From positions 13,259,117-13,323,116 of the forward strand of contig CM026421.1 in assembly GCA_014871385.1 (NCBI GenBank): 64,000 bases of DNA, given 5' to 3'. The notes beneath the pieces were generated by a model, which worked only from the letters and a program-made list of their open reading frames with translations, was not told the origin of the DNA and ran no database searches. Made by a program: the position numbers and the translations under genes. Shown one piece after another: positions 1 through 64,000 of this stretch (its first letter is position 1; each line of letters begins with the position of its first letter). The stretch comes from Ceratodon purpureus. Its lineage: Eukaryota; Streptophyta; Bryopsida; Pseudoditrichales; Ditrichaceae.

Positions 1-3000
1 AAATAAGATGCTTTTTTATTTCTTTGCTTATTGTCTAGAAAAATATTTGATAACATTGCTATTTTGTACATTTAATTTTTAATTTTTTTCTAAATCATTA
101 AAGAATTTAAATCAAATGAAATAGAACATTATTTTTATAATTTTATTATAATGTAAATTACTTAGAATATATAACCACTCTCACAATGAAGAATTACCAT
201 AATATAATGAATGTATATGTTATTTTTGATGATTTTTTTTTATAATGGCTTATAGAAAGTAATTTGTAACGGGGCCGTAGGCGACAATGCTTTGCAACGG
301 CCAATAGGCCATCACATAATCATTATTTCAATTATTATTTTTGGTTTGATTTAATTTTCTTTAAGAACAAAATAAAATAAAATAACTTTTTTAAAGCATA
401 TATAGGTGGGAAATACTTAAAAGCATACACTTAATATTTGTATACATTGACATGGATAGAAAAGAGAATGACTAATTTTTAATAGGTAGATACTTGCAAT
501 ATAGACGATCCAATATTATTATTCTCCATACACATTGATGAAAGTTTTTGTCTAATAAACAATTTTGACTTGACTCCTAACTCCCATTTTTTGTGCATTT
601 TCTATCCAGTTTGCAATTTCCATTTGAGTAGCAAATTAATTCAAATTACAAGTTTTCATCTACATAGAAGATTTAAATTATTGTTAATAGATATCATCCA
701 ATTATTATGACATTGAACCAAATTCATCCATAGAATCCACTATAAAAGTGTTTGCCTTTTGATATTACAAAAAAATTATAAAATTTGTACTTCAAAAAAT
801 TGCATAAATTCAAGTATTATTCCAATTTTATTGAAACTTTTTGAAGTTCTTTGTTGCATTGACAAAAACATATCTATACTTTGGATTTTTAGTTAAATAT
901 GTTTATATTTAAACTTGATTGTTTCAAATTTGGAGAAAAAAAGGAAATTTATTTAATTATTTAATGCAAAACTTGAATCTAAAACTAATATAATTAATGC
1001 AAATACCACTTTAGCAATTTATTGTAATTCATATATTTTTTGTATATTTTTATTTTATGAATTCTAATTTTTTTTAACAAAGAATACTTTCATAAAAAAA
1101 TAAAAGTAAAAATAATTCTATAATAACGTAACTTACTTGATAGCTATAATTAATTTGTTGTTGCAAAAACGCCATCGTACAATGATCGTGTAAATTTATT
1201 TTTCAAAATGTTGATTATTTTAGATTTATAAAATTAATGAACGTTTTGATAGGGTGTGTATTTGAGTTTTTGCTTAGCGTCGTCACCTTTAGAAATTCTT
1301 GTGCAATTGTAAGAAGATTGAGGGTTGATATAATGCGCGTCAAAGAGACAAAGTGAAATTTGAGCTGCATCTATGCAATCAATTGGATAGTCATAGATTG
1401 TACTGTACAATCGCCTACAATAAAGATAAGTGATGCCTTTTCTGAGGCATTCAAATATTTGTATATAACACACAATAAAATTGGTCCATGTTATCTTGCA
1501 AAATTATCACTCAATTCTTAGCCAATTCCACTCATGCATACCAAGTTTCAATTACAAAAAGTAAAATTCTAATTTTTGGTGGATTTTTAAAGCTAGTTTT
1601 TATGAATTTACAATATATTTTATTGAAAATAATCAGTCATGACTTTTTTAAATTTGATTGCAAAGACATGTAAGGAACATACATACATACATCTTTTGCA
1701 TTGAAAATCACTTTATTGAATAACAAAGTTTTCCTCAATGAAGAATTCAATGAATAATTATTATGCAAATAACTATATATAATGGATATTTCTTTATTGT
1801 TATTAGATTTTGGCAAAAGAATTTTTGGGTTCCTACAAGATAAACCTTGAATTTGATATTTAAGAATTGTTTGTAGATATGAAGAAATGCAAGAGCTTTG
1901 TAGAAACATAGCTTTTTTCTTGTATAACCTCTAAGACAATTCTTCATGTCTATTATTTGAAATGAGAATTTATATAATCCAAGTTGAACTTAAAAAACAT
2001 GAAATGTGGCTTAGTAACAGTTTGAAAGAGCTCTTTCCATTGAAATTTTCTTTTGAAAATGCTACATCTTTCTATTACTCATAAAAATGTTATATCTAGA
2101 TAACTAATATGGTATTTCATCAAATGATAAAAAAATCTCAATTTCACGTTGTGCAATTATTTCATTCCACTAGGAATCAAAATGTATTCACCTTTTTAAG
2201 CCATGTCCCTAAAGAAGCTTTGTCTCTCAACTTTCCAGGTTACAATTTCTAATCTTCTATTCAAAAATTTCAAAACTAATCCCAGTGTAATTTAAAAAAC
2301 TAATTTAGTTTAAAATTCTACAGTTGAAAGAAAGAAATGGATATTTTGTTTTCCTTTTATTTTAGGTTGCACTCGTGATTCATTAAATTCTAATATGATA
2401 GTAAGGTTATATCTATTATACAATACAACACGGTTTTGTCTCCCTTGACCGTTCCGCGGACCGCGCTCACATCCATCGAAGAGACAAACCAAGCTGCGGT
2501 CAATGTGTTTCATGGCACAAACGCCACTTGTATCAAACAATAGAAAAGGCTATCCAAGTCCAATATCTCATGGGTGACATCTAAATCAATTTAGAGGATG
2601 CTGTGATTGAACTTTCATGGCAGAGAAACATTATTGACACAGCTACTACATGGATTGGGCCACATTGAAAAGCATTATTGGGGACCCAGAGCCCAGCTTT
2701 CTTGTCCCTCACATGAAGGGAAGTGTCAAGTTACTGAGTGTCACTTACTCATGATCAGTTCCCCAATCATGCCAAGAAGCTCCCATCATTGCCCATCTCC
2801 TCAACAAAACTACAACTTCCTAAATCATTCCAGACCCAAAGCCAGCCTCTACCTTCACAACACCTGGACTCAATTAATTCATCAACAGAAAACAACAGAA
2901 AATAACAGAAAATTAAACATCAGAAACATCAATTCAAATCCAATATCAACCAGTAATCTCCAACTTCCAAGATCCATAAATCTTCATATCTTGGTTGTGC

Positions 3001-4150
3001 AAAGAAGTGTTGCAGATCAATTCAACATATGACTGTTCCAATTGATGTTGATGTTTGAGCTCAGCAATGCACCACCTTTCTTAAGAAAAACCATCATAGG
3101 TCAGGAAAAACAAAATTAATTCCGAAATGAACACTGAATCACTTCAAACTCAGCTTGATGCAAATTCAGTACCAGGAAGTAACAGTCAAGGTTACTTATA
3201 AGGTGAGGAAGTGTGAGAGGACTTCCAAGTTCGGGTGCAGGGACAGTCATGAATGAGGGAGGATGGCGGTGATGACAATTACCAGAATTTTGAAAGCTAA
3301 TTTTCTGTCAAGCTACAGCCACTGCACAGACATGAATGATGACAGTACTACTCCATGGTGTAAGTCAGGTGTAAGTTAGACCAGAATATGGCCAGTACTG
3401 GAAACTGTCAAACCATTTTAAAATCTTGAGAGAGCAAGTTTAAGTTTAAGCTGGTTCACCTCATGTGGAGAAGTTGAAGCTCAGCTCCTCCATCGTTGTC
3501 TCCTTCGCCATAAGTTAGTCCACACTTCAAACATCGTCTGTTTTGAGCATCTCGGCAGCTCGTCTTGCTCAAACTTGCAGCTTGCTGGTGGTGGTTGTGG
3601 TATGTTTCTGAGGAGCCTTTGAATCAGTATTCTCGTTTTGTTTCATTTGGCCCAGTGGAGGAGGCAGGGTCACATGTTGCTCAATAGAAATGTGCGAGGT
3701 CTTACATTGGCTCTCTTACAGGGGAGTGAGGTTTTTGATCAGTAGAAATCTGTGAATCTCATGCAATGTTGGTTCTTTCTTTGGAGTGTATGGCAAGTAT
3801 GATCATACGGCATGGTCAAGTGGAAAGCTTGTGGGTTGTTCGATCTTGGACAGGCTCAGTTGGGTGAATGGGTTAGTATAGATTTGAGTGCTGTAGGTTT
3901 ACAACAAGCTGCTCTTCTGGAGGTGATGTGGTTAGAGGTGTCAAAGTTTTAGGGGGAGGTTGTTGAGTGGTTGTGGAGGGCAATAGGGGAACTTTGGTAT
4001 ATGTCATTGCTGATCATGTGGTCGGTTACCACGCTCGGATCAGTCTCGTGCACAAGTGACTGATCTTACAATGTGAGCTGCCAACCTGGTTGTGTGTCTG
4101 ATGTGAACCTTGTCTGTGTGCCGGTGATGCACAGGGATAGAAGACGTTGA
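1..4150. other. AT-rich gene-poor stretch, then DUF1218 upstream region
   Basis: The first 2.4 kb is strongly AT-rich, with only short open frames that lack codon structure or family resemblance. It holds small GC islands, for example at 270-311, where GGCCGT and ACGGCC form an inverted pair. Another lies at 2440-2535, where a short minus-strand frame is open but unrecognised. From about 2.5 kb composition returns to that of the genic DNA. The 3.4-4.15 kb part probably contains the promoter and 5' UTR of the gene starting at 4203. I see no convincing gene here. Confidence 0.6.
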
Positions 4151-4202
4151 CGCCTTTTTGAGCTTGCTTGGGAGTCGACTGCAGCCACAATATTCAACCA
4201 AG

Positions 4203-5315
4203 ATGGGTTCGGCTTCTGGCTTGGTGATCGGTGTCAGCCTCGTGTTCTATCTCATCGCCTTTGGTCTGGCTCTCGGAGCCATGGCCAGGCGGAGCAAGGT
4301 CATTACACTCTACTCTCTGTTCTTGGACAACGCAGCATGCGCCATATCCTAATAGCTTGCTTCTCTAACTTTGTATCACCTAATATCCTTGGTTGAGTCA
4401 ATGCCTTCTTTTCCTTGAGCAGCAAAAGAGAATGCCCTTGTTGCAAAACCGGTCTTTTGTGCAAATATTTTACTGATTAATTTTCCCGTACAACCTCCGA
4501 TCTCTCTGTGATGCCATCTCTCACGAGGTTTTCCTAACATTATGATCAATATATTCACTCTTCTAAGGAGGGTTAGACCTTTCGGGGACCTTCATTAGCA
4601 ATTGAGACTGGTGCGGTTTTGCTGCTATTCTGTTAAGAGACCTAAGGTTGTAGACTGTAATTTTCAAGCCTTAACTCATGCCTATCTAAATATTGTGCAA
4701 TTTCTTTTGTTCGATGGAGTGCAGGGGGATCTCACCACGATTGATGAGGAAATGGGCACCTTGATGTGCAAGTACACCACGGACATTGCAACTGGATTGG
4801 CGGCAGGGGCTTTCCTATTCCTGTTCGTGGCCCAGATGTTTGTCATGGGCGTCACCCGCTGTCTCTGCTGCGGTCGTGGCTACAAGCCTGGCGCTTCCCG
4901 AACCTTTGCCATCATTCTCTTCATCTTCTCATGGTGAACTATCATTCCACTCTCACTATAGCTGTAGCACAAGATTAAGACTATTTGTTGAGGTTGTGAA
5001 CATCAGCTTGCTCACGAACCTATTTACTTTGTACGTGTGTGCAGGATGTCCTTCATTGTAGCCTCGGCTGCTCTACTTGCAGGTGCAAGCCAGAACAAAA
5101 TCCAGACCAAGGGCTTGTTCTATTCCACTCAGACGGATGTCAGTTGCAGGCAAGTGCAGAAGAGCTTGTTTGCCGCCGCCGCAGCATTCACCTTCATCAC
5201 CATGCTGATGACTGAGGTTTACTACGTTCTTATCGAAATGGCCCGAGAGGGTGACTCTACCTGGCAGTCGTATGGCCTCGGTGGTCCATCTGTGGGTGGC
5301 AGTGCCTACACTTAA
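4203..5315 (+). CDS. DUF1218 four-transmembrane protein (MWL-like family)
   Basis: Three exons, 4203-4298, 4725-4933 and 5045-5315, join in phase (0, then 2) to 191 residues. Residues 1-28 are a hydrophobic signal-anchor ending in a basic ARRSK stop-transfer. Three more membrane segments follow: GLAAGAFLFLFVAQM, FAIILFIFSW running across the splice site into MSFIVASAALLAGA, and AAAAFTFITMLMT. The cysteine-containing loops CKYTTD and TRCLCCGRGYKPG match DUF1218, a plant family that includes the MODIFYING WALL LIGNIN proteins linked to secondary-wall lignin. In a seed-free plant a lignin role is doubtful, so a general endomembrane or cell-wall role is the safer reading. The start is the ATG that begins the hydrophobic segment. 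An upstream in-frame extension beginning at 4158 has no conserved character and is taken as 5' UTR. Confidence 0.85.
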
Positions 5316-6254
5316 AACTACACAAAGTATTCCACATTTTTGAGCAAGCGCTTTCTTTTTTGATTTTTGCTGTATTTCAAGATTTTTTTTCTTTTCTCTC
5401 CCATTAGTGTCGACCACTTCTGCGAGAGTATGAATGTAGTATACTTCTAGGTTTCTGAGGTGCTGCTAACATGGAGGCGTATCTCACGCCTTCATCAGTC
5501 AGTTGAATTTCAGTCTGAACTAGTATCTATCTGTTCATTTGATGCACTCATCAATCAAGGAAAACTTATTTGCCTACAATTTTTGGACCTTGCCCTCTTC
5601 GGTGACTCCCTACTCCATATTGACAAGCTTGTAATGATACTTTGTAACAGAGTCTTCTTAAACTTGTCCCTGTCTCATGCAATTGTTGCATAGAAATGAT
5701 TTCTGCAATAATTAGACTTCAGGTTAATGCACCACTATCTGAGTTACAGTGGTCCTAAACCAGAGGTTTTCGTGTGCTCCCTTGCATTAGCCTCTTCCTT
5801 GACACTGCTTCCATTACTTAATAACATTCCTTAAGATACGGATCATGTCGCCAAGATGATCAGGTTGTATGTTACACGAGATTAAGTATGTTACTGCAAA
5901 TCGTGCAGAGTGAGGCGTTGCGTCCGTTGAGGTGACTTCGTCCCCATAAATGAGCGACGTCGGTTGAAAACCCTACTTCAATCGTCTCTCCGGTTTCCTC
6001 GCTGGGCTAGATTCGGCTTGCACCACGGGGAAAAACTGATCGACTTAGTCCGGTGTTTAGAGTATTCAGAGAGAACAGAACAGATAGAACCTCGCTCAGA
6101 CCAGTAGAATTCACCCAGCCATCGCTACTAACTTGCAAATAATCCTCAGTTCCTAAACTGCAATTCACCTACATCAGGAGAGCCTCCCTTCACCGCAAGC
6201 CGAGCCTCTCAGGTAAGCCTCCAACTTTAATCACAGCAAGGCGAAAGTGCAAAG
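5316..6254. other. Intergenic, 3' UTR and next promoter
   Basis: The interval between two same-strand genes. The left half should be the 3' UTR of the DUF1218 gene. The right half (about 5.95-6.25 kb) is richer in C and probably the promoter and 5' leader of the next gene. AGGTAAGCC near 6210 resembles a splice donor, but no confident leader intron can be drawn. No coding signal. Confidence 0.5.
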
Positions 6255-6881
6255 ATGTCGAAACAGGAATTCGAGCTACATCCCCTCACGGTAAAACTTC
6301 ACAAGACGAGAGTATACCCATACAAGGATCCTTCGAAACCCAGAGCAGCGGACTTCTACGACTCCGAGGTGAACATCAACTGGGCCGACTGCGACAGACC
6401 GCAACCGGATGAGTCCGAAACGTTTGCCAAAAACCCGCAATGGATCAAGGACCACGACCGCCGTGACTACCGCAACCGTCGCATCGAACAGATTCTGAAA
6501 TACGTCTGCGTTCGCAACAAAGACGAACCGTTCGACCTCTACATCGAGCGCGCGTACTGCGACGCTCATGTGGCGCTCAAGGCGCACGGCAAGGGCCATT
6601 ACGGGAATGACTATCCCACTCTGCTAGATCGCTGGGTGTTTCGTTTCGTCAAGGGCTTCAAGCTGCTGTCGCGTCTCAAGGGGACGAAATGGGATCCCTA
6701 TGATGAGCAGATGCTCACGAAGCTGGTGCGGGAGGAGTGCGAGATCCTTTCGAAGCAGAACGAGGTGTTTGTCGATCCATACGAGAAGTGCAGGAAAGTG
6801 AAGCGAGCTTGGGAGCCTGTCGAGCCCGACAACTATCCCCCGAGCGCTGCCAACAAGCCCAAGATTGTGTTCGACGATTAG
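6255..6881 (+). CDS. Conserved-looking soluble protein of unknown function, 208 aa
   Basis: A single-exon frame of 208 residues with strong coding character: high GC, codon-biased third positions, an ATG preceded by AAAG, and a compact TAG stop. The protein is charged and soluble with no signal peptide or membrane segment. The C-terminal half is helical with regularly spaced K/E/R residues (LLSRLKGTKWDPYDEQ onward). Three cysteines (YVCVRN, RAYCDAH, REECEIL) and a fourth in YEKCRK have spacing that recalls the twin-cysteine subunits of mitochondrial inner-membrane complexes. I cannot place it in a family, and the mitochondrial idea is only an inference. The real-gene call rests on length, composition and the absence of competing frames of similar quality. 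Confidence 0.7.
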   Translation: MSKQEFELHPLTVKLHKTRVYPYKDPSKPRAADFYDSEVNINWADCDRPQPDESETFAKNPQWIKDHDRRDYRNRRIEQILKYVCVRNKDEPFDLYIERAYCDAHVALKAHGKGHYGNDYPTLLDRWVFRFVKGFKLLSRLKGTKWDPYDEQMLTKLVREECEILSKQNEVFVDPYEKCRKVKRAWEPVEPDNYPPSAANKPKIVFDD

Positions 6882-8703
6882 GGAGCTTGATTCATTTCTC
6901 TTATCTCTCGCATCCTTTGTTGAATTTGAGTTGATGTTGTCGATCGTGGTCTGTTGTTGAGTTTTGCGTTTGCTGTGGGCTTCGGGTCTCACATCGGCGG
7001 TTCTAACTCCTTGATTGCCCAGAAAGCAAGTGGTATGCAGGTTCTGGATGGCGATCATAAGATTACAGGGTCGGCGCAGGAGTGGCTTCACCTTCACCGG
7101 AAGTGCAGGAGCGTTGCGGGCAGTTTCAGATTCAGCGCTAGATTTCATTTCTTGTGTGTGATCTTTAGAAATTCTAGGCTTTGCAAGTGCAAGCCTCATG
7201 TTGTACAAGACACCAATCAATTCAAAATTTTACTGATCAGATGATCAAAGTCGTTTGATCAGATGATCTTTGCCTCTCTGATCTGATCTGTGAGTATTGC
7301 CAAGGTGACTCTGTGATTTTCTCTCTTGAGTTGTATGTGGGGATTTCTGTCCGCTGTTTACCCATGTGCACAATTATTTCAATCCAGCACGAGCAAGACA
7401 TGTCAAGAGACTCCGATGATGCGACTATTACATTCCACAGCCGTGCGTCTGTCTCGCTCTCTGATTGCTCGCATTCCTGGACAAAATAGTAAATTATAGG
7501 AAGTTTGTTTCATGCAGTCGACATTGAACTTGCAATCGAAGCATTGGCAAAGGATTTGCAATCTCTGTCCTTCACACAAATGTCCGGAAGAAAACCCTAC
7601 TGCATCAATTGAGCGCTACCCAACGAGTGCAATATACAAGAGAAGGCAATCTAGCTCCTGAAACCATCACTGGTAGTCGATCTCATTCCGTCATTGCACC
7701 TGACTTAAAAGCGGCGTGTGGACCCATGTGTCTACCTTGTTGTACCTCTGTTGGAAACCCTGGCGCATTACAGACTCTACATTGCAAGGATCACCTTATC
7801 AGGCAACTCTCAATCGCAATCTCCTGCACAACTTTCAATTGAATACTTCTTTAACATAGTCCTGTTTTCCCGAAGGTTCGAGCACAAAGCAAATCGTCCA
7901 GCGATAGTGGAGATTCATCCTGACATTAATTGCTGTGCTTCGTGAGGGGCAAGACAACCCGTTTTGTCTCTTCGCTGCCAACAGTCGCAACCATCAACAT
8001 ATTATATTCTTCTGTGCTGAATCGTGTTATGATAAGTTGCTTCATATTCCTGTTTCACTGCGATCTGCACGTCGTTGTCGTTATGAAAGGGAAGTTCGTC
8101 CTCTTCTCGTATCTGCACCCTTATATATCGTTTCAAGGGGAGGAAGTTCGGTGCAGGTCTTGAGAGCATTTGCGGATTATGGTCGCTGCTTCGCAAACAG
8201 GTATTGAATCCGGGCAACTATGAATGCTGAAAGACAAAAATCAAGAGTTCCAAAGACCTGACCGACATTGTATCAATATTGAACCTGATTCGACGTGAGG
8301 GTAATTAGGCTATCTGCTCTGTTCTGTGTTACGAGGGTGTCTATTCCATCATCTGTTCAATTTCCAAAACATCGTGGGCAAGCTCATGTGAAGGTTCAGG
8401 AGATTCAATTACAAAACCCAATTCAATATCTCGAGCGGAAAACCCAACGGATGCTGTAAAGTAAAGGAAATACGGCAATAAATCTTGTCTGCCATTTCCT
8501 TGTATCCGAACTTTGTACAGTATACTCAATGCTAACATCATAAGCAGCCTGCTCATGCAGGTGCACGATGAATCATGAATTATGGTGGCGCGGCTGAAGC
8601 GATCGAAACATTTGACTCTAGAATGGACTCGATTCAAGCAAACCCACATTGCCAGCATGTGCCAAGGCAGAAGATGAAATAATGACGTGATACTTGTTTC
8701 GCT
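6882..8703. other. Gene-free stretch, convergent 3' regions
   Basis: It lies between the 3' ends of a plus-strand gene and a minus-strand gene, so most of it should be UTR and spacer. Open frames here are short, overlap on several strands and look like no family. The only structure noted is a small duplicated motif at 7234-7268. Confidence 0.5.
7234..7268. repeat. Duplicated TGATCAGATGATC motif
   Basis: The 13-mer TGATCAGATGATC occurs twice, at 7234-7246 and 7256-7268, separated by nine bases. Because TGATCA is palindromic and GATCAAA pairs with TTTGATC, the unit can also fold into a short hairpin. It sits about 350 bases past the stop of the 208-aa gene, possibly in its 3' UTR. Confidence 0.6.
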
Positions 8704-9282
8704 TCAAATCGTCACGAGGAGCCCTGGTTTGGTTCCACCCACAGCATGCCAAAGCTTGCTCGTCCAGAAAATCGGAGATGGTGGTTCCAGCAGTGTTCCA
8801 GAGTCTGAAGCTACGCAGGCAATGAAGCTGACCCAGACGGCTGTGTTCCAGAACTCTCGTAGCTGAATCAGTTTCCCCTCCTCCACAGTCCATATATGCA
8901 CCCATGATGCAACCTCTCCGCACACGCCCTCCGCAATCACAAAATTGCGAGTCGCAAGAATGCTGGACGGGGTCAGGGCTACGGATCGGTGCGAAGTGAC
9001 CCCTGTGAGCAGCTTGCTCATGTGCTGGTGGCAGCGCGGCCCGTGGAACCAGAGGTCGAGGTCCTCGGCTAGCAGATGGCTCAATAACCCAGTGTTGCCC
9101 ATGGCAAGAGCATTGTAGAAGCATCGCAAGATGCATTCGTTGTTCTTTGGCACATCGACCAGAAGCGTGCAGGTACTAGGCACAGATTTCCTCTCATGAT
9201 CGTCTGTTTCAAGTGCACTAGTGGGGAATACTTCTAAGGAGTTGCTTCCTTGGGAAGAATTGCAGGAATTTTCTTGGCTCAT
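8704..9282 (-). CDS. WUN1/SAG20-like protein, NTF2-like fold
   Basis: A single exon of 192 residues. From about residue 40 it matches the plant Wound-induced protein 1 / senescence-associated SAG20 family, a SnoaL/NTF2-like alpha+beta barrel. Landmarks in order are ILRCFYNALAMGN, LAEDLDLWFHGP, HMSKLLTG, FVIAEG, ASWVHIWTVEEGKLIQLREFWNTA and the C-terminal WHAVGGTKPGLLVTI. The first 35 residues are serine- and asparagine-rich and probably disordered. These proteins are induced by wounding or senescence in flowering plants; their biochemical function is not known. The ATG at 9282 is the first in the frame. The F-box gene lies head-to-head 1.1 kb away, so the two may share a promoter. Confidence 0.85.
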   Translation of the reverse strand: MSQENSCNSSQGSNSLEVFPTSALETDDHERKSVPSTCTLLVDVPKNNECILRCFYNALAMGNTGLLSHLLAEDLDLWFHGPRCHQHMSKLLTGVTSHRSVALTPSSILATRNFVIAEGVCGEVASWVHIWTVEEGKLIQLREFWNTAVWVSFIACVASDSGTLLEPPSPIFWTSKLWHAVGGTKPGLLVTI

Positions 9283-10416
9283 TTGACCTTGCTCTGCTGC
9301 CGGAACAGCCTTGCTTCGAATGTGGTTCTGTTCGGCTGCATGTGTTGAGTAACAAGAGCTTGTTAGCAGGAAAGGAGAAGCATGCTAATGGGTTTGACGT
9401 GAGCAAATCAACCTTGTAGATGAAGAGCTCACAAGCTCACTCCATGCCCGGATAGGTGGCAGCGGCTGCAATATGAGATGATGCTTCAATTGCTCTTCAT
9501 GCTACTGCAGAGTGCTCCTTCGCCTTTCTAGGTAGTCTTCTGCACCTTCTCTTCTGCTTGTGAGTTACATGTTGTAAGAGGTGAACCTGCTATTTGAGTT
9601 GGATTTCTTTTGCTTTACCTTACATGGTCTATAGCACAGAGCTCACATTCAGAGGAGATGCAGAAGAAATTTGTTCTCTGCAACTGGTACTAATTCATAT
9701 TCTGTGAACTTCAGAGCAAGAGATTATGTTTTTTCTGATTTTCCTGACTGATATTTGGTTGACGAGATTTCGGTCCAGTGGAGGAGATAGTTTTGGTCAA
9801 AGCAAACCTTCACGGAGCTCCTTCAGTTCAACAGAAGTGTGGCATGCTCCTCGCCTCCTGCCTACCTCCCAGACCTGTGGCCGTTTCAGCCGTGCTGATT
9901 TTTCAGATCTTCCAGAAGGTAGTTTTTCCCACTTGTCTGAATGTACCAACTTGTTGAAGTTCGCCCAATGTCAAGGGATGAGTTAGCTTGCATACGTCCT
10001 GTGTCTGTGCCAGTTCGCTTGGTACACATTTGAGTATTTCGGAAAGTCCACCAATTACCCCTCTGGCAATTCGGTCGTGACTATTTTGCTACGTCCTTCT
10101 AAAAGTTATCAAAGGAAAGACATCCTTGCCATGATGCTAACAATTTTGCACTTCTGTACTGATCGGAACTTCTGAGTAGTTGCACATCTGTTTTACTTTC
10201 TTGAACAGTACGGTACCTGATTCAAGCAGTTGGTGTTCAGTACCTATTTCTTTGTTACAGAAACATAAAACCACATGGGAATTTGGTGTATATTATTTCC
10301 ATTAGCATGTTTGAACATTTTTCTGACGATTTTCGGTTTGCACTTTGCATCAACATCATATCTGCAATCTCCTCGACTCTGGCTAGAGCCAACAGCTGTT
10401 GCTCCGTCTACAAATC
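9283..10416. promoter_or_regulatory. Divergent intergenic region, WUN1-like and F-box genes
   Basis: The 1.1-kb spacer between two genes transcribed away from each other must hold both promoters and leaders. No coding frame is convincing. No specific cis element is clear enough to call. Confidence 0.4.
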
Positions 10417-11895
10417 ATGGAAGATGATAAAACTGGGCCTCACATGGAAGCCAACACACTTGCTATGCCAAACATTTCAATCGATCCAATTCCAGAGGAT
10501 CCAGCAAATTCTGCAACAGAAGATGCCGACGCGAGAGACAGTGCAGTTGATGAGAGTATACAGGATACAGACAATACTAGAAGCGAATCATTTCCAGAGG
10601 ATGCAGAGGACACAACTGATCCTCACATAGAAGATCCAGAAGCAACGGCAAGAGAAGGTGCCAACGGGACAGACAGTGCAGTTGATGAGAGAGTACTCGA
10701 CACAAGTTTCAGTGAAATGATATGGGCACAGCTAATACCTGATGCCGGAGCATGGATAAGAGAACAGGAGATGGATGACACAATCTGGGCTCAAATACCC
10801 GACGAGGTACTGATAAGAGTATTGTCCTTCTTGCCATTACGAATGTTGTTTCAGATGCGAGTTGTCTGCAAGCGTTGGTCGAGCATGATTCAAAGCTCTG
10901 ACTTCAACAGAGTATGCTTAGACGTCAATGCTCCCGCCCTGGCCCCTCACCCCGCCATCTGCTACGTCTACAACCGTCTGGGCTTCCGGTGGGCAATCTA
11001 CGACAACTCGGAAAGACAATGGCAGCTCATGCCAGACTTCTACAGCAGATCGGAAGAAGACCGAATGAAAAAGCGAGAAATCTACGTTGCCAGCCGAGGG
11101 CTCCTCTGCTTGCTCGAAGTTGGCGACATCGACGTCATCAAAAGCCTCACAATCTGGAACCCGTTAACAAATCACGAGCACGAATTACCCACATTCCTCA
11201 GCTCCTGGTCATTCCCTCTTGTCCGCATCATGTTCCACGACACCGAGACGAACTCCTTCAAACTCATGTTATCTGGTAATCAGAACTACCATCCAGAGGA
11301 CGAGAGATACTCTGCCACAGAGATCTACGACTCTGCACAAGGCGCCTGGATCCGAGGTGGAAACCTTCTCCCCAGCCTCAGGTTCCCATTCTCAAACGGC
11401 GCAATCTGCAACGGTGCAGTGTACTACTTTGCCAGCAGACCCATGACCATGTATGATATCCTCCTGGTTTACAACATCGGCGAGAATAAGTGGAGTGAGG
11501 TTAACCACATCATCCCCACAAACACTTACTGCACGCCTTACCTGTTCGAGTGCGATGGAAGCTTGCTGACGGTGATGCATCTGTTGTCGGGTCCGCCTGC
11601 TCGGATGGCCAGCTGCGCTATCTTTCACCTGGACTTTCGAACGAAGGAGTGGATGATGCTGATCCAGATGCCGCACCCGGTGTACATGGACTTCGCATAC
11701 ATCGGAGGATGCGTTGCATCCGGGAAGCAGTTGTGTGTAACAGGCAATGCTCCCAACCGCGACTTGATTGTGGCCGTGTACTGCCAGCGGAACAATGCGT
11801 GGTTTTGGCTCCCGCCGTGCCCCATTGCTTCCGAGTCTGCTGAGCTCATTGAGCGTCACACCACTTTCACCTTCCACCCCTCCTTCACATATTAA
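10417..11895 (+). CDS. F-box protein with C-terminal beta-propeller-like region
   Basis: A single exon of 492 residues from the ATG at 10417, the first in-frame ATG. Residues about 1-115 are acidic and low in complexity, and contain an internal duplication (about 45 residues) built around the repeated DSAVDE. The F-box follows at about 122-167, with IPDEVLIRVLSFLPLRML and VCKRWSSMI. The rest resembles the Kelch/galactose-oxidase-like repeats of plant F-box proteins, with motifs such as LTIWNPLTN, TEIYDSAQGAWIRGGNLLP, GAVYYFASRP and LVYNIGENKWSEV. The expected role is substrate recognition in an SCF (SKP1-CUL1) ubiquitin ligase. The substrate is unknown. A long single-exon structure is common for F-box genes. 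Confidence 0.88.
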   Translation: MEDDKTGPHMEANTLAMPNISIDPIPEDPANSATEDADARDSAVDESIQDTDNTRSESFPEDAEDTTDPHIEDPEATAREGANGTDSAVDERVLDTSFSEMIWAQLIPDAGAWIREQEMDDTIWAQIPDEVLIRVLSFLPLRMLFQMRVVCKRWSSMIQSSDFNRVCLDVNAPALAPHPAICYVYNRLGFRWAIYDNSERQWQLMPDFYSRSEEDRMKKREIYVASRGLLCLLEVGDIDVIKSLTIWNPLTNHEHELPTFLSSWSFPLVRIMFHDTETNSFKLMLSGNQNYHPEDERYSATEIYDSAQGAWIRGGNLLPSLRFPFSNGAICNGAVYYFASRPMTMYDILLVYNIGENKWSEVNHIIPTNTYCTPYLFECDGSLLTVMHLLSGPPARMASCAIFHLDFRTKEWMMLIQMPHPVYMDFAYIGGCVASGKQLCVTGNAPNRDLIVAVYCQRNNAWFWLPPCPIASESAELIERHTTFTFHPSFTY

Positions 11896-14024
11896 TAGCT
11901 TGATCTGCCTGCTTGCCTGATTCTCTCTAACTTCGCCCAAGGGGTCCAATCCCTGACGTTCAGAGGCATGCAACTTTGGATGTCCTTTCATGGCAGAGGG
12001 AAAGCGAAAGTAGAAAAACAACCATACGAAATGATGTGGATTTGCACCAGAATATAATATATTCATCGTAGAGACTGACAACGAAAGGTTTTGTGAATTT
12101 GAAGATCATTTGATTGTGTTGGAGGAACGTAGAATGATTGCTTCCAGCACAAGACTATACTTTTCACTAGACAGGTTGAAGGTGGTAACTCTACCAACCA
12201 CGGCTTTGAAGACCGACATTGCTACAGCAACAACCCCTTTACTCTGCACAATATACACATGGATAATAATCAGAGAACTGCATCCTACAGAAAAAAAGTT
12301 CGAACAAACGCAATGGTATAACAATAAGTTACGAAGAAAACAAGCACTTCGTTTCGCTAAGCTCCCATAAATTGTTGTTGACTATTTTAGCTAGTCAATG
12401 TTAACCGTAATATTTCTGCGATCTTAGATACTAGCATGATTGTGGTCATCAGCATCCAAAACAGTGTGCAGTACTCAAGTTAAACCATATATTGTGGACC
12501 ACAAACGCTGGAGATGTTACAGTAGAACTCATACTGGTATGCATAATGCAGTATTTCAAATTTCAACCTAGGGTGTTGGATAATCAGTGTGACAAAACGA
12601 GAAGTCATGCAAAAACGAACCTGGGGAGGACCTCAACACACCGAACCGCTAACAACGATGTTCTGTGTCCACTCTACAACAATGCGGCCTGAGTATCAAC
12701 CGGTGACATATCAGTAGCATCATAGTATCACACAGGTATTGGACATATCTTTAACATAGTCAACAGCCCTCACTTGTGTGAAATTTGCAGCATTGCATTA
12801 ATCGTGAAGGATATTCAGAAATGATGTATCTCGACAGATATTGACATATAGTCAACAGCAAATGACTGTTGACATCAACGACAGTTTACGCAACGATGAT
12901 CAATTTGTCTGAGAAACAACTTACCAACTTTGGTCAATTTAAATTTCCACTAAAGCTTCTCTTTCCATTTAAAGCGAAGGGGAAGGGGCTTTATTGGTAA
13001 TCCCTGCAACATTTGGAACTTTAGAAGGGATTCGTATGAGCACTAAGAAATATACACATTGGATTGTCATAGCAAGTTAAAAGCATACACGCGAGCTAAT
13101 ATTGCTTCAAATTGAGTTACAACACCTTTGAAGAAGACATCAAAAACCTTCATTTTGCAGGTCTTCAAGCCATTCTGCTCTCCTAGTAACCGAGTACAAT
13201 AGTTTCAGAAACGCGATATTTGAGTTCAGGATGTCGTTTAGAGCTTAGGTTCTATTGCATTTCCACAGGCTAACACTGCCTTTTCTTGGAGGATTCCTGA
13301 AAGTCAAATACACAAAGATGAATACTTAAACTTGAAGTTAGCATCTACAAGGAATGCATCAATACAAATAAGGAGCTCAAAAGACACCTGACAGCAAGTG
13401 TAAATTAGCACAATGCTCACATTGAGTCCTGATGTTTAACTGGCAAATTAGGCCACAGTTTGTCAATATGTCCATTAAAGCACCTTACTAACTAATTTGA
13501 CCAAATTGCAGAAAACATATGAAGCACCAAATGCACAATGTTCGAGTAGATGACATGATCTCCGAAGCATACTAGACAACATATCCAATAAGCATACTCC
13601 TCTCACCCCTGTACAGTATCTTGATCCAGCATTCAGATAATCAAAGGTTTGGTAATAGCGAATTGGTTTAAACAAGGTTACCTTCAGCCCACTGCCAATC
13701 CTGTGGTCATCGTGCGGTGATGCTAGTACTCCTCCAACCACGACTGAGGTAGGATTGATGAAGCAACACCAGCTTCAGAGTTACTATGCTTTTTCTTTTC
13801 TGCAAAAAGTGCCCAAAATACAAGAACATATTTACTACAAGGTGTATGGAACAACTGGAGTCGGATGGTAATCTCAAGAACAGATACTTGCAACTATTGC
13901 AGGCACAACAACCTCGACTTAATGCCTAAATAATAGGTGCGAACTCCAAGTCAGAAGAGAGCCACCGATGTATCATAAAACTAGACCACGTTCATAGAAA
14001 TGCAAAAAAATACGCAGGATAAGG
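11896..14024. other. Convergent spacer between F-box and BTB genes
   Basis: Both flanking genes end towards this interval, so it holds two 3' UTRs and spacer. Several short frames exist on both strands (for example around 12110-12370 and 13475-13741), but none has domain resemblance or codon bias. Nothing else was seen. Confidence 0.5.
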
Positions 14025-17000
14025 TCACAGAGAGCCTGCAACATCCAGCTTACTCTCTTCTGATTCCGACTCTGTGGGAAAATCCAAAAACTCCTCCCAT
14101 AGCAATCCCTCCAGCTCTTGTTTCTCTTTCTCGGAGAGCTCGGCATTAGTCTCCCTGCCGCACACAAAAGCAGCCCTGGAAATGGAAAGAACCAGAATTA
14201 GCATAGCAATGTATGTCATACACTTCACTAGCAAACACTAAGATCATACCTCTAGCCATCTTGCTTAACAGACACTCCCGACCTTCCCAGCTCCATTAGC
14301 ACAATACGATCACACCACCAAGTTTCTAGTATTCATATAGAACTTACGGATTTCTAATAAATTTATATTCCAAAAAGTTGGGTAGTCATAATAGAAATCT
14401 ATGGATCCGTCATTTAATAGCTGGCCCTTCAAAACAAGCCGACAGTGACGATGAAAGTAGTGATTACCGATCATACATATGTGTAGCCTCTTCCAGGCTC
14501 TTACTGTTGCCTAAAACATAATTCTTCCCATTTACAACTATTGAAGCTCTGTAGAGTTTCTTCTTCCAAACGACCCCTTGTGGTAAAGTAGACACGACAC
14601 TCGCCTCCTCCAGCTTCTTGTTTGATGTTTGTGACCTCTTTGTTTGAACATCTGTGGAAATTGCAAAATAAAGATAGGGGATTTCAAATCAAAAGATACC
14701 ACAAAGACCAGGGATATTGATGTTTTCAAAGCGCATCTAGACATACTCCATTATAAGGTGAGGAAACATAGAATGCGACCAGTATAAAATCTCAAAATTA
14801 TCTGGCCTGAATTATAGACAACGACTAGTACCACAGATAATCCTTATGAATAGTTTCAGAATATAAATTCCTGCTTACCCTTTTTTAATGCTAATGGCTT
14901 TAGATGATTAACAGGTGGCTCAGTAGAAACTATCACCGGAGGCCTCTGCGCACCAAAAAACCTGGAACATGAACATCCTCCATTGTCAGTAAGGTAATGC
15001 AAAGTAGTGAAAGTGCGAATAGCAACTGCAAGTTTCCTTTTCGCAAGAAGTATCAATGTACATCATGAATATCACAATAAAAACAAATCTAAATCATCTT
15101 TGTCCACAACTGGAATAATTTGGACGGATCAACGGCACTGCAGAAGAAATTCAATGACAGAATGCACTATCTCCAGTGAGTATCAACATGAAAAACAAGC
15201 GATGTTGTATGACCAGCGGCCACAAAGCTTCGGATATAATTTTGTGGTCACAAATTTACAGAAAAAGATCGGTATTGCAGAATCCGGAGACCATACTTAG
15301 AAGCAGACAGAGGTAAGCATGTACTCACGCGTGCATTGAGTTGCCTGGGTACATAGCCGACATGTAAGGAGGCATGAAGGGAGGCATGAAGGGGGGGATT
15401 CCATAAGGCGATCCTTGCATCATGGGAGTATCATAAGGCATGGGTATCCTCCCTGTCTCAGATACACGACATATCAGCTAAATATCTACGCAACATATGA
15501 CTAAACAGAGCCTGAAAAGAGGGTATCAGTCGGGAGGAGGAGCATCACTAGCATGAAGAAATGAAGAAACCGGAAAATACAATGAACGCGATTCTCGTCA
15601 AATGAAACCATTATCTGTATCCGACAATTTGCTTCAGAATACATTGGCCTGTATTATCACTGTGAAAGAAAACCGCGTTCGAAGTTAACGTACCAGGAGT
15701 GCCAGGCGTGACGTTATCATTCAATTTTTTCCTTCCACCTTCCGATTTAGGTAGCTTTGCTTTGTCTTTGCCCTTCTCAGTATCTTCTACCAGCCCGTCT
15801 GCCTCTCCTTTAGCATTCATTGCCTCGAATACATTTGTGATTACTATCTCCTCTAAAGGTTCCGCAGTGTTGTTTTCAGCATTTTGAGACACTGCACCCA
15901 AGTCCTGGGAAGGCGAATATGCACCTGCATTTGCATCTGAACAACCAAACGAGACGTAATCATCAAAGTTCACCCAAACCATTGGTTATATAAAGTGAGT
16001 ATGCTGTGAAAACAAAAAGCTTCAAGAGGTAAGATGAATTTCAGAATCTTTCCCCACCCTTGCATTTACAGGACGTGCAACAAGTATTAAAAGGAGACTA
16101 GTATCTTTAAGTTTAGGACCTGGGAAAACAAAAAACCACTCAAAAGAAAGGATAAGTCGGACAACAGAAATGGCAAACATACCTTTCGCACGGCGTTTTT
16201 TGGAACTCTTGGTCTTCTTCAATTCTAAAAACTTCTCGTACAGCTCCAATAACAATTTTGCATCTGTTTGACAATACTGCTTATACTGGTCGAATGTAGA
16301 CAATTCTCCCATACTTGTCGCCTCCTTTAGCATGGCATCTAAAACGGCCTCGGAGCAATATTTCTTCGCAACTACGAACATGGAGATGGCGTTTTCTTTA
16401 CAAATATTGGCCACCAAAGCCTCCTCGCAGACTAACCTAAGATACTCAACCTTGTACTTATCTGCTGCTTGTAAAAGAGACGGAGAATGCTTCACCAGCA
16501 ACTTCGGATCTACTGAAGCTGTATAGAAAAATTTCACGAATGTGCTCAGCTCCTCATGGGACATGTCAGCCATTTCAATAAGATTATCTTTGACTTCAAC
16601 GCGAAAGAGGTTTTCAAATTCTTGAGATTTTGCTGCCTGCACGAAACAAGCACTTATATTATACGCTCAGACACATAATCAAACTGTCTACAAGTTTACA
16701 TCAAGAACTGTCGACAGAAACACCTCCGTCGTCGCTTACAGTAGAGAAGAAGCTACAATACAATACATTGAATATAAACAACCCAAAGTCTCGTAATTCA
16801 ACAGTGAAACTCAAACCACGATTTCCAGCTGCAAATTACGCAATCAACCAGCGACAACAGATAAGCTAACCAGAATAGCCTTGTGTGCATGGACACGCCC
16901 CGCATCTTTGGCCACCAGCTGGACATCCACATGTGAACCCTCCGAGTCAAGACCAGAATGCACATCCGGCTTCCACAGTGCCAAGAAATCCCGCTGTTGT

Positions 17001-17170
17001 TCCAGCTGCTTCACTTGGGTTTCCAAGCTTTTGAGCTTGTCGGCTTTCCAAACGCTAAGAAAGTCCCTCTGCTTCTCAAGAAGCCGCACATGCGCTTCCA
17101 TGTTCCTGACCATAGCCTCGGCAGCACGCAATCGTGAGCTATTCCAGTTCTCGATGGGCACCTTCTCCAT
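14025..17170 (-). CDS. BTB/POZ protein with coiled-coil N terminus and AP2/ERF-like domain
   Basis: Seven exons on the minus strand, 17170-16871, 16636-16183, 15936-15694, 15452-15329, 14961-14879, 14651-14468 and 14175-14025, sum to 1539 nt, 512 residues. Residues 15-65 hold two copies of a coiled-coil unit (EKQRDFLSVWKAD and EQQRDFLALWKPD). The BTB domain spans about 72-180 (DVQLVAKD, HAHKAILAAKSQEF, FVKFFYTASVDP) and is followed by a BACK-like helical part to about 245 and a basic patch KKTKSSKKRRAKG. Residues 250-400 are low-complexity, then proline- and methionine-rich (MPPFMPPYM). Residues 426-477 resemble an AP2/ERF domain: YRASIVVNGKNYVLG, SLEEATHMYDRAAF, then G and N at the expected spacing. 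The tail is acidic (WEEFLDFPTESESEES). BTB proteins usually act as CUL3 adaptors. An alternative upstream start at 17203 is possible. Confidence 0.82.
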
Positions 17171-20004
17171 GATCAGTACCTCCAGAACATTGACTCTGAT
17201 CAAAGAGCTTCACCAACAAGAACGCTTCCGCATGTCAAGAAGCAAACGAGCCGTCAACCCAACATACGTAATTCCTTCCCAACGTCCACAGCTTCTGCTC
17301 TACACGCATGAACCTCCATCTCTATTCTCTGCGCTGCTCGCATTGTGTAGAAAGCGATCGAACAACACCCGTGCAGCAGATCGACGTTGTTCCAGATTGA
17401 GCTCTAGCTTTCCAATAACCCTATTTCCCATCTCAACAACAAAGCACTTGCAATAAAATACTCACTCACTCACTCACTCACTCCAATCAACGCCTGCCGT
17501 ATATTCGATCCCTCCAGGTTACAAAGAAAGTACAAAAACCCTAAACCCTTGATGCACAACCCCTTCTCAAAGAAATAATCAATCCTTCCCCACTCCTCAA
17601 GGCTGCAAACACAACTAATTTCCCTCCAACTCAAACCCACCGTACAACCATAAATGCCTCTCCAGACATACTACGAATATACCAACACATAATCATTCAC
17701 AAAATCCTCCTCCCTTACATTTTATAAACACCATTCCAAACAAAACACGACTCTAAGCCTCTCATCCTCCAAGCGCTTCCAAAACCAGATCAACTCCCCC
17801 TCCCTTGGATCGCAACATTGCATCTCCTCCACCACATCCTGGGATCAAATTTCGCTCCCACAAACTGCCATATTCCAGGACCAAACCAACCAAAAATTCC
17901 ACACACTCCTACATCCTCCCCATCAATCCTAAATCCACAAACTTCCCCTACGACACATCTTTACAGAACCAAGAACCGAAACAGAGACTATGAGCAACCC
18001 AATTGGCAGCAACTTCTACCGACCCTGAAGCATATGTCATGAGCCCACAAGCTCACCAAACAGAGCACCAGGAGTTGGCTTCGCACATCACCATAACATA
18101 ACGTCCTTCTCTTTTTCCACTTCCAAGAGGTCAATAGCCCGGTGTGAAATCATGCATGCTCTGATGGAGAGAGACTACCATCGCCATACTACCAGTAAGT
18201 TAGAGTCTGGCATGGGCTATCTATCTAGGTCCTGGCCTCCTGGTGGACTGAGTCATGTCCTACACTGCCTGCAATTTATGACATGGTTTGTTTTGGGCCA
18301 TGGTGATGGTGAGTGTGGGAATGGGATGAGACTCAGACTGATTGGTGAGCTGCTAGAGTTGGTGATGATGTTAGTGGTGTTGTTGGTGTGTGCATTTGGC
18401 TATGGCCGGCCATGGAAGAGGAGCCTGCTTGCTTCTTGGGTGTGCCATTGTCCAAGTGGCGTCCTCGCCTCTGTTTGGTGTGTCTCTGGAAGTGTGTCTG
18501 GGACGGTTGGTGCACCCCAAGACCGACACTCTCGGTGGCGTTTGTGGATTTCAGAGTTCCTGTGATGTGTATTTCTCGTTGTATTGAGGTGGAGTGATGG
18601 TTTTTTACGACCTACTCACTCTTGGGTTCTGTGCTCCGTTGTCTGGTCTGAGGGGTGGGTCACTTGGGGATCTGAGCTTTCTTGTGGGATCGGATGCAAC
18701 AAAGTCTCAACAAAGTCTCAACAAAGTGGAGTCCTCGGACGGCGGAAAAGGAAGTGGGTTCAGAGGTAAACCAGAACTGGGGTTGTTTTTAAGACGACGA
18801 AGGTGATGTTTATTAGCAACAACCATAACACCACGTGGGTCCAAACAGAAGCCAAATCAACACCTGATAGAACTAATGAGATGGGGTCATGACTTACCAG
18901 GATTTTCTTTTTTCCTTTTCTTCTGCTGACTATTTTGAGGCATGATCCTAAGTTTGAGACTCGAGAGTTGGTCCGGGAAGACTTGGACACCCTTTTCTTT
19001 CGTTCGTTTGACACAACGAAGAGGATTCATTGTAAAAGTGGGGGAGACCTCACTTTGAGCTTTGAAAATTGAATGTTCTGGGTGTGGATGAGGTGGTTGA
19101 AGTCTGCTGGTGTCTGTTTGTGCGAAAGAGGTAATCTTTCTTATTTAGGACGTGGATAGAGTGGTTGTAGTGCTGTTGGATTGTGCTGTGGTAAGGTAGG
19201 ATTATGTCTGAAAGGGTTGGCATTACCTTCAGGAGGATTGTTCCAAATCTTCAAGGTCAGATTCATCTCAATCTTGCATCTCTAGAAAAACAGGAGATTC
19301 AATTCCAGCGAGCATGGATGATCGAGAAAGGGACTAATGTTTGCGTTCTTCCTCCTCATAATTTGATCAGAACTGAAGTTTATCTGCAGATTGAATTAAA
19401 GCTTTGGATTCAAGACAAGGAAAGTGATTGAAATATCCAGTCAAGCCCTAGTCCAGGACAAGGCACCTGTGCTTGAATGTGCGATAGCTCGTCATGAAAA
19501 TTACTACCTGAAGCTTCAGGTCCAGCTCCGGAACAGATCCTCCAACAACATTGTGAAGATTGGACATCGCCCATGACTCCGAGATCATATTGTTTCTCAA
19601 GAGTTTCCACCTTGTGCCACTATTAACAGATTCCGTTCTATCCTCCTAATATATACATACAGCATGCTCCGCATGCAACCAGGAATTGTAGTCACGAACT
19701 AAATTATGATCCTAGCTGCCCATGGTTGCCGCTTCTCCGAGCATCAATTGCCGCACAAGAGAACATTGTCTTCTGCAGATCAGGAGCTCCTTTGCCATCT
19801 ACGGTAATCTCCCAAACAGTTTTCTGCAATAATTCACCAGCAGCTAACAACCAGGAAAGTCGAAGATTCACGAAGCTATCCTCAAATTGGCTCTTGAGTC
19901 GGTTCAAATCGTTCGCCCTCCAGCAGCCTCTCCTTAAAACTAGAGACAATTAATGCATCATCTCCTCAGTTGGGAAACAAAATGAAGGAAGCATGTCAAA
20001 TGAA
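17171..20004. other. BTB gene promoter and gene-free stretch
   Basis: The left part is C-rich and serves as the upstream region of the BTB gene. A plus-strand frame at 18152-18565 and another at 19204-19431 are open but match nothing and have no convincing splice partners. A short direct repeat (AAAGTCTCAAC, two copies and a partial third) sits near 18700. No gene is called. Confidence 0.45.
17459..17483. repeat. (ACTC)n microsatellite
   Basis: About six perfect copies of the tetranucleotide ACTC lie 290 bases upstream of the BTB gene start, probably in its leader or core promoter. A telo-box-like doublet, AAACCCTAAACCCT, follows at 17536-17549. Confidence 0.9.
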
Positions 20005-21700
20005 TCAGTGGATGCTGCTCATGAGAGTTTCCCCAGCTTGACAATCACTCAAACGCAACTCGATGGAATCGTCGCTCCACGCCTTCACCTTACAGCATGA
20101 TCTCCGAGGCGTCTGCATGCATGCCCGGACAAACAAGAAGCGAACTTAATCATGGATACTTACAAGAATAGACCCACATGATATGAACAAGAAGCTCTCC
20201 CCGACCTTTGAATCTATACATCAGTGACGGATTCAACATAAAATGACGATTTCGCACCTCAAACCAGGAGTTGGCGACGGGCTCTTTGAGAATTCTAATG
20301 CGTCGGACGGTAGTGAGAGGCTGCAAGTCCTTCTCACACGATGCTCTCGTCTGCTTCAAATCTTCATTCCTCAGATACACACTCTCCAACAAGCTGCCAG
20401 GTGAATTTGTGCTCTTCGTGCTCTTCACCGTCTTCATGTAGAACATAGCCGGCCGCTTGCACAGCTCTTTGGGCGGTTCCCGCGTGTTGAACGGAAACTC
20501 GACCTTATCGTTTCGACGTTTGATGCTAGAAAACGTCCGCAAAGGCGTCTCGAGCTCCCGTGGAGTGAGAAACCCTTTGTACACTTGCACCACGTATCCC
20601 CAGGAGACCGAGATCGACCACTTCTGCCCGTCGGCGTAGCAGACGGATTGCTGCAAGACGCTGGCGGATTCTACCCTTGCAGCTTCGAGGAGATGGTCGA
20701 TGGCAGCGTACTTGGTGAGCCCGGGGAAGATGGGCTGGATCAAGTCCATGTGGTGGATGCTCACGAGAGGCGCCTGCGGATGCGCTGCCAGCATGCCCAT
20801 CGCATTTCCTTGGATGTCCATCTGGTGGAACCCTAGCTCCTTCGTGAGCGACACGCCGAGCTCGCTCATGCACACGAAGATGCGCTCGTCGCTGCCGAAC
20901 AGATCTGGGTACCTGGCGAGGCAAGCGTCTTGCATGTGGGCGAGCTCCGCAGCCAAGGGGTAGCTGATGGCGAATCCTCCGCCACCGAAGGCCATGTTGA
21001 AGGAGAACAGGACGTTCTGCGTGTGGGTCTCGGAGTTGCTGCCGATGTAGTACATCTTCCTGCTGTCGTACTTCGACAGCACCTTCACCAGATTCTCTGG
21101 GAAGAAGAATGTGTCATCGTCGCCCATGACAAACCAGTCCACATCCGGCAACCCCAGGCGGAATGTCTCCGAGACGATTCTTGCGATGCGAGTGGCGGTT
21201 CTCTTGCGGAGATTGAACGGGTAGTTGGAGATGTCTTCAGAGACTTTGAACGGCGGCACATCTTTCTCCCATGTCCCGTTCACCTCCCGGTCCAACCACA
21301 CGATGGCTCTTGTGCTCTTGTCCAAACTGTACCATCTCCTGATGTATTCCTTCCTGTTTGGCCAGTTCTTCGCTGCCCCTGCGATGCCGAAAACTATTCG
21401 AGCAAGATGGGTGCCTTGCTTCGGAGCAGGACTAAGAGTGGAAGGTGGTTGTTGCAGGGGTGAGGGGAGGGGCTTCTGTTCCGGAGTAAAGCTGGGATCG
21501 GATTGAGTGACCATGCTTGACAAGGTATGGACGGAGATGTATTTGCCGGCTCTACACATAACCAGTGATTGCAGAAGGTAGACCAAGGTGAGCGCGCAGC
21601 CGATGACGATGGCGAAGCTGACCCAGGAGAAGCCATGGTCGAAGAAGTTTAGAATTCCCCATGAGTTCGACTTTTTGGGTGCATTCGCCTTCTGGGCCAT
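20005..21700 (-). CDS. DUF604 Fringe-like (GT31-type) glycosyltransferase
   Basis: Two exons, 21700-20258 and 20112-20005, join in phase 0 to 516 residues. It is a type II Golgi-style protein. A short cytosolic tail is followed by one membrane anchor at about residues 26-48 (VSFAIVIGCALTLVYLL) and a proline-rich stem to about 98. The catalytic domain begins at RIVFGIAGAAKNWPNRKEY. The metal-binding DDD lies at 194-196 in VMGDDDTFFFPENL, followed by GGGGFAIS at 239-246, typical of plant DUF604 / Fringe-like proteins. The small second exon encodes TPRRSCCKVKAW and ends MSSIH; it restores the conserved C-terminal PRR-x-CC motif, so the longer unspliced frame ending CKYP is likely wrong. Sugar donor and acceptor are unknown. 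An in-frame ATG at 21760 would add 20 residues, but the ATG at 21700 gives the usual short cytosolic tail. Confidence 0.87.
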
Positions 21701-24700
21701 CGCTGCTTCCACCCTGAGGTATCCAATCTTACAGCATGAGCCCGCGTCTGTGACACACAAAGTAACGAAGAAACTCGGTTAAACTTGTATTTGTATTTCA
21801 CAGAAACTCCCTCCTTGCACAACTCGGTAGCAAGCTCCTTGTGTATGGAAAATCAGTGTACAAAATTGTTCCGTGACACTTCTTGACTAAATTCCTTCAT
21901 CAGCAACCGTCTTTTCCTCGTCACTAGTATGATGGCAGTCGCATCAGTTCGCTACTAAGAACCGAATTTACAATCGAATAGTGTACGTCAACAAGTGGAG
22001 TATCATCTGCTTCTTCATATTGCTCCTACACAATTCTCTTTACTCCATTCCGTAGCTGTTTGTTTCAAATCCATTTAAAGAGCAGTAAAAATTCAAATCG
22101 GTCCCTTGCGAACTAGCTGCAAGCTGAAGAAAAGGGGGATCCAAAACCAAGTCGCATCGTAATTCCGGACTCAGAAGATTCTCGAAATACTTCAAGAACA
22201 AACAAACGGTTGCAAGAGTAGGAAAACACATGAACAACTATGTTGAATCTCTAACGATGCAAGCACTAAACCCTGAGCTTTCGAACACCGAAGCTTCTTT
22301 CAACTTCAAAGAGGGCAAATTTGGGGATCATATCTCCGGCAGCTTCGGAAGATCACCATGCCACGCCATCGACTCGCCATCATTCAAACTAACAAATTCT
22401 GCGAAATAAGGTCAAATCAGCCGAGGAATTTTTACCTTCAGTCGCTCAACGAGCTCCAGATTGCGCCGTGCCTCACGTTGTAATCACTGCGGCCTTCTAG
22501 TTCTCTTCTTGTGCGCCAGTCTTCCAAACGTCGGCTTGGAAGACAGAAATCAAGACACAACATTAAACTTGAAACACACTCCGACGCTGTGAATTTGTTT
22601 GCACCAGTTCCAAAATACGTCAGAAACCACGATCAAAACCCTCCCATACTCTATTCTCCTTTCCAAGTGGCTCCCTAACCACTCCTGATGCAATTAATTG
22701 CTAGTGTCAGCCTGACCGACCGGTAGAAGCTCCTCTCGAACGACGTTCGGAGCAAGTACAACACATGCATCACTGCTCAGATCGGACACAAGAGAAGCAA
22801 GCTTGAATTCACAGCGAGATCGAAACGATGATCGACAAGATGCTGATCATCACATCCAAGGTCCGGCCCATCGTGTGGGAAAGCCGTCCGATCATGTCAG
22901 TGTAGTACCATTCACCCGGTTGCCTGTCTGTGTGTGTGTCGACGTCACACCGCTCCCGGGAATTGAGTCGTCTGTACAAGTCCAGATGGACTATGGAGGT
23001 CTGGCGTTGGACTCGGCACTGAAACAGGTCCAAATTCCTCACTCTTCTCGCCTGCAAAAACAATGTTTTTGCAAAAGATCGGGGCCCCGCTTTCAGGCTC
23101 CAGCTTTCAGTCAACGGCGAGAAAAGGAGGGCCCTGGCGTCGATGGTTGTGGTGGACTTTCCATGGCGTCACCAAAAAAAGGAGAAAGTTGGTGTGCGAG
23201 CTCTGGGACCCAGCTTGATCCGGCCAGCTTCATGGACAGGAATTCTCTCTCATGACCAGTCTCATCACCTGCAACGATGGCAAACCAAAGTTTTGTCTTA
23301 AATTAAATTAAATTAAGATGACAGAGGTATGAATGCAGTGTATGACATACCGATTTCCGAGTTTTCCAATAATCAAGCGATGGGGAGAAACTAGACTGCG
23401 TCGGAAGGAAAAACTTGAGCATAACTTGCCAGCGTTGGAAGGAAAAACTTGAGTGTAACGTATATCACAGGAAGCTGCTTTGTCTACTTAACTGGTGAGA
23501 AATGGGTTCAAAAATCATGGTAATCAGTTTCTGTGCTGTTCAGTACTTGCTATTTTGCACAAAACTTGCTATGGACAGCAGCTGGGGTACTTTCCAGTAA
23601 ATGGAACAGTGTTCTCTGTGGTAGTAGGTGTAAATTAGCCCAAACAGTGGTAGCAATATTCAAAAAGGATTGGTATATATTCCAGTATTTTAACTTTGGG
23701 TTCCGGCTATACCTCGCCAGGCACTGCATGCCATGCTGCATGCACTAGTACTGTAACAGCCAATGGAGAAATATATTTTATTACATTCCAGGTTTAGGTG
23801 CCAGATGTAGGTGGAAAATTGCTGTGGTGCGTGACTTTCACTGTGATGCCTGAGATAGAAACTATCAGTAGTAAATTAGGTGAATGATTTTCCACCACTT
23901 TCTCTAAGCCTGTGACTAAATTATTATTCTACATGCATCAACAGTAACCATCTGGGATTCTCGGCCCATATTGGTCATTTCATGAACAAACAATTTTGAC
24001 ACTGTAATGTACAGATTCCTTCTGTTTTTGGATCTTTGGACATTGACATTAATCAAATGATTGTTGTTTTTTTTCTTCTAGGTAGTAGGAAGTTGGAACC
24101 TGGGAAAAACACTGAGAAGTAGGAGTAAGTGACAGCAGTCACGGTGGTAAGAGCATGTGCTTCACCTTAGAATTGCTGCCACGTACATCCAGTGCACCCC
24201 AATTGTGGTGATGATCATGCAGGGATGATCAGTAAGTTATCGCACAAGTCCAAATTAGTGAATCGGCTGCAACCAATAATGTGCATGCTCCCACGCAGAT
24301 CAAGTATAAAGTACTGGCCTGCTGGTATTCCGATCACCAGTTGAAGCAGTTTAGCAATGCAATGACCACGGTGTAAGGACTTGGTCACTCGTACACAGAA
24401 CCAAAGTATCCATTTCCATATTACAGTATGCAGTAGTTACAGTGACAGGGCTTTGCAATAGAATTCGGAATTCATCACTTGTGCACGATGATTTTGGTAG
24501 AGTTGGAATGAAGTACCAGTGCATAACTTTATAAAAAATAGGACATCTCTAATTACTGGCGATAATTAGTGAGTCTGAGTAAGTTTACTCCCAAAAAATA
24601 TTGGATTGGAGACCAAAGGAATGATTTTTTTTTCATCAAAGAATTCCTGTTTTTGTTGGACTCTAATCTGTAGAAGTAAACTCATAAAACTTGGTTTCTT

Positions 24701-26589
24701 TGAATTGGGTATTCAAAACAAAGATAGGCTTGTTCTCATCTCATACCCTTATTCTATAAATGTTCTCCACTTCTCTCGGCTCTATCTCTTCTTCCATTTC
24801 TATGGCACGTAAGTCAAACTACTTTTGGCCTACTCTATGGATTAACTCCATTTTTGCATGGCTACAGGATTCCAAACTTTTAGTTTAAGCCTAGTCGGAT
24901 ACTCTAGTTTCAAAAAACCTTGGAATCTTAAAAAGAAATTTTTGAAGATAAATCTAAATAATAGAAGTCTTAAAGCAGCAAGGATTCCCATATGTGCAAA
25001 AAATTTGCGTTGGTAAAACCTCTTTTTCTCTAGCTACCATCCTTGCCCACCAAGAATTTCCAGCACCAAAATCTCTCGGTAGGGCTTTAAGCTATACTAC
25101 AAAGGCTTTCTACATTGGATATGGTGAGACATCCAAAGGATGAATATATAAAGATGTCTATTTCTGTTAGTGAGTTGTTTACTTTCCTTGTTTCAATCAT
25201 AGATCATTGGGGTACCACAATTGGCGTTAACAACTAAGTTATGGGGAGAAAAGAATTTTTTTTATCCAACTAAAAAATTGACATGCTAACTCACCTTATA
25301 ACTTTCTTCCAGAATAAAAATACAAGTTTTGTTGCATTTTAGGGTGCTATATCACCCACTCCTGACTACTTCTGTAAAGGAAACCTCTTTGTGTTCATAC
25401 AGACAGACAAAAGTGTTGCTGAGCAATGGTACCAGACATACTGCCTAAAACACCCCTTGCCCGCAACATCCACGGACCACATGAGTCATGAAACACCTGC
25501 AAAACAATTATGAAATGTACAGTTCATACCTGAAAGTATTTAACAGATCGAGGAAGTACTACATCGTAACATCACAGTGTCAAATCACGGCGAACTAGAA
25601 CTTGTTCCTTCACTGCAAAAAAAATTATCCACAATGGCTTAGTTAGCAGTTACATAATGTACAGTACAACTCCAGCAGAGAAGTTTCCCCAACTTCTCGT
25701 CAAATCCTGCATTTGGACCCAGATTGAGGAGGAAGTGCAGATGGATTGCAGGAATCAGATGAGCTGATACTGTTTCAAAAATCACATCATAACCACATCA
25801 AAACCATATTATTCTAGAAGGTTTTGAGCACTGTAATGTAACTTACAAAGGGCCCCAAATGAAGAGACGGCCAGGAAGTCGAAGCCGGAATCGGTGGTGT
25901 TAGTAATCCTCGATGAGAAAATCGTGACACCCGACTTATTTGAAGCGGGGAAGGTAAGCAGGCCGACGGAGTCTAATTCAGATTGGAACTCAAGATGAGG
26001 TGTTGATGGGGTAGAGATGGTGTTTGTCAAGTTGGGTGATAAGAGACTATAATGGAAGAGCTAAGTAGTGAGAAAAGGAAAGGAAGGGTGATTTTTTCGC
26101 AATTGATACAGACGAGAATCTACGCAAGGTCAGCAGTGAGACTCAGTGCCTTGAATGATTTACAGGAAGGCGGTTGATTATTAGAAGCGCACACATACAA
26201 TGTGTCCGAATGCCAAGTACTCGGCAATCCCACAAAATAGTTCAACATTGATGGATGCTACACCAACTGACGGCTCCCTGCCCACCAAGAATCCGGGTCA
26301 CCTATCAGCAAAATGGGTTATTAGTGGATGAGACTCAACAGTGAAGGAACAAAGCTTCGTAAATGTAAGCCAGGATCATCTGCTAGTGATAGAATTTGAA
26401 CTCCAATTCTCTTCCTTCGTTGTGAAGGGCTCCCGCAACCCTAACTATGACATACTTACAAACACATTCTTGCAAGTAGGCAGAAACTAGAATAAAGAGC
26501 AGATTAAACTACGTCGAATTTGATCCCGAAAAGGGTATCAGGAGGTGAAGTCCGAAACGCAGTGGCGACAGAGATGGGGTCGAATTGCA
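21701..26589. other. Long gene-free stretch with degenerate repeats
   Basis: Nearly 4.9 kb without a recognisable gene. The left end is the GT gene promoter. Near 23400-23455 the 17-mer GGAAGGAAAAACTTGAG occurs twice. From about 24.5 to 25.4 kb the DNA becomes AT-rich and includes a segment (24733-24850) related to one at 52100-52215, suggesting an old dispersed repeat. Frames at 22803-23255 and 25809-26030 are open but unrecognised. The right end holds the HINT 3' UTR. Confidence 0.5.
24733..24850. repeat. Degenerate dispersed repeat, copy A
   Basis: By eye this AT-rich, pyrimidine-biased segment aligns with 52100-52215. Shared blocks in the same order include CTTCTCCATTTCT-like runs, an ACTACTTTTGGC / ACCACTTTTGAC block, then TACT and AACTC. 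The match is gapped and diverged, as expected for an old inactive copy. The family is unknown. Confidence 0.45.
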
Positions 26590-27180
26590 CTAGCCAGGAG
26601 GCCATTTCAACTGCCGGCCACCCATCAGATGCAAATGCAAGTGATAAACGGACTGGCAGCCATCGGGACCGTCGTTGATCACCACGCGGAATCCTTTCTC
26701 CAGCCCCTCCTGCTCCGCGACAACTTTGGCCGCAAACAGAAGCTCGCCCAGCACGTCCTTGTTGCCCTCACTCGCCTTGCTGAGCTGCGTCAGGCCGTCT
26801 CTCTTCTTGGGAATCAGCACCACATGCACTGGCGCCTGCGGATTGATGTCCCGGAACGCCAACACCTTCTCGGTCTCGTACACCACCGTCGCCGGAATCT
26901 CCCTGCTCACAATCTTGTCGAAGATCGTCGGCGCCCCTGTGTCCACATTCGCTGCTGCCACTTTGGCCGCCGCTTCCTCGTCTCCCTGAGCTCGCACCGA
27001 GAAAACCCTACTCGAGATGGAATTGCCTCTCACGCGGCCAGGGCTGAAGACAAGCTTCGGTTGACATGGCGGGGTTTGGGAGAACCTGGAGCTGTGCAGG
27101 ATGGCGGATGTAATGCGCGGTGCTAGACATGAGAAATGCAAGGTCGGTGATCGCAGCGCCATGGCTTGTGCGCACGCCAT
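26590..27180 (-). CDS. HIT-family (HINT-type) nucleotide hydrolase, probably organelle-targeted
   Basis: A single exon of 196 residues from the first ATG at 27180. Residues 1-65 are rich in serine, arginine and alanine with few acidic residues, as in a plastid (or mitochondrial) transit peptide. The HINT domain begins near TIFDKIVSREIPATVVYE, continues through AFRDINPQAPVHVVLIPKK and the helix LGELLFAAKVVAEQEGL, and ends with FRVVINDGPDGCQSVYHLHLHLMGG. The histidine triad H-L-H-L-H-L-M at residues 180-186 contains the catalytic middle histidine. Family members hydrolyse purine nucleoside phosphoramidates and, in plants, some adenylylsulfate. The final WPPG is the usual C terminus, so the protein is complete. 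Confidence 0.93.
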   Translation of the reverse strand: MACAQAMALRSPTLHFSCLAPRITSAILHSSRFSQTPPCQPKLVFSPGRVRGNSISSRVFSVRAQGDEEAAAKVAAANVDTGAPTIFDKIVSREIPATVVYETEKVLAFRDINPQAPVHVVLIPKKRDGLTQLSKASEGNKDVLGELLFAAKVVAEQEGLEKGFRVVINDGPDGCQSVYHLHLHLMGGRQLKWPPG

Positions 27181-27885
27181 CGCTAAACCTATCGACAAAT
27201 TTGCACATCAACAAATTTTCCTTGCCCTCATATCCCACTCCTGAAATCATACCCTTCCATAGATATCACACTTGTCTGGCCATGCCTAGCTCTTCCTGGG
27301 TTGCATGCTCCGAAGTCCTTCGACAGATTGCCGTCGCTTGTGAAGTTATCCTTCAGTGACTGTCTGGAGCATTACACGGTTGTTTGATGTGTGGCTTTCA
27401 TGAAACAAAACGATAGCACATGGCACAGCAAGCGTAAACAACAGGCATGATGCTGGTGTGATCACTGCTGATGTAGTGCACATGGTGGTGATTTTGAGAG
27501 GTTTAGAAATGAGGTATTTGCATGAACATGTGTTGGTGAATGTAGCACAAGGTTACATGGTGGAAAGAGTCATAACTGTTTCGGAGGACTAAGGATTTGA
27601 GGTGAGAGATGGTGAGCAGTTCAGCAAAACCGGTGATAAGTGGGCAGAATCTTTTCAACAATTACAGCGATTTCAAGAGCTAAGGTCAGCTCTTTGATGT
27701 ACATCTCTTCCTGCACTGTTTATCTACAGATTTGCATAAATTCTATTTGACGCAAACACACAAGCTTGACAAGCTTTCTAGCAAGCTCGGATCCGGGTGT
27801 GTTCAAGGGCGATGTCTCTCAAAATGGGAAGAAATTTGCAACTACTTGGCTACGTTACTTGCAGGTGCATCTAGCATTGAAATAT
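27181..27885. other. HINT promoter and VDE 3' region
   Basis: A 705-bp spacer between two minus-strand genes, holding the upstream region of HINT and the 3' UTR of the violaxanthin de-epoxidase gene. No coding signal. Confidence 0.5.
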
Positions 27886-30711
27886 CTACCGAAGCTTCCG
27901 TATCGGAATAGCGTTACCAAACAGTTTTCCAACATCGGCGGCATCCATCTCTAGATCTTTGAGCATCTGCTTTTCTTCTACTCCCAGCTCTTGTAAAAAT
28001 CGCTCCTCGTCTAGCTGCAACTGTTGGGCACCCTTGCCAAGGCGGCCAAATAGTGACTGCTGAGCCTGTCCTAGCTTTTTAGTAACAGCCACAAGGAAGC
28101 TCTCTCCTTCCTCCACCTCCTTCTCGACGAACTTCTCCCCCTCCTCGACCTCCTTTTCGACGAATTCCTCTCCCCTCTCCACCTGAAGGAATTTCAAACA
28201 CATGAGCTTATTGGTACATGGTTCTTGTCTTAGCTAATCCACACTCAACTCTTGTCAATACTGGTGTTTAACACTGCCCTCCCTGGAGTAGACTCTACAA
28301 AAAAAGACAATACAACAGATTCAGAAGCCATTACCGTCTTTTCCAGTCTCGCAATCAGTGGTGGTTCTGGTCCACAAGTGTTGTCCGTCGTGGTGAACTT
28401 GCTGAAATCCAGATTCACTTTCTTTGCTGCAGCTTGTAGCTCGGGAATGATACTCTCCGGCAGTTTTGGGCTCTTAGTGTACACCACTGCTCCTCCATAC
28501 CCATCCCAGGCATCGTTTTTCCCTCGGTAGTAGATGAACACATAGTCATCTGGTTTGTTCTCTATCCTTGATGCGGGAATGTACCTGAACAAAATAACAT
28601 TGTATACTAGTAAGCACCAATACCATACATGCCAACACCTTCAAGGATGACTGATATCGTGTGCTCAAGTCTTTTAGACAAGCCTCAGAACCGGTTCCTC
28701 GTCACTCTAGCTAGTACATAAATCCTGACAAGCATCAAAATATTTGCTGAAAGAGCCTAACTTTACTAAACAGCCTTCGCCAACACGGCCTGACGCTGAC
28801 CTTATGTACCTATCGCATGATGCTCGACATAACAGACGTCACATAAACCTATCTGGAGCAGCAATTGTTTCTAACTTGCAGAAGCAGAAGAACTGAGAAA
28901 GCAGATGACAAGGATTCAAGGAACAGTAGGACATGGAAAAGAGCAGACCAGTCATCCTGATAGTGGAGGAACTCGTTGCCATGGTTCAACAAAATTCCTG
29001 GTTGCTTGTCATCTTGTACAAAGTTTTGTACAGTACCACGTGTGAAAAACCCTCCATCCGGAGTAGCAATTCGCCAGCTCAAATTTCCTGTATAATCCAA
29101 CCAAGACGAACCTCTCTTATCAGACCAAATTCAAATTATAAAACCTCACCCTAAATCTATCTTAGAGCAGCAAAGTCACCAACTCTTGAACATTCAGTCT
29201 TAGGAACTAAATTGATTGCATGCAAAACATAGGTTAAGTACCCCCATTTACAAACTTGAATACGTAACGTTCTGAATTTGCAGGAGACAGAGTGTGACCT
29301 GTGAGCATGAGCTACGCCTGGCCTACTCTAAGACAGATTCAGAAACTGCATCCCTGCACTGTGCACACTATCCACATACCTAATATCAATATTCAAAACT
29401 AGTAAATGCTCAATTAGCCACGGACCTGATAGTTTCTGGGGCTCGGCTGTAAACTCATGTTTTTGGCAGTCAAACGTATCAAAGGTTTTGTTCAATCCAC
29501 TGGTGATATACCACGTCCCTGTAAAACGAGTAGTGTCAAACTCAGGCACTAAAGCCTCCGGGGCAGGCACTGGAAACCGGCCCTCGTCTTGCTTCTGAGG
29601 AACGCATCCTTTTCGTGTTACAGCGCAGTCATTGAATTCATCGACAACCTTGTTCTCAAATAAATCTCCGCATCCAATCTGCAAGAGAGCCCAACTGTCA
29701 AAATTGCCAGTGAAAAAGTTATACGAAACACCTTCCACTCCGTCTACCCAGAGTCGATAATCACGAGAAGGTATGCACATAATGTTTGGGCCCCTCTTCA
29801 ACACAGCTTTCCACAAACCTAACACTTAAAATGAGCACAATTTGAGCAATGTTTCCGTCATATAAAAGGTAATGGATTGCCAGACCTGACACTCTGTTTC
29901 GTCAGGACGACCATTGCAGGTTTGCAAACATGCTACATTAGCTGCACACTTCGGGTCTGCAATGCATTTAGCTAATTCCACCCTGCACAACCCACGTAAC
30001 CAATCGACTGAATGAAGTGCTTTGTTAACCGGAACAACGACTCACGCAGGCTCATATCTGGAAATGCAAAGAGGTATAGGGTTTCACTCCCTCGCAAAAC
30101 CCACACACGTTTGAGACTTTTCTAATTGAGAATTTTCACCATTTGCCTGGCTGAATGGCCTCTCCTATAAGCTAGAAACGTTACCAATAACGTACCGGCA
30201 CTCTTTAAGAAGACAAGCACATGTCTTCAGTGGGTCAGCTGCCAACGCATTTGATCCACCCCATAGTAAAACTCCCGCTGCAATAGCTGCAGCCGCTTGC
30301 AACGCAAATCCCTGCTTTTCAGTTTTCACAGAACGTAAGCGAGAAAAACATGGACACTGACAACAGCTTATTTACCAAATCATTCGCAATAGTATCAACA
30401 TTATCGAGCAAATCATTTTCAACATGGGCAACAATCAATAATGAGGTTCCTCTTTAGCATACCTGATATAAGGAGGTGGACTCCCTAACCTCGGTAGATG
30501 AGGCAGAAGCAGCCTCTGTGTTCCTACACTCCCTCTGTGCACGAGCCCTGCAACGACCTCTGGACGCAATCCATGAAGATTGCCCACTCCTGGGGAGCAA
30601 AACGCCTAAGCAGGGCCGACTAAACAAAGAACGAAACTGCGCAGCTGGCGCCGACACACTTTGTGCAGATGGTTGCAAAGGATTACCTGCAACCAAGAGT
30701 AACTTCATCAT
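27886..30711 (-). CDS. VDE: Violaxanthin de-epoxidase, chloroplast lumen
   Basis: Seven exons on the minus strand, 30711-30463, 30311-30196, 29982-29886, 29678-29426, 29087-28949, 28584-28335 and 28182-27886, total 1401 nt, 466 residues. VDE converts violaxanthin through antheraxanthin to zeaxanthin in the acidified thylakoid lumen, enabling photoprotective quenching. Residues 1-83 are a serine/arginine-rich transit peptide. Residues 84-107 form a hydrophobic lumenal signal ending in NALA before [15 protein letters not shown]. The cysteine-rich domain continues through [17 protein letters not shown] and [23 protein letters not shown]. The lipocalin domain starts at [20 protein letters not shown] (about 206-225) and runs past [19 protein letters not shown] to [10 protein letters not shown]. 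The C-terminal Glu-rich helix carries a repeated [10 protein letters not shown] unit and ends IPIRKLR, as in vascular plants. The start ATG is one of two adjacent ATGs. One donor (GTCTGC, exon 5) is weak but keeps the phase. Confidence 0.95.
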
Positions 30712-32165
30712 CTCCCCCGAACCAGGATTCCACCCCACCCACATCCATACAACCAATGCAACCTCCCCTTCTCCACAAAACCTCACTCCGAAAAACCAAA
30801 ACCAATACCCTCAATCAACAAAAACTCCAACAAAAATCACCATTCCTACCACAGGCCAGATGCGGCAAAGACAGCAGCGCCTGCACCGCTGCCATGACTC
30901 CCTATCCTCTTCAACCTCCGAAGCAACCAGCTCAATACTCCACCACTCCAAAACTAAGCACACGATTCACGAAGAAGATAAGAAAATTCAGAATGTGAGG
31001 CTCGCAAGAGACACCATCACGACGAGATCCCCCTCCGCCTCATGCTGGGCAGCAATTCCACCCCTGTTGCTGCAATCTCTACAACCAAACTAACTTAGTC
31101 TACACATCATCAGCCCAGGAACTTGAAATGTTGGTGCTGGGATTCAGCTGGCGTCTGATCAGTGGAGTGAGTTGGTAGCAAATTTTGAGTCTTGGTCGTC
31201 ATCCGGATGGGAAAGGTGCCGCATTTGGGTGGAACTGCGACCTTGTGACGCGTCACAACCTACCATGCACATGTACCGACCTTCCTCGAGGGGATTAAAA
31301 GGAAGGTGAACTTGGGTCTTGGGCTGACGGGTGTTGTAAAGCTGGGAATATTTCATGCAGTGCCACTTGTGATGCGGGGAACTCTGGTGGAGCGGAGTTT
31401 GAGTCAGCTTCGATGCCGTTTCGACATGCGTCAGAAGTTTTGTGCAATTTCTAGATGTGTGAGAGAGAGCATGCTGTGGAAGGACGTGTTGCAATTACTG
31501 GCTGGGTGATTTGTTCAGGCGAGAGGCTCCCAGCGTGAAATCTGCAGAGTTTGGGATAAGGAAAAAGGCTTAGTGAGTAACGATGAATTCAATCTGGACA
31601 GGTGAAGGTGAGATGAGCATACGCTACTCATGAATTGCATCGCGTTGCATTGAAAGTAGTGATGTGTGTGTCCTGATTGATCTTGTGGTGATCATATTGA
31701 CCACTTCCCACGTAGACACGGATGTGTCGAGATTTCTACAAGACTACCTGAAATCCAAAAGACTGAGAGGAAGTCCCATCGTGAGAGATATAATATGTAA
31801 TATGTAGTAAGCACTTACGGTGTGTAGTCACATCGTGTTGTTCACTAGAAGGTCACCGCTTCAAAATCACAGCTAATTAAACACTCTAATTTAACACTAC
31901 ACTTGCAGTGATGTGCATCTTGTTTTCTCCATAGCAATTTTTAGAGAAGTGCATCCGAAGTTCCTAAAGACCGACCTCTGTGCTACCTAGACCAAACTGT
32001 AGTTGGTGATTTACATGATTCTAGGTCCAACGCTTTCCAAGAGAATATGCAATAATGTACAGTCTCACGAGCCAGGTCTGCCATGCTGACAAGCGTAACA
32101 CAAAAACTTGCATTTGGTAGATTGTGATTACCAAGCCAGGGCTACAGTGCACGAGACGAAACTTG
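30712..32165. other. VDE promoter and RNF170-like 3' region
   Basis: 1.45 kb between two minus-strand genes. The left part should hold VDE regulatory DNA and the right part the 3' UTR of the RING gene. Frames around 31159-31509 are open on both strands but unrecognised. No gene is called. Confidence 0.5.
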
Positions 32166-35046
32166 TTATTGGGGTTGGCCACCGTGGTGGAGAATGAGAG
32201 TAGACCGGTAGAGCATCGCCAAGTAGAAAAGCACCATAATAATCACCAACAAGTCATCCAATAATCCCACCAATCCAAGCACCCCTGTCCAGCCATCCCT
32301 CACAAGTCAACAACCTAAGCCTCTGCCCTCAACAAAAAAATAAAAAAAAATAAAAAAAAATGTTTTTTCCATGAAGGTCATTTATTCTATACAGATATGT
32401 ACTTGTACATGAAGCTAGAGATCTAATGTTTTTTAACGTCTATTATATACTGAGCATTTCTCAAATCTATGTCCATTTATGAATAGTCTCTCTATACTAC
32501 TTCTACCAGTGAATATGGTAGTCATCGAACATACACTCATCGAACATACCTTCAGGTATAACATCAAGAGGAGAGAACACATATACCGCTAGCAATACCA
32601 ACTGCACACAGCATACACAATTGTAGGATTAGTGCCTCGACACAGCTGATGTAATGGAAATAAAATATGCTAGAAAGGCAAGCAAAAAAATCAAACATTC
32701 ATAAAAGACTGTAGCATCTGCATAAAGCATGTCGATTGCAGAACAGGGAGCTTAGACTTACAAAGAAGAGTATCCGAGTTCGATGAACAAGAGGAATTGC
32801 TCGTTGTGGATCCATTAATTCCCCAACCATGCGCCGTAACAGTAGAGGCATATCCCGAACTCTCTGCAGAAACAGAAATGTAGAATAATTTTGCAAAAAC
32901 TTAATGTAATTGTAGCAACACGCATCGATAACAAGACGTAAAAAAAAAATTAAAAACCCTAAGACATCGACACAATAGGATCCGAATCAATGTGGAGCTC
33001 TAAAAATGAATATTGAGCTTTGAATCCTCTACACTATGCAACTGTACTGGGTTGACTAAATCTAAAAGATGATATTCAAATTCATCCACATGCAGTCAAA
33101 CCTGAAATAAAAGTTCCCTTGAGACCCACATATTCAAAACCGACGATCTGTGCCAAACCCAAGTTTCTACTGATAGACTGAAGAACATGAAACACGTATT
33201 CTGTATTTTTCAATTAGATAAAAAAAATGTGTACATCAACAACGGCATGCATAAAATACCTGCATAAAGCTGACGGGACCACCCCCAAAAATGCGATTGT
33301 ACTTTTCAATATCACGTATTATACGCGACACCTCAGAATCTTGTTGCTGAGCTTCTGAAATTTCAGTTGAAAGGAGTAGCGTAATAGCTCGCCTACAAAT
33401 GGGGCATTTACAAGGTTGCAGCACTGAGCTATGTTGCCATACTCGCAATATGCATTCTCCTGCCCGAGGAATAACAACTACATCAAAATGGAGAACCAAA
33501 CAGGCTAGAAATATATATATATTTAAGGTGACAATAATGAGGATAATAAAATACAACTTTGCTCCACATGCATATTAATGCTCAAAAATCCTAAGAATTC
33601 ATAGAATAGGAGAATGAAGAACTAGCACAAGGAGAAGTGGAAGTAACAAAGGAAGAACACATAAGCAAGCGTATATTCAAAGACATAAAAATTTACCCTG
33701 ATTCCAAGACTGTCTAATAACAAATTATACTCTGATAGATAATTCTGCACAATTTAAGAGTCGTGGATAGAAAATTACCACAAAACCAATGGGAACAGTT
33801 AGCCTGACAAGGCAACGAAAAAGAATCATGGCACACAGAACAACAGTCGTTTTCTGGTGGCGAATTCATGCGAGCCGCGAAGCTATTGCTGCTCGTTGTG
33901 CGCTCCAGTGGTGAAGCGACATTGCCACTATCTTCTTCCCTCATCGCAACACTGCCCCAAAGGCTGCCAACCCAAACTCGCACAAAGTACACCCCCTGCT
34001 TCAAAAAGCTTAACGACTGCCTGCATAAGCCAGCCCAACATTCAGCATCTCCAATCTTTACAGCTAAGGCAAACTTCCACCCATCGACCTAAATAAACCA
34101 TGTCCTACCCTAAGGATTTAAAAATACAAGGATCAAGCTAACTCTGCCAGAGCTTTCAGATATAAGCTAGGTTTTAACTCCAGACTTCAATGACCTAGAT
34201 CAGAAATGGTAATATCATCCCAGTCACCAAAAAAAGAATTCCGTCCACTCCTCCTCGTTCATATAAGTTCCAACACTCCAAGCTCAGTTCAAGCCAGAAT
34301 TAAAGCAAGCTTCTCCAACTCACATAAAAACGTTGCACTAACAAAAACTCTACAACATCCCAAAACCTATTGTCAATGCCATTCAACGAATTCAGCAAAT
34401 AATGTAAGCGCCATTCGGACAATCCAATCCAACATCGACAGAAGCAACACGTCCACAGAAAACCCCAACCCAACAACAACAACAACAACAAAAAGAGAGC
34501 TACAACAATTCCAATTCCACTCGTACAGAAACCGTCATTCCCAATTCCATCCGTTACTTGCAGGCAATCATTCACCACCAAACCCTAGAGAAACGCCTGA
34601 ACAACTGTCAATCGAACGCGTTCCACCTTCTTCCCTCACAAAATTAGGGCGACCTCCTTGACACACACCGCAATTCTCCCCACAGGAGACACAGGAGACG
34701 AATCCGTCAAGTCATCCAAAATTCCCAGAAAGCGAGGCCAAGCCCATGACATCCTACACCAAACCCACCCACCCCACATCCCCCAAATTGACAGATCCCC
34801 AACCGCACCCACACCCCATTGAATCGCATCACTCCTACTCCTCATCAAAACACAGAGCAAAACTTACTATAAGAATTGTGGAAAGAAAAAGAGAGAGGTG
34901 AGTTGGGTTGGGTTGGAACTTGGGATGGTGTTGCCAGTTAAGTTATTATTGACTTACCCGAGCGAGTGGCGGCAGAGGAAGAGCAGAGGCGCAGCCAGCA
35001 GCGCGGTGTAGAGCAACTCATCGCCCACCCCGTCGATAATGGGCAT
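32166..35046 (-). CDS. RNF170-like membrane RING E3 ubiquitin ligase
   Basis: Six exons on the minus strand, 35046-34958, 34020-33779, 33459-33260, 32863-32762, 32601-32550 and 32284-32166, total 804 nt, 267 residues. The small first exon encodes a hydrophobic anchor (IIDGVGDELLYTALLAAPLLFL) that mirrors the N-terminal membrane segment of animal RNF170. It joins across a 937-bp intron at phase 2 to GQSLSFLKQGVYF. A C3HC4 RING follows: CSVCHDSF, CQANCSHWFCGEC, CKCPICRR. After it come RDIEKYNRIFGGGP, the DMPLLLRRMVGELMDPQ helix and a DUF1232 hairpin of two membrane segments (LVLLAVYVFSPLDVIPEG and LLDDLLVIIMVLFYLAMLY), ending GGQPQ. Animal RNF170 sits in the ER membrane and ubiquitinates IP3 receptors. 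Plants lack those receptors, so the substrate here is unknown. Without exon 1, translation could start at the ATG at 33944. Confidence 0.88.
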
Positions 35047-35394
35047 CGTCTGGTCCTTCCTCCAGGATCCTCCCTCCTTCCTTCCTCCAGCAGATGCAGA
35101 TGGCAGTGATGATGAATCCCTCCCTCCCTCGCTCCCTCTCCTCCCCGACAAACCCACAAGAGTGGCAAACAAACCCACAATCCCAGAGAGGGCAGGCAGT
35201 GTGGCAGGGCAGTCCGGAATGGCAGTGAGAAATGAGCGAAATGTGAATCTCGTTGTTTGGGCAATGGGCATGCGAATGAGTGAATTCTGGAGTGGTCCTC
35301 CAGAGGCAGAGAGAGCCACTCTGCACTGTCTGTCTGTCTGTCCTTCCCACTCTGCTCTGCTCCTGTGCTCTGTGCTCTTGTGCGGTACTTCTGC

Positions 35395-35560
35395 TGTGGT
35401 CTGCTCTGCTCTGCTCTGCTGTGCTCTGGTCTGCTACACTGTTGAATGTTTGGGTCTTCTGTTGTGTTGTGTTGTGTTGTGTTGGTGTTGGTGTTGGTGT
35501 TGGTGTTGTGAAGTTCAATGTGTGCATCATCATCATGATCATGATCATCATCGACTGAGT
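35395..35560. repeat. Cluster of short tandem repeats upstream of RNF170-like gene
   Basis: A run of low-complexity tracts in series: CTCTG units at 35399-35425, GTGTT units at 35461-35483, GGTGTT units to about 35508, and ATC/ATGATC units at 35525-35555. On the strand of the RING gene the tracts are CA- and CAGAG-rich. They lie 350-510 bases upstream of its start codon. Confidence 0.85.
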
Positions 35561-38163
35561 TGGGTTTACAGCGGTGATGGTGCCACCGTGTCATCACTTG
35601 TTTACTAGTACTGTAGTCTGGTATGGTCATCACTTAAGTTACTGCGCTGTTGCTGCTGACGTTAGTGTTGGGAGCCTGGAGGGTTCGTGAGTCATGACTC
35701 GTGGGGGCCGCTTGCACACTCTAAGTTATATTATTGTTGCCTGGACTGGGTGCAGGCGAGAGCCTTGTTTGCTATGCTCTTGGAAACTTTGAGGATGTTC
35801 TCAATCGTAGGATGGAACATTGCTATTTTCATGCACAGATCTATTTCTTGCTTCAGATCTATTTCGACTGTTTTTCTCAAGTATTTTGAGGTTATATTGC
35901 CATATTCTTGTTGCAATAAGTCCAACATCCAACATCCAACATCCATCCAAAAGGAATATCACATATTTTGAATAGGGCACTATATTCAAGTTGGACTTTT
36001 GAAAGGAATTGGAGTTCTTTTTCTTTTAAAAGCTAGTTGGGGAATTTTTAATGTCCCCATTGCAAAAAAAATAAAATTGATGTCACTTGTTTCTAATATG
36101 TAACTTTGATGTTGAATGTCTATATATTCTTTGAGCTTATCAAAGACTGCTAGTTAGTCTTAAAGAATAGTTTTTAAAGTCATTTGTGAATTTCTATTTT
36201 TCATCCTCTTTTAACGTCATGTAAAATTAGTACAATTTTTTCTGATTCTAGTGCATTCTTCTTGGTCCAGTTTTGCTTTACATTGTAGAAAATGACCGAG
36301 ATTTTCAAAAAGTGATTCTAGATTTTTTTATGATGGTTCTGGCTATTACTTTATCATTCTTGGTCAATTGGTTATGATTTCTAACGTGAAAAGGATCCTC
36401 TTTTGGACATGAATGATTTTTAATGTGAAATAAGTTCTCTGTTGGACATGTCATATACAATATATATAAGTGTCACTGTAATAGATTATTCTATGACCAT
36501 ACGATTATTTGAAAGCTCTAGGATGGAAGTGTTTTTATTCTACACAATCACAAACATATAACAATGAAAATGTCTTTGGATATGTCACATCAACAATATT
36601 TTGACTAATTGTAGTTGACATTGGTACTCTTATTTATATATATAATTCATAGAGGATTTTTTTTTACTATGATTATATAGACCTCTCATAGGGCGACGAA
36701 GGCTGGAGGTCTTTGGGCGTAATTCCCTACATGTCTTAAAACCTACGGGAAGTTACGCAAAGATAACTCCTTGCAGTGGGGGCTTAGCGCTTCGGAGGGG
36801 CCCTTTATTTTAAGTCAGGCTTTGTCTTTGCCTTCTCCTTTGAAATCTCCCTCATGCCATGAATCCTTACCACAAAATGGCTCCTTCTTTACATTTTTTT
36901 GCCTATAAATAAAATCAATGGTAAATATGTTTATTGAGTCTAATAAAACAATTCTTCTACAATTGTAACAGTCAAATTTTCAAAATTCTTCTTATCAAAT
37001 AACAATCATATATTTCACTAGTTTTCATAAAGTTACAAGGTAACCAATACCAAAAATAAATATAAATAAATATTATTTATAAAATAGACCAAAAAAGTGC
37101 TTATCGGAAAGATGTAAATGAGTTCAATTTTTTTGGATAATATAGATTTTCAACTTGTTTTCCTACAACTTAGAAAAGTTTCGTGCAAAGTAGACACTTT
37201 AAAGTTATTATTCGAAGACTTTAAATCCAAGCAAAGAGAATGCAGTCATTTGAAAAAGTGGCTAAAAAAGAATCAAAACTATCTAAAAAATCACTTTTGA
37301 TGGCGTTGTGCACTCCATAAGTTTGAGAGATATTCTAAATTGGTCAATTCATATACTTGTTAATTGGTTTAGGGTTCCAAAAGTACTGCAAGGATGTTTT
37401 TTTAGAAGGTCATTTTGCGGTACTTTTTGTGAATTTTTTTTCAGCGAACATTGTTTTTCAAATTGAAAAAAACATCCTCTAAACACAATAAAGGGCACCA
37501 AACGAAGAAATTAAGACTTTGGAAAAGTTCATTTTCATGATTTAGAATCAGTGGTCAAATTAAGTTTCAATTGAAGATGTTCTTTTAATGTAGATGCATG
37601 TGAGATAAACTTTGATACCTTAAAAAATGACTAAATGCTTAGAAACTACACCAAAATGTTCAAAATCAGCTTTGAGCTATGAAAAACAACACACTTCATA
37701 ATCACTTCCTAATAATCACATGTGTCACTTTGTGGTCCACTTTACTGTGCTTCCCCCACTACACATTGACAAAGACAATGGACAAACAGGCAAACAATCA
37801 TTGAAGGTACATTGTTAGAGAGAGATACCCAATTATAATAGTTTATTAATATAATATTCCAATAGCACAAGGCACCGTAGGAGTCGAGTGTACAAGAATC
37901 AAATTGCACCTCTAGAATGAGGCACAGACAACTCAAATCTCCCCAAAAATACTGGAAAAATATACAAATCTGAGGGTGAGCAGTTGCAGATATTCAGGAT
38001 TGAAATTGAAGATATGACAAATGTAAGGTGATTACAATCTTAGTATTTAATCATGCACTTGAGTTGTGACTAGGTTTGTCTATGTGTTTAACCAAACCCA
38101 AGTTCTTGAAGTGGAAGAATTTCTCATTTCTAATATTACAATACAGTACTCGAATCTTCCAAA
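35561..38163. other. AT-rich gene-free block
   Basis: Strongly AT-rich with no credible gene. A three-copy CATCCAA run lies near 35928-35946. A sharply GC-richer island at about 36690-36850 contains an imperfect hairpin (GCGTAATTCCC against GGGAAGTTACGC) and does not resemble a known gene. The block looks like decayed repeat DNA. Confidence 0.5.
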
Positions 38164-38710
38164 TTAACCCTTTAACGCGGCGGCGTCCAGAATCTGGACG
38201 CCGGATGAATTTCAGCAGCTCGTTTTCTGTCCTTCAGGATGTTTTTCATCCATTTTTTTTTTTTCCAATTCTTGTGCTAGTTTTATACTATCTGTACGGT
38301 TTGGATTTTCAGAATAAGATAATGTGAATTTTTGAAAAATTACAAAAGTGATTTATATCAAGTTTCAATCTTAGTTCAAAAAGAGAGACCTTAAACATGA
38401 TTTTTCATAATAAGTAGAATCAAATAATGGAAACTATACCATCTTGTAATGCATGTTATTCCAATCTCATTACAATATTTAAAAAAAAATTAGTGTTAAT
38501 TTTGGATTTTTAATTGAATTACAAAAGAAAACCTTGCAAAATTACTTTAAAAATATTATTAATAATTATGATGAATCTAACCGTACGGATGTTATCTTCA
38601 CATTGACATCTACAACTTTGTTTTGTACATCAAATCCATTTTCCATTTTCATCAACCATTTTATAACAAATCTTTGAAAACAGTGATGAATCGGGACGTT
38701 AAAGGGTTAA
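38164..38710. mobile_element. piggyBac-type MITE with TTAA target duplication
   Basis: A 539-bp element, 38168-38706, flanked on both sides by TTAA (38164-38167 and 38707-38710), begins CCCTTTAACG and ends CGTTAAAGGG. TTAA duplication and a CCC terminus are the hallmarks of piggyBac-superfamily DNA transposons. Just inside the left end is a perfect 10-bp palindrome, GGCGTCCAGA-A-TCTGGACGCC (38181-38201). Inner copies of a CCGTACGG-like motif (38293 and 38580) face each other. No transposase frame fits, so it is non-autonomous. It lies about 530 bp beyond the GART stop codon. Confidence 0.8.
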
Positions 38711-39237
38711 TCAACTCACAGGATTCATTACAACCGTCTCAACATGAAACAATATGCTACCATTGTCAGCATGAGCAGCAATTCCTTCAAGCGAGTGATC
38801 ATCTCCACTAGACCATTCTCGCCTTCTGCAGGCTAAAACGATATTCCTACAGCTCAGAATTATAAGCTGAGCAGCCTGGAGCAAATACTCTTCCCGACAC
38901 TCTGACGTACAAAATATTCTCACTGAAGCAACCCATCCATGAACTGTTCATTCTGGACAGTCAAGATAGATGGTCAGTTATTTTTTGTGAAATGCAAACT
39001 GCATTAGATATTGCGGATACACTCCCAAAATTGCTTTTGTCAACAAACGTCGGGTGAAGACATTGTTGTTCTAGGGGCATGCTCTGATGCCACACATAGC
39101 ACGACGTATTCTATGTTCATTGTTCGTCTGGGGAGTATCGCATCTGGAGCAAATGTGAATACAACCCCTTTCACTACAGTTGATTAGGATGCACACCAAA
39201 AGTTACTGAACCTTCACCACTTGGTTGAGCCAGCTGA

Positions 39238-41215
39238 TCATAAATACTCTGCCTCGTCCCATGACTTACGAATGATAGGCACACCATCCTCACGCCAGAA
39301 TATGCGGTCCTCACAAAGGGCAGAAACCGCAAACGAGTACAATTTGTGTTCCTGCAGAACATTAGGGCACAGTAACGAGGTCAGATGCGTTAAGTTCTTG
39401 GTTCCGAGGAGGAAGGGTATGTCTTGAACTAAAAGTGCTATGTAGATAAGTTAAAGCAATTGGCTCAAAAATACAACGTTTTTAAAAATAAACCGTGCCT
39501 GCACCCAAGTGAAAAAATCCACACATACCTCTTTTAGTACCCTAGAAGCCAGCTCCGCGGGTGTGTCATCAACTCGCACAGGTACAACTCTTTGGGCCAG
39601 AATGGGTCCTGTATCGTACTTCTCATCTACGAAGTGAACCGTGGCTCCAGTGTACCTACATTATATGCCCAAAATACGTCGTTAACAATGCTCCACTACT
39701 TGAGCATAGATCGGCGAGCCACATGACCAGTAACATATGAGAATATTAAAAAAATCTGAATCATTGTGATTGTGCGCTGGCAGTACATAGAAAAATCTTC
39801 ACAACATGCAAGTACAACGTGGTGACTGAATCATGCGGTATCACTCAGTGCTGAATATTATCAAAGGTCAGAAACACAAGTTGCATGCAAGAATACAAGA
39901 CAAGATCGATGTTGACAACTTACCGAGCACCTGAACGGATAACAGCTTCGTGAACTTTCATTCCAAAAAACCCTTTCCCACCAAACGATGGAAGTAAGGC
40001 AGGATGTATGTTCAAAATTGCACGAGGATATGCGTGAACCAGCTCAGAAGGTAGCAATCGCAAATAGCCGGCCAGAAGAATGTACTCTACACCTGCAAGC
40101 CTACATTCCAGACTACTTTAGTATCACCTTCTGTAAAACAAAATATAACACAGCACAAAGACTGCTCAGGAACAAGCACATGTATCCTTGAAAGATATGC
40201 CAGCACTCCTACGAGATCGTAACGGCCTCCAATAAAGACTTCCCCAACAACGTTCAATACAAACTGAAAGTAAATAGGTAAAAATAATCGACAGTCCCGC
40301 AGTGAGTAGGTGATGTGACTCGATCTAACACAAAATTAGAACGAAAGACTCCGATAACTCCAACATCAGACATACCCTAAAAGGTGGAACGAGCTTGTTT
40401 GCTTCACAGTGATATAAACAAACACAAACGAAATATACCATCATATCCATACTGAACAAACAAGTGAGATAGTTCTTCTAATTCACCTCAGGCTCTCAAC
40501 AAGTTCGGTGGGAGAGATTCCTTCTGGCGCATTCTTGCCTCTTGGGTAAGCCAAAACGGGAATGTTGTTTTCGGTTGCGTATTCAACGCCTTTGCAACCT
40601 GAATTCATACAAGAAATCAGGCCAACCTCATCAACAAAAAGATTAAAAAATGTAGTAACTCACTCATGTACTTAAATAACTGAACATGTAAACCAGGTGC
40701 TACCTCAAATTAGAGTACAGAAAGACCATCGAAAACATCCACTTAAGCTCCGTAAAACATCGTCATAACGAGAGTCGAATAATACCAGGCTTGTCGGAAA
40801 CCACGAACGCAACATCGCCATGTATCGCATTCTTCTTACACCCAGCATGAATAGCCCGGAAGTTGGACCCCCCTCCTGAGACGAAGACGGCAAGCTTGGC
40901 CCTCGCAAGCCCATCATCATTTCCTCCAGACTGCCTCGTATCCTCTGCCCCACCCTCCAGCCTATTCACAAAAGTGGTCTTCTCCTCTACACTCCCCACT
41001 CGCCCCTCCTGCAAACTCTCACACCTCACACGACCTCGCCCGGGCAGCGCCACACTCTCCATCACAGACCCATGTCGCAACGCCACACCCCTCGATTGCC
41101 GAACCCCAGGCACCGATACCCCAACCGCTGCACGAGGACGGCACACATCCGATCGACCCTGAGCCACGAACACAGCAGAGCTCCCGGAACTCCTCGCAAG
41201 CTGTGAGAGCTCCAT
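39238..41215 (-). CDS. Phosphoribosylglycinamide formyltransferase (GAR transformylase)
   Basis: Five exons on the minus strand, 41215-40786, 40598-40487, 40100-39924, 39655-39529 and 39351-39238, total 960 nt, 319 residues. The enzyme transfers a formyl group from 10-formyl-THF to GAR, the third step of purine synthesis. Residues 1-105 are an organelle-type presequence rich in Ser, Arg and Val. The PurN fold starts at KLAVFVSGGGSNFRAIHAG (from 107), with the phosphate-binding GGGSN. VEYILLAGYLRLLP and ILNIHPALLPSFGG carry the catalytic Asn and His. VHFVDEKYDTGPILAQ carries the catalytic Asp, and the C terminus is EHKLYSFAVSALCEDRI. Exon 3 is taken from the acceptor at 40101, giving ESLRLAGVEYILLAGY; the nearer AG at 40092 would break the frame. 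The gene is head-to-head with BMS1. Confidence 0.93.
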
Positions 41216-41880
41216 CTCTACGCTGCTGAGGCACAGAACGCAAGCTACTCACTCAACACTGATACTCTAGCGAATAATCCAGCCCAAGCAATCCATCAAT
41301 TCCCCTTCCACCACTCCCAATTCCTTCAATCCTCCACAAAACCACTCCCTCTAAACCTAACCCTCCCAAACCACACCAAAAAAACCAAAACCCAACTGAT
41401 CCCCCAAAAAACCTCCACAACCTCAACCGCTCACAGATTAACACCAACAACGGGCTCCTCCTCTTGACACACAGTACGGTAGGCTTGACGAGGAGATGTG
41501 GAAGACATGCTTAACTTATGTAGGAGGGGATGTGCGTCGTCAGAGAATCTGCCCAACAATACTCGGTTATCAACAAGCCTGGAACACGCCCTGTTTCGGG
41601 GCTCTGGATAGCTTCGACGGGACAAGACAAGGTGCAGGCAAACGGAGAAGGATTTTTCTTACTAGGGTTTAAGGATTTTACTTTAGGGCGGCCCACCAAA
41701 ACAGTGTTCTCGGACCCACCCTTGCTAGGGTTTATGTGTTGAGCCCCTTAAACCCTAATAGCATTCCTGGTTTTCTGTTCCGGAGAGTGGAGGGATTGTG
41801 TGTCCGAAGGAGCCCTTGATGTGGTTGCATGTTGTGTGATGGTGGGTTTGATTTCACAGAGGATGTGAGCTTAGTTCACG
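41216..41880. promoter_or_regulatory. Bidirectional promoter with telo-boxes, GART and BMS1
   Basis: 665 bp separate the two start codons. On the BMS1 side lie TAGGGTTT at 41663-41670 and 41726-41733, and AAACCCTAA at 41750-41758. These are plant telo-box elements in both orientations. GGCCCA at 41690-41695 (TGGGCC on the other strand) is a site II element. Telo-box plus site II pairs are typical of plant ribosomal-protein and ribosome-biogenesis promoters, which suits BMS1 and possibly the growth-linked purine gene. Confidence 0.75.
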
Positions 41881-44800
41881 ATGGTGTCCGCCCTGGGTTT
41901 GGCGGGGAAGACCTCGCAGGCGAAGCAGAAGCAGCATCGACAGCCTCAGGCGGGGCCTGCGAAGGAGAAGAAGAAGGAGATCGATAAGAAGAAGCGTGGT
42001 GTCGAGGGTGGGAAGGAGCGCAACCCGAAGGTTAGTTTGTGTGTGGAATCGGGCGTTGATGGGGGCACTATGCAGGGGTGGAGAGCTATGAAGGCATGAG
42101 GGTTTTTGGTGAGGGTTTTTGGAGAGTGGGTATCTGTGTGTGCTTGGTTTCGGCATGGGAAGGAGTTCCCGGTGTGGGATGTAGGAAGCGGTTCGGTTTC
42201 TGTAGGTCGTAGTGTTGGATCATTTGAGGGAGAGAGGTGCGGCTGTGTGGAGTTCAAATCGTTGGCTGCCCACGTAGGTTTTAGTTTGCAGCTGATGAGG
42301 AGGTTGGGCGGTTGTGAAGCCCTCGTGTTCATTGACTGTAGGGAGAGGCGCTGCAGAAAAGGGAAATTGCAGTGTTTGGGACTCTAAATATGTAGCGTTC
42401 TGTTCTGAAAGGCTGCTCAACGTCTTGCGGGGGATCTCGCAGGGGTTTTTTGGTTCTCTGTTCGATGATTTTTGTGTTCTTCGGGTGATTGCCCCGTCGC
42501 AGATGAACCTACACAGGGTTTTCGGTCTAATTTTCCGGTCGGTCTTACGCAAGGGATGACAATCCATGAGGCTCAGTTTGGTTTTACAGTTGAATTGAAT
42601 TGGGATACCGCTTCGAAATTCTGAAGGGCTTTTGTAGGGTTTAGGATATGCCTTACTAATGCCAGGTTGGGAGTAGTATGCTCTTGGGAGGGTCAAATCT
42701 GATGCTTCTTCTGTTGTGATTAGGCTTTTACATTCAATTCGGCAAAGAAAGCAAAGCGACTGCAGGCACGCACTGCAGAGAAAGACCAGCGAAGACTCCA
42801 TGTTCCTATCGTAGATCGAGCGACCGGCGAACCTCCTCCTTATGTGATTGTTGTCCATGGACCGCCGCAGGTAACCACAATATGCTATTTTCTGCAATTG
42901 AGAAACGAAATACTGCATTTTTTGCTAACGCGGTTTTTGCATTAGAAATTGTTTTCTCTAAATTCTTTCTAGAGATCATTTTATAGACTCAAGAGATTGC
43001 AGTTAACGTGGTGATTATGAAAGCGGATTTAGACTTTTATGCTAGATTCTTGTGAACGTGAATTCTGCGTACTTGGTTGGCTACAAGATTCTGCTTTAAG
43101 TATTCACGACGACAGGCTTCAGGAATCAGCGTTTGGTTTTAATGTTCTAGAATGCAGAATTGATTCAGTGGGGAGACTTACATGGGTTGTATGGAAGTGA
43201 CTGAGGAGCTCGAATCTTGTCAGAACTTGGTTTGTAGTCTAGTTGTTCGTAGTCTTTCTCAGGATGTGATTGTTACTGTAGGTTGGGAAGACACTTTTGA
43301 TTCAATCTCTGGTGAAACATTACACGAAACATAATCTGACAGAAATTCGAGGCCCAATTACTGTTGTATCGGGTAAAATTTCTGCCTACCATGGTTTTAT
43401 TGGCATACACTTTCTTTTGTAGAAGTTGAAGAGCTATTTAATACGGAACACTTGGAGATTTGTTTGAAATGTTACTAGGCATTTTGTACCTTTCAGATAT
43501 CACAGAGGATATTAGAAGTTTTGGTGATTTTAGGGGATGGCTTGACTTGCCTAAGATTTGCTGGAAATATTTTGATGTATCACTTTTTGCAAGACAGTAG
43601 ATTCATCCTCTGCTTAGATTCCTATGTTATTAGAACGATGAATTAAGAAAAAATTGCAATTGTTAATCTTCCTGCCCTGATTGTAGGTAAGACGAGGAGG
43701 TTGCAGTTTGTGGAATGTGCAAATGACATCAATGCTATGATTGATGCTGCTAAGTTTGCTGACCTGGTTTTACTCCTCACGGATGGAAGTTATGGATTCG
43801 AGATGGTGTGTTCTCTTCTCGATGAAACTATTCCAAATTATTTCGAGCTGTTCAAATTCTGAGCTTTAGGGTGTGTTTTATTTTTTGGGTTCTAAACGAG
43901 ATGCAGTTTTTCCCGTTCGTAATGTTGGAACGTGACCATAAGTGTTGGGCCGTGCAGGAAACATTTGAGTTTCTTAATGTTCTTCAAGTTCATGGTTTTC
44001 CAAAAGTTATGGGAGTGCTAACGCACCTGGATAAGTTCAAGGACGCCAAGAAACTGCGGAAGACCAAGAAAAAGTTGAAAAATCGTTTCTGGACAGAGAT
44101 TTATGACGGAGCTAAATTGTTTTATCTCTCTGGCCTTGTCTATGGAAAGTAAGCACCGCCAGTACGTCTTAGTTTGGCCTATACCTTGTACTAGTACTCC
44201 ATTAAGTCTTGTGTGAGTGGCATGAAGTCTGTTTCCGTGTAATAAGGCATGTTCATTGTATTGCGCAGGTACCCAAAGCGAGAGGTGCTTAATCTGGCTA
44301 GATTCATCTCTATTGCGAAGTTCCGACCTCTTTCGTGGCGTGCAGTGCATCCCTACATTTTAGCTGACCGTTTTGAAGATCTGACCCCTCCCGAGAGGGT
44401 TCAGGAAGACCCCAAATGTGATCGCAATGTAGCGCTTTTCGGTTATCTGCGCGGAAGCAATCTCAAGCTAGGAATGAAGGTCTGTATGCATCGTGATTTC
44501 ACTCATGTTCGGGTAGTTTAGAAGCCCTTTCGAAGCTGATCCAATACGTTAATCTACGCCGGGCTTGGTGCAATTGATTGCACCAGTTGAGTCCAATTGA
44601 TTGCACTCCTGTAAAGAGAAAGTTTGTGCATCATCAAATCTGCAAGGAATTAATCTCAGTAGTTTTCATGTTTTGTTTTCTTGATTGCAGGTGCACATAG
44701 CAGGTGTAGGTGACTGCAAGTTAGCTGGAGTCTCGGCACTTGAAGATCCCTGTCCTCTTCCTTCGGCTACAAAGAAGAAAGGCCTAAGAGAGAAAGAAAA

Positions 44801-47800
44801 ACTTCTGTATTCACCCTGGTCAAATGTAGGGGAGGTGCTTTATGATCAAGACGCTACTTATGTAGATATTAATGATCATCAAGTACAGTACTCAAAGTCT
44901 GAGACAAATGGAACTGAAGTTGTGGATCCAGAGTCAGGAGTGGAGAATGATGACGTTGGCGTGGCCATGGTGAAGACTCTTCAAAACACGAAGTACTCCA
45001 TAGATGAGAAACTGAATAATAGCTTCATTCAGCTGTTTCGAGGTAGTGGCCCTATGAAGCTGGATTCGAATGATGCTAAAGGGAAGGAAGAAAGTGAGGA
45101 AGAGGATGATGAGGATGTTGATGGGGACGAAGACGAGGATGAATCAGAGGAAGAAGATGAAGACGAAGACGACGACGATGACGATGACGAAGACGAAGAA
45201 GAAGACGAAGAAGAGGACGACAAAAAGAACGGGAAGACTCGGAAACAGATAGTTCCTTCAACCAATGGGAAGACTGCAAAGAAAAGTAGTGATTCCGAGA
45301 GCGATGATGAAGAGGACGAGGATGACGACGAGGAGGGTTCTCCTGTTAATAAGTCAAGTTCGGGAAAATCACATTCCAAGGCAGTAACTAAAAAGGTTAA
45401 ACCATCTGAGGTAAAGGAATTTGCCAATGGAAGGATAAGACGTAGAGCTGTCTTTGAGGATGAGGAAGAGACAGGCGCTGGACCAAGTGGGGTGGACAAT
45501 GAAGAGGATGTTGACTATGATGACTCTAGTGATGAATCTGTGGATCTTACTGCACCGAATAAGGTACATTCATTTTTTATCAGTAGGTTCCCATGTACAT
45601 AGCTGCATATGATTCTAATATCGAACTGTAGGGTACTCATGGGATTAGTTTCATGTCTTGCGTTCACCGTTTAATAAATAATATGCACCTGTGCATGTAA
45701 GGATTCTGTTTTGTGATGGAGGTAGTAAGCAAATTCTCTTTATATTCAGGGATTGAATCAAGAAAATGAAGAGGAGGATGAGAGTGACGATGACGAAGAA
45801 GAGGACGAAGAAGAGGACGACGAAGAGGATGATGAAGAAAATGAGGAAGAAGAAGGCAGACACACGTCCAAGAAGTCTAGTAAAGGGGATGTTGATATGG
45901 ATGGACCCACAAGAGATGAACTTGAGCAAACAGCGGAGGGACAGTACAACTTGTCTGAAGATGAGGATGCAACTGGTATTGTCAAACTCTAAGATGCAAG
46001 CCTTAAGTCCGCAATTCCTATTTTCCTGCTGTTAAAAACATAGGTTTCATAAACGCAGATATGGATTAAAGTCCTTTAGTATCACCTTTTACTTCCTATG
46101 AAGATTATCATCTTGTATTTTGTATTATACGTGGCTTCCATGTCCCATAACAGGTTTTATAAGTGATAATCTCATACCTCCATTTATGTACTCAACATTA
46201 CTAGTTGCATGTCTGTATGCGTCGGAGTTGAACTAACAGCTCTATTTATTCGTAATTTCAGAGGGAAGAGAAAGCATTGGAGACGCATTGCGATGGAAGG
46301 AGGGTTTGTTTGCACGAGCTCTATCAAGTGTGGAGAAGAAAGTGGACCTCATGCGCCTGGTGTATGGCCAGCAAGAGTCCTTCCAAGGAAGCTCTCTTCA
46401 GAACCCAGATTCTGACAGTGACGATGAGGACCTTTTTAGGTTGAGAAAGAACGATCGTAAGGTGGGTCTCAACTCGTACTTGTTCCTGTGTACTGGTTAT
46501 ACTTTAACTAATGGATAATATCACAGCCCGTATCTTGTGTGATTGTAGTTTATGTGGATTATTATTTGTACTAATTGTAATTGCTCTCTGGCTGCAGAGT
46601 TCTGGCAATGGGGTTGCAAACCTTGACGACATTGACGCAGAGGATTGCAGTAGACTAGAAAAGGATCCAAGCTCCTTCCACGATTGGCGTGATCCGGAGC
46701 TTATTAAATCAGTTCGTGACCGTTTTGTTACTGGAGACTGGAATAAAGCTGCAAACAGGGGTAAAGCAGGGGAAAATGAAGAGGAAGATGCAGATGATGA
46801 TAATGACGGGCTTGGGGACGATGAAGTATTTGGAGATTTTGAGGACCTGGAAACGGGAGAGCAGCATGTTGCAGCCAACCCTGAGGGAGACGTGGGGGGC
46901 GATGCAGAGCCTGGAACTGGCGTAGGGCTTTCTGCAGAGGAAGAGGAGAGACGGTTGAAAAAGCTTGCACTTAGAGCCAGATTTGATGCCCAATATAACG
47001 AGGGATCTGGAGATGCTGCTGAAGAACCTCTTGTTGAGAACGAGAAGAGTAAGCGATTCGGAGGTGCCTCAAATGATTCTGGCGAGAGGGACTACTTTGA
47101 CCAGGTTTTCTTACTTTCATAAATGGATTACTCTCATATATTATTTTTCCACAATACGTTTTTTTTTCGGGTCGATATACACTGAAACGATATTGTTGGC
47201 GTGTTCACCTTTTTCTCTTACTGATTTAATTTAATAATGTAGCTCAACATACGATTTAGAATGATGTAATTGTTGAAGTTCTTAGTTATGTACTGTACAA
47301 GTAATATCTGCTTCTTGAAGTAACCTTGCATTTGTGCGGATTTGCAGCTTAAGGACGAGATTGCTTTGCGGAAACAGAAGAATCTAGCTGAACTGGCAGA
47401 GGTGGATGATGTAACAAGAATAGAGATGGAAGGTTACCGTGGAGGCACCTACTTGCGTCTTGAGCTTCATGGCATGCCGTGTGAAATGGTCCAGTATTTC
47501 GATCCAAGAATTCCATTGCTGGTTGGCGGGTTAGCTCGTGGGGAGGAAGCTGTGGGCTACATGCAGGTATCATAGTTTTTAGTGATACTGTATTAATCTT
47601 TTACCTTGTGGTTTGGATTTCCATCTCAAATCTATGAAGCTGATAAGGCATCTACGATAATAAAGTCAACTTATGTCTTCTTATTCATTGAATCACAGGT
47701 GAGAATAAAAAGGCATCGATGGCATCGGAAGGTCCTCAAGAATCGGGATCCACTTGTTGTATCCGTCGGATGGCGAAGGTTTCAAACAATACCTGTATAT

Positions 47801-49576
47801 TCAATAGAGGATAGGAATGGACGTCACCGAATGCTGAAATATACACCCGAGCATATGCATTGTTTAGCCAGTTTTTATGGACCGATAGCGCCTCCAAATT
47901 CTGGCCTTGTTGCTTTTCAACATCTGAACAATTCACAGGTTTCCCCGTAACCCAAATTGATGTGTCTTACATGTTTCTGCAAATGTGTGGAGTCAAAGAA
48001 TGTTAGGATTAGTTTGTGCCATTTTGCATTGCAACTTGGACTTGTAAGGTGGTCAGGAAATATGTTGAAAGATACTTACAGGACGATGCTTTCTCCATTG
48101 ATTTTTGCAGTCGACATTCCGAATTAGTGCAACTGGTGTGGTTCTAGACCAAGACCAATCTGTTTCAGTCGTTAAGAAACTAAAACTCGTAGGATATCCG
48201 TACAAGATTTTCAAGAAGACGGCTTTTGTGAAAGATATGTTTACATCTGCACTAGAAGTGGCGCGGTTTGAGGGCGCTTCTGTTCGCACAGTTAGTGGTA
48301 TTCGTGGGCAGATTAAGAAGGTAAGAAACACACGTGGCACTCCTCGCCATAAAGGCTTTACGTTTGTCCACCTTTGTACCCCTTGTGCAATCTCTTTCTT
48401 TGACACTGTCTCAGCTATTACACCTTGAACATGACTCGGAAAGTCTAGATACATAGGGAACTAAGCTATTGTAGTATACCCTCTCTTCGGGGATACTTTA
48501 ATCTCATAGATCAACAAAATTCGACTGAATTCTACACCCGCCACATACTGAAGCACGCTAACATTTTGTCTTATCGTTTTAAATAATGCAGGCAGTGAAG
48601 GCCGGACAAGGGAAAGAAGGGAAAGAGTGGAGAGAAGGTAGCATCAGGTGTACGTTTGAAGATAAGATCTTAATGAGCGACATTGTGTTCCTTCGTGCTT
48701 GGACAAAAGTCGACATTCCTAAATTTTTCAATCCAGTTACAACTTTGCTGCAATCAAGGGATACTCAGTGGCAGGGTATGAGGACAGTTGGAGAGCTGCG
48801 AAGGTTACAGAACCTGCCCGTTCCTGTCAAACAAGATTCTCTTTACAAGGTACTCTTTCAGCGTCTGTGAACATTTCATAGCAGTTTTTATGTAGAGGAC
48901 ATGTCTTTCTGAGTCGTCTGTCAGTTGTTGAAGATACTCCACCCAACTGGTGCTGTCTCATTCTCATAATGACCCTATTGATGGTGGGCTGACGGCAGAA
49001 AATTGAGAGAAAACCTAGGCATTTTAACACACTTAAAATCCCGGCATCGTTACAAGAGGCCCTACCCTTCAAAAGCAAGCCGAAGGTTCAGAAAAAGCGC
49101 AAGACGCCATTGTTGGAGACGAAGAGGGCTGTGCTGATGGAACCACATGAACGGCATGTTGCGACGCTGGTTAACCAGCTCAGTTTAATACGCAATGAAA
49201 AGGTACATATCTTCTTCTATGCTATCAAATAGACATCAACTTCCCGATTCTAAGCATCCACCTCAAACTTTCACCCCTCCCATGTGCATTTTCCTTGACG
49301 CTATTCTCGTACATTTTATTTTTTGTCACCTCAGTGAGGTACATGTCGATTGATCAGCTCTGTTTTTTCTAATGTTCATCTGAGCAGGCAAAGAAGCGCA
49401 AGCTTGAGCAAGGCAAGAAGCGGAAGGTGTATCTACTCAAACAAGCAGCACAAGAAGAAGTTTCCAAGAAGAGAAAGCGTGAAGAAGCCAAGGACCGATA
49501 TCGTGAGAGGGCCCAACAAGAGAAGAGCAGTGGCCCTCGGCAGTACAGCAGCAAGAAGTCCCGGAAAGAGCAGTGA
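41881..49576 (+). CDS. BMS1: Ribosome biogenesis GTPase BMS1 homolog
   Basis: Sixteen exons: 41881-42030, 42724-42870, 43282-43372, 43687-43805, 43958-44148, 44269-44479, 44691-45563, 45750-45975, 46262-46461, 46598-47104, 47348-47566, 47699-47938, 48111-48320, 48592-48849, 48999-49202 and 49388-49576. They give 4035 nt, 1344 residues, close to the human protein. BMS1 is a nucleolar GTPase of the SSU processome that works with RCL1 in 18S rRNA processing. The basic N terminus is followed by [17 protein letters not shown], the P-loop GPPQVGKT at 96-103 and a G4-like THLD at 191-194. The AARP2CN part ([20 protein letters not shown]) comes next, then long Asp/Glu tracts in exons 7-8. The C-terminal DUF663/RIBIOP domain has [40 protein letters not shown] and [20 protein letters not shown]. 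The tail is Lys/Arg-rich ([15 protein letters not shown]). All 16 exons keep phase, with two phase-1 junctions and one phase-2 junction. Confidence 0.95.
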
Positions 49577-51040
49577 CCCACATAGCGTTTTTGCACTAAC
49601 TTATATCATTTTGGAACCAACAGTGTAGATCTAACATTTTGTAGCACTCAGGACAATTTAGTATCATTTTATGATCTATGGTGGAGCCTCCTCCAGTGAC
49701 TCCCTGAAATGGAAACATTGAGCTGAAATTTTTTAGTCCTTGTGCTCAGGCTGTGTGCTTCCATTTGAGTTCTAGTTCATCTGTCAACCTTCTCTTGAAT
49801 TGTTTCTTCCTAAACCTGAGTTTCACTACAAACTTGACGTAGAAGTGATCTGGGGCACCAGAAACAATTGACTCTTTTCTGTACACAACCAAATTAACAA
49901 AATAGTATAAAAGGCTATATTCCAAATCATTAACAGGATTTAGATATTTGAAGTCTTTATATCAGTGGTCATGCTTCTATTGAAATCCTCTCATTATTTG
50001 ACCTGGATTATATCTCGTTCTATATAAGTTAGGTTAGAATAGAATTATATGGGTCAAAAAATCCAGATGACCCTCGTTAATTTCGTTTTAAAGTATATCA
50101 TAAAGTTTCTTTTTATTGAGCATTGCAATATTTTGGTAATTCACATTAACTATGATTATTTGAAGTATGGTTTTTATTTTGAGAGCTATCTTTAAGTATG
50201 GATAAGTTTTAAGTATGGATAAGTTTTACTCATAGTCAAATACAATAATGCAATACAATAATGGTATATTTACAAAAAATTAGAGAAATAGATAAGCTAC
50301 TTCCCTCACTTCCCTTCTCATCCAGTGTTGTATCGGTGTTGGTCACGACCAAGTTAGATTATTTAGATCAATCATTTATCCATCAAGTTTAGAGTTCTCT
50401 AGGTCGTGGGAATGTAATCATAATAAGGACAGCCTAGGTGAGTCATTACCTTAGAAGTATTCAATTGTGAAGACCAAAATATTCTTATTGTATAATTGAT
50501 ATAAATTATATGAAAATAAAAATATGAAGATTGACCCCTAAGTAGATTCTTGAACATTGTAGTGAATACACATATTTTTAATCTGTTCAAATGATATACG
50601 TACTTTGGTTTATTCTTATAATGGTGTGTTTATTTATTAAAAAATAAAGCACCGGTGTTAAGATAACAACAAAAAATACACTCAAAATAAAAAGAGAAAA
50701 AGTCAAAATTTACAAAATATTTAGGCATATACTGCAAATTCATCTAAGTAAAACTATCCAAGCATTATCATAACATCATAAAACATTATCAAATCTTACA
50801 TGAATATTGACAAAAAAGTGATTTCAAGAAAAAATAAAAATAAAAAAATCATTGAAGATGTTCAAATCCCATTTAGAATTCTTTTTTTGGAACTTCTAAA
50901 TGGGACTATCCAAGAATCTTATATACAAGCCTACTTTACACACATGTCAATTCAAATGAAAATTATTTAAACTTCCAATCTAGCCCAAGTTTTGGCCCCA
51001 TTTTGGAATTCAAACTAAGAAAAACCTCATTCCAAATGCA
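49577..51040. other. BMS1 3' region and AT-rich block
   Basis: The first 350 bases fit the BMS1 3' UTR. Beyond 49.9 kb the DNA is strongly AT-rich and gene-free. Two tiny tandem duplications occur near 50191-50262 (TTTAAGTATGGATAAG twice, then CAATACAATAATG nearly twice), of the kind left by replication slippage. Confidence 0.5.
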
Positions 51041-51852
51041 TTAACCCCTAAAGAACAGAGGGATATTTCCACAGTTTTTGAGTGCCATTCTTGCATTTTC
51101 CAAAGTGAGACAAATTTGAGAATCACCATAAGCAATTTAACCTTAAAATCTTTGAAAGTAGTGGGCTACCAAAATCTGTACCAAATTTTGGGTTTGGGGA
51201 AGCAACGGATTGGGAGATAATAACATGTGAAGTTTGGAAGATTAATGAATTTCTGAAATACTAACAATGAGTTTCCATGGTTGACTAGAAATTGCTACTT
51301 CAGAAATTTATAAAAACTTGGCAACTAAAGCTGATTCTCTTCTCCAATATGTAAGGAACATGCACATTTTTTTTAAGATTTTTCCGAGTTACCAATTTGG
51401 AGAAAATGGGTTTGACATGAGTGTTAGTATGAATTTTATTTTTTTCAACATGGCACTTTTTGGCAAATTCAAAGAGGTTTATGATAAATCCAAAACAGTG
51501 AAGCCATAAAGTAGTGGTCATACAAGCATTCCCAAAAAAAAAATTCTAAAAAAAAAATCCATAAGCAGAGATCTTCATTTCAGAGCACAATGTGCTCAAA
51601 GTAAAGTAGAAACATTGTCACTGTAATTATACTAACTTCACTCTAGAAACACCTCACCTACCCATGTTGTTTCTTTTTCCTAAAATCAGGGTTTCAATTT
51701 TTCACTAAAATTTTAGCGTATCCTTATTGCCAACTTGATTCTAAAGAGGTTAGGAACAAAAAACACTCAAATCCGACCCTTCCAGGGCATTTTACTGGGT
51801 TTTCAATTTCTGGCCTAACCCAAAAGTGGTTGCTTCGTCCTTTAGGGGTAAA
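51041..51852. mobile_element. Probable TTAA-type MITE, imperfect ends
   Basis: CCCCTAAAGAACA at 51045 and, in inverted form, a terminus ending TCCTTTAGGGG at 51848 define an 804-bp AT-rich element. The left flank is TTAA (51041-51044). The right flank is TAAA (51849-51852), a one-base change from a perfect duplication. The CCC terminus and TTAA-like flank suggest a piggyBac-type non-autonomous copy, older than the one at 38.2 kb. No transposase frame is present. Confidence 0.5.
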
Positions 51853-52099
51853 ATGAGCCCAAAAGATTTGATGCCAAATAAGAGCCACATAAACACCATG
51901 TCAGATAAATTGAAGTTATGGCACAACTCTAATATAAAGCCCGTCGGCCTGATTTAAAAGAATTGAGTGAATCTACGGGTTGAAATTTAAAAAGTTCACA
52001 ACGGCCTTCATTTGACCCCATGTAAAAATAAAGACAAAATACATCAATTAAATCGGATGTCTAACTATCTAAAGCATGAACATCTCTCCTCATTTGAAA

Positions 52100-52215
52100 G
52101 TCTAAATCTCTTCTCATACTCTCCACTTTCATCAACTCCTTCTCCATTTCTCTCTTGTATCATATGCCATTTAAACCACTTTTGACATACTACATCAACT
52201 AACTCTACCTCCAAT
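52100..52215. repeat. Degenerate dispersed repeat, copy B
   Basis: Partner of the segment at 24733-24850 in the same orientation. It lies 250 bases beyond the MITE-like element ending at 51848. Family unknown; the match is by eye and gapped. Confidence 0.45.
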
Positions 52216-52407
52216 GGAAATTGGGCCCTAAATTTCCAATTTAAAGCAAAAGTTCAGAATGCACACAAGGAGTTACTTCAAATTACTCCATTCATAGGTA
52301 AAAGGAACTTGACTACTAATGTGATTTGAAGTGAGATTCAAGGAAGGTGAAGAACATTCACAACATTATGATTAGAAATGAGCACATACTATTGCTGCTT
52401 TAAACTA

Positions 52408-52455
52408 GGGGTATGGGTAAATCAGGGGTATGGATAAACGAGGGGTATGGGTATA
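52408..52455. repeat. Tandem AGGGGTATGG-type repeat
   Basis: Three near-identical units of about 17 bases, each beginning with AGGGGTATGG and differing at one or two positions, followed directly by TATATAAAGCGG. They overlap the 3' end of the doubtful minus-strand frame described next, where they encode a repeated IP-x-VYP. Confidence 0.8.
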
Positions 52456-52847
52456 TAAAGCGGAGACACACTTTGCACCATTTGTAATCCTAATCTTATG
52501 AGGGCTCTCCACCTCTCTTGGAGCTTTCTTCCAATTAAAGTAGTAGTCAAATTCTTTTGATCTCCAAATACAGTAACTCCGACGTAACCTCGGAAGTGCA
52601 CGCAGATAGGCTCTAGACTTCCAAGTTCCGGTTTGAATACCCGTACCCCGGATTTAATTCTTATCAAACAACCAGACATCAACAACTGAAAGCTCATCAA
52701 ACCGAAAACCACACTAAACCCAGCTCCGGAACCAGCTTCGGAACTTGCTTCGGCCACAGCTTCGGACCCAGCTTCGGACCCAGCTTCGGACCCAGCTTCG
52801 GAAGATCGTCGTCTTGACATGAGAGCATCAAATGCATTCTCACACAT
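52422..52847 (-). CDS. Doubtful ORF with (SEAG)n repeat
   Basis: A minus-strand frame of 141 residues from the ATG at 52847. Residues near the N terminus consist of a four-residue repeat, S-E-A-G with variants, encoded by a perfect 12-bp tandem repeat at about 52741-52805. The rest includes hydrophobic and basic segments with no recognisable domain. It ends inside the tandem repeat at 52408-52455. The in-frame repeat favours coding, but the lack of family resemblance and the repetitive stop region argue against it. It is divergent from the parvulin gene 347 bp away. Confidence 0.2.
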   Translation of the reverse strand: MCENAFDALMSRRRSSEAGSEAGSEAGSEAVAEASSEAGSGAGFSVVFGLMSFQLLMSGCLIRIKSGVRVFKPELGSLEPICVHFRGYVGVTVFGDQKNLTTTLIGRKLQERWRALIRLGLQMVQSVSPLYIPIPLVYPYP

Positions 52848-53193
52848 GACACCGCCATCGCCACCAGCGCCACCATCGCCCACGCCATCGAACTGCACAG
52901 GCTCCTTGTGTCATCTACAGCTCCACGGGGTACTCCATCTGCCCATGTGCCCACACATCTGCTCCGCTCTCATTTTGGATTACAATTGATGAATCTAGGT
53001 GCGGGTATAATGCTACTGTGGATGAGCTCTTGCCATGTCATGTCATGTCATGAGGTCTTGTTATGATCGTCGGGGTTTGGGTGTCTGTTGGATGATATCT
53101 CTGGATTGTGGAGCAAGTTTGGGGTGAAGTGACGGGGTTGGGAGGGAATTCGGGGATGTTGTGGCAGTGTGGATAGTTTAGGTGCGAGAGAGG

Positions 53194-54310
53194 ATGGGGA
53201 AGGACTCGACGGCGAATAAGGGGAAGGCCAAGGACGCCGGAGGGAAGGCCAAGGACGCGGGCGGGAAGGGGAAGGGCGGAGGGGGTGAGGAGAAGGGCGG
53301 AAAGGGGAAGGGGAAGGCTGGCAAGGACGACCTGGGGACTTGCACTTATGTGAAAGGTATGAGATTGGGCGGTGTTGTTGAATTCTCCTGGAATTGTGAA
53401 CCAGGATTGTAGGGGAGTGAGTGTCGTGTACGTATTGGATTTCAGAGCTTTATTCTGGCACATTTTTATCTACAATTGCCTCTCTTCGTAACTATGTCTT
53501 ATAACGGATGTCTTTAAAACGGATTTCCTAGTGGGAAGTTAGGGTTAGGGTTTAAGAGGGTTTTAGAGGTTTTTTAATGGTTGTGAGCATCCGTACTGTT
53601 GAAGAGCTCCACGTTTGTGTACGTGATTAAGGAGGTTCGTTGTGGGTGGTTGTAGCAAGGCACATTCTGTGTGAGAAACAGGGCAAGATCAATGAAGCCT
53701 ACAAGAAGCTTCAGGACGGGTGGCTAGACAGTGGAGACAAAGTTCCTCCGGCTGAGTTCGCCAAGGTCTGTGCTCCTTGACCTCACGACATTAATTTAGA
53801 TGACATTGCTCAATTTTCCAACCGTGGCTTTGGACATTTTTGTTGATTGCCTTATTTTCATGAGAATCTTGTTGATTCAAGGATGACAATTTGATACACG
53901 AGCACCATGGTTCTGTTACTGCAACTATCTCCACTGCTTTTCATTTGTTAGCTGTGCCTTCACGGTAGACGGTTATTTTAATGAATGGTGGTATGGTTCT
54001 CTTTGACCATGCAGCTAGCGGCGGAGTACTCAGAGTGTCCATCAGGCAAGAAAGGAGGAGATCTTGGATGGTTTCCACGGGGCAAGATGGCTGGCCCCTT
54101 CCAGGAGGTGGCGTTTAACACACCCCCTGGCGTATGTAGTGGTCCTTTTAAGTCCACGTAAGTTCATCTGCACTCTTCTTATGGCTTGCGGATGTATTGC
54201 AGGTAGAGCGGTTTTTGCAATTTTACCATTTGTTTCCCACATGATAAATACACATTGAATGTTGCAGGCACGGTTATCACATCATTTTGTCCGAGGGAAG
54301 GAAAAATTGA
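53194..54310 (+). CDS. PIN4/Par14-type parvulin peptidyl-prolyl isomerase
   Basis: Four exons, 53194-53356, 53656-53765, 54015-54157 and 54268-54310, join in phase to 459 nt, 152 residues. The N-terminal 50 residues are Gly/Lys-rich (AKDAGGKGKGGGGEEKGGK), as in PIN4, where this basic arm binds nucleic acid. The rotamase domain runs from GTCTYVKARHILCEKQGK through EAYKKLQDGWLDSGDKVP, AAEYSECPSGKKGGDLGWF and PRGKMAGPFQEVAF to THGYHIILSEGRKN. It is nearly identical in layout to the single-domain plant PIN4-type parvulin. It lacks the phosphate-binding loop of PIN1, so proline isomerisation should not need phosphorylation. Animal PIN4 is linked to pre-rRNA processing. A telomere-like TTAGGGTTAGGG tract lies in intron 1. 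Confidence 0.94.
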
Positions 54311-56911
54311 TGTCTGCCGTATACAATCTGCTGCCGTTCGACTTTCACGGGAGGATTGTGATTTCACGGGCTCGTGAGCAGTATGTCCTACCAACTACAC
54401 AACCACTGGTTTATTTCAAAGATAGATCTGTGTTACCCCAACAAGGGCCTTCAGTGTGACCTAGCGGGGAGGTGTAGTGATGGCGTGATAGTTCAATATT
54501 AAAGTGTGAAACCAATCATGACAGTTGTTTACGTACAGTACTACGAATGCCTCTGTAAGCTGTGTGTTTTTTAACTTCAATTTTCTTGAATTTGGAACTT
54601 CTAATTTTAAAGATTTGTAAAGAAACGGGCAATGCAAGCTATGGCTTTTGCATCTACTTGTGGAGTCCCGTGATACGGTGTCTGATTCCTGGATTACATT
54701 GAGAAACCTTCGTTTTTGCATTGGTGCTGTAATCCATTTTTTATTCTATTTTGTAGATTGGACATGTTGAACTGCAGTCATGACAGTGGCCTAACCTAAT
54801 TGGATAATGGATAAATCAGCCTTCAAAATCCATGATTGCATCTACATTCTTGATAGTGAAATGACCTCTACTTGAAAGAGGTCAAGCTCCTACCAAACAT
54901 GGGACGACCATCAAGCTCATCTGGGGATATTGATATGGAAGTTTGCTAGGCAAGCACTAAGGTGGAGGCACCCATAGCCGACCATGTACCCATAACTAAT
55001 CAGTAGACTTCTCCATTTCCGATCTCCATTTCCAACCACTTACTGTTCAAAATCTTGGGAGATCTAGAAGAAAGTATCAAGCATGATTGGTAGAAAGGGA
55101 ATCAAAGGGAATAAAAGGGAATCCTGTGGGAATATTTTGGTAGTAGCAGAGTGATCAAGTTTTGGTGTCATGGTGGTCGGTTTTAGGTGTGCCTACATAT
55201 CGGTTATATGTATCACAAAAAAAATGTCTTTCAAAATTCTTAGTAAATAAAATATTGAAGTAAACATGACATTTAAAGTTGCATTCCTCCTTAAACCTAT
55301 TTCCCCTTCAAGGAAAAATCTCCCTCAGTTTATACACCTTCAATCTTAGTGGCAAATCTCTTAACTGGTCGGTTATAGGTGCCTCCACCTTAGAGGCCCC
55401 AATATTTTTTCAAACTTGAGTTAACAAGACCCCTTGAGTATGAGGACTTGCATGCCACTAAGGACTCTAATTGTACATGCCCCTTGGAAGGATGAGATGC
55501 ACACATGCATCTTTGAAGGATTGAGAAGGCGCCTTACGGTATGAACACCCATTCATGACAGTACAAGGGAATTGGTAACCTGGGAGTGCAAAGAGCATGA
55601 AGTGAAATCATGAATGTGTTAGCAAATTGGAGAGGAAGTACTTGCTCTTGGGATCAAATTTTTTTGAGGCAGGAGCAATTTTACACGAATTCTTGAACTG
55701 AAGGTACTAGACATCTATTCAAAACTGTAGACTCATCCAGAAGAAACAAATGAAGATCTTGGACAAAACTTGTCAATGCTTCCATCTCATTGTTTTTAGT
55801 GAAATTTTAGTGAAGATGTGTTCAAGTTCAGATTCACTCTCAATCACTTTGAAGTGATATTATAGGAGTCAAGAATGGGTCGATGTCATGAACGGGTGTT
55901 CCTACTTTAGTGGAAGAAACATCGAATGTGATTTTATTTACTAATTTTGACTCTAAGATAACTTAAACTTTTTATTTGCCCCCAAAAGTACTTTGTAATT
56001 AATTCAACAAATTTCTCTAAATACCCCTATCAAGCAAGGCACAGACCACAGGCCTGACAGAAGGTGGGAGGAGTGGGACAAAACCTTGCCCTTATTACAG
56101 TTATGAAGTCGGGCTCTATTTGATCTGAAGGATATTCGACTAGGTAAATTGGAGCCACATGCTCCAAATTCAGCAAAAAAATTCTAAAAAAAGCTTCTAG
56201 AATCTCCAAACGAAGAAGCCCAAAAAATTGAACCATCCAAATCTAAGGTTCAATGCAATACTTCAAAAAGTTGGTTCACACTATGATGTTATCCTGTACA
56301 TCATATACATAGGCAAAATTATTAGTTTTTTGACGTGTATTATGTATTTGAGGTGAATTTTGTTCACTTCAAGTTTCCTTCAAACATTCATTGTGATTCC
56401 AAAGCTCATTATAAAAATATGTAATTTGTATTTTTTATCTAAGGCATGTAGTAGTAAATGTGAAAATTGACCTAAAATAATTTTGATTTAATTTGAGTGT
56501 ACCAATGTAGTTTACAAAGTGTGAAGTATCAAAGTTTTGATGGTTATAGACCCATCACTTTAGGGTCAATTGGTAGATTATTATGAATTCCTACAACCAA
56601 AATAGTTTCTGCTCAAATTACAAGTTATTTTAATAGATGGCATGCTTGATTGCATGAAGAATAAAGTCCATTTTTTTCAAGAGTTGTGGGAAAAACCAAA
56701 TAATCAATCTTTTTTGTTGGGCAATAGGTTTTTGATAACAAGAAATTGTTGAAAATCCTATTTTACATTGTCAAACTTTATTTTTCGAAAAAAGAAATAT
56801 TCGTTGAGGTGCCCTGTACGGTAATTTGAAGCAAAATAGATGGCAGGCGTAAATTAGAAAAGGAGTGTGAACAATTTAATATATTGTAAAGAAACAAAAT
56901 CGAAAAATATT
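54311..56911. other. Parvulin 3' region and AT-rich block
   Basis: After the parvulin 3' UTR the sequence becomes AT-rich and gene-free up to an abrupt change near 56.91 kb. It contains the inverted-repeat element at 54957-55393. Small frames such as 56030-56236 (minus) are unrecognised. Confidence 0.5.
54957..55393. mobile_element. MITE-like element with 28-bp terminal inverted repeats
   Basis: The left end begins CTAAGGTGGAGGCACC and continues to a GACCA block, about 28 bases in all. The right end at 55366-55393 is its reverse complement with about two mismatches. A third, diverged copy of the inner part (GGTCGGTTTTAGGTG) lies in direct orientation with the right end near 55169. A three-copy AAAGGGAAT(C/A) run occurs near 55087-55116. 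Including two more bases, the left end reads CACTA, which recalls the CACTA (En/Spm) superfamily, but the right end reads CTCTA and no clear target duplication is visible. No transposase. Confidence 0.65.
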
Positions 56912-56978
56912 GCCCAATACAGGTCTCGAACCTATGGCCTTCGCGTTATTAGCACGACGCTCTGACCAGAAATACCCC
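56912..56978 (-). pseudogene. Truncated tRNA-Ile(AAU) sequence
   Basis: On the minus strand, GTCAGAGCGTCGTGCTAATA followed by ACGCGAAGG matches the 3' half of the D arm and the whole anticodon arm of nuclear plant tRNA-Ile with anticodon AAU. The T arm (AGGTTCGAGACCTG) and a 3' acceptor-like TTGGGC follow, then a T-run. The 5' acceptor strand and the 5' half of the D arm are absent and replaced by unrelated GC-rich DNA. It is therefore a 5'-truncated copy or the tRNA-related part of an element, not a working gene. Confidence 0.75.
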
Positions 56979-57038
56979 ACCGGGGTTACCAAGCGCAAAG
57001 AGCGCGGGAAGCACGGCCACGGGCCGGAAGAACAAGAC

Positions 57039-57085
57039 GGCCAAAGGCCTGGCACCCAGGGGTGCCAAAGAGGGGACCGGTCCCC
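57039..57085. repeat. Three consecutive palindromes
   Basis: GGCCAAAGGCC (57039-57049), TGGCACCC-AG-GGGTGCCA (57050-57067) and GGGGACCGGTCCCC (57072-57085) lie end to end. All are perfect. They sit about 60 bases inside the GC-rich side of the composition boundary. Confidence 0.9.
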
Positions 57086-57190
57086 GTGTATCCATGCCAA
57101 ACGAACGGTGCGAACACTACCCATTTGGGAAGGGTACACAGGGGAACCAATCCGCCATAAAGTCAAACAGACCTAAACCTCCTGACCAAT

Positions 57191-57336
57191 CCGTATACAA
57201 CTACCAGTCACAGCCTAGTGCCATGAGAGCCATGGGCTCAAACTAGTTACTAACTGCCTGAGACTAGTCCAAACTATCAGTCACCTAGTGCTGAAGAGCC
57301 AAGGGCTCGGAGCTAAATACTAACAACCTGAAATCG
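57191..57336. repeat. Two diverged copies of a ~73-bp tandem repeat
   Basis: Two units share CGTATACAA, CAGTCAC(...)CTAGTG, GAGCCA-GGGCTC and ACTAAC-CCTGA blocks in the same order with an offset of about 73 bases. A third partial start (CGTATACAA) follows at about 57335. Such repeats are common in the untranslated parts of retroelements. Confidence 0.65.
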
Positions 57337-57639
57337 TATACAAAAAGTAGCTAGCAGTAAGGCTGAGATCTGAAACTGAAAAACAATACGCTTCTAACTG
57401 GTGAAAGCAAAACTAGTAAGTAACCCTGTACTACTCCTCAATTGAAGCCAGACAGGGTTGGCCCTCTAAAAGAAAAGAGGGGGGGGGGGGTGGGTAGCCG
57501 AGGCTACCCGGGTGAAATATAAGTGAGCACCCAGGGGGCTTTGCAACCCTCCAGGCGCTCTGGCACAACTTGAGCCGCGCGGGTCTTGTCACAATTGTTA
57601 GCTTTCAGGTGGGGCTAGCGCCTGTTGGTTGGTTTACAA

Positions 57640-57790
57640 CACACTTTCCTGCCTGTTTCTCACAGGGCTTGCCAGACCCTGATGTATCTCCGCCCCGCTC
57701 AGACGGGGGTCACCGCGGTTCGAACCCGGACCAGTTCGAAAATACGCGCTCATGAACCAACCAACAGATGAGCTCAGGATCTGGCGGTAA
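57640..57790 (-). mobile_element. tRNA-like (SINE-head-like) sequence
   Basis: On the minus strand a D-arm-like GCTC...GAGC pair encloses GTTGGTTGG, followed about 50 bases from the A-box region by a B-box GGGTTCGAACC. The order and spacing suit an internal Pol III promoter of a tRNA-derived SINE. The downstream sequence on this strand runs to a long G/C run at 57481-57490. No clear poly(A) tail or target duplication was found, so the SINE call is tentative. Confidence 0.35.
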
Positions 57791-58556
57791 GTGTGTTAAC
57801 ATAAAACCAATATATACCACAGACTCTCCCCTGCCATGAAATTCACAACTGGACAAGTCCGGGGCTACAAGTTTGCTGAAGAAGGTCCTCCTGCTGGAAC
57901 TTCGTTGCTCCAGGTTGGGTCTTCGTTCACTCTTGACTTTCGTCGTTGTAGCTTCGTCCGCTCCTAAGTAATCTTGCTGATGTCGTCGCTCCCTTCTGCT
58001 GGTGTCCCTGCATGTGGGTGGGCTCCTAATTCTTCCCAAGGCTGGAGTCAAGGGACATGTTCCCTTGCGGTGTAAGGTGCTCGGCTAATCACTGTATGGT
58101 GATCTGATATGTGATATGAATAGCTACGGGTCCTGCATTCAAGTAATTAGCCGGGGTGGATGTGATGCAGGCTTGAAGCGCAGTTCGTCTCCAATTAATG
58201 GCCTGTCTTGTCCTCTTGAGTTCTTCGACTTCTGGTTTTCTCTCGCTTTGATGTCAATGTTGATAGTCTCAATGAGTTCTGCTTTACGTGATGAGTTGTC
58301 ACTGTCCCAGATTGGCTTTGATATGTTCTTGAGTATGGGTCTAAGTGAGCTCATGATATCACGGTTGGATGGTAAGATGTCTTGTCCCGGGGATTGACTC
58401 ATCATTGCTGCGATTGAGGCGATCTGAGTCGATTGTCTCAATCCAGGGTTCTTCACTCTCCTCAATCTCTTCATTTATGGCTCAGCTCCTGTAAGTACTC
58501 CTCTTACTCTGAAAGATATCCTCTTGTTTTCTCCCTCCTCTGATTGGTGTGGTGCT

Positions 58557-59408
58557 ATGGCTCGCGGTCGAAGTACTCTGCTGCAGTGGTTAGCCGTGGT
58601 GTATGTTCGATAGGAGCGGCTGCACCTTCAACTCCCTGATGTCCCCGAGCTTGGGCGTTTGCTAGGTGTCTCCAGTGGCCTCAATTGGACCACAGGATGT
58701 TACGATGAAATTGTCGCCTTGGGCGCCGCTGCTGGTTATACTCTTGAGACGAACCTTGATTTCCTTGATGCTCCTTCCGATGTAGCTGGCTGTTGTGCCG
58801 CCAATCCTGTGGTGTTGGACGATTCCGCCAATAGTGACATTGCGTCGGGCTGCTCCTCCGTTGCGATTGCCGGTTGCTCGTCTGACTCCTTCGAGTATCC
58901 CGCTCGTCGTGTGAATCGCCCCCTCCGTCCCTTGCCTCTGGAAGTTATTTCGCCCGAAATTGCCCCTCCTTCTACTCCCGTTGTTTCTCCTAAAACTGTA
59001 TCTGAATCGCCTCCTGTCTATGTGTCCGTTCCTCCTCCGGCTGCTATGTGCGAATCTGTGGAGCCTCCTACTAATACGACATTTGCACCCGTTTCCGAGG
59101 TTGCTACTCCCTCTCCTGATAGCAGCACTCCTGGGAACCCTCCTCTTCTCGTCGCTGAAGTTTTCGCGCCAGACGTTGCTTCGACTCAGTCGCCTTGCTC
59201 CGAGCGCTTGTGTACTACCATGGCTGAGCTATTCTACAGTGGGTCCGAAGAAATGTCTATCGATGGGGCTACTTCCTCCTTTTCTTGTGACATCAACTCA
59301 GGCGGGCTTCATTGCTCATCTACTAGCTGCTCTAGTCGAGATAGCGCTTTCTATTCCTTTACTACTCGTGAGACCGCAGGAAGTGGGCGAAGCTTCGATT
59401 GGGACTAG
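58557..59408 (+). other. Unrecognised, degraded-looking ORF region in the retroelement block
   Basis: The longest clean frame, 58659-59408, encodes about 250 residues with no ATG at its start. It begins with a small globular-looking part (GLNWTTGCYDEIVALGAA), followed by a Ser/Pro/Val-rich low-complexity region (PPSTPVVSPKTVSESPP). The preceding frame continues it only imperfectly. It lies on the strand opposite to the LINE, beyond that element's 3' end. Domain content does not identify a family. It may be the first protein of some element or unrelated. Confidence 0.3.
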
Positions 59409-59825
59409 ACTGGAGCTACAATGAGCAGGCCATGAACTATACTCTGTGTCTAAGGGGTTATCTAGAGACCTAGAATGGTGTAAGGGAGGAGCTAAAGAAC
59501 CACTGAAGCTGTAGGACCTAGAGAAAGACTGATGACAATTGCAAACTTTGAGCTCTTGTAAATGCCGTTATGAGAAATCTGCTATACTAAGCGGGATCTC
59601 TGTTTTGAGGCTAGATTCGACTCTTCTTCTGACCCTGTGTGACTCTCCTTGATGCTGATGTTGTTACCCGGTTTAACTATATTCTTACCTGATGCTTGTT
59701 GACGTGTCCGAATCTTTGTCGTGTTGTGGCTGTCGTCAACGCGTGTGATTTCTTAATCAACGACCTGGGCGACCCTTCGGTGTCCACCCCCTTGGGCTCG
59801 AAACCCTAGGAGTGGATTGTCGGGG

Positions 59826-62339
59826 TTATCCCGGGTGTCGTCTCCCGAGGTTGAAGTAGCGTCTACCGTCTGCCATCCATGACGTGAAATTTTCGGCACT
59901 AAGATGTTGTGCCGTTTGGGCGTAAACTTCTAATGCCGTCAACCCATGGAAATTCGGTGTTCGTCTTGCTCTCGCCACGATTTCCGGTAAGTCCTCCACT
60001 GTGTATGGGGTGTTGGGTTCTGCGTTGTTATCGTCAGCCATGGAAGGCATGCTGTATCGCTCTGTCTCCGCCCTGTTGAGCAGCTCGTCAATTTCTTCTT
60101 GTAATCTTTGTTGGATAAGTCGTTCCGACCTAGGGCTAGCTTCCCGCAAGATCTGCTCCACTGGCCTGTAAGCTGACCGTTGGGCAAGTCGGCTTTCGAC
60201 CATTTCTGCGTCTATCCTGCGCTGCCGGGCTTGTATTCTTTCAACTGAAGCTGTAGTGTATCCTCCCCTGTAACGTCGAAGCACCGGTGCTGCTGTGGAC
60301 AGTAGCGCTTCGATTTCGCGGGTGGGTGATCGAGTGGGTGGTTCCTCTATAACTTCAACAATCTCCTCCGGTTGTGCCTGCCTTTGAGCTCGTTGCATGT
60401 CTATGTCCCTGTTCACCTCGTCAAATAAGTCGTTGATAGCATCTGATAGGCCTTCGCTTAGATCAGAGTTTGATGATGCCGGTACTCTGTTCCAGCTAGG
60501 TGATGGGACTACTGCGTTAAGGTTACGGGCTCCTATGACTATTTGAGCAAGGTTATGGGGTATAAAAGCTTCCGGTGGTGTTGTCTTCCACTTTGGTCTT
60601 TGAGCCATGGTTGCAAAGACGCCTTGCTTTGCCCATACTACTTCAAACATATCTATTAGGGCCGCTCTTCTTTCTGCACTTCTCTCCTTGGGAAATCTTT
60701 GAATATCTGTCCACACCTCCATGCCGATCTGAATAGTAGTCTTCCATGCATAGAATAAAACCTTCCCCATGCTAAACTCTTCTCCGTTCATCTCCTGTGC
60801 GCATTTTTGGACCCATATGTTCCAGATGATACACGCCCTCAAGATGTTCCATGCCGTGTTTTCGTTCACCATGACCTTCCCTCCCGAATCCCACTTAATC
60901 GCTTCTTCAATCTTGGATGCTCCTGGGGGTAGGGATATTTCACCGTATAGAGTTTTAATCCAAGTATTACTATTGTTTGGCAGGTTATGAGTGGCGCGAA
61001 GAGCAGCATACCGTTCCCAGGCTTCTTTCACTGTGTCACATGTTCTTAGTGCGTGCTCATTTGATTCAATACCTGCGGACCCACATAGTCTACATTCTCC
61101 ATTCCCCCCTGCTACATGTCTCCAAGCACCTACCGGAAGCCCCCCAGCCATAGTCAGCCAAAGCATAGCTGATATCTTCCTAGGTAACCACATATGCCAT
61201 GTTCTCGAGATCACTTGTTTACATTGCTTGTGAGTGTACCCTAATGATCTCAGATGTCGGACTGCTCTCATCGTACTAGGTTGCTTCTGTAGTCCAATCT
61301 TGTAGCCTTTTTTGGTTTCATATCCGAAGAAGTTAGTAGCTTTGAGTGCCCCGGCTGCTGCCCACTCCCAGTCTGCTGGATCCCAATCCAGCCTTATGAT
61401 TGGTGTGTTTCCAAAGATCCACACTTGATGGTTTGCAGGTGGTTGGGATGGGGGGTTGAATTTCTTGACTTCCTGCCTGGGTCCCGCGGTGGTAAGGACT
61501 CGTACCTGCTCCAGCGTGCCTCCAGGTATTAACATGTGTTCATCCTCGTCCCGGGTGAGTTCTTCGCTCTGCTGTCGAGTGTACCGAATCCCGAACCACC
61601 TGTTATTTATATTAGCGGTGAGCTGGTATACCTGTTCAATGGTTTGTCCGTTATCTATGGTTACCCATTCTCCTGCCTCCAGATTCTGCTGTTGAATTAA
61701 CCAGGGTATACTTGCTAAGATTGCAGGACGTTGAATATGAATCAGCCTCGAGTGAGTCTGCTGGCGTAGAGGCTCGGCTTCTTTCCAGCTCTGCAAATTA
61801 GTATCCCAAAGGTCTCGGATTGTGAAGACATTGTGTTTAGCCCAAGTTGAGAAATTAGAGGAATGTTCGAGGCCGAACGGCTTGCCATTATGAGTGATCA
61901 AGTCGTTGCCGAACAGAGGTTGACGCAAAATGGACTTCGGGTGAGTTGGATTCAATTGCTTAAGTCCTGTCCGAGTTGAAGTCCAGGCTTTGTATGCTGC
62001 GCTCCAAAGGTTTGTAGCTCCTGGTAGTGGCCGAGTAGCCTTCATCATCCAATGCATGTTTGAGGGCCATCGATCGTTGCCAGTCATACGTACCAGATGC
62101 ATATACCTTCTAACAAAGGTTTTCCAGGGCTCGTACCCGGGCTTCAGACCTCGGACCACTAACTCGGTCATCAGAGCGGCTGCTTGCAAGGTTGGGTCTA
62201 TAACCTTAATACCTCCATTCACCACTGGTTGTATTATGGTGTCCCATTTGACTTTTGCTCGAGTTGTTGAACCCTGCTTAGCTCCCCATATGTAATTTCT
62301 CACTATTGCTCGGACCTGGGTTAGTGTATTCGCTCCCAC
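59826..62339 (-). pseudogene. LINE ORF2 C-terminal region with zinc knuckle and long tail
   Basis: An open frame of about 837 codons that continues the RT in the same frame after one stop. It begins with the thumb/connection (VRAIVRNYIWGAKQG), contains the zf-RVT module (HMWLPRKISAMLWLT, then CRLCGSAGIESNEHALRTC), and then an extra acidic, probably coiled region of roughly 240 residues rich in Glu, Arg and Gln (EEIVEVIEEPPTRSPTRE, RLQEEIDELLNRAETERY) ending RRYFNLGRRHPG. Plant L1 ORF2 proteins usually stop soon after the zf-RVT, so the tail is unusual. Confidence 0.8.
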
Positions 62340-62360
62340 ATGTGCACATGAACACAGGTA

Positions 62361-63080
62361 CTAGATGGACGCCAAAATGACTTGATTTGCTATTAGAATA
62401 CGTCCTGCTAGTGATAGCTGGCGGGCATTCCAGCAGTTGAGTCCTTTGGTGATCATCATAATGATTTTGTTGCTAATCTCCTCTTGTGGTACCTTAAAAC
62501 CGATAGGAAATCCAAGATACTTCGCTGTTTCCCCATCTTGTAGCCATTTGAGACCTGGATCCTCTGTCCAAGTCCAGTCTCTCGGAGTGTTGGCCGCCCA
62601 TATGCCTATTGTCTTGCTCCAATTAATCTTAGCGCCTGATGCTTTGCAGAAAGTATTGAGTATCTCCATTGCTGTGTTGAGATTGCGCTCTGTTCCCTCC
62701 AAGTACAATGAAGAGTCATCCGCAAACATGTAGTTGGTGATGATCGATCCGTCTGGTAGGGTAAGCCCTACTAATCCTCTGTTTGGGTCGTCTAGCATAT
62801 GTCCGAGTGTGTCTGCAATGATTAGGTACAGGTATGGGGCTAAAGGGCACCCTTGCCGAACTGATCTCTGCAGGTTGAAGGTAGCTCCTTGAGCTCCGTT
62901 AAGACTGACTGATGCTGAAGCGTTAGAGTACAGAGACATAACTAACATAATCCACCTATCGCTAAAGCCCATTGTCTCCATTGCCTCTCTGAGGAATGTC
63001 CAACTTACCCTATCGTAGGCCTTTTCGAAATCAAGCAGAAGAAGTGCTAGTTTTTGATTACTTCTAGGAGCCCAATCCAT
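62361..63080 (-). pseudogene. LINE reverse transcriptase, lacking its N-terminal fingers
   Basis: Starts abruptly at MDWAPRSNQKLALLLLDFEKAYDRVSW, which is the RT motif A region with the first catalytic Asp. It continues through SVRQGCPLAPYLY, the YMFADDSSLYLEG box with the catalytic ADD, and KTKYLGF-like motif E (ETAKYLGFPIGF). It ends at an in-frame TAG after ANQVILASI. The upstream 100-150 residues expected of an L1 RT are missing, matching the deletion seen from the endonuclease side. Confidence 0.9.
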
Positions 63081-64000
63081 AGCTGCGTTCCATTCGTTCT
63101 TGTCTTACCTTTTGGAGTTGAGCTTGGGCTTCATTCAGTTTTTCTCGTGCCTCCTGGTTGTTCCAGTTCTCCTGCAGCATGATTTCTGCATCATATACTT
63201 CGATGAACTGTTCTTCGAACTCTGTTGTCCATTTTTGTTTTCTTCTCTTGGTTTCTTCGTCGCTGCTCTTCTTTACTGCTTGAAGCGCTTGCGCGATTCG
63301 GTAATTCCAAGTATGCTGGTGGTTGGCTTGGATACTGTCTCTCCACGCCTGAAGTAAGATTGCCTTCCCTTCCTCATCGTTCAGCAGTTGCCTATTGAAG
63401 GCTCGATTGCTGACTTGTGGGGTGCCTATCCTTCGCAGTTTCATAAAGATGGCCGTGTGATCTGAAATATGGGGAGTGCTTCTCCAGATGCCAGTTGTAC
63501 CACCTATGTCTCGAATGGCCTCATTTACATAAAACCTATCGATACGGGAGCATATCATCTCCAGTGCTGAGCGTTTATTTTCCCAGGTGAATCGTTTCCT
63601 CGTAACTCTCCTGAATTCGTCTGCTAAATAAACATCATGTAAGCCGAGGTGAAGCATGAGCGCATTCCATGCTTCAATCTCTCTTCGTCCTCGTCTTGTG
63701 GTTGGGAGTCCTCCCTGCTTATCTTCCAATTGCTCAATCATATTGATATCCCCAGCCAGGATCCAATTGGCTTCAGGAAGTGGAAAATTCTTAATTCGAT
63801 TCCAAAACCGAGCTCTTTCTCCAGTGTCGTTGGAGGCGTATACATTAATAACCCCTATTGTTATATCAGGTGCCCACTGAAATACTATGTACTGAGCTCT
63901 CCCTTGCATGATCGTGCCATGGTGTGTAATAGTAGCCGAGATTCTGCTGCTGCAAAGAATTGCTGTACCTTCTACAAAACTATCGTTTTCGGCGTTGAAA
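63064..64000 (-). pseudogene. LINE AP endonuclease, partial at window edge
   Basis: The frame is open to the last base of the window and continues beyond it. It carries the exonuclease-endonuclease-phosphatase fold of LINE ORF2: INVYASNDTGERARFW, WILAGDINMIEQLEDKQGG, SRIDRFYVNEAIRD and the SDHTAIFMKL histidine motif. It nicks target DNA for target-primed reverse transcription. After the linker QKVRQERMER the frame jumps directly to the middle of the RT, missing the usual RT fingers region. Confidence 0.88.

Follow-up and report, generated by a model that had tools for sequence, protein, structure and literature searches.

In the 64,000 nucleotides of Ceratodon purpureus DNA analysed here (the window), a BTB domain and an AP2-fold domain are probably fused in one gene, a reading to which we give a probability of about 0.85. 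Seven exons on the minus strand (17170-14025) join into a single frame of 512 codons that has a TGA stop and no internal stop, and 6/6 introns are bounded by GT...AG. The joining of seven exons in phase, as described in a first-pass annotation of this DNA, is thus borne out (six GT-AG introns, a 512-residue protein), and its proposal that one gene carries BTB and an AP2-superfamily domain in one chain gains support from the exon joins together with the profile matches. The chain would run from a coiled coil through an SPOP-like BTB domain, short post-BTB helices and a basic nuclear-targeting patch and, beyond a long and flexible linker rich in Pro and Met, would end in a diverged AP2-fold domain followed by an acidic tail (Table 1). 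Judged from the sequence, the reading that we favour, at roughly even odds, is that such a protein would act as a BTB-paired, DNA-tethered nuclear regulator.

Table 1. Features of the BTB/AP2-like gene and neighbouring frames (positions in the window; residues of the 512-residue protein)
Feature	Positions	Strand	Content and basis
Exon 1	16871..17170	minus	start codon, N-terminal coil (residues 1-70), BTB start; exon join, codon score
Exon 2	16183..16636	minus	remaining BTB, post-BTB helices, basic patch KKTKSSKKRRAK; exon join, Pfam, SPOP alignment, K/R count
Exon 3	15694..15936	minus	charged linker; exon join
Exon 4	15329..15452	minus	Pro/Met-rich linker (MPPFMPPYM); 12-bp tandem repeat at 15368-15393
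Exon 5	14879..14961	minus	linker; codon score lowest in true frame
Exon 6	14468..14651	minus	bulk of the AP2-like domain (the three strands, start of the helix)
Exon 7	14025..14175	minus	end of AP2-like helix, acidic tail, stop
BTB domain	16406..16945	minus	residues 76-177, split by intron 1 (16637-16870); Pfam PF00651, SPOP alignment
AP2-like domain	14133..14595	minus	residues 421-477, split by intron 6 (14176-14467); profiles, shuffles, exon 6 model
Basic nuclear-localisation-like patch	16184..16222	minus	residues 239-251; sequence, putative function
WI12	8707-9384	minus	neighbouring frame, family match
F-box with KIB1-4 propeller	10387-11892	plus	neighbouring frame, family match
DUF604	20153-21778	minus	neighbouring frame, family match
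Violaxanthin de-epoxidase	28248-28640, 29331-29825	minus	neighbouring frames, family match

The BTB half and CUL3

The BTB domain named in the first-pass annotation is confirmed by Pfam PF00651 (residues 76-177; E = 1.9e-18, 67.1 bits against a curated cutoff of 20.5), and among solved structures SPOP chains come nearest to it, with a best E of 2e-14 and an alignment that starts at residue 92 and ends at 195-196. This alignment stops at about residue 196-197, where the post-BTB helices begin, and a Pfam scan of the whole protein found no BACK match; the alignment suggests a 3-box-like start after the BTB domain but does not extend to a full BACK domain. As to the BACK-like helices described earlier, the SPOP alignment thus enters the post-BTB helices (at about residue 197), in which Pfam recognizes no BACK domain. 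The whole-protein Pfam listing, which at E up to 10 contains six families, includes no MATH, Kelch or HNH match. A match to DNA_pol_A_exo1 over residues 132-237 (E = 0.0059, 16.9 bits against a cutoff of 23.6) was sub-threshold and was taken as chance.

A CUL3 ubiquitin-ligase adaptor, with the AP2-like domain as an arm that targets DNA or AP2-binding proteins, is a possible but doubtful reading of this architecture. The closest BTB domain, that of SPOP, itself belongs to a CUL3 adaptor, and the SPOP alignment enters the post-BTB helices, in which the 3-box contacts to CUL3 are located according to the available text of PMC3616122. Plant BPM proteins, moreover, act on ERF/AP2 factors via CUL3, as described in part of PMC6523098; the BPM-ERF link invoked in the first-pass annotation is therefore real, although BPMs are MATH-BTB proteins and our protein has no MATH match. 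Against an adaptor role stands the alpha3-beta4 loop, the site of the phi-x-E motif in SPOP (PMC3616122, same excerpt): it is three residues shorter than in SPOP, V-K-D being what is left by eye, and with this three-residue gap opposite the SPOP loop no phi-x-E motif for CUL3 was found. The lack of either a MATH or a Kelch match in Pfam points the same way. The earlier adaptor idea has the BTB domain as its one foundation and meets a shortened loop where SPOP bears its motif; CUL3 recruitment is possible, but it is not our leading inference.

The AP2-like domain

The best Pfam match of the tail is AP2, at residues 425-466, close to the span (residues 426-477) in which the first-pass annotation had seen an AP2 signature. 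The resemblance goes beyond chance in the profile comparisons given below, but the Pfam score remains under the gathering cutoff of 33.3 bits, rising from 12.5 bits (E = 0.19) for the whole protein to 15.6 bits (E = 0.02) for the 91-residue tail and 17.4 bits (E = 0.0056) for the 56-residue domain, so that the comparison with PF00847 proposed in that annotation failed at 12.5-17.4 bits. Phage proteins with AP2-like stretches also miss this cutoff (0/8 reach it; five are sub-threshold and three have no match), and the cutoff alone is thus no disproof of AP2.

The 56-residue domain scores 34.7 bits (E = 3.2e-8) on PHROG_99, an HNH-endonuclease family, and four PDB-derived plant AP2 domains score 33.8-48.9 bits over that same part of the profile; four further HNH-endonuclease PHROG families match at E of 0.004 or better with the 56-residue domain and 0.011 or better with the 91-residue tail. 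On an HMM of 21 phage AP2 domains, which were fetched with another protein from loci filtered by a first HMM and are not wholly independent, the query domain scores 28.4 bits against a shuffle maximum of 10.2 (0/20,000 shuffles reach its score; 18,403 were reported). On an HMM of five plant AP2 domains it scores 18.2 bits against a best shuffle of 10.7 (again 0/20,000, with 18,682 reported). Among the 35 phage loci, 30 had a match, giving 23 distinct stretches, and L009 and L032 were left out of the 21-domain HMM. The query lies low in both groups: all five plant domains exceed it on the phage HMM (34.8-52.0 bits), and on the plant HMM, where the 21 phage domains score 11.2-48.9, it stands above only 2/21. 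An HMM of eight phage rows gives 66.3 bits for the domain, a circular value in that similarity to the query decided which rows entered it; with this query-biased profile, the exon 6 frame reaches 61.1 bits, with the runner-up among the 1,072 window frames reported at 6.1. With an E limit of 10, tblastn against phages returned 231 records, the best of them at about 0.01; the 40 rows listed have identities of 39-50%, and 27 of these are HNH or homing endonucleases, 7 hypothetical proteins and 6 unannotated. In the alignment to phage rows, the invariant columns of the fold core (G-V...I...LG...EA) are retained and the usual G...A.LNF ending is absent from the C-terminal part. On these profiles, we judge the tail domain to be a true, diverged member of the AP2 superfamily at the low edge of both the plant and the phage groups.

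Structure prediction is consistent with this assignment. The fold models cover exon 6 only and end at YDR, the exon 7 share of the helix lying outside them. Without an alignment, exon 6 gives a hairpin of two strands and a short helix (mean pLDDT 66.7), and its four best PDB matches are all AP2 (E of 1.2-2.5). Given 17 phage rows (of the 23 distinct stretches), AlphaFold2 places strands at 26-29, 32-39 and 42-49 and a helix at 52-60 of exon 6, with pLDDT of about 90 over residues 31-60. With this aided model, Foldseek ranks the AP2 domains of TEM1 and WRI1 at 1-7 of 396 PDB matches (E of 0.046-0.19, probability 0.98-1.00), and the probability falls to 0.69 for the match after rank 7; ERF1 and ERF96 entries are absent from the best 50 matches of either model. 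The aided model is partly circular, since its alignment rows are themselves AP2 domains. The fold check suggested in the first-pass annotation accordingly came out in part: three strands and a helix are modelled and the top PDB matches are AP2, but the matches are weak (E of 0.05-0.19) and alignment-aided. The exon 6 part is predicted to adopt an AP2 fold, in the beta-beta-beta-alpha order of the plant AP2/ERF domains of ERF1, ERF96, TEM1 and WRI1; the query differs from these in falling below the Pfam cutoff, in its shorter strand loops and in having a BTB domain in the chain.

What such a domain might bind can be approached through the DNA contacts of its relatives. In the available text of PMC7593309, ERF96 contacts DNA through R16, R19, R21, R31 and R39, and its R21, R31 and R39 correspond to ERF1 R152, R162 and R170. 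Contact positions were scored by anchored alignment, in which W154 lands in a gap or on K. The other ERF1 contact positions we take to be R147, R150, W154, E160 and W172. The AP2-like domain keeps 0/8 of these contacts (R152 is replaced conservatively by K), against 8/8 for ERF1, 8/8 for ERF96, 1/8 for each of the WRI1 domains and 2/8 for TEM1 with the same script; the counts for the phage rows (0-2/8) are rough, as P26059B, Javan362 and 24-32N were misanchored or partly anchored. Recognition of the GCC box, which an AP2/ERF label would imply, is thus not supported, and GCC-box reading by this domain is unlikely. We had also considered the 0/8 count as a sign against any DNA binding and dropped this, given that WRI1, which has been solved on DNA (PDB entry title), and TEM1 keep only 1-2/8; the count speaks only against GCC-box reading of the ERF type.

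The same control bears on the suggestion that the domain is a relic without DNA binding, serving as a protein-contact surface or a decoy, which we consider unlikely and which the WRI1/TEM1 comparison has made slightly less likely still. The complete loss of ERF1 contact residues, the missing G...A.LNF ending and the low-edge scores on both HMMs (28.4 bits against 34.8-52.0 for plant domains, and 18.2 bits, above 2/21 phage domains) would all suit a relic, but the fold core is retained, DNA-binding WRI1 and TEM1 likewise retain only 1-2/8 contacts, and the stretch is still basic (8 K/R against 5 D/E).

The origin of the domain is a separate matter. That plant AP2 domains derived from HNH endonucleases is a published idea (PMC7714060, which in its available part cites Magnani and colleagues). 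The closest pairwise matches of the query are phage proteins, mostly HNH homing endonucleases (PHROG_99), in comparison sets that hold no plant protein collection; the phage HNH-AP2 domains are 37-45% identical to it over the phage-row alignment and up to 50% in local matches, a closeness that is biased by the choice of rows for similarity to the query domain, and, in contrast to them, the query has no HNH match. A preference for an HNH origin is not shown, as plant AP2 domains outscore the query on the 21-phage HMM (34.8-52.0 against 28.4 bits). That the domain came not from a plant ERF but from a second, separate HNH-type capture by a plant BTB gene is quite unlikely in our estimate. Three phage proteins with an AP2-like stretch (L002:302-931, L006:344-940 and L008:263-859) have no Pfam HNH match, and one of them is annotated as an HNH homing endonuclease/putative DNA-binding protein. 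To go by their sequences, phages may have AP2 proteins that lack HNH and escape notice under the Pfam cutoff.

Integrity of the gene model and its surroundings

The introns of the gene are 227-367 nt long, have a GC content of 0.34-0.41 and are interrupted by stops whichever of the three frames is read. We scored codon usage after training on five further reading frames from the window: the true frame ranks best among sense frames in 6/7 exons, with small margins, but comes last of the three in exon 5, and it is outscored in exon 4 by one antisense frame, which has three stops. The N-terminal coil (residues 1-70, judged by eye; window 16961-17170, minus strand) contains a 15-residue motif twice, VRLLEKQRDFLSVWK at residues 28-42 and VKQLEQQRDFLALWK at residues 53-67, the copies being spaced 25 residues apart.

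It is very unlikely, in our estimate, that the gene model is an artefact in which exons 1-3 (BTB) and exons 4-7 (AP2-like) are separate genes. In exons 3, 5 and 6 the codon score of the true frame is low or falls below zero, the weak coding signal in exons 4-5 makes an artefact slightly likelier, and in-frame Met codons are available in exon 4 (the first at residue 337), but a single frame is kept through six GT-AG introns and only 241 nt separate exons 3 and 4. There is, further, no Met between residue 372 (exon 4) and residue 460, inside the AP2-like helix, and no in-frame ATG precedes the AP2-like core within exons 5 and 6, so that the AP2-like domain cannot begin whole there; on this frame, its sole simple alternative start would lie in exon 4. 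That the AP2 resemblance is itself chance, as the whole-protein Pfam value (E = 0.19) and the unaided Foldseek value (E of 1.2) might have allowed, we judge refuted by PHROG_99 (E = 3.2e-8), with the four other HNH families, shuffles that fail to reach the query score, an exon 6 score far above those of other window frames and AP2 entries topping both fold searches also against it.

The neighbouring frames with family matches (WI12, F-box/KIB1-4, DUF604 and violaxanthin de-epoxidase; Table 1) belong to what we take to be plant families. A retroelement occupies 59829-63104 (minus): its reverse transcriptase match (PF00078) lies at 62364-63104 (E = 9.3e-21), and an 844-residue frame at 59829-62360 has a zf-RVT match (E = 3.6e-7); on the opposite strand, a 264-residue open frame at 58614-59405 (plus) has no Pfam match at E up to 0.1. 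Two acidic frames, one with Asp/Glu runs, tandem repeats and a weak AARP2CN match (E = 0.026; 44685-45599, plus) and one with no Pfam match (46508-47119, plus), are presumably parts of a BMS1-like ribosome-biogenesis gene. Positions 1-2000, 36001-38000 and 50001-52000 are AT-rich (GC 0.24-0.31; all remaining 2-kb blocks have 0.38-0.53). Scans of the window found no tRNA and no Rfam match, and a bacterial promoter/terminator scan, not applicable to plant genes, found fewer sites than the shuffle mean.

Proposed working of the protein and its wider setting

The query has an SPOP-type BTB domain in common with BPM and SPOP, and differs from both in having no MATH match, an AP2-like domain in the chain and a shortened phi-x-E loop. 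In layout it resembles the animal BTB zinc-finger factors PLZF and Miz-1, in which a BTB dimeriser and a separate DNA-binding module share one chain. Their BTB domains are weak sequence matches to that of the query (PLZF, E = 3e-4; Miz-1, E = 0.16), but their DNA-binding fold differs, and the likeness is one of layout, not of descent. The plant BTB subfamilies given in the available text of a 2026 review (TAZ, MATH, NPH, ANK, Skp, DUF and TPR) join a BTB domain to one auxiliary domain, as does the query; in that text, both mentions of AP2 concern BPM targets and there is no AP2 class (PMC13075204).

Between the basic patch (8 K/R against 1 D/E in residues 238-251) and the AP2-like domain lies a linker of 169 residues, and the acidic tail (residues 478-512, 35 residues) has 12 D/E against 3 K/R. 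The tail follows the AP2-like domain as the EDLL activation motif does in ERF96 (PMC7593309, in part). We infer that the basic patch, the 169-residue linker and the acidic tail fit a nuclear regulator. In a BTB-paired, DNA-tethered regulator, the nuclear protein would homodimerise through its coil and BTB domain, each copy contributing one AP2-like domain on a long linker to what may then be a paired DNA-contacting surface whose specificity would be unlike the GCC box of ERFs, and the acidic tail could contact the transcription machinery. Overall, the protein would work like an animal BTB-domain transcription factor made of plant parts.

Searches of an open-access library yielded no BTB-AP2 protein, and a search of viral_contigs for relatives of the whole protein gave two pattern matches, neither of which was confirmed. 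Scanning with the Alf5 protein had no result, and the only NCBIfam match was Tet(X) (E = 0.068, far below its cutoff). As the AP2 part falls below the Pfam cutoff, annotation would label genes of this type simply as BTB, and relatives may hide in other plant genomes.

Plant BTB proteins and AP2/ERF factors otherwise meet as ligase adaptor and substrate. If both folds do lie in one chain, adaptor and DNA-binding arm would be one molecule or, alternatively, plants would possess a BTB-paired DNA-binding regulator; were a separate HNH-type capture true, this would be a plant counterpart of the BTB DNA-binding transcription factors. The fusion would also bear on how frequently AP2 domains have moved from mobile endonucleases into plant genes.
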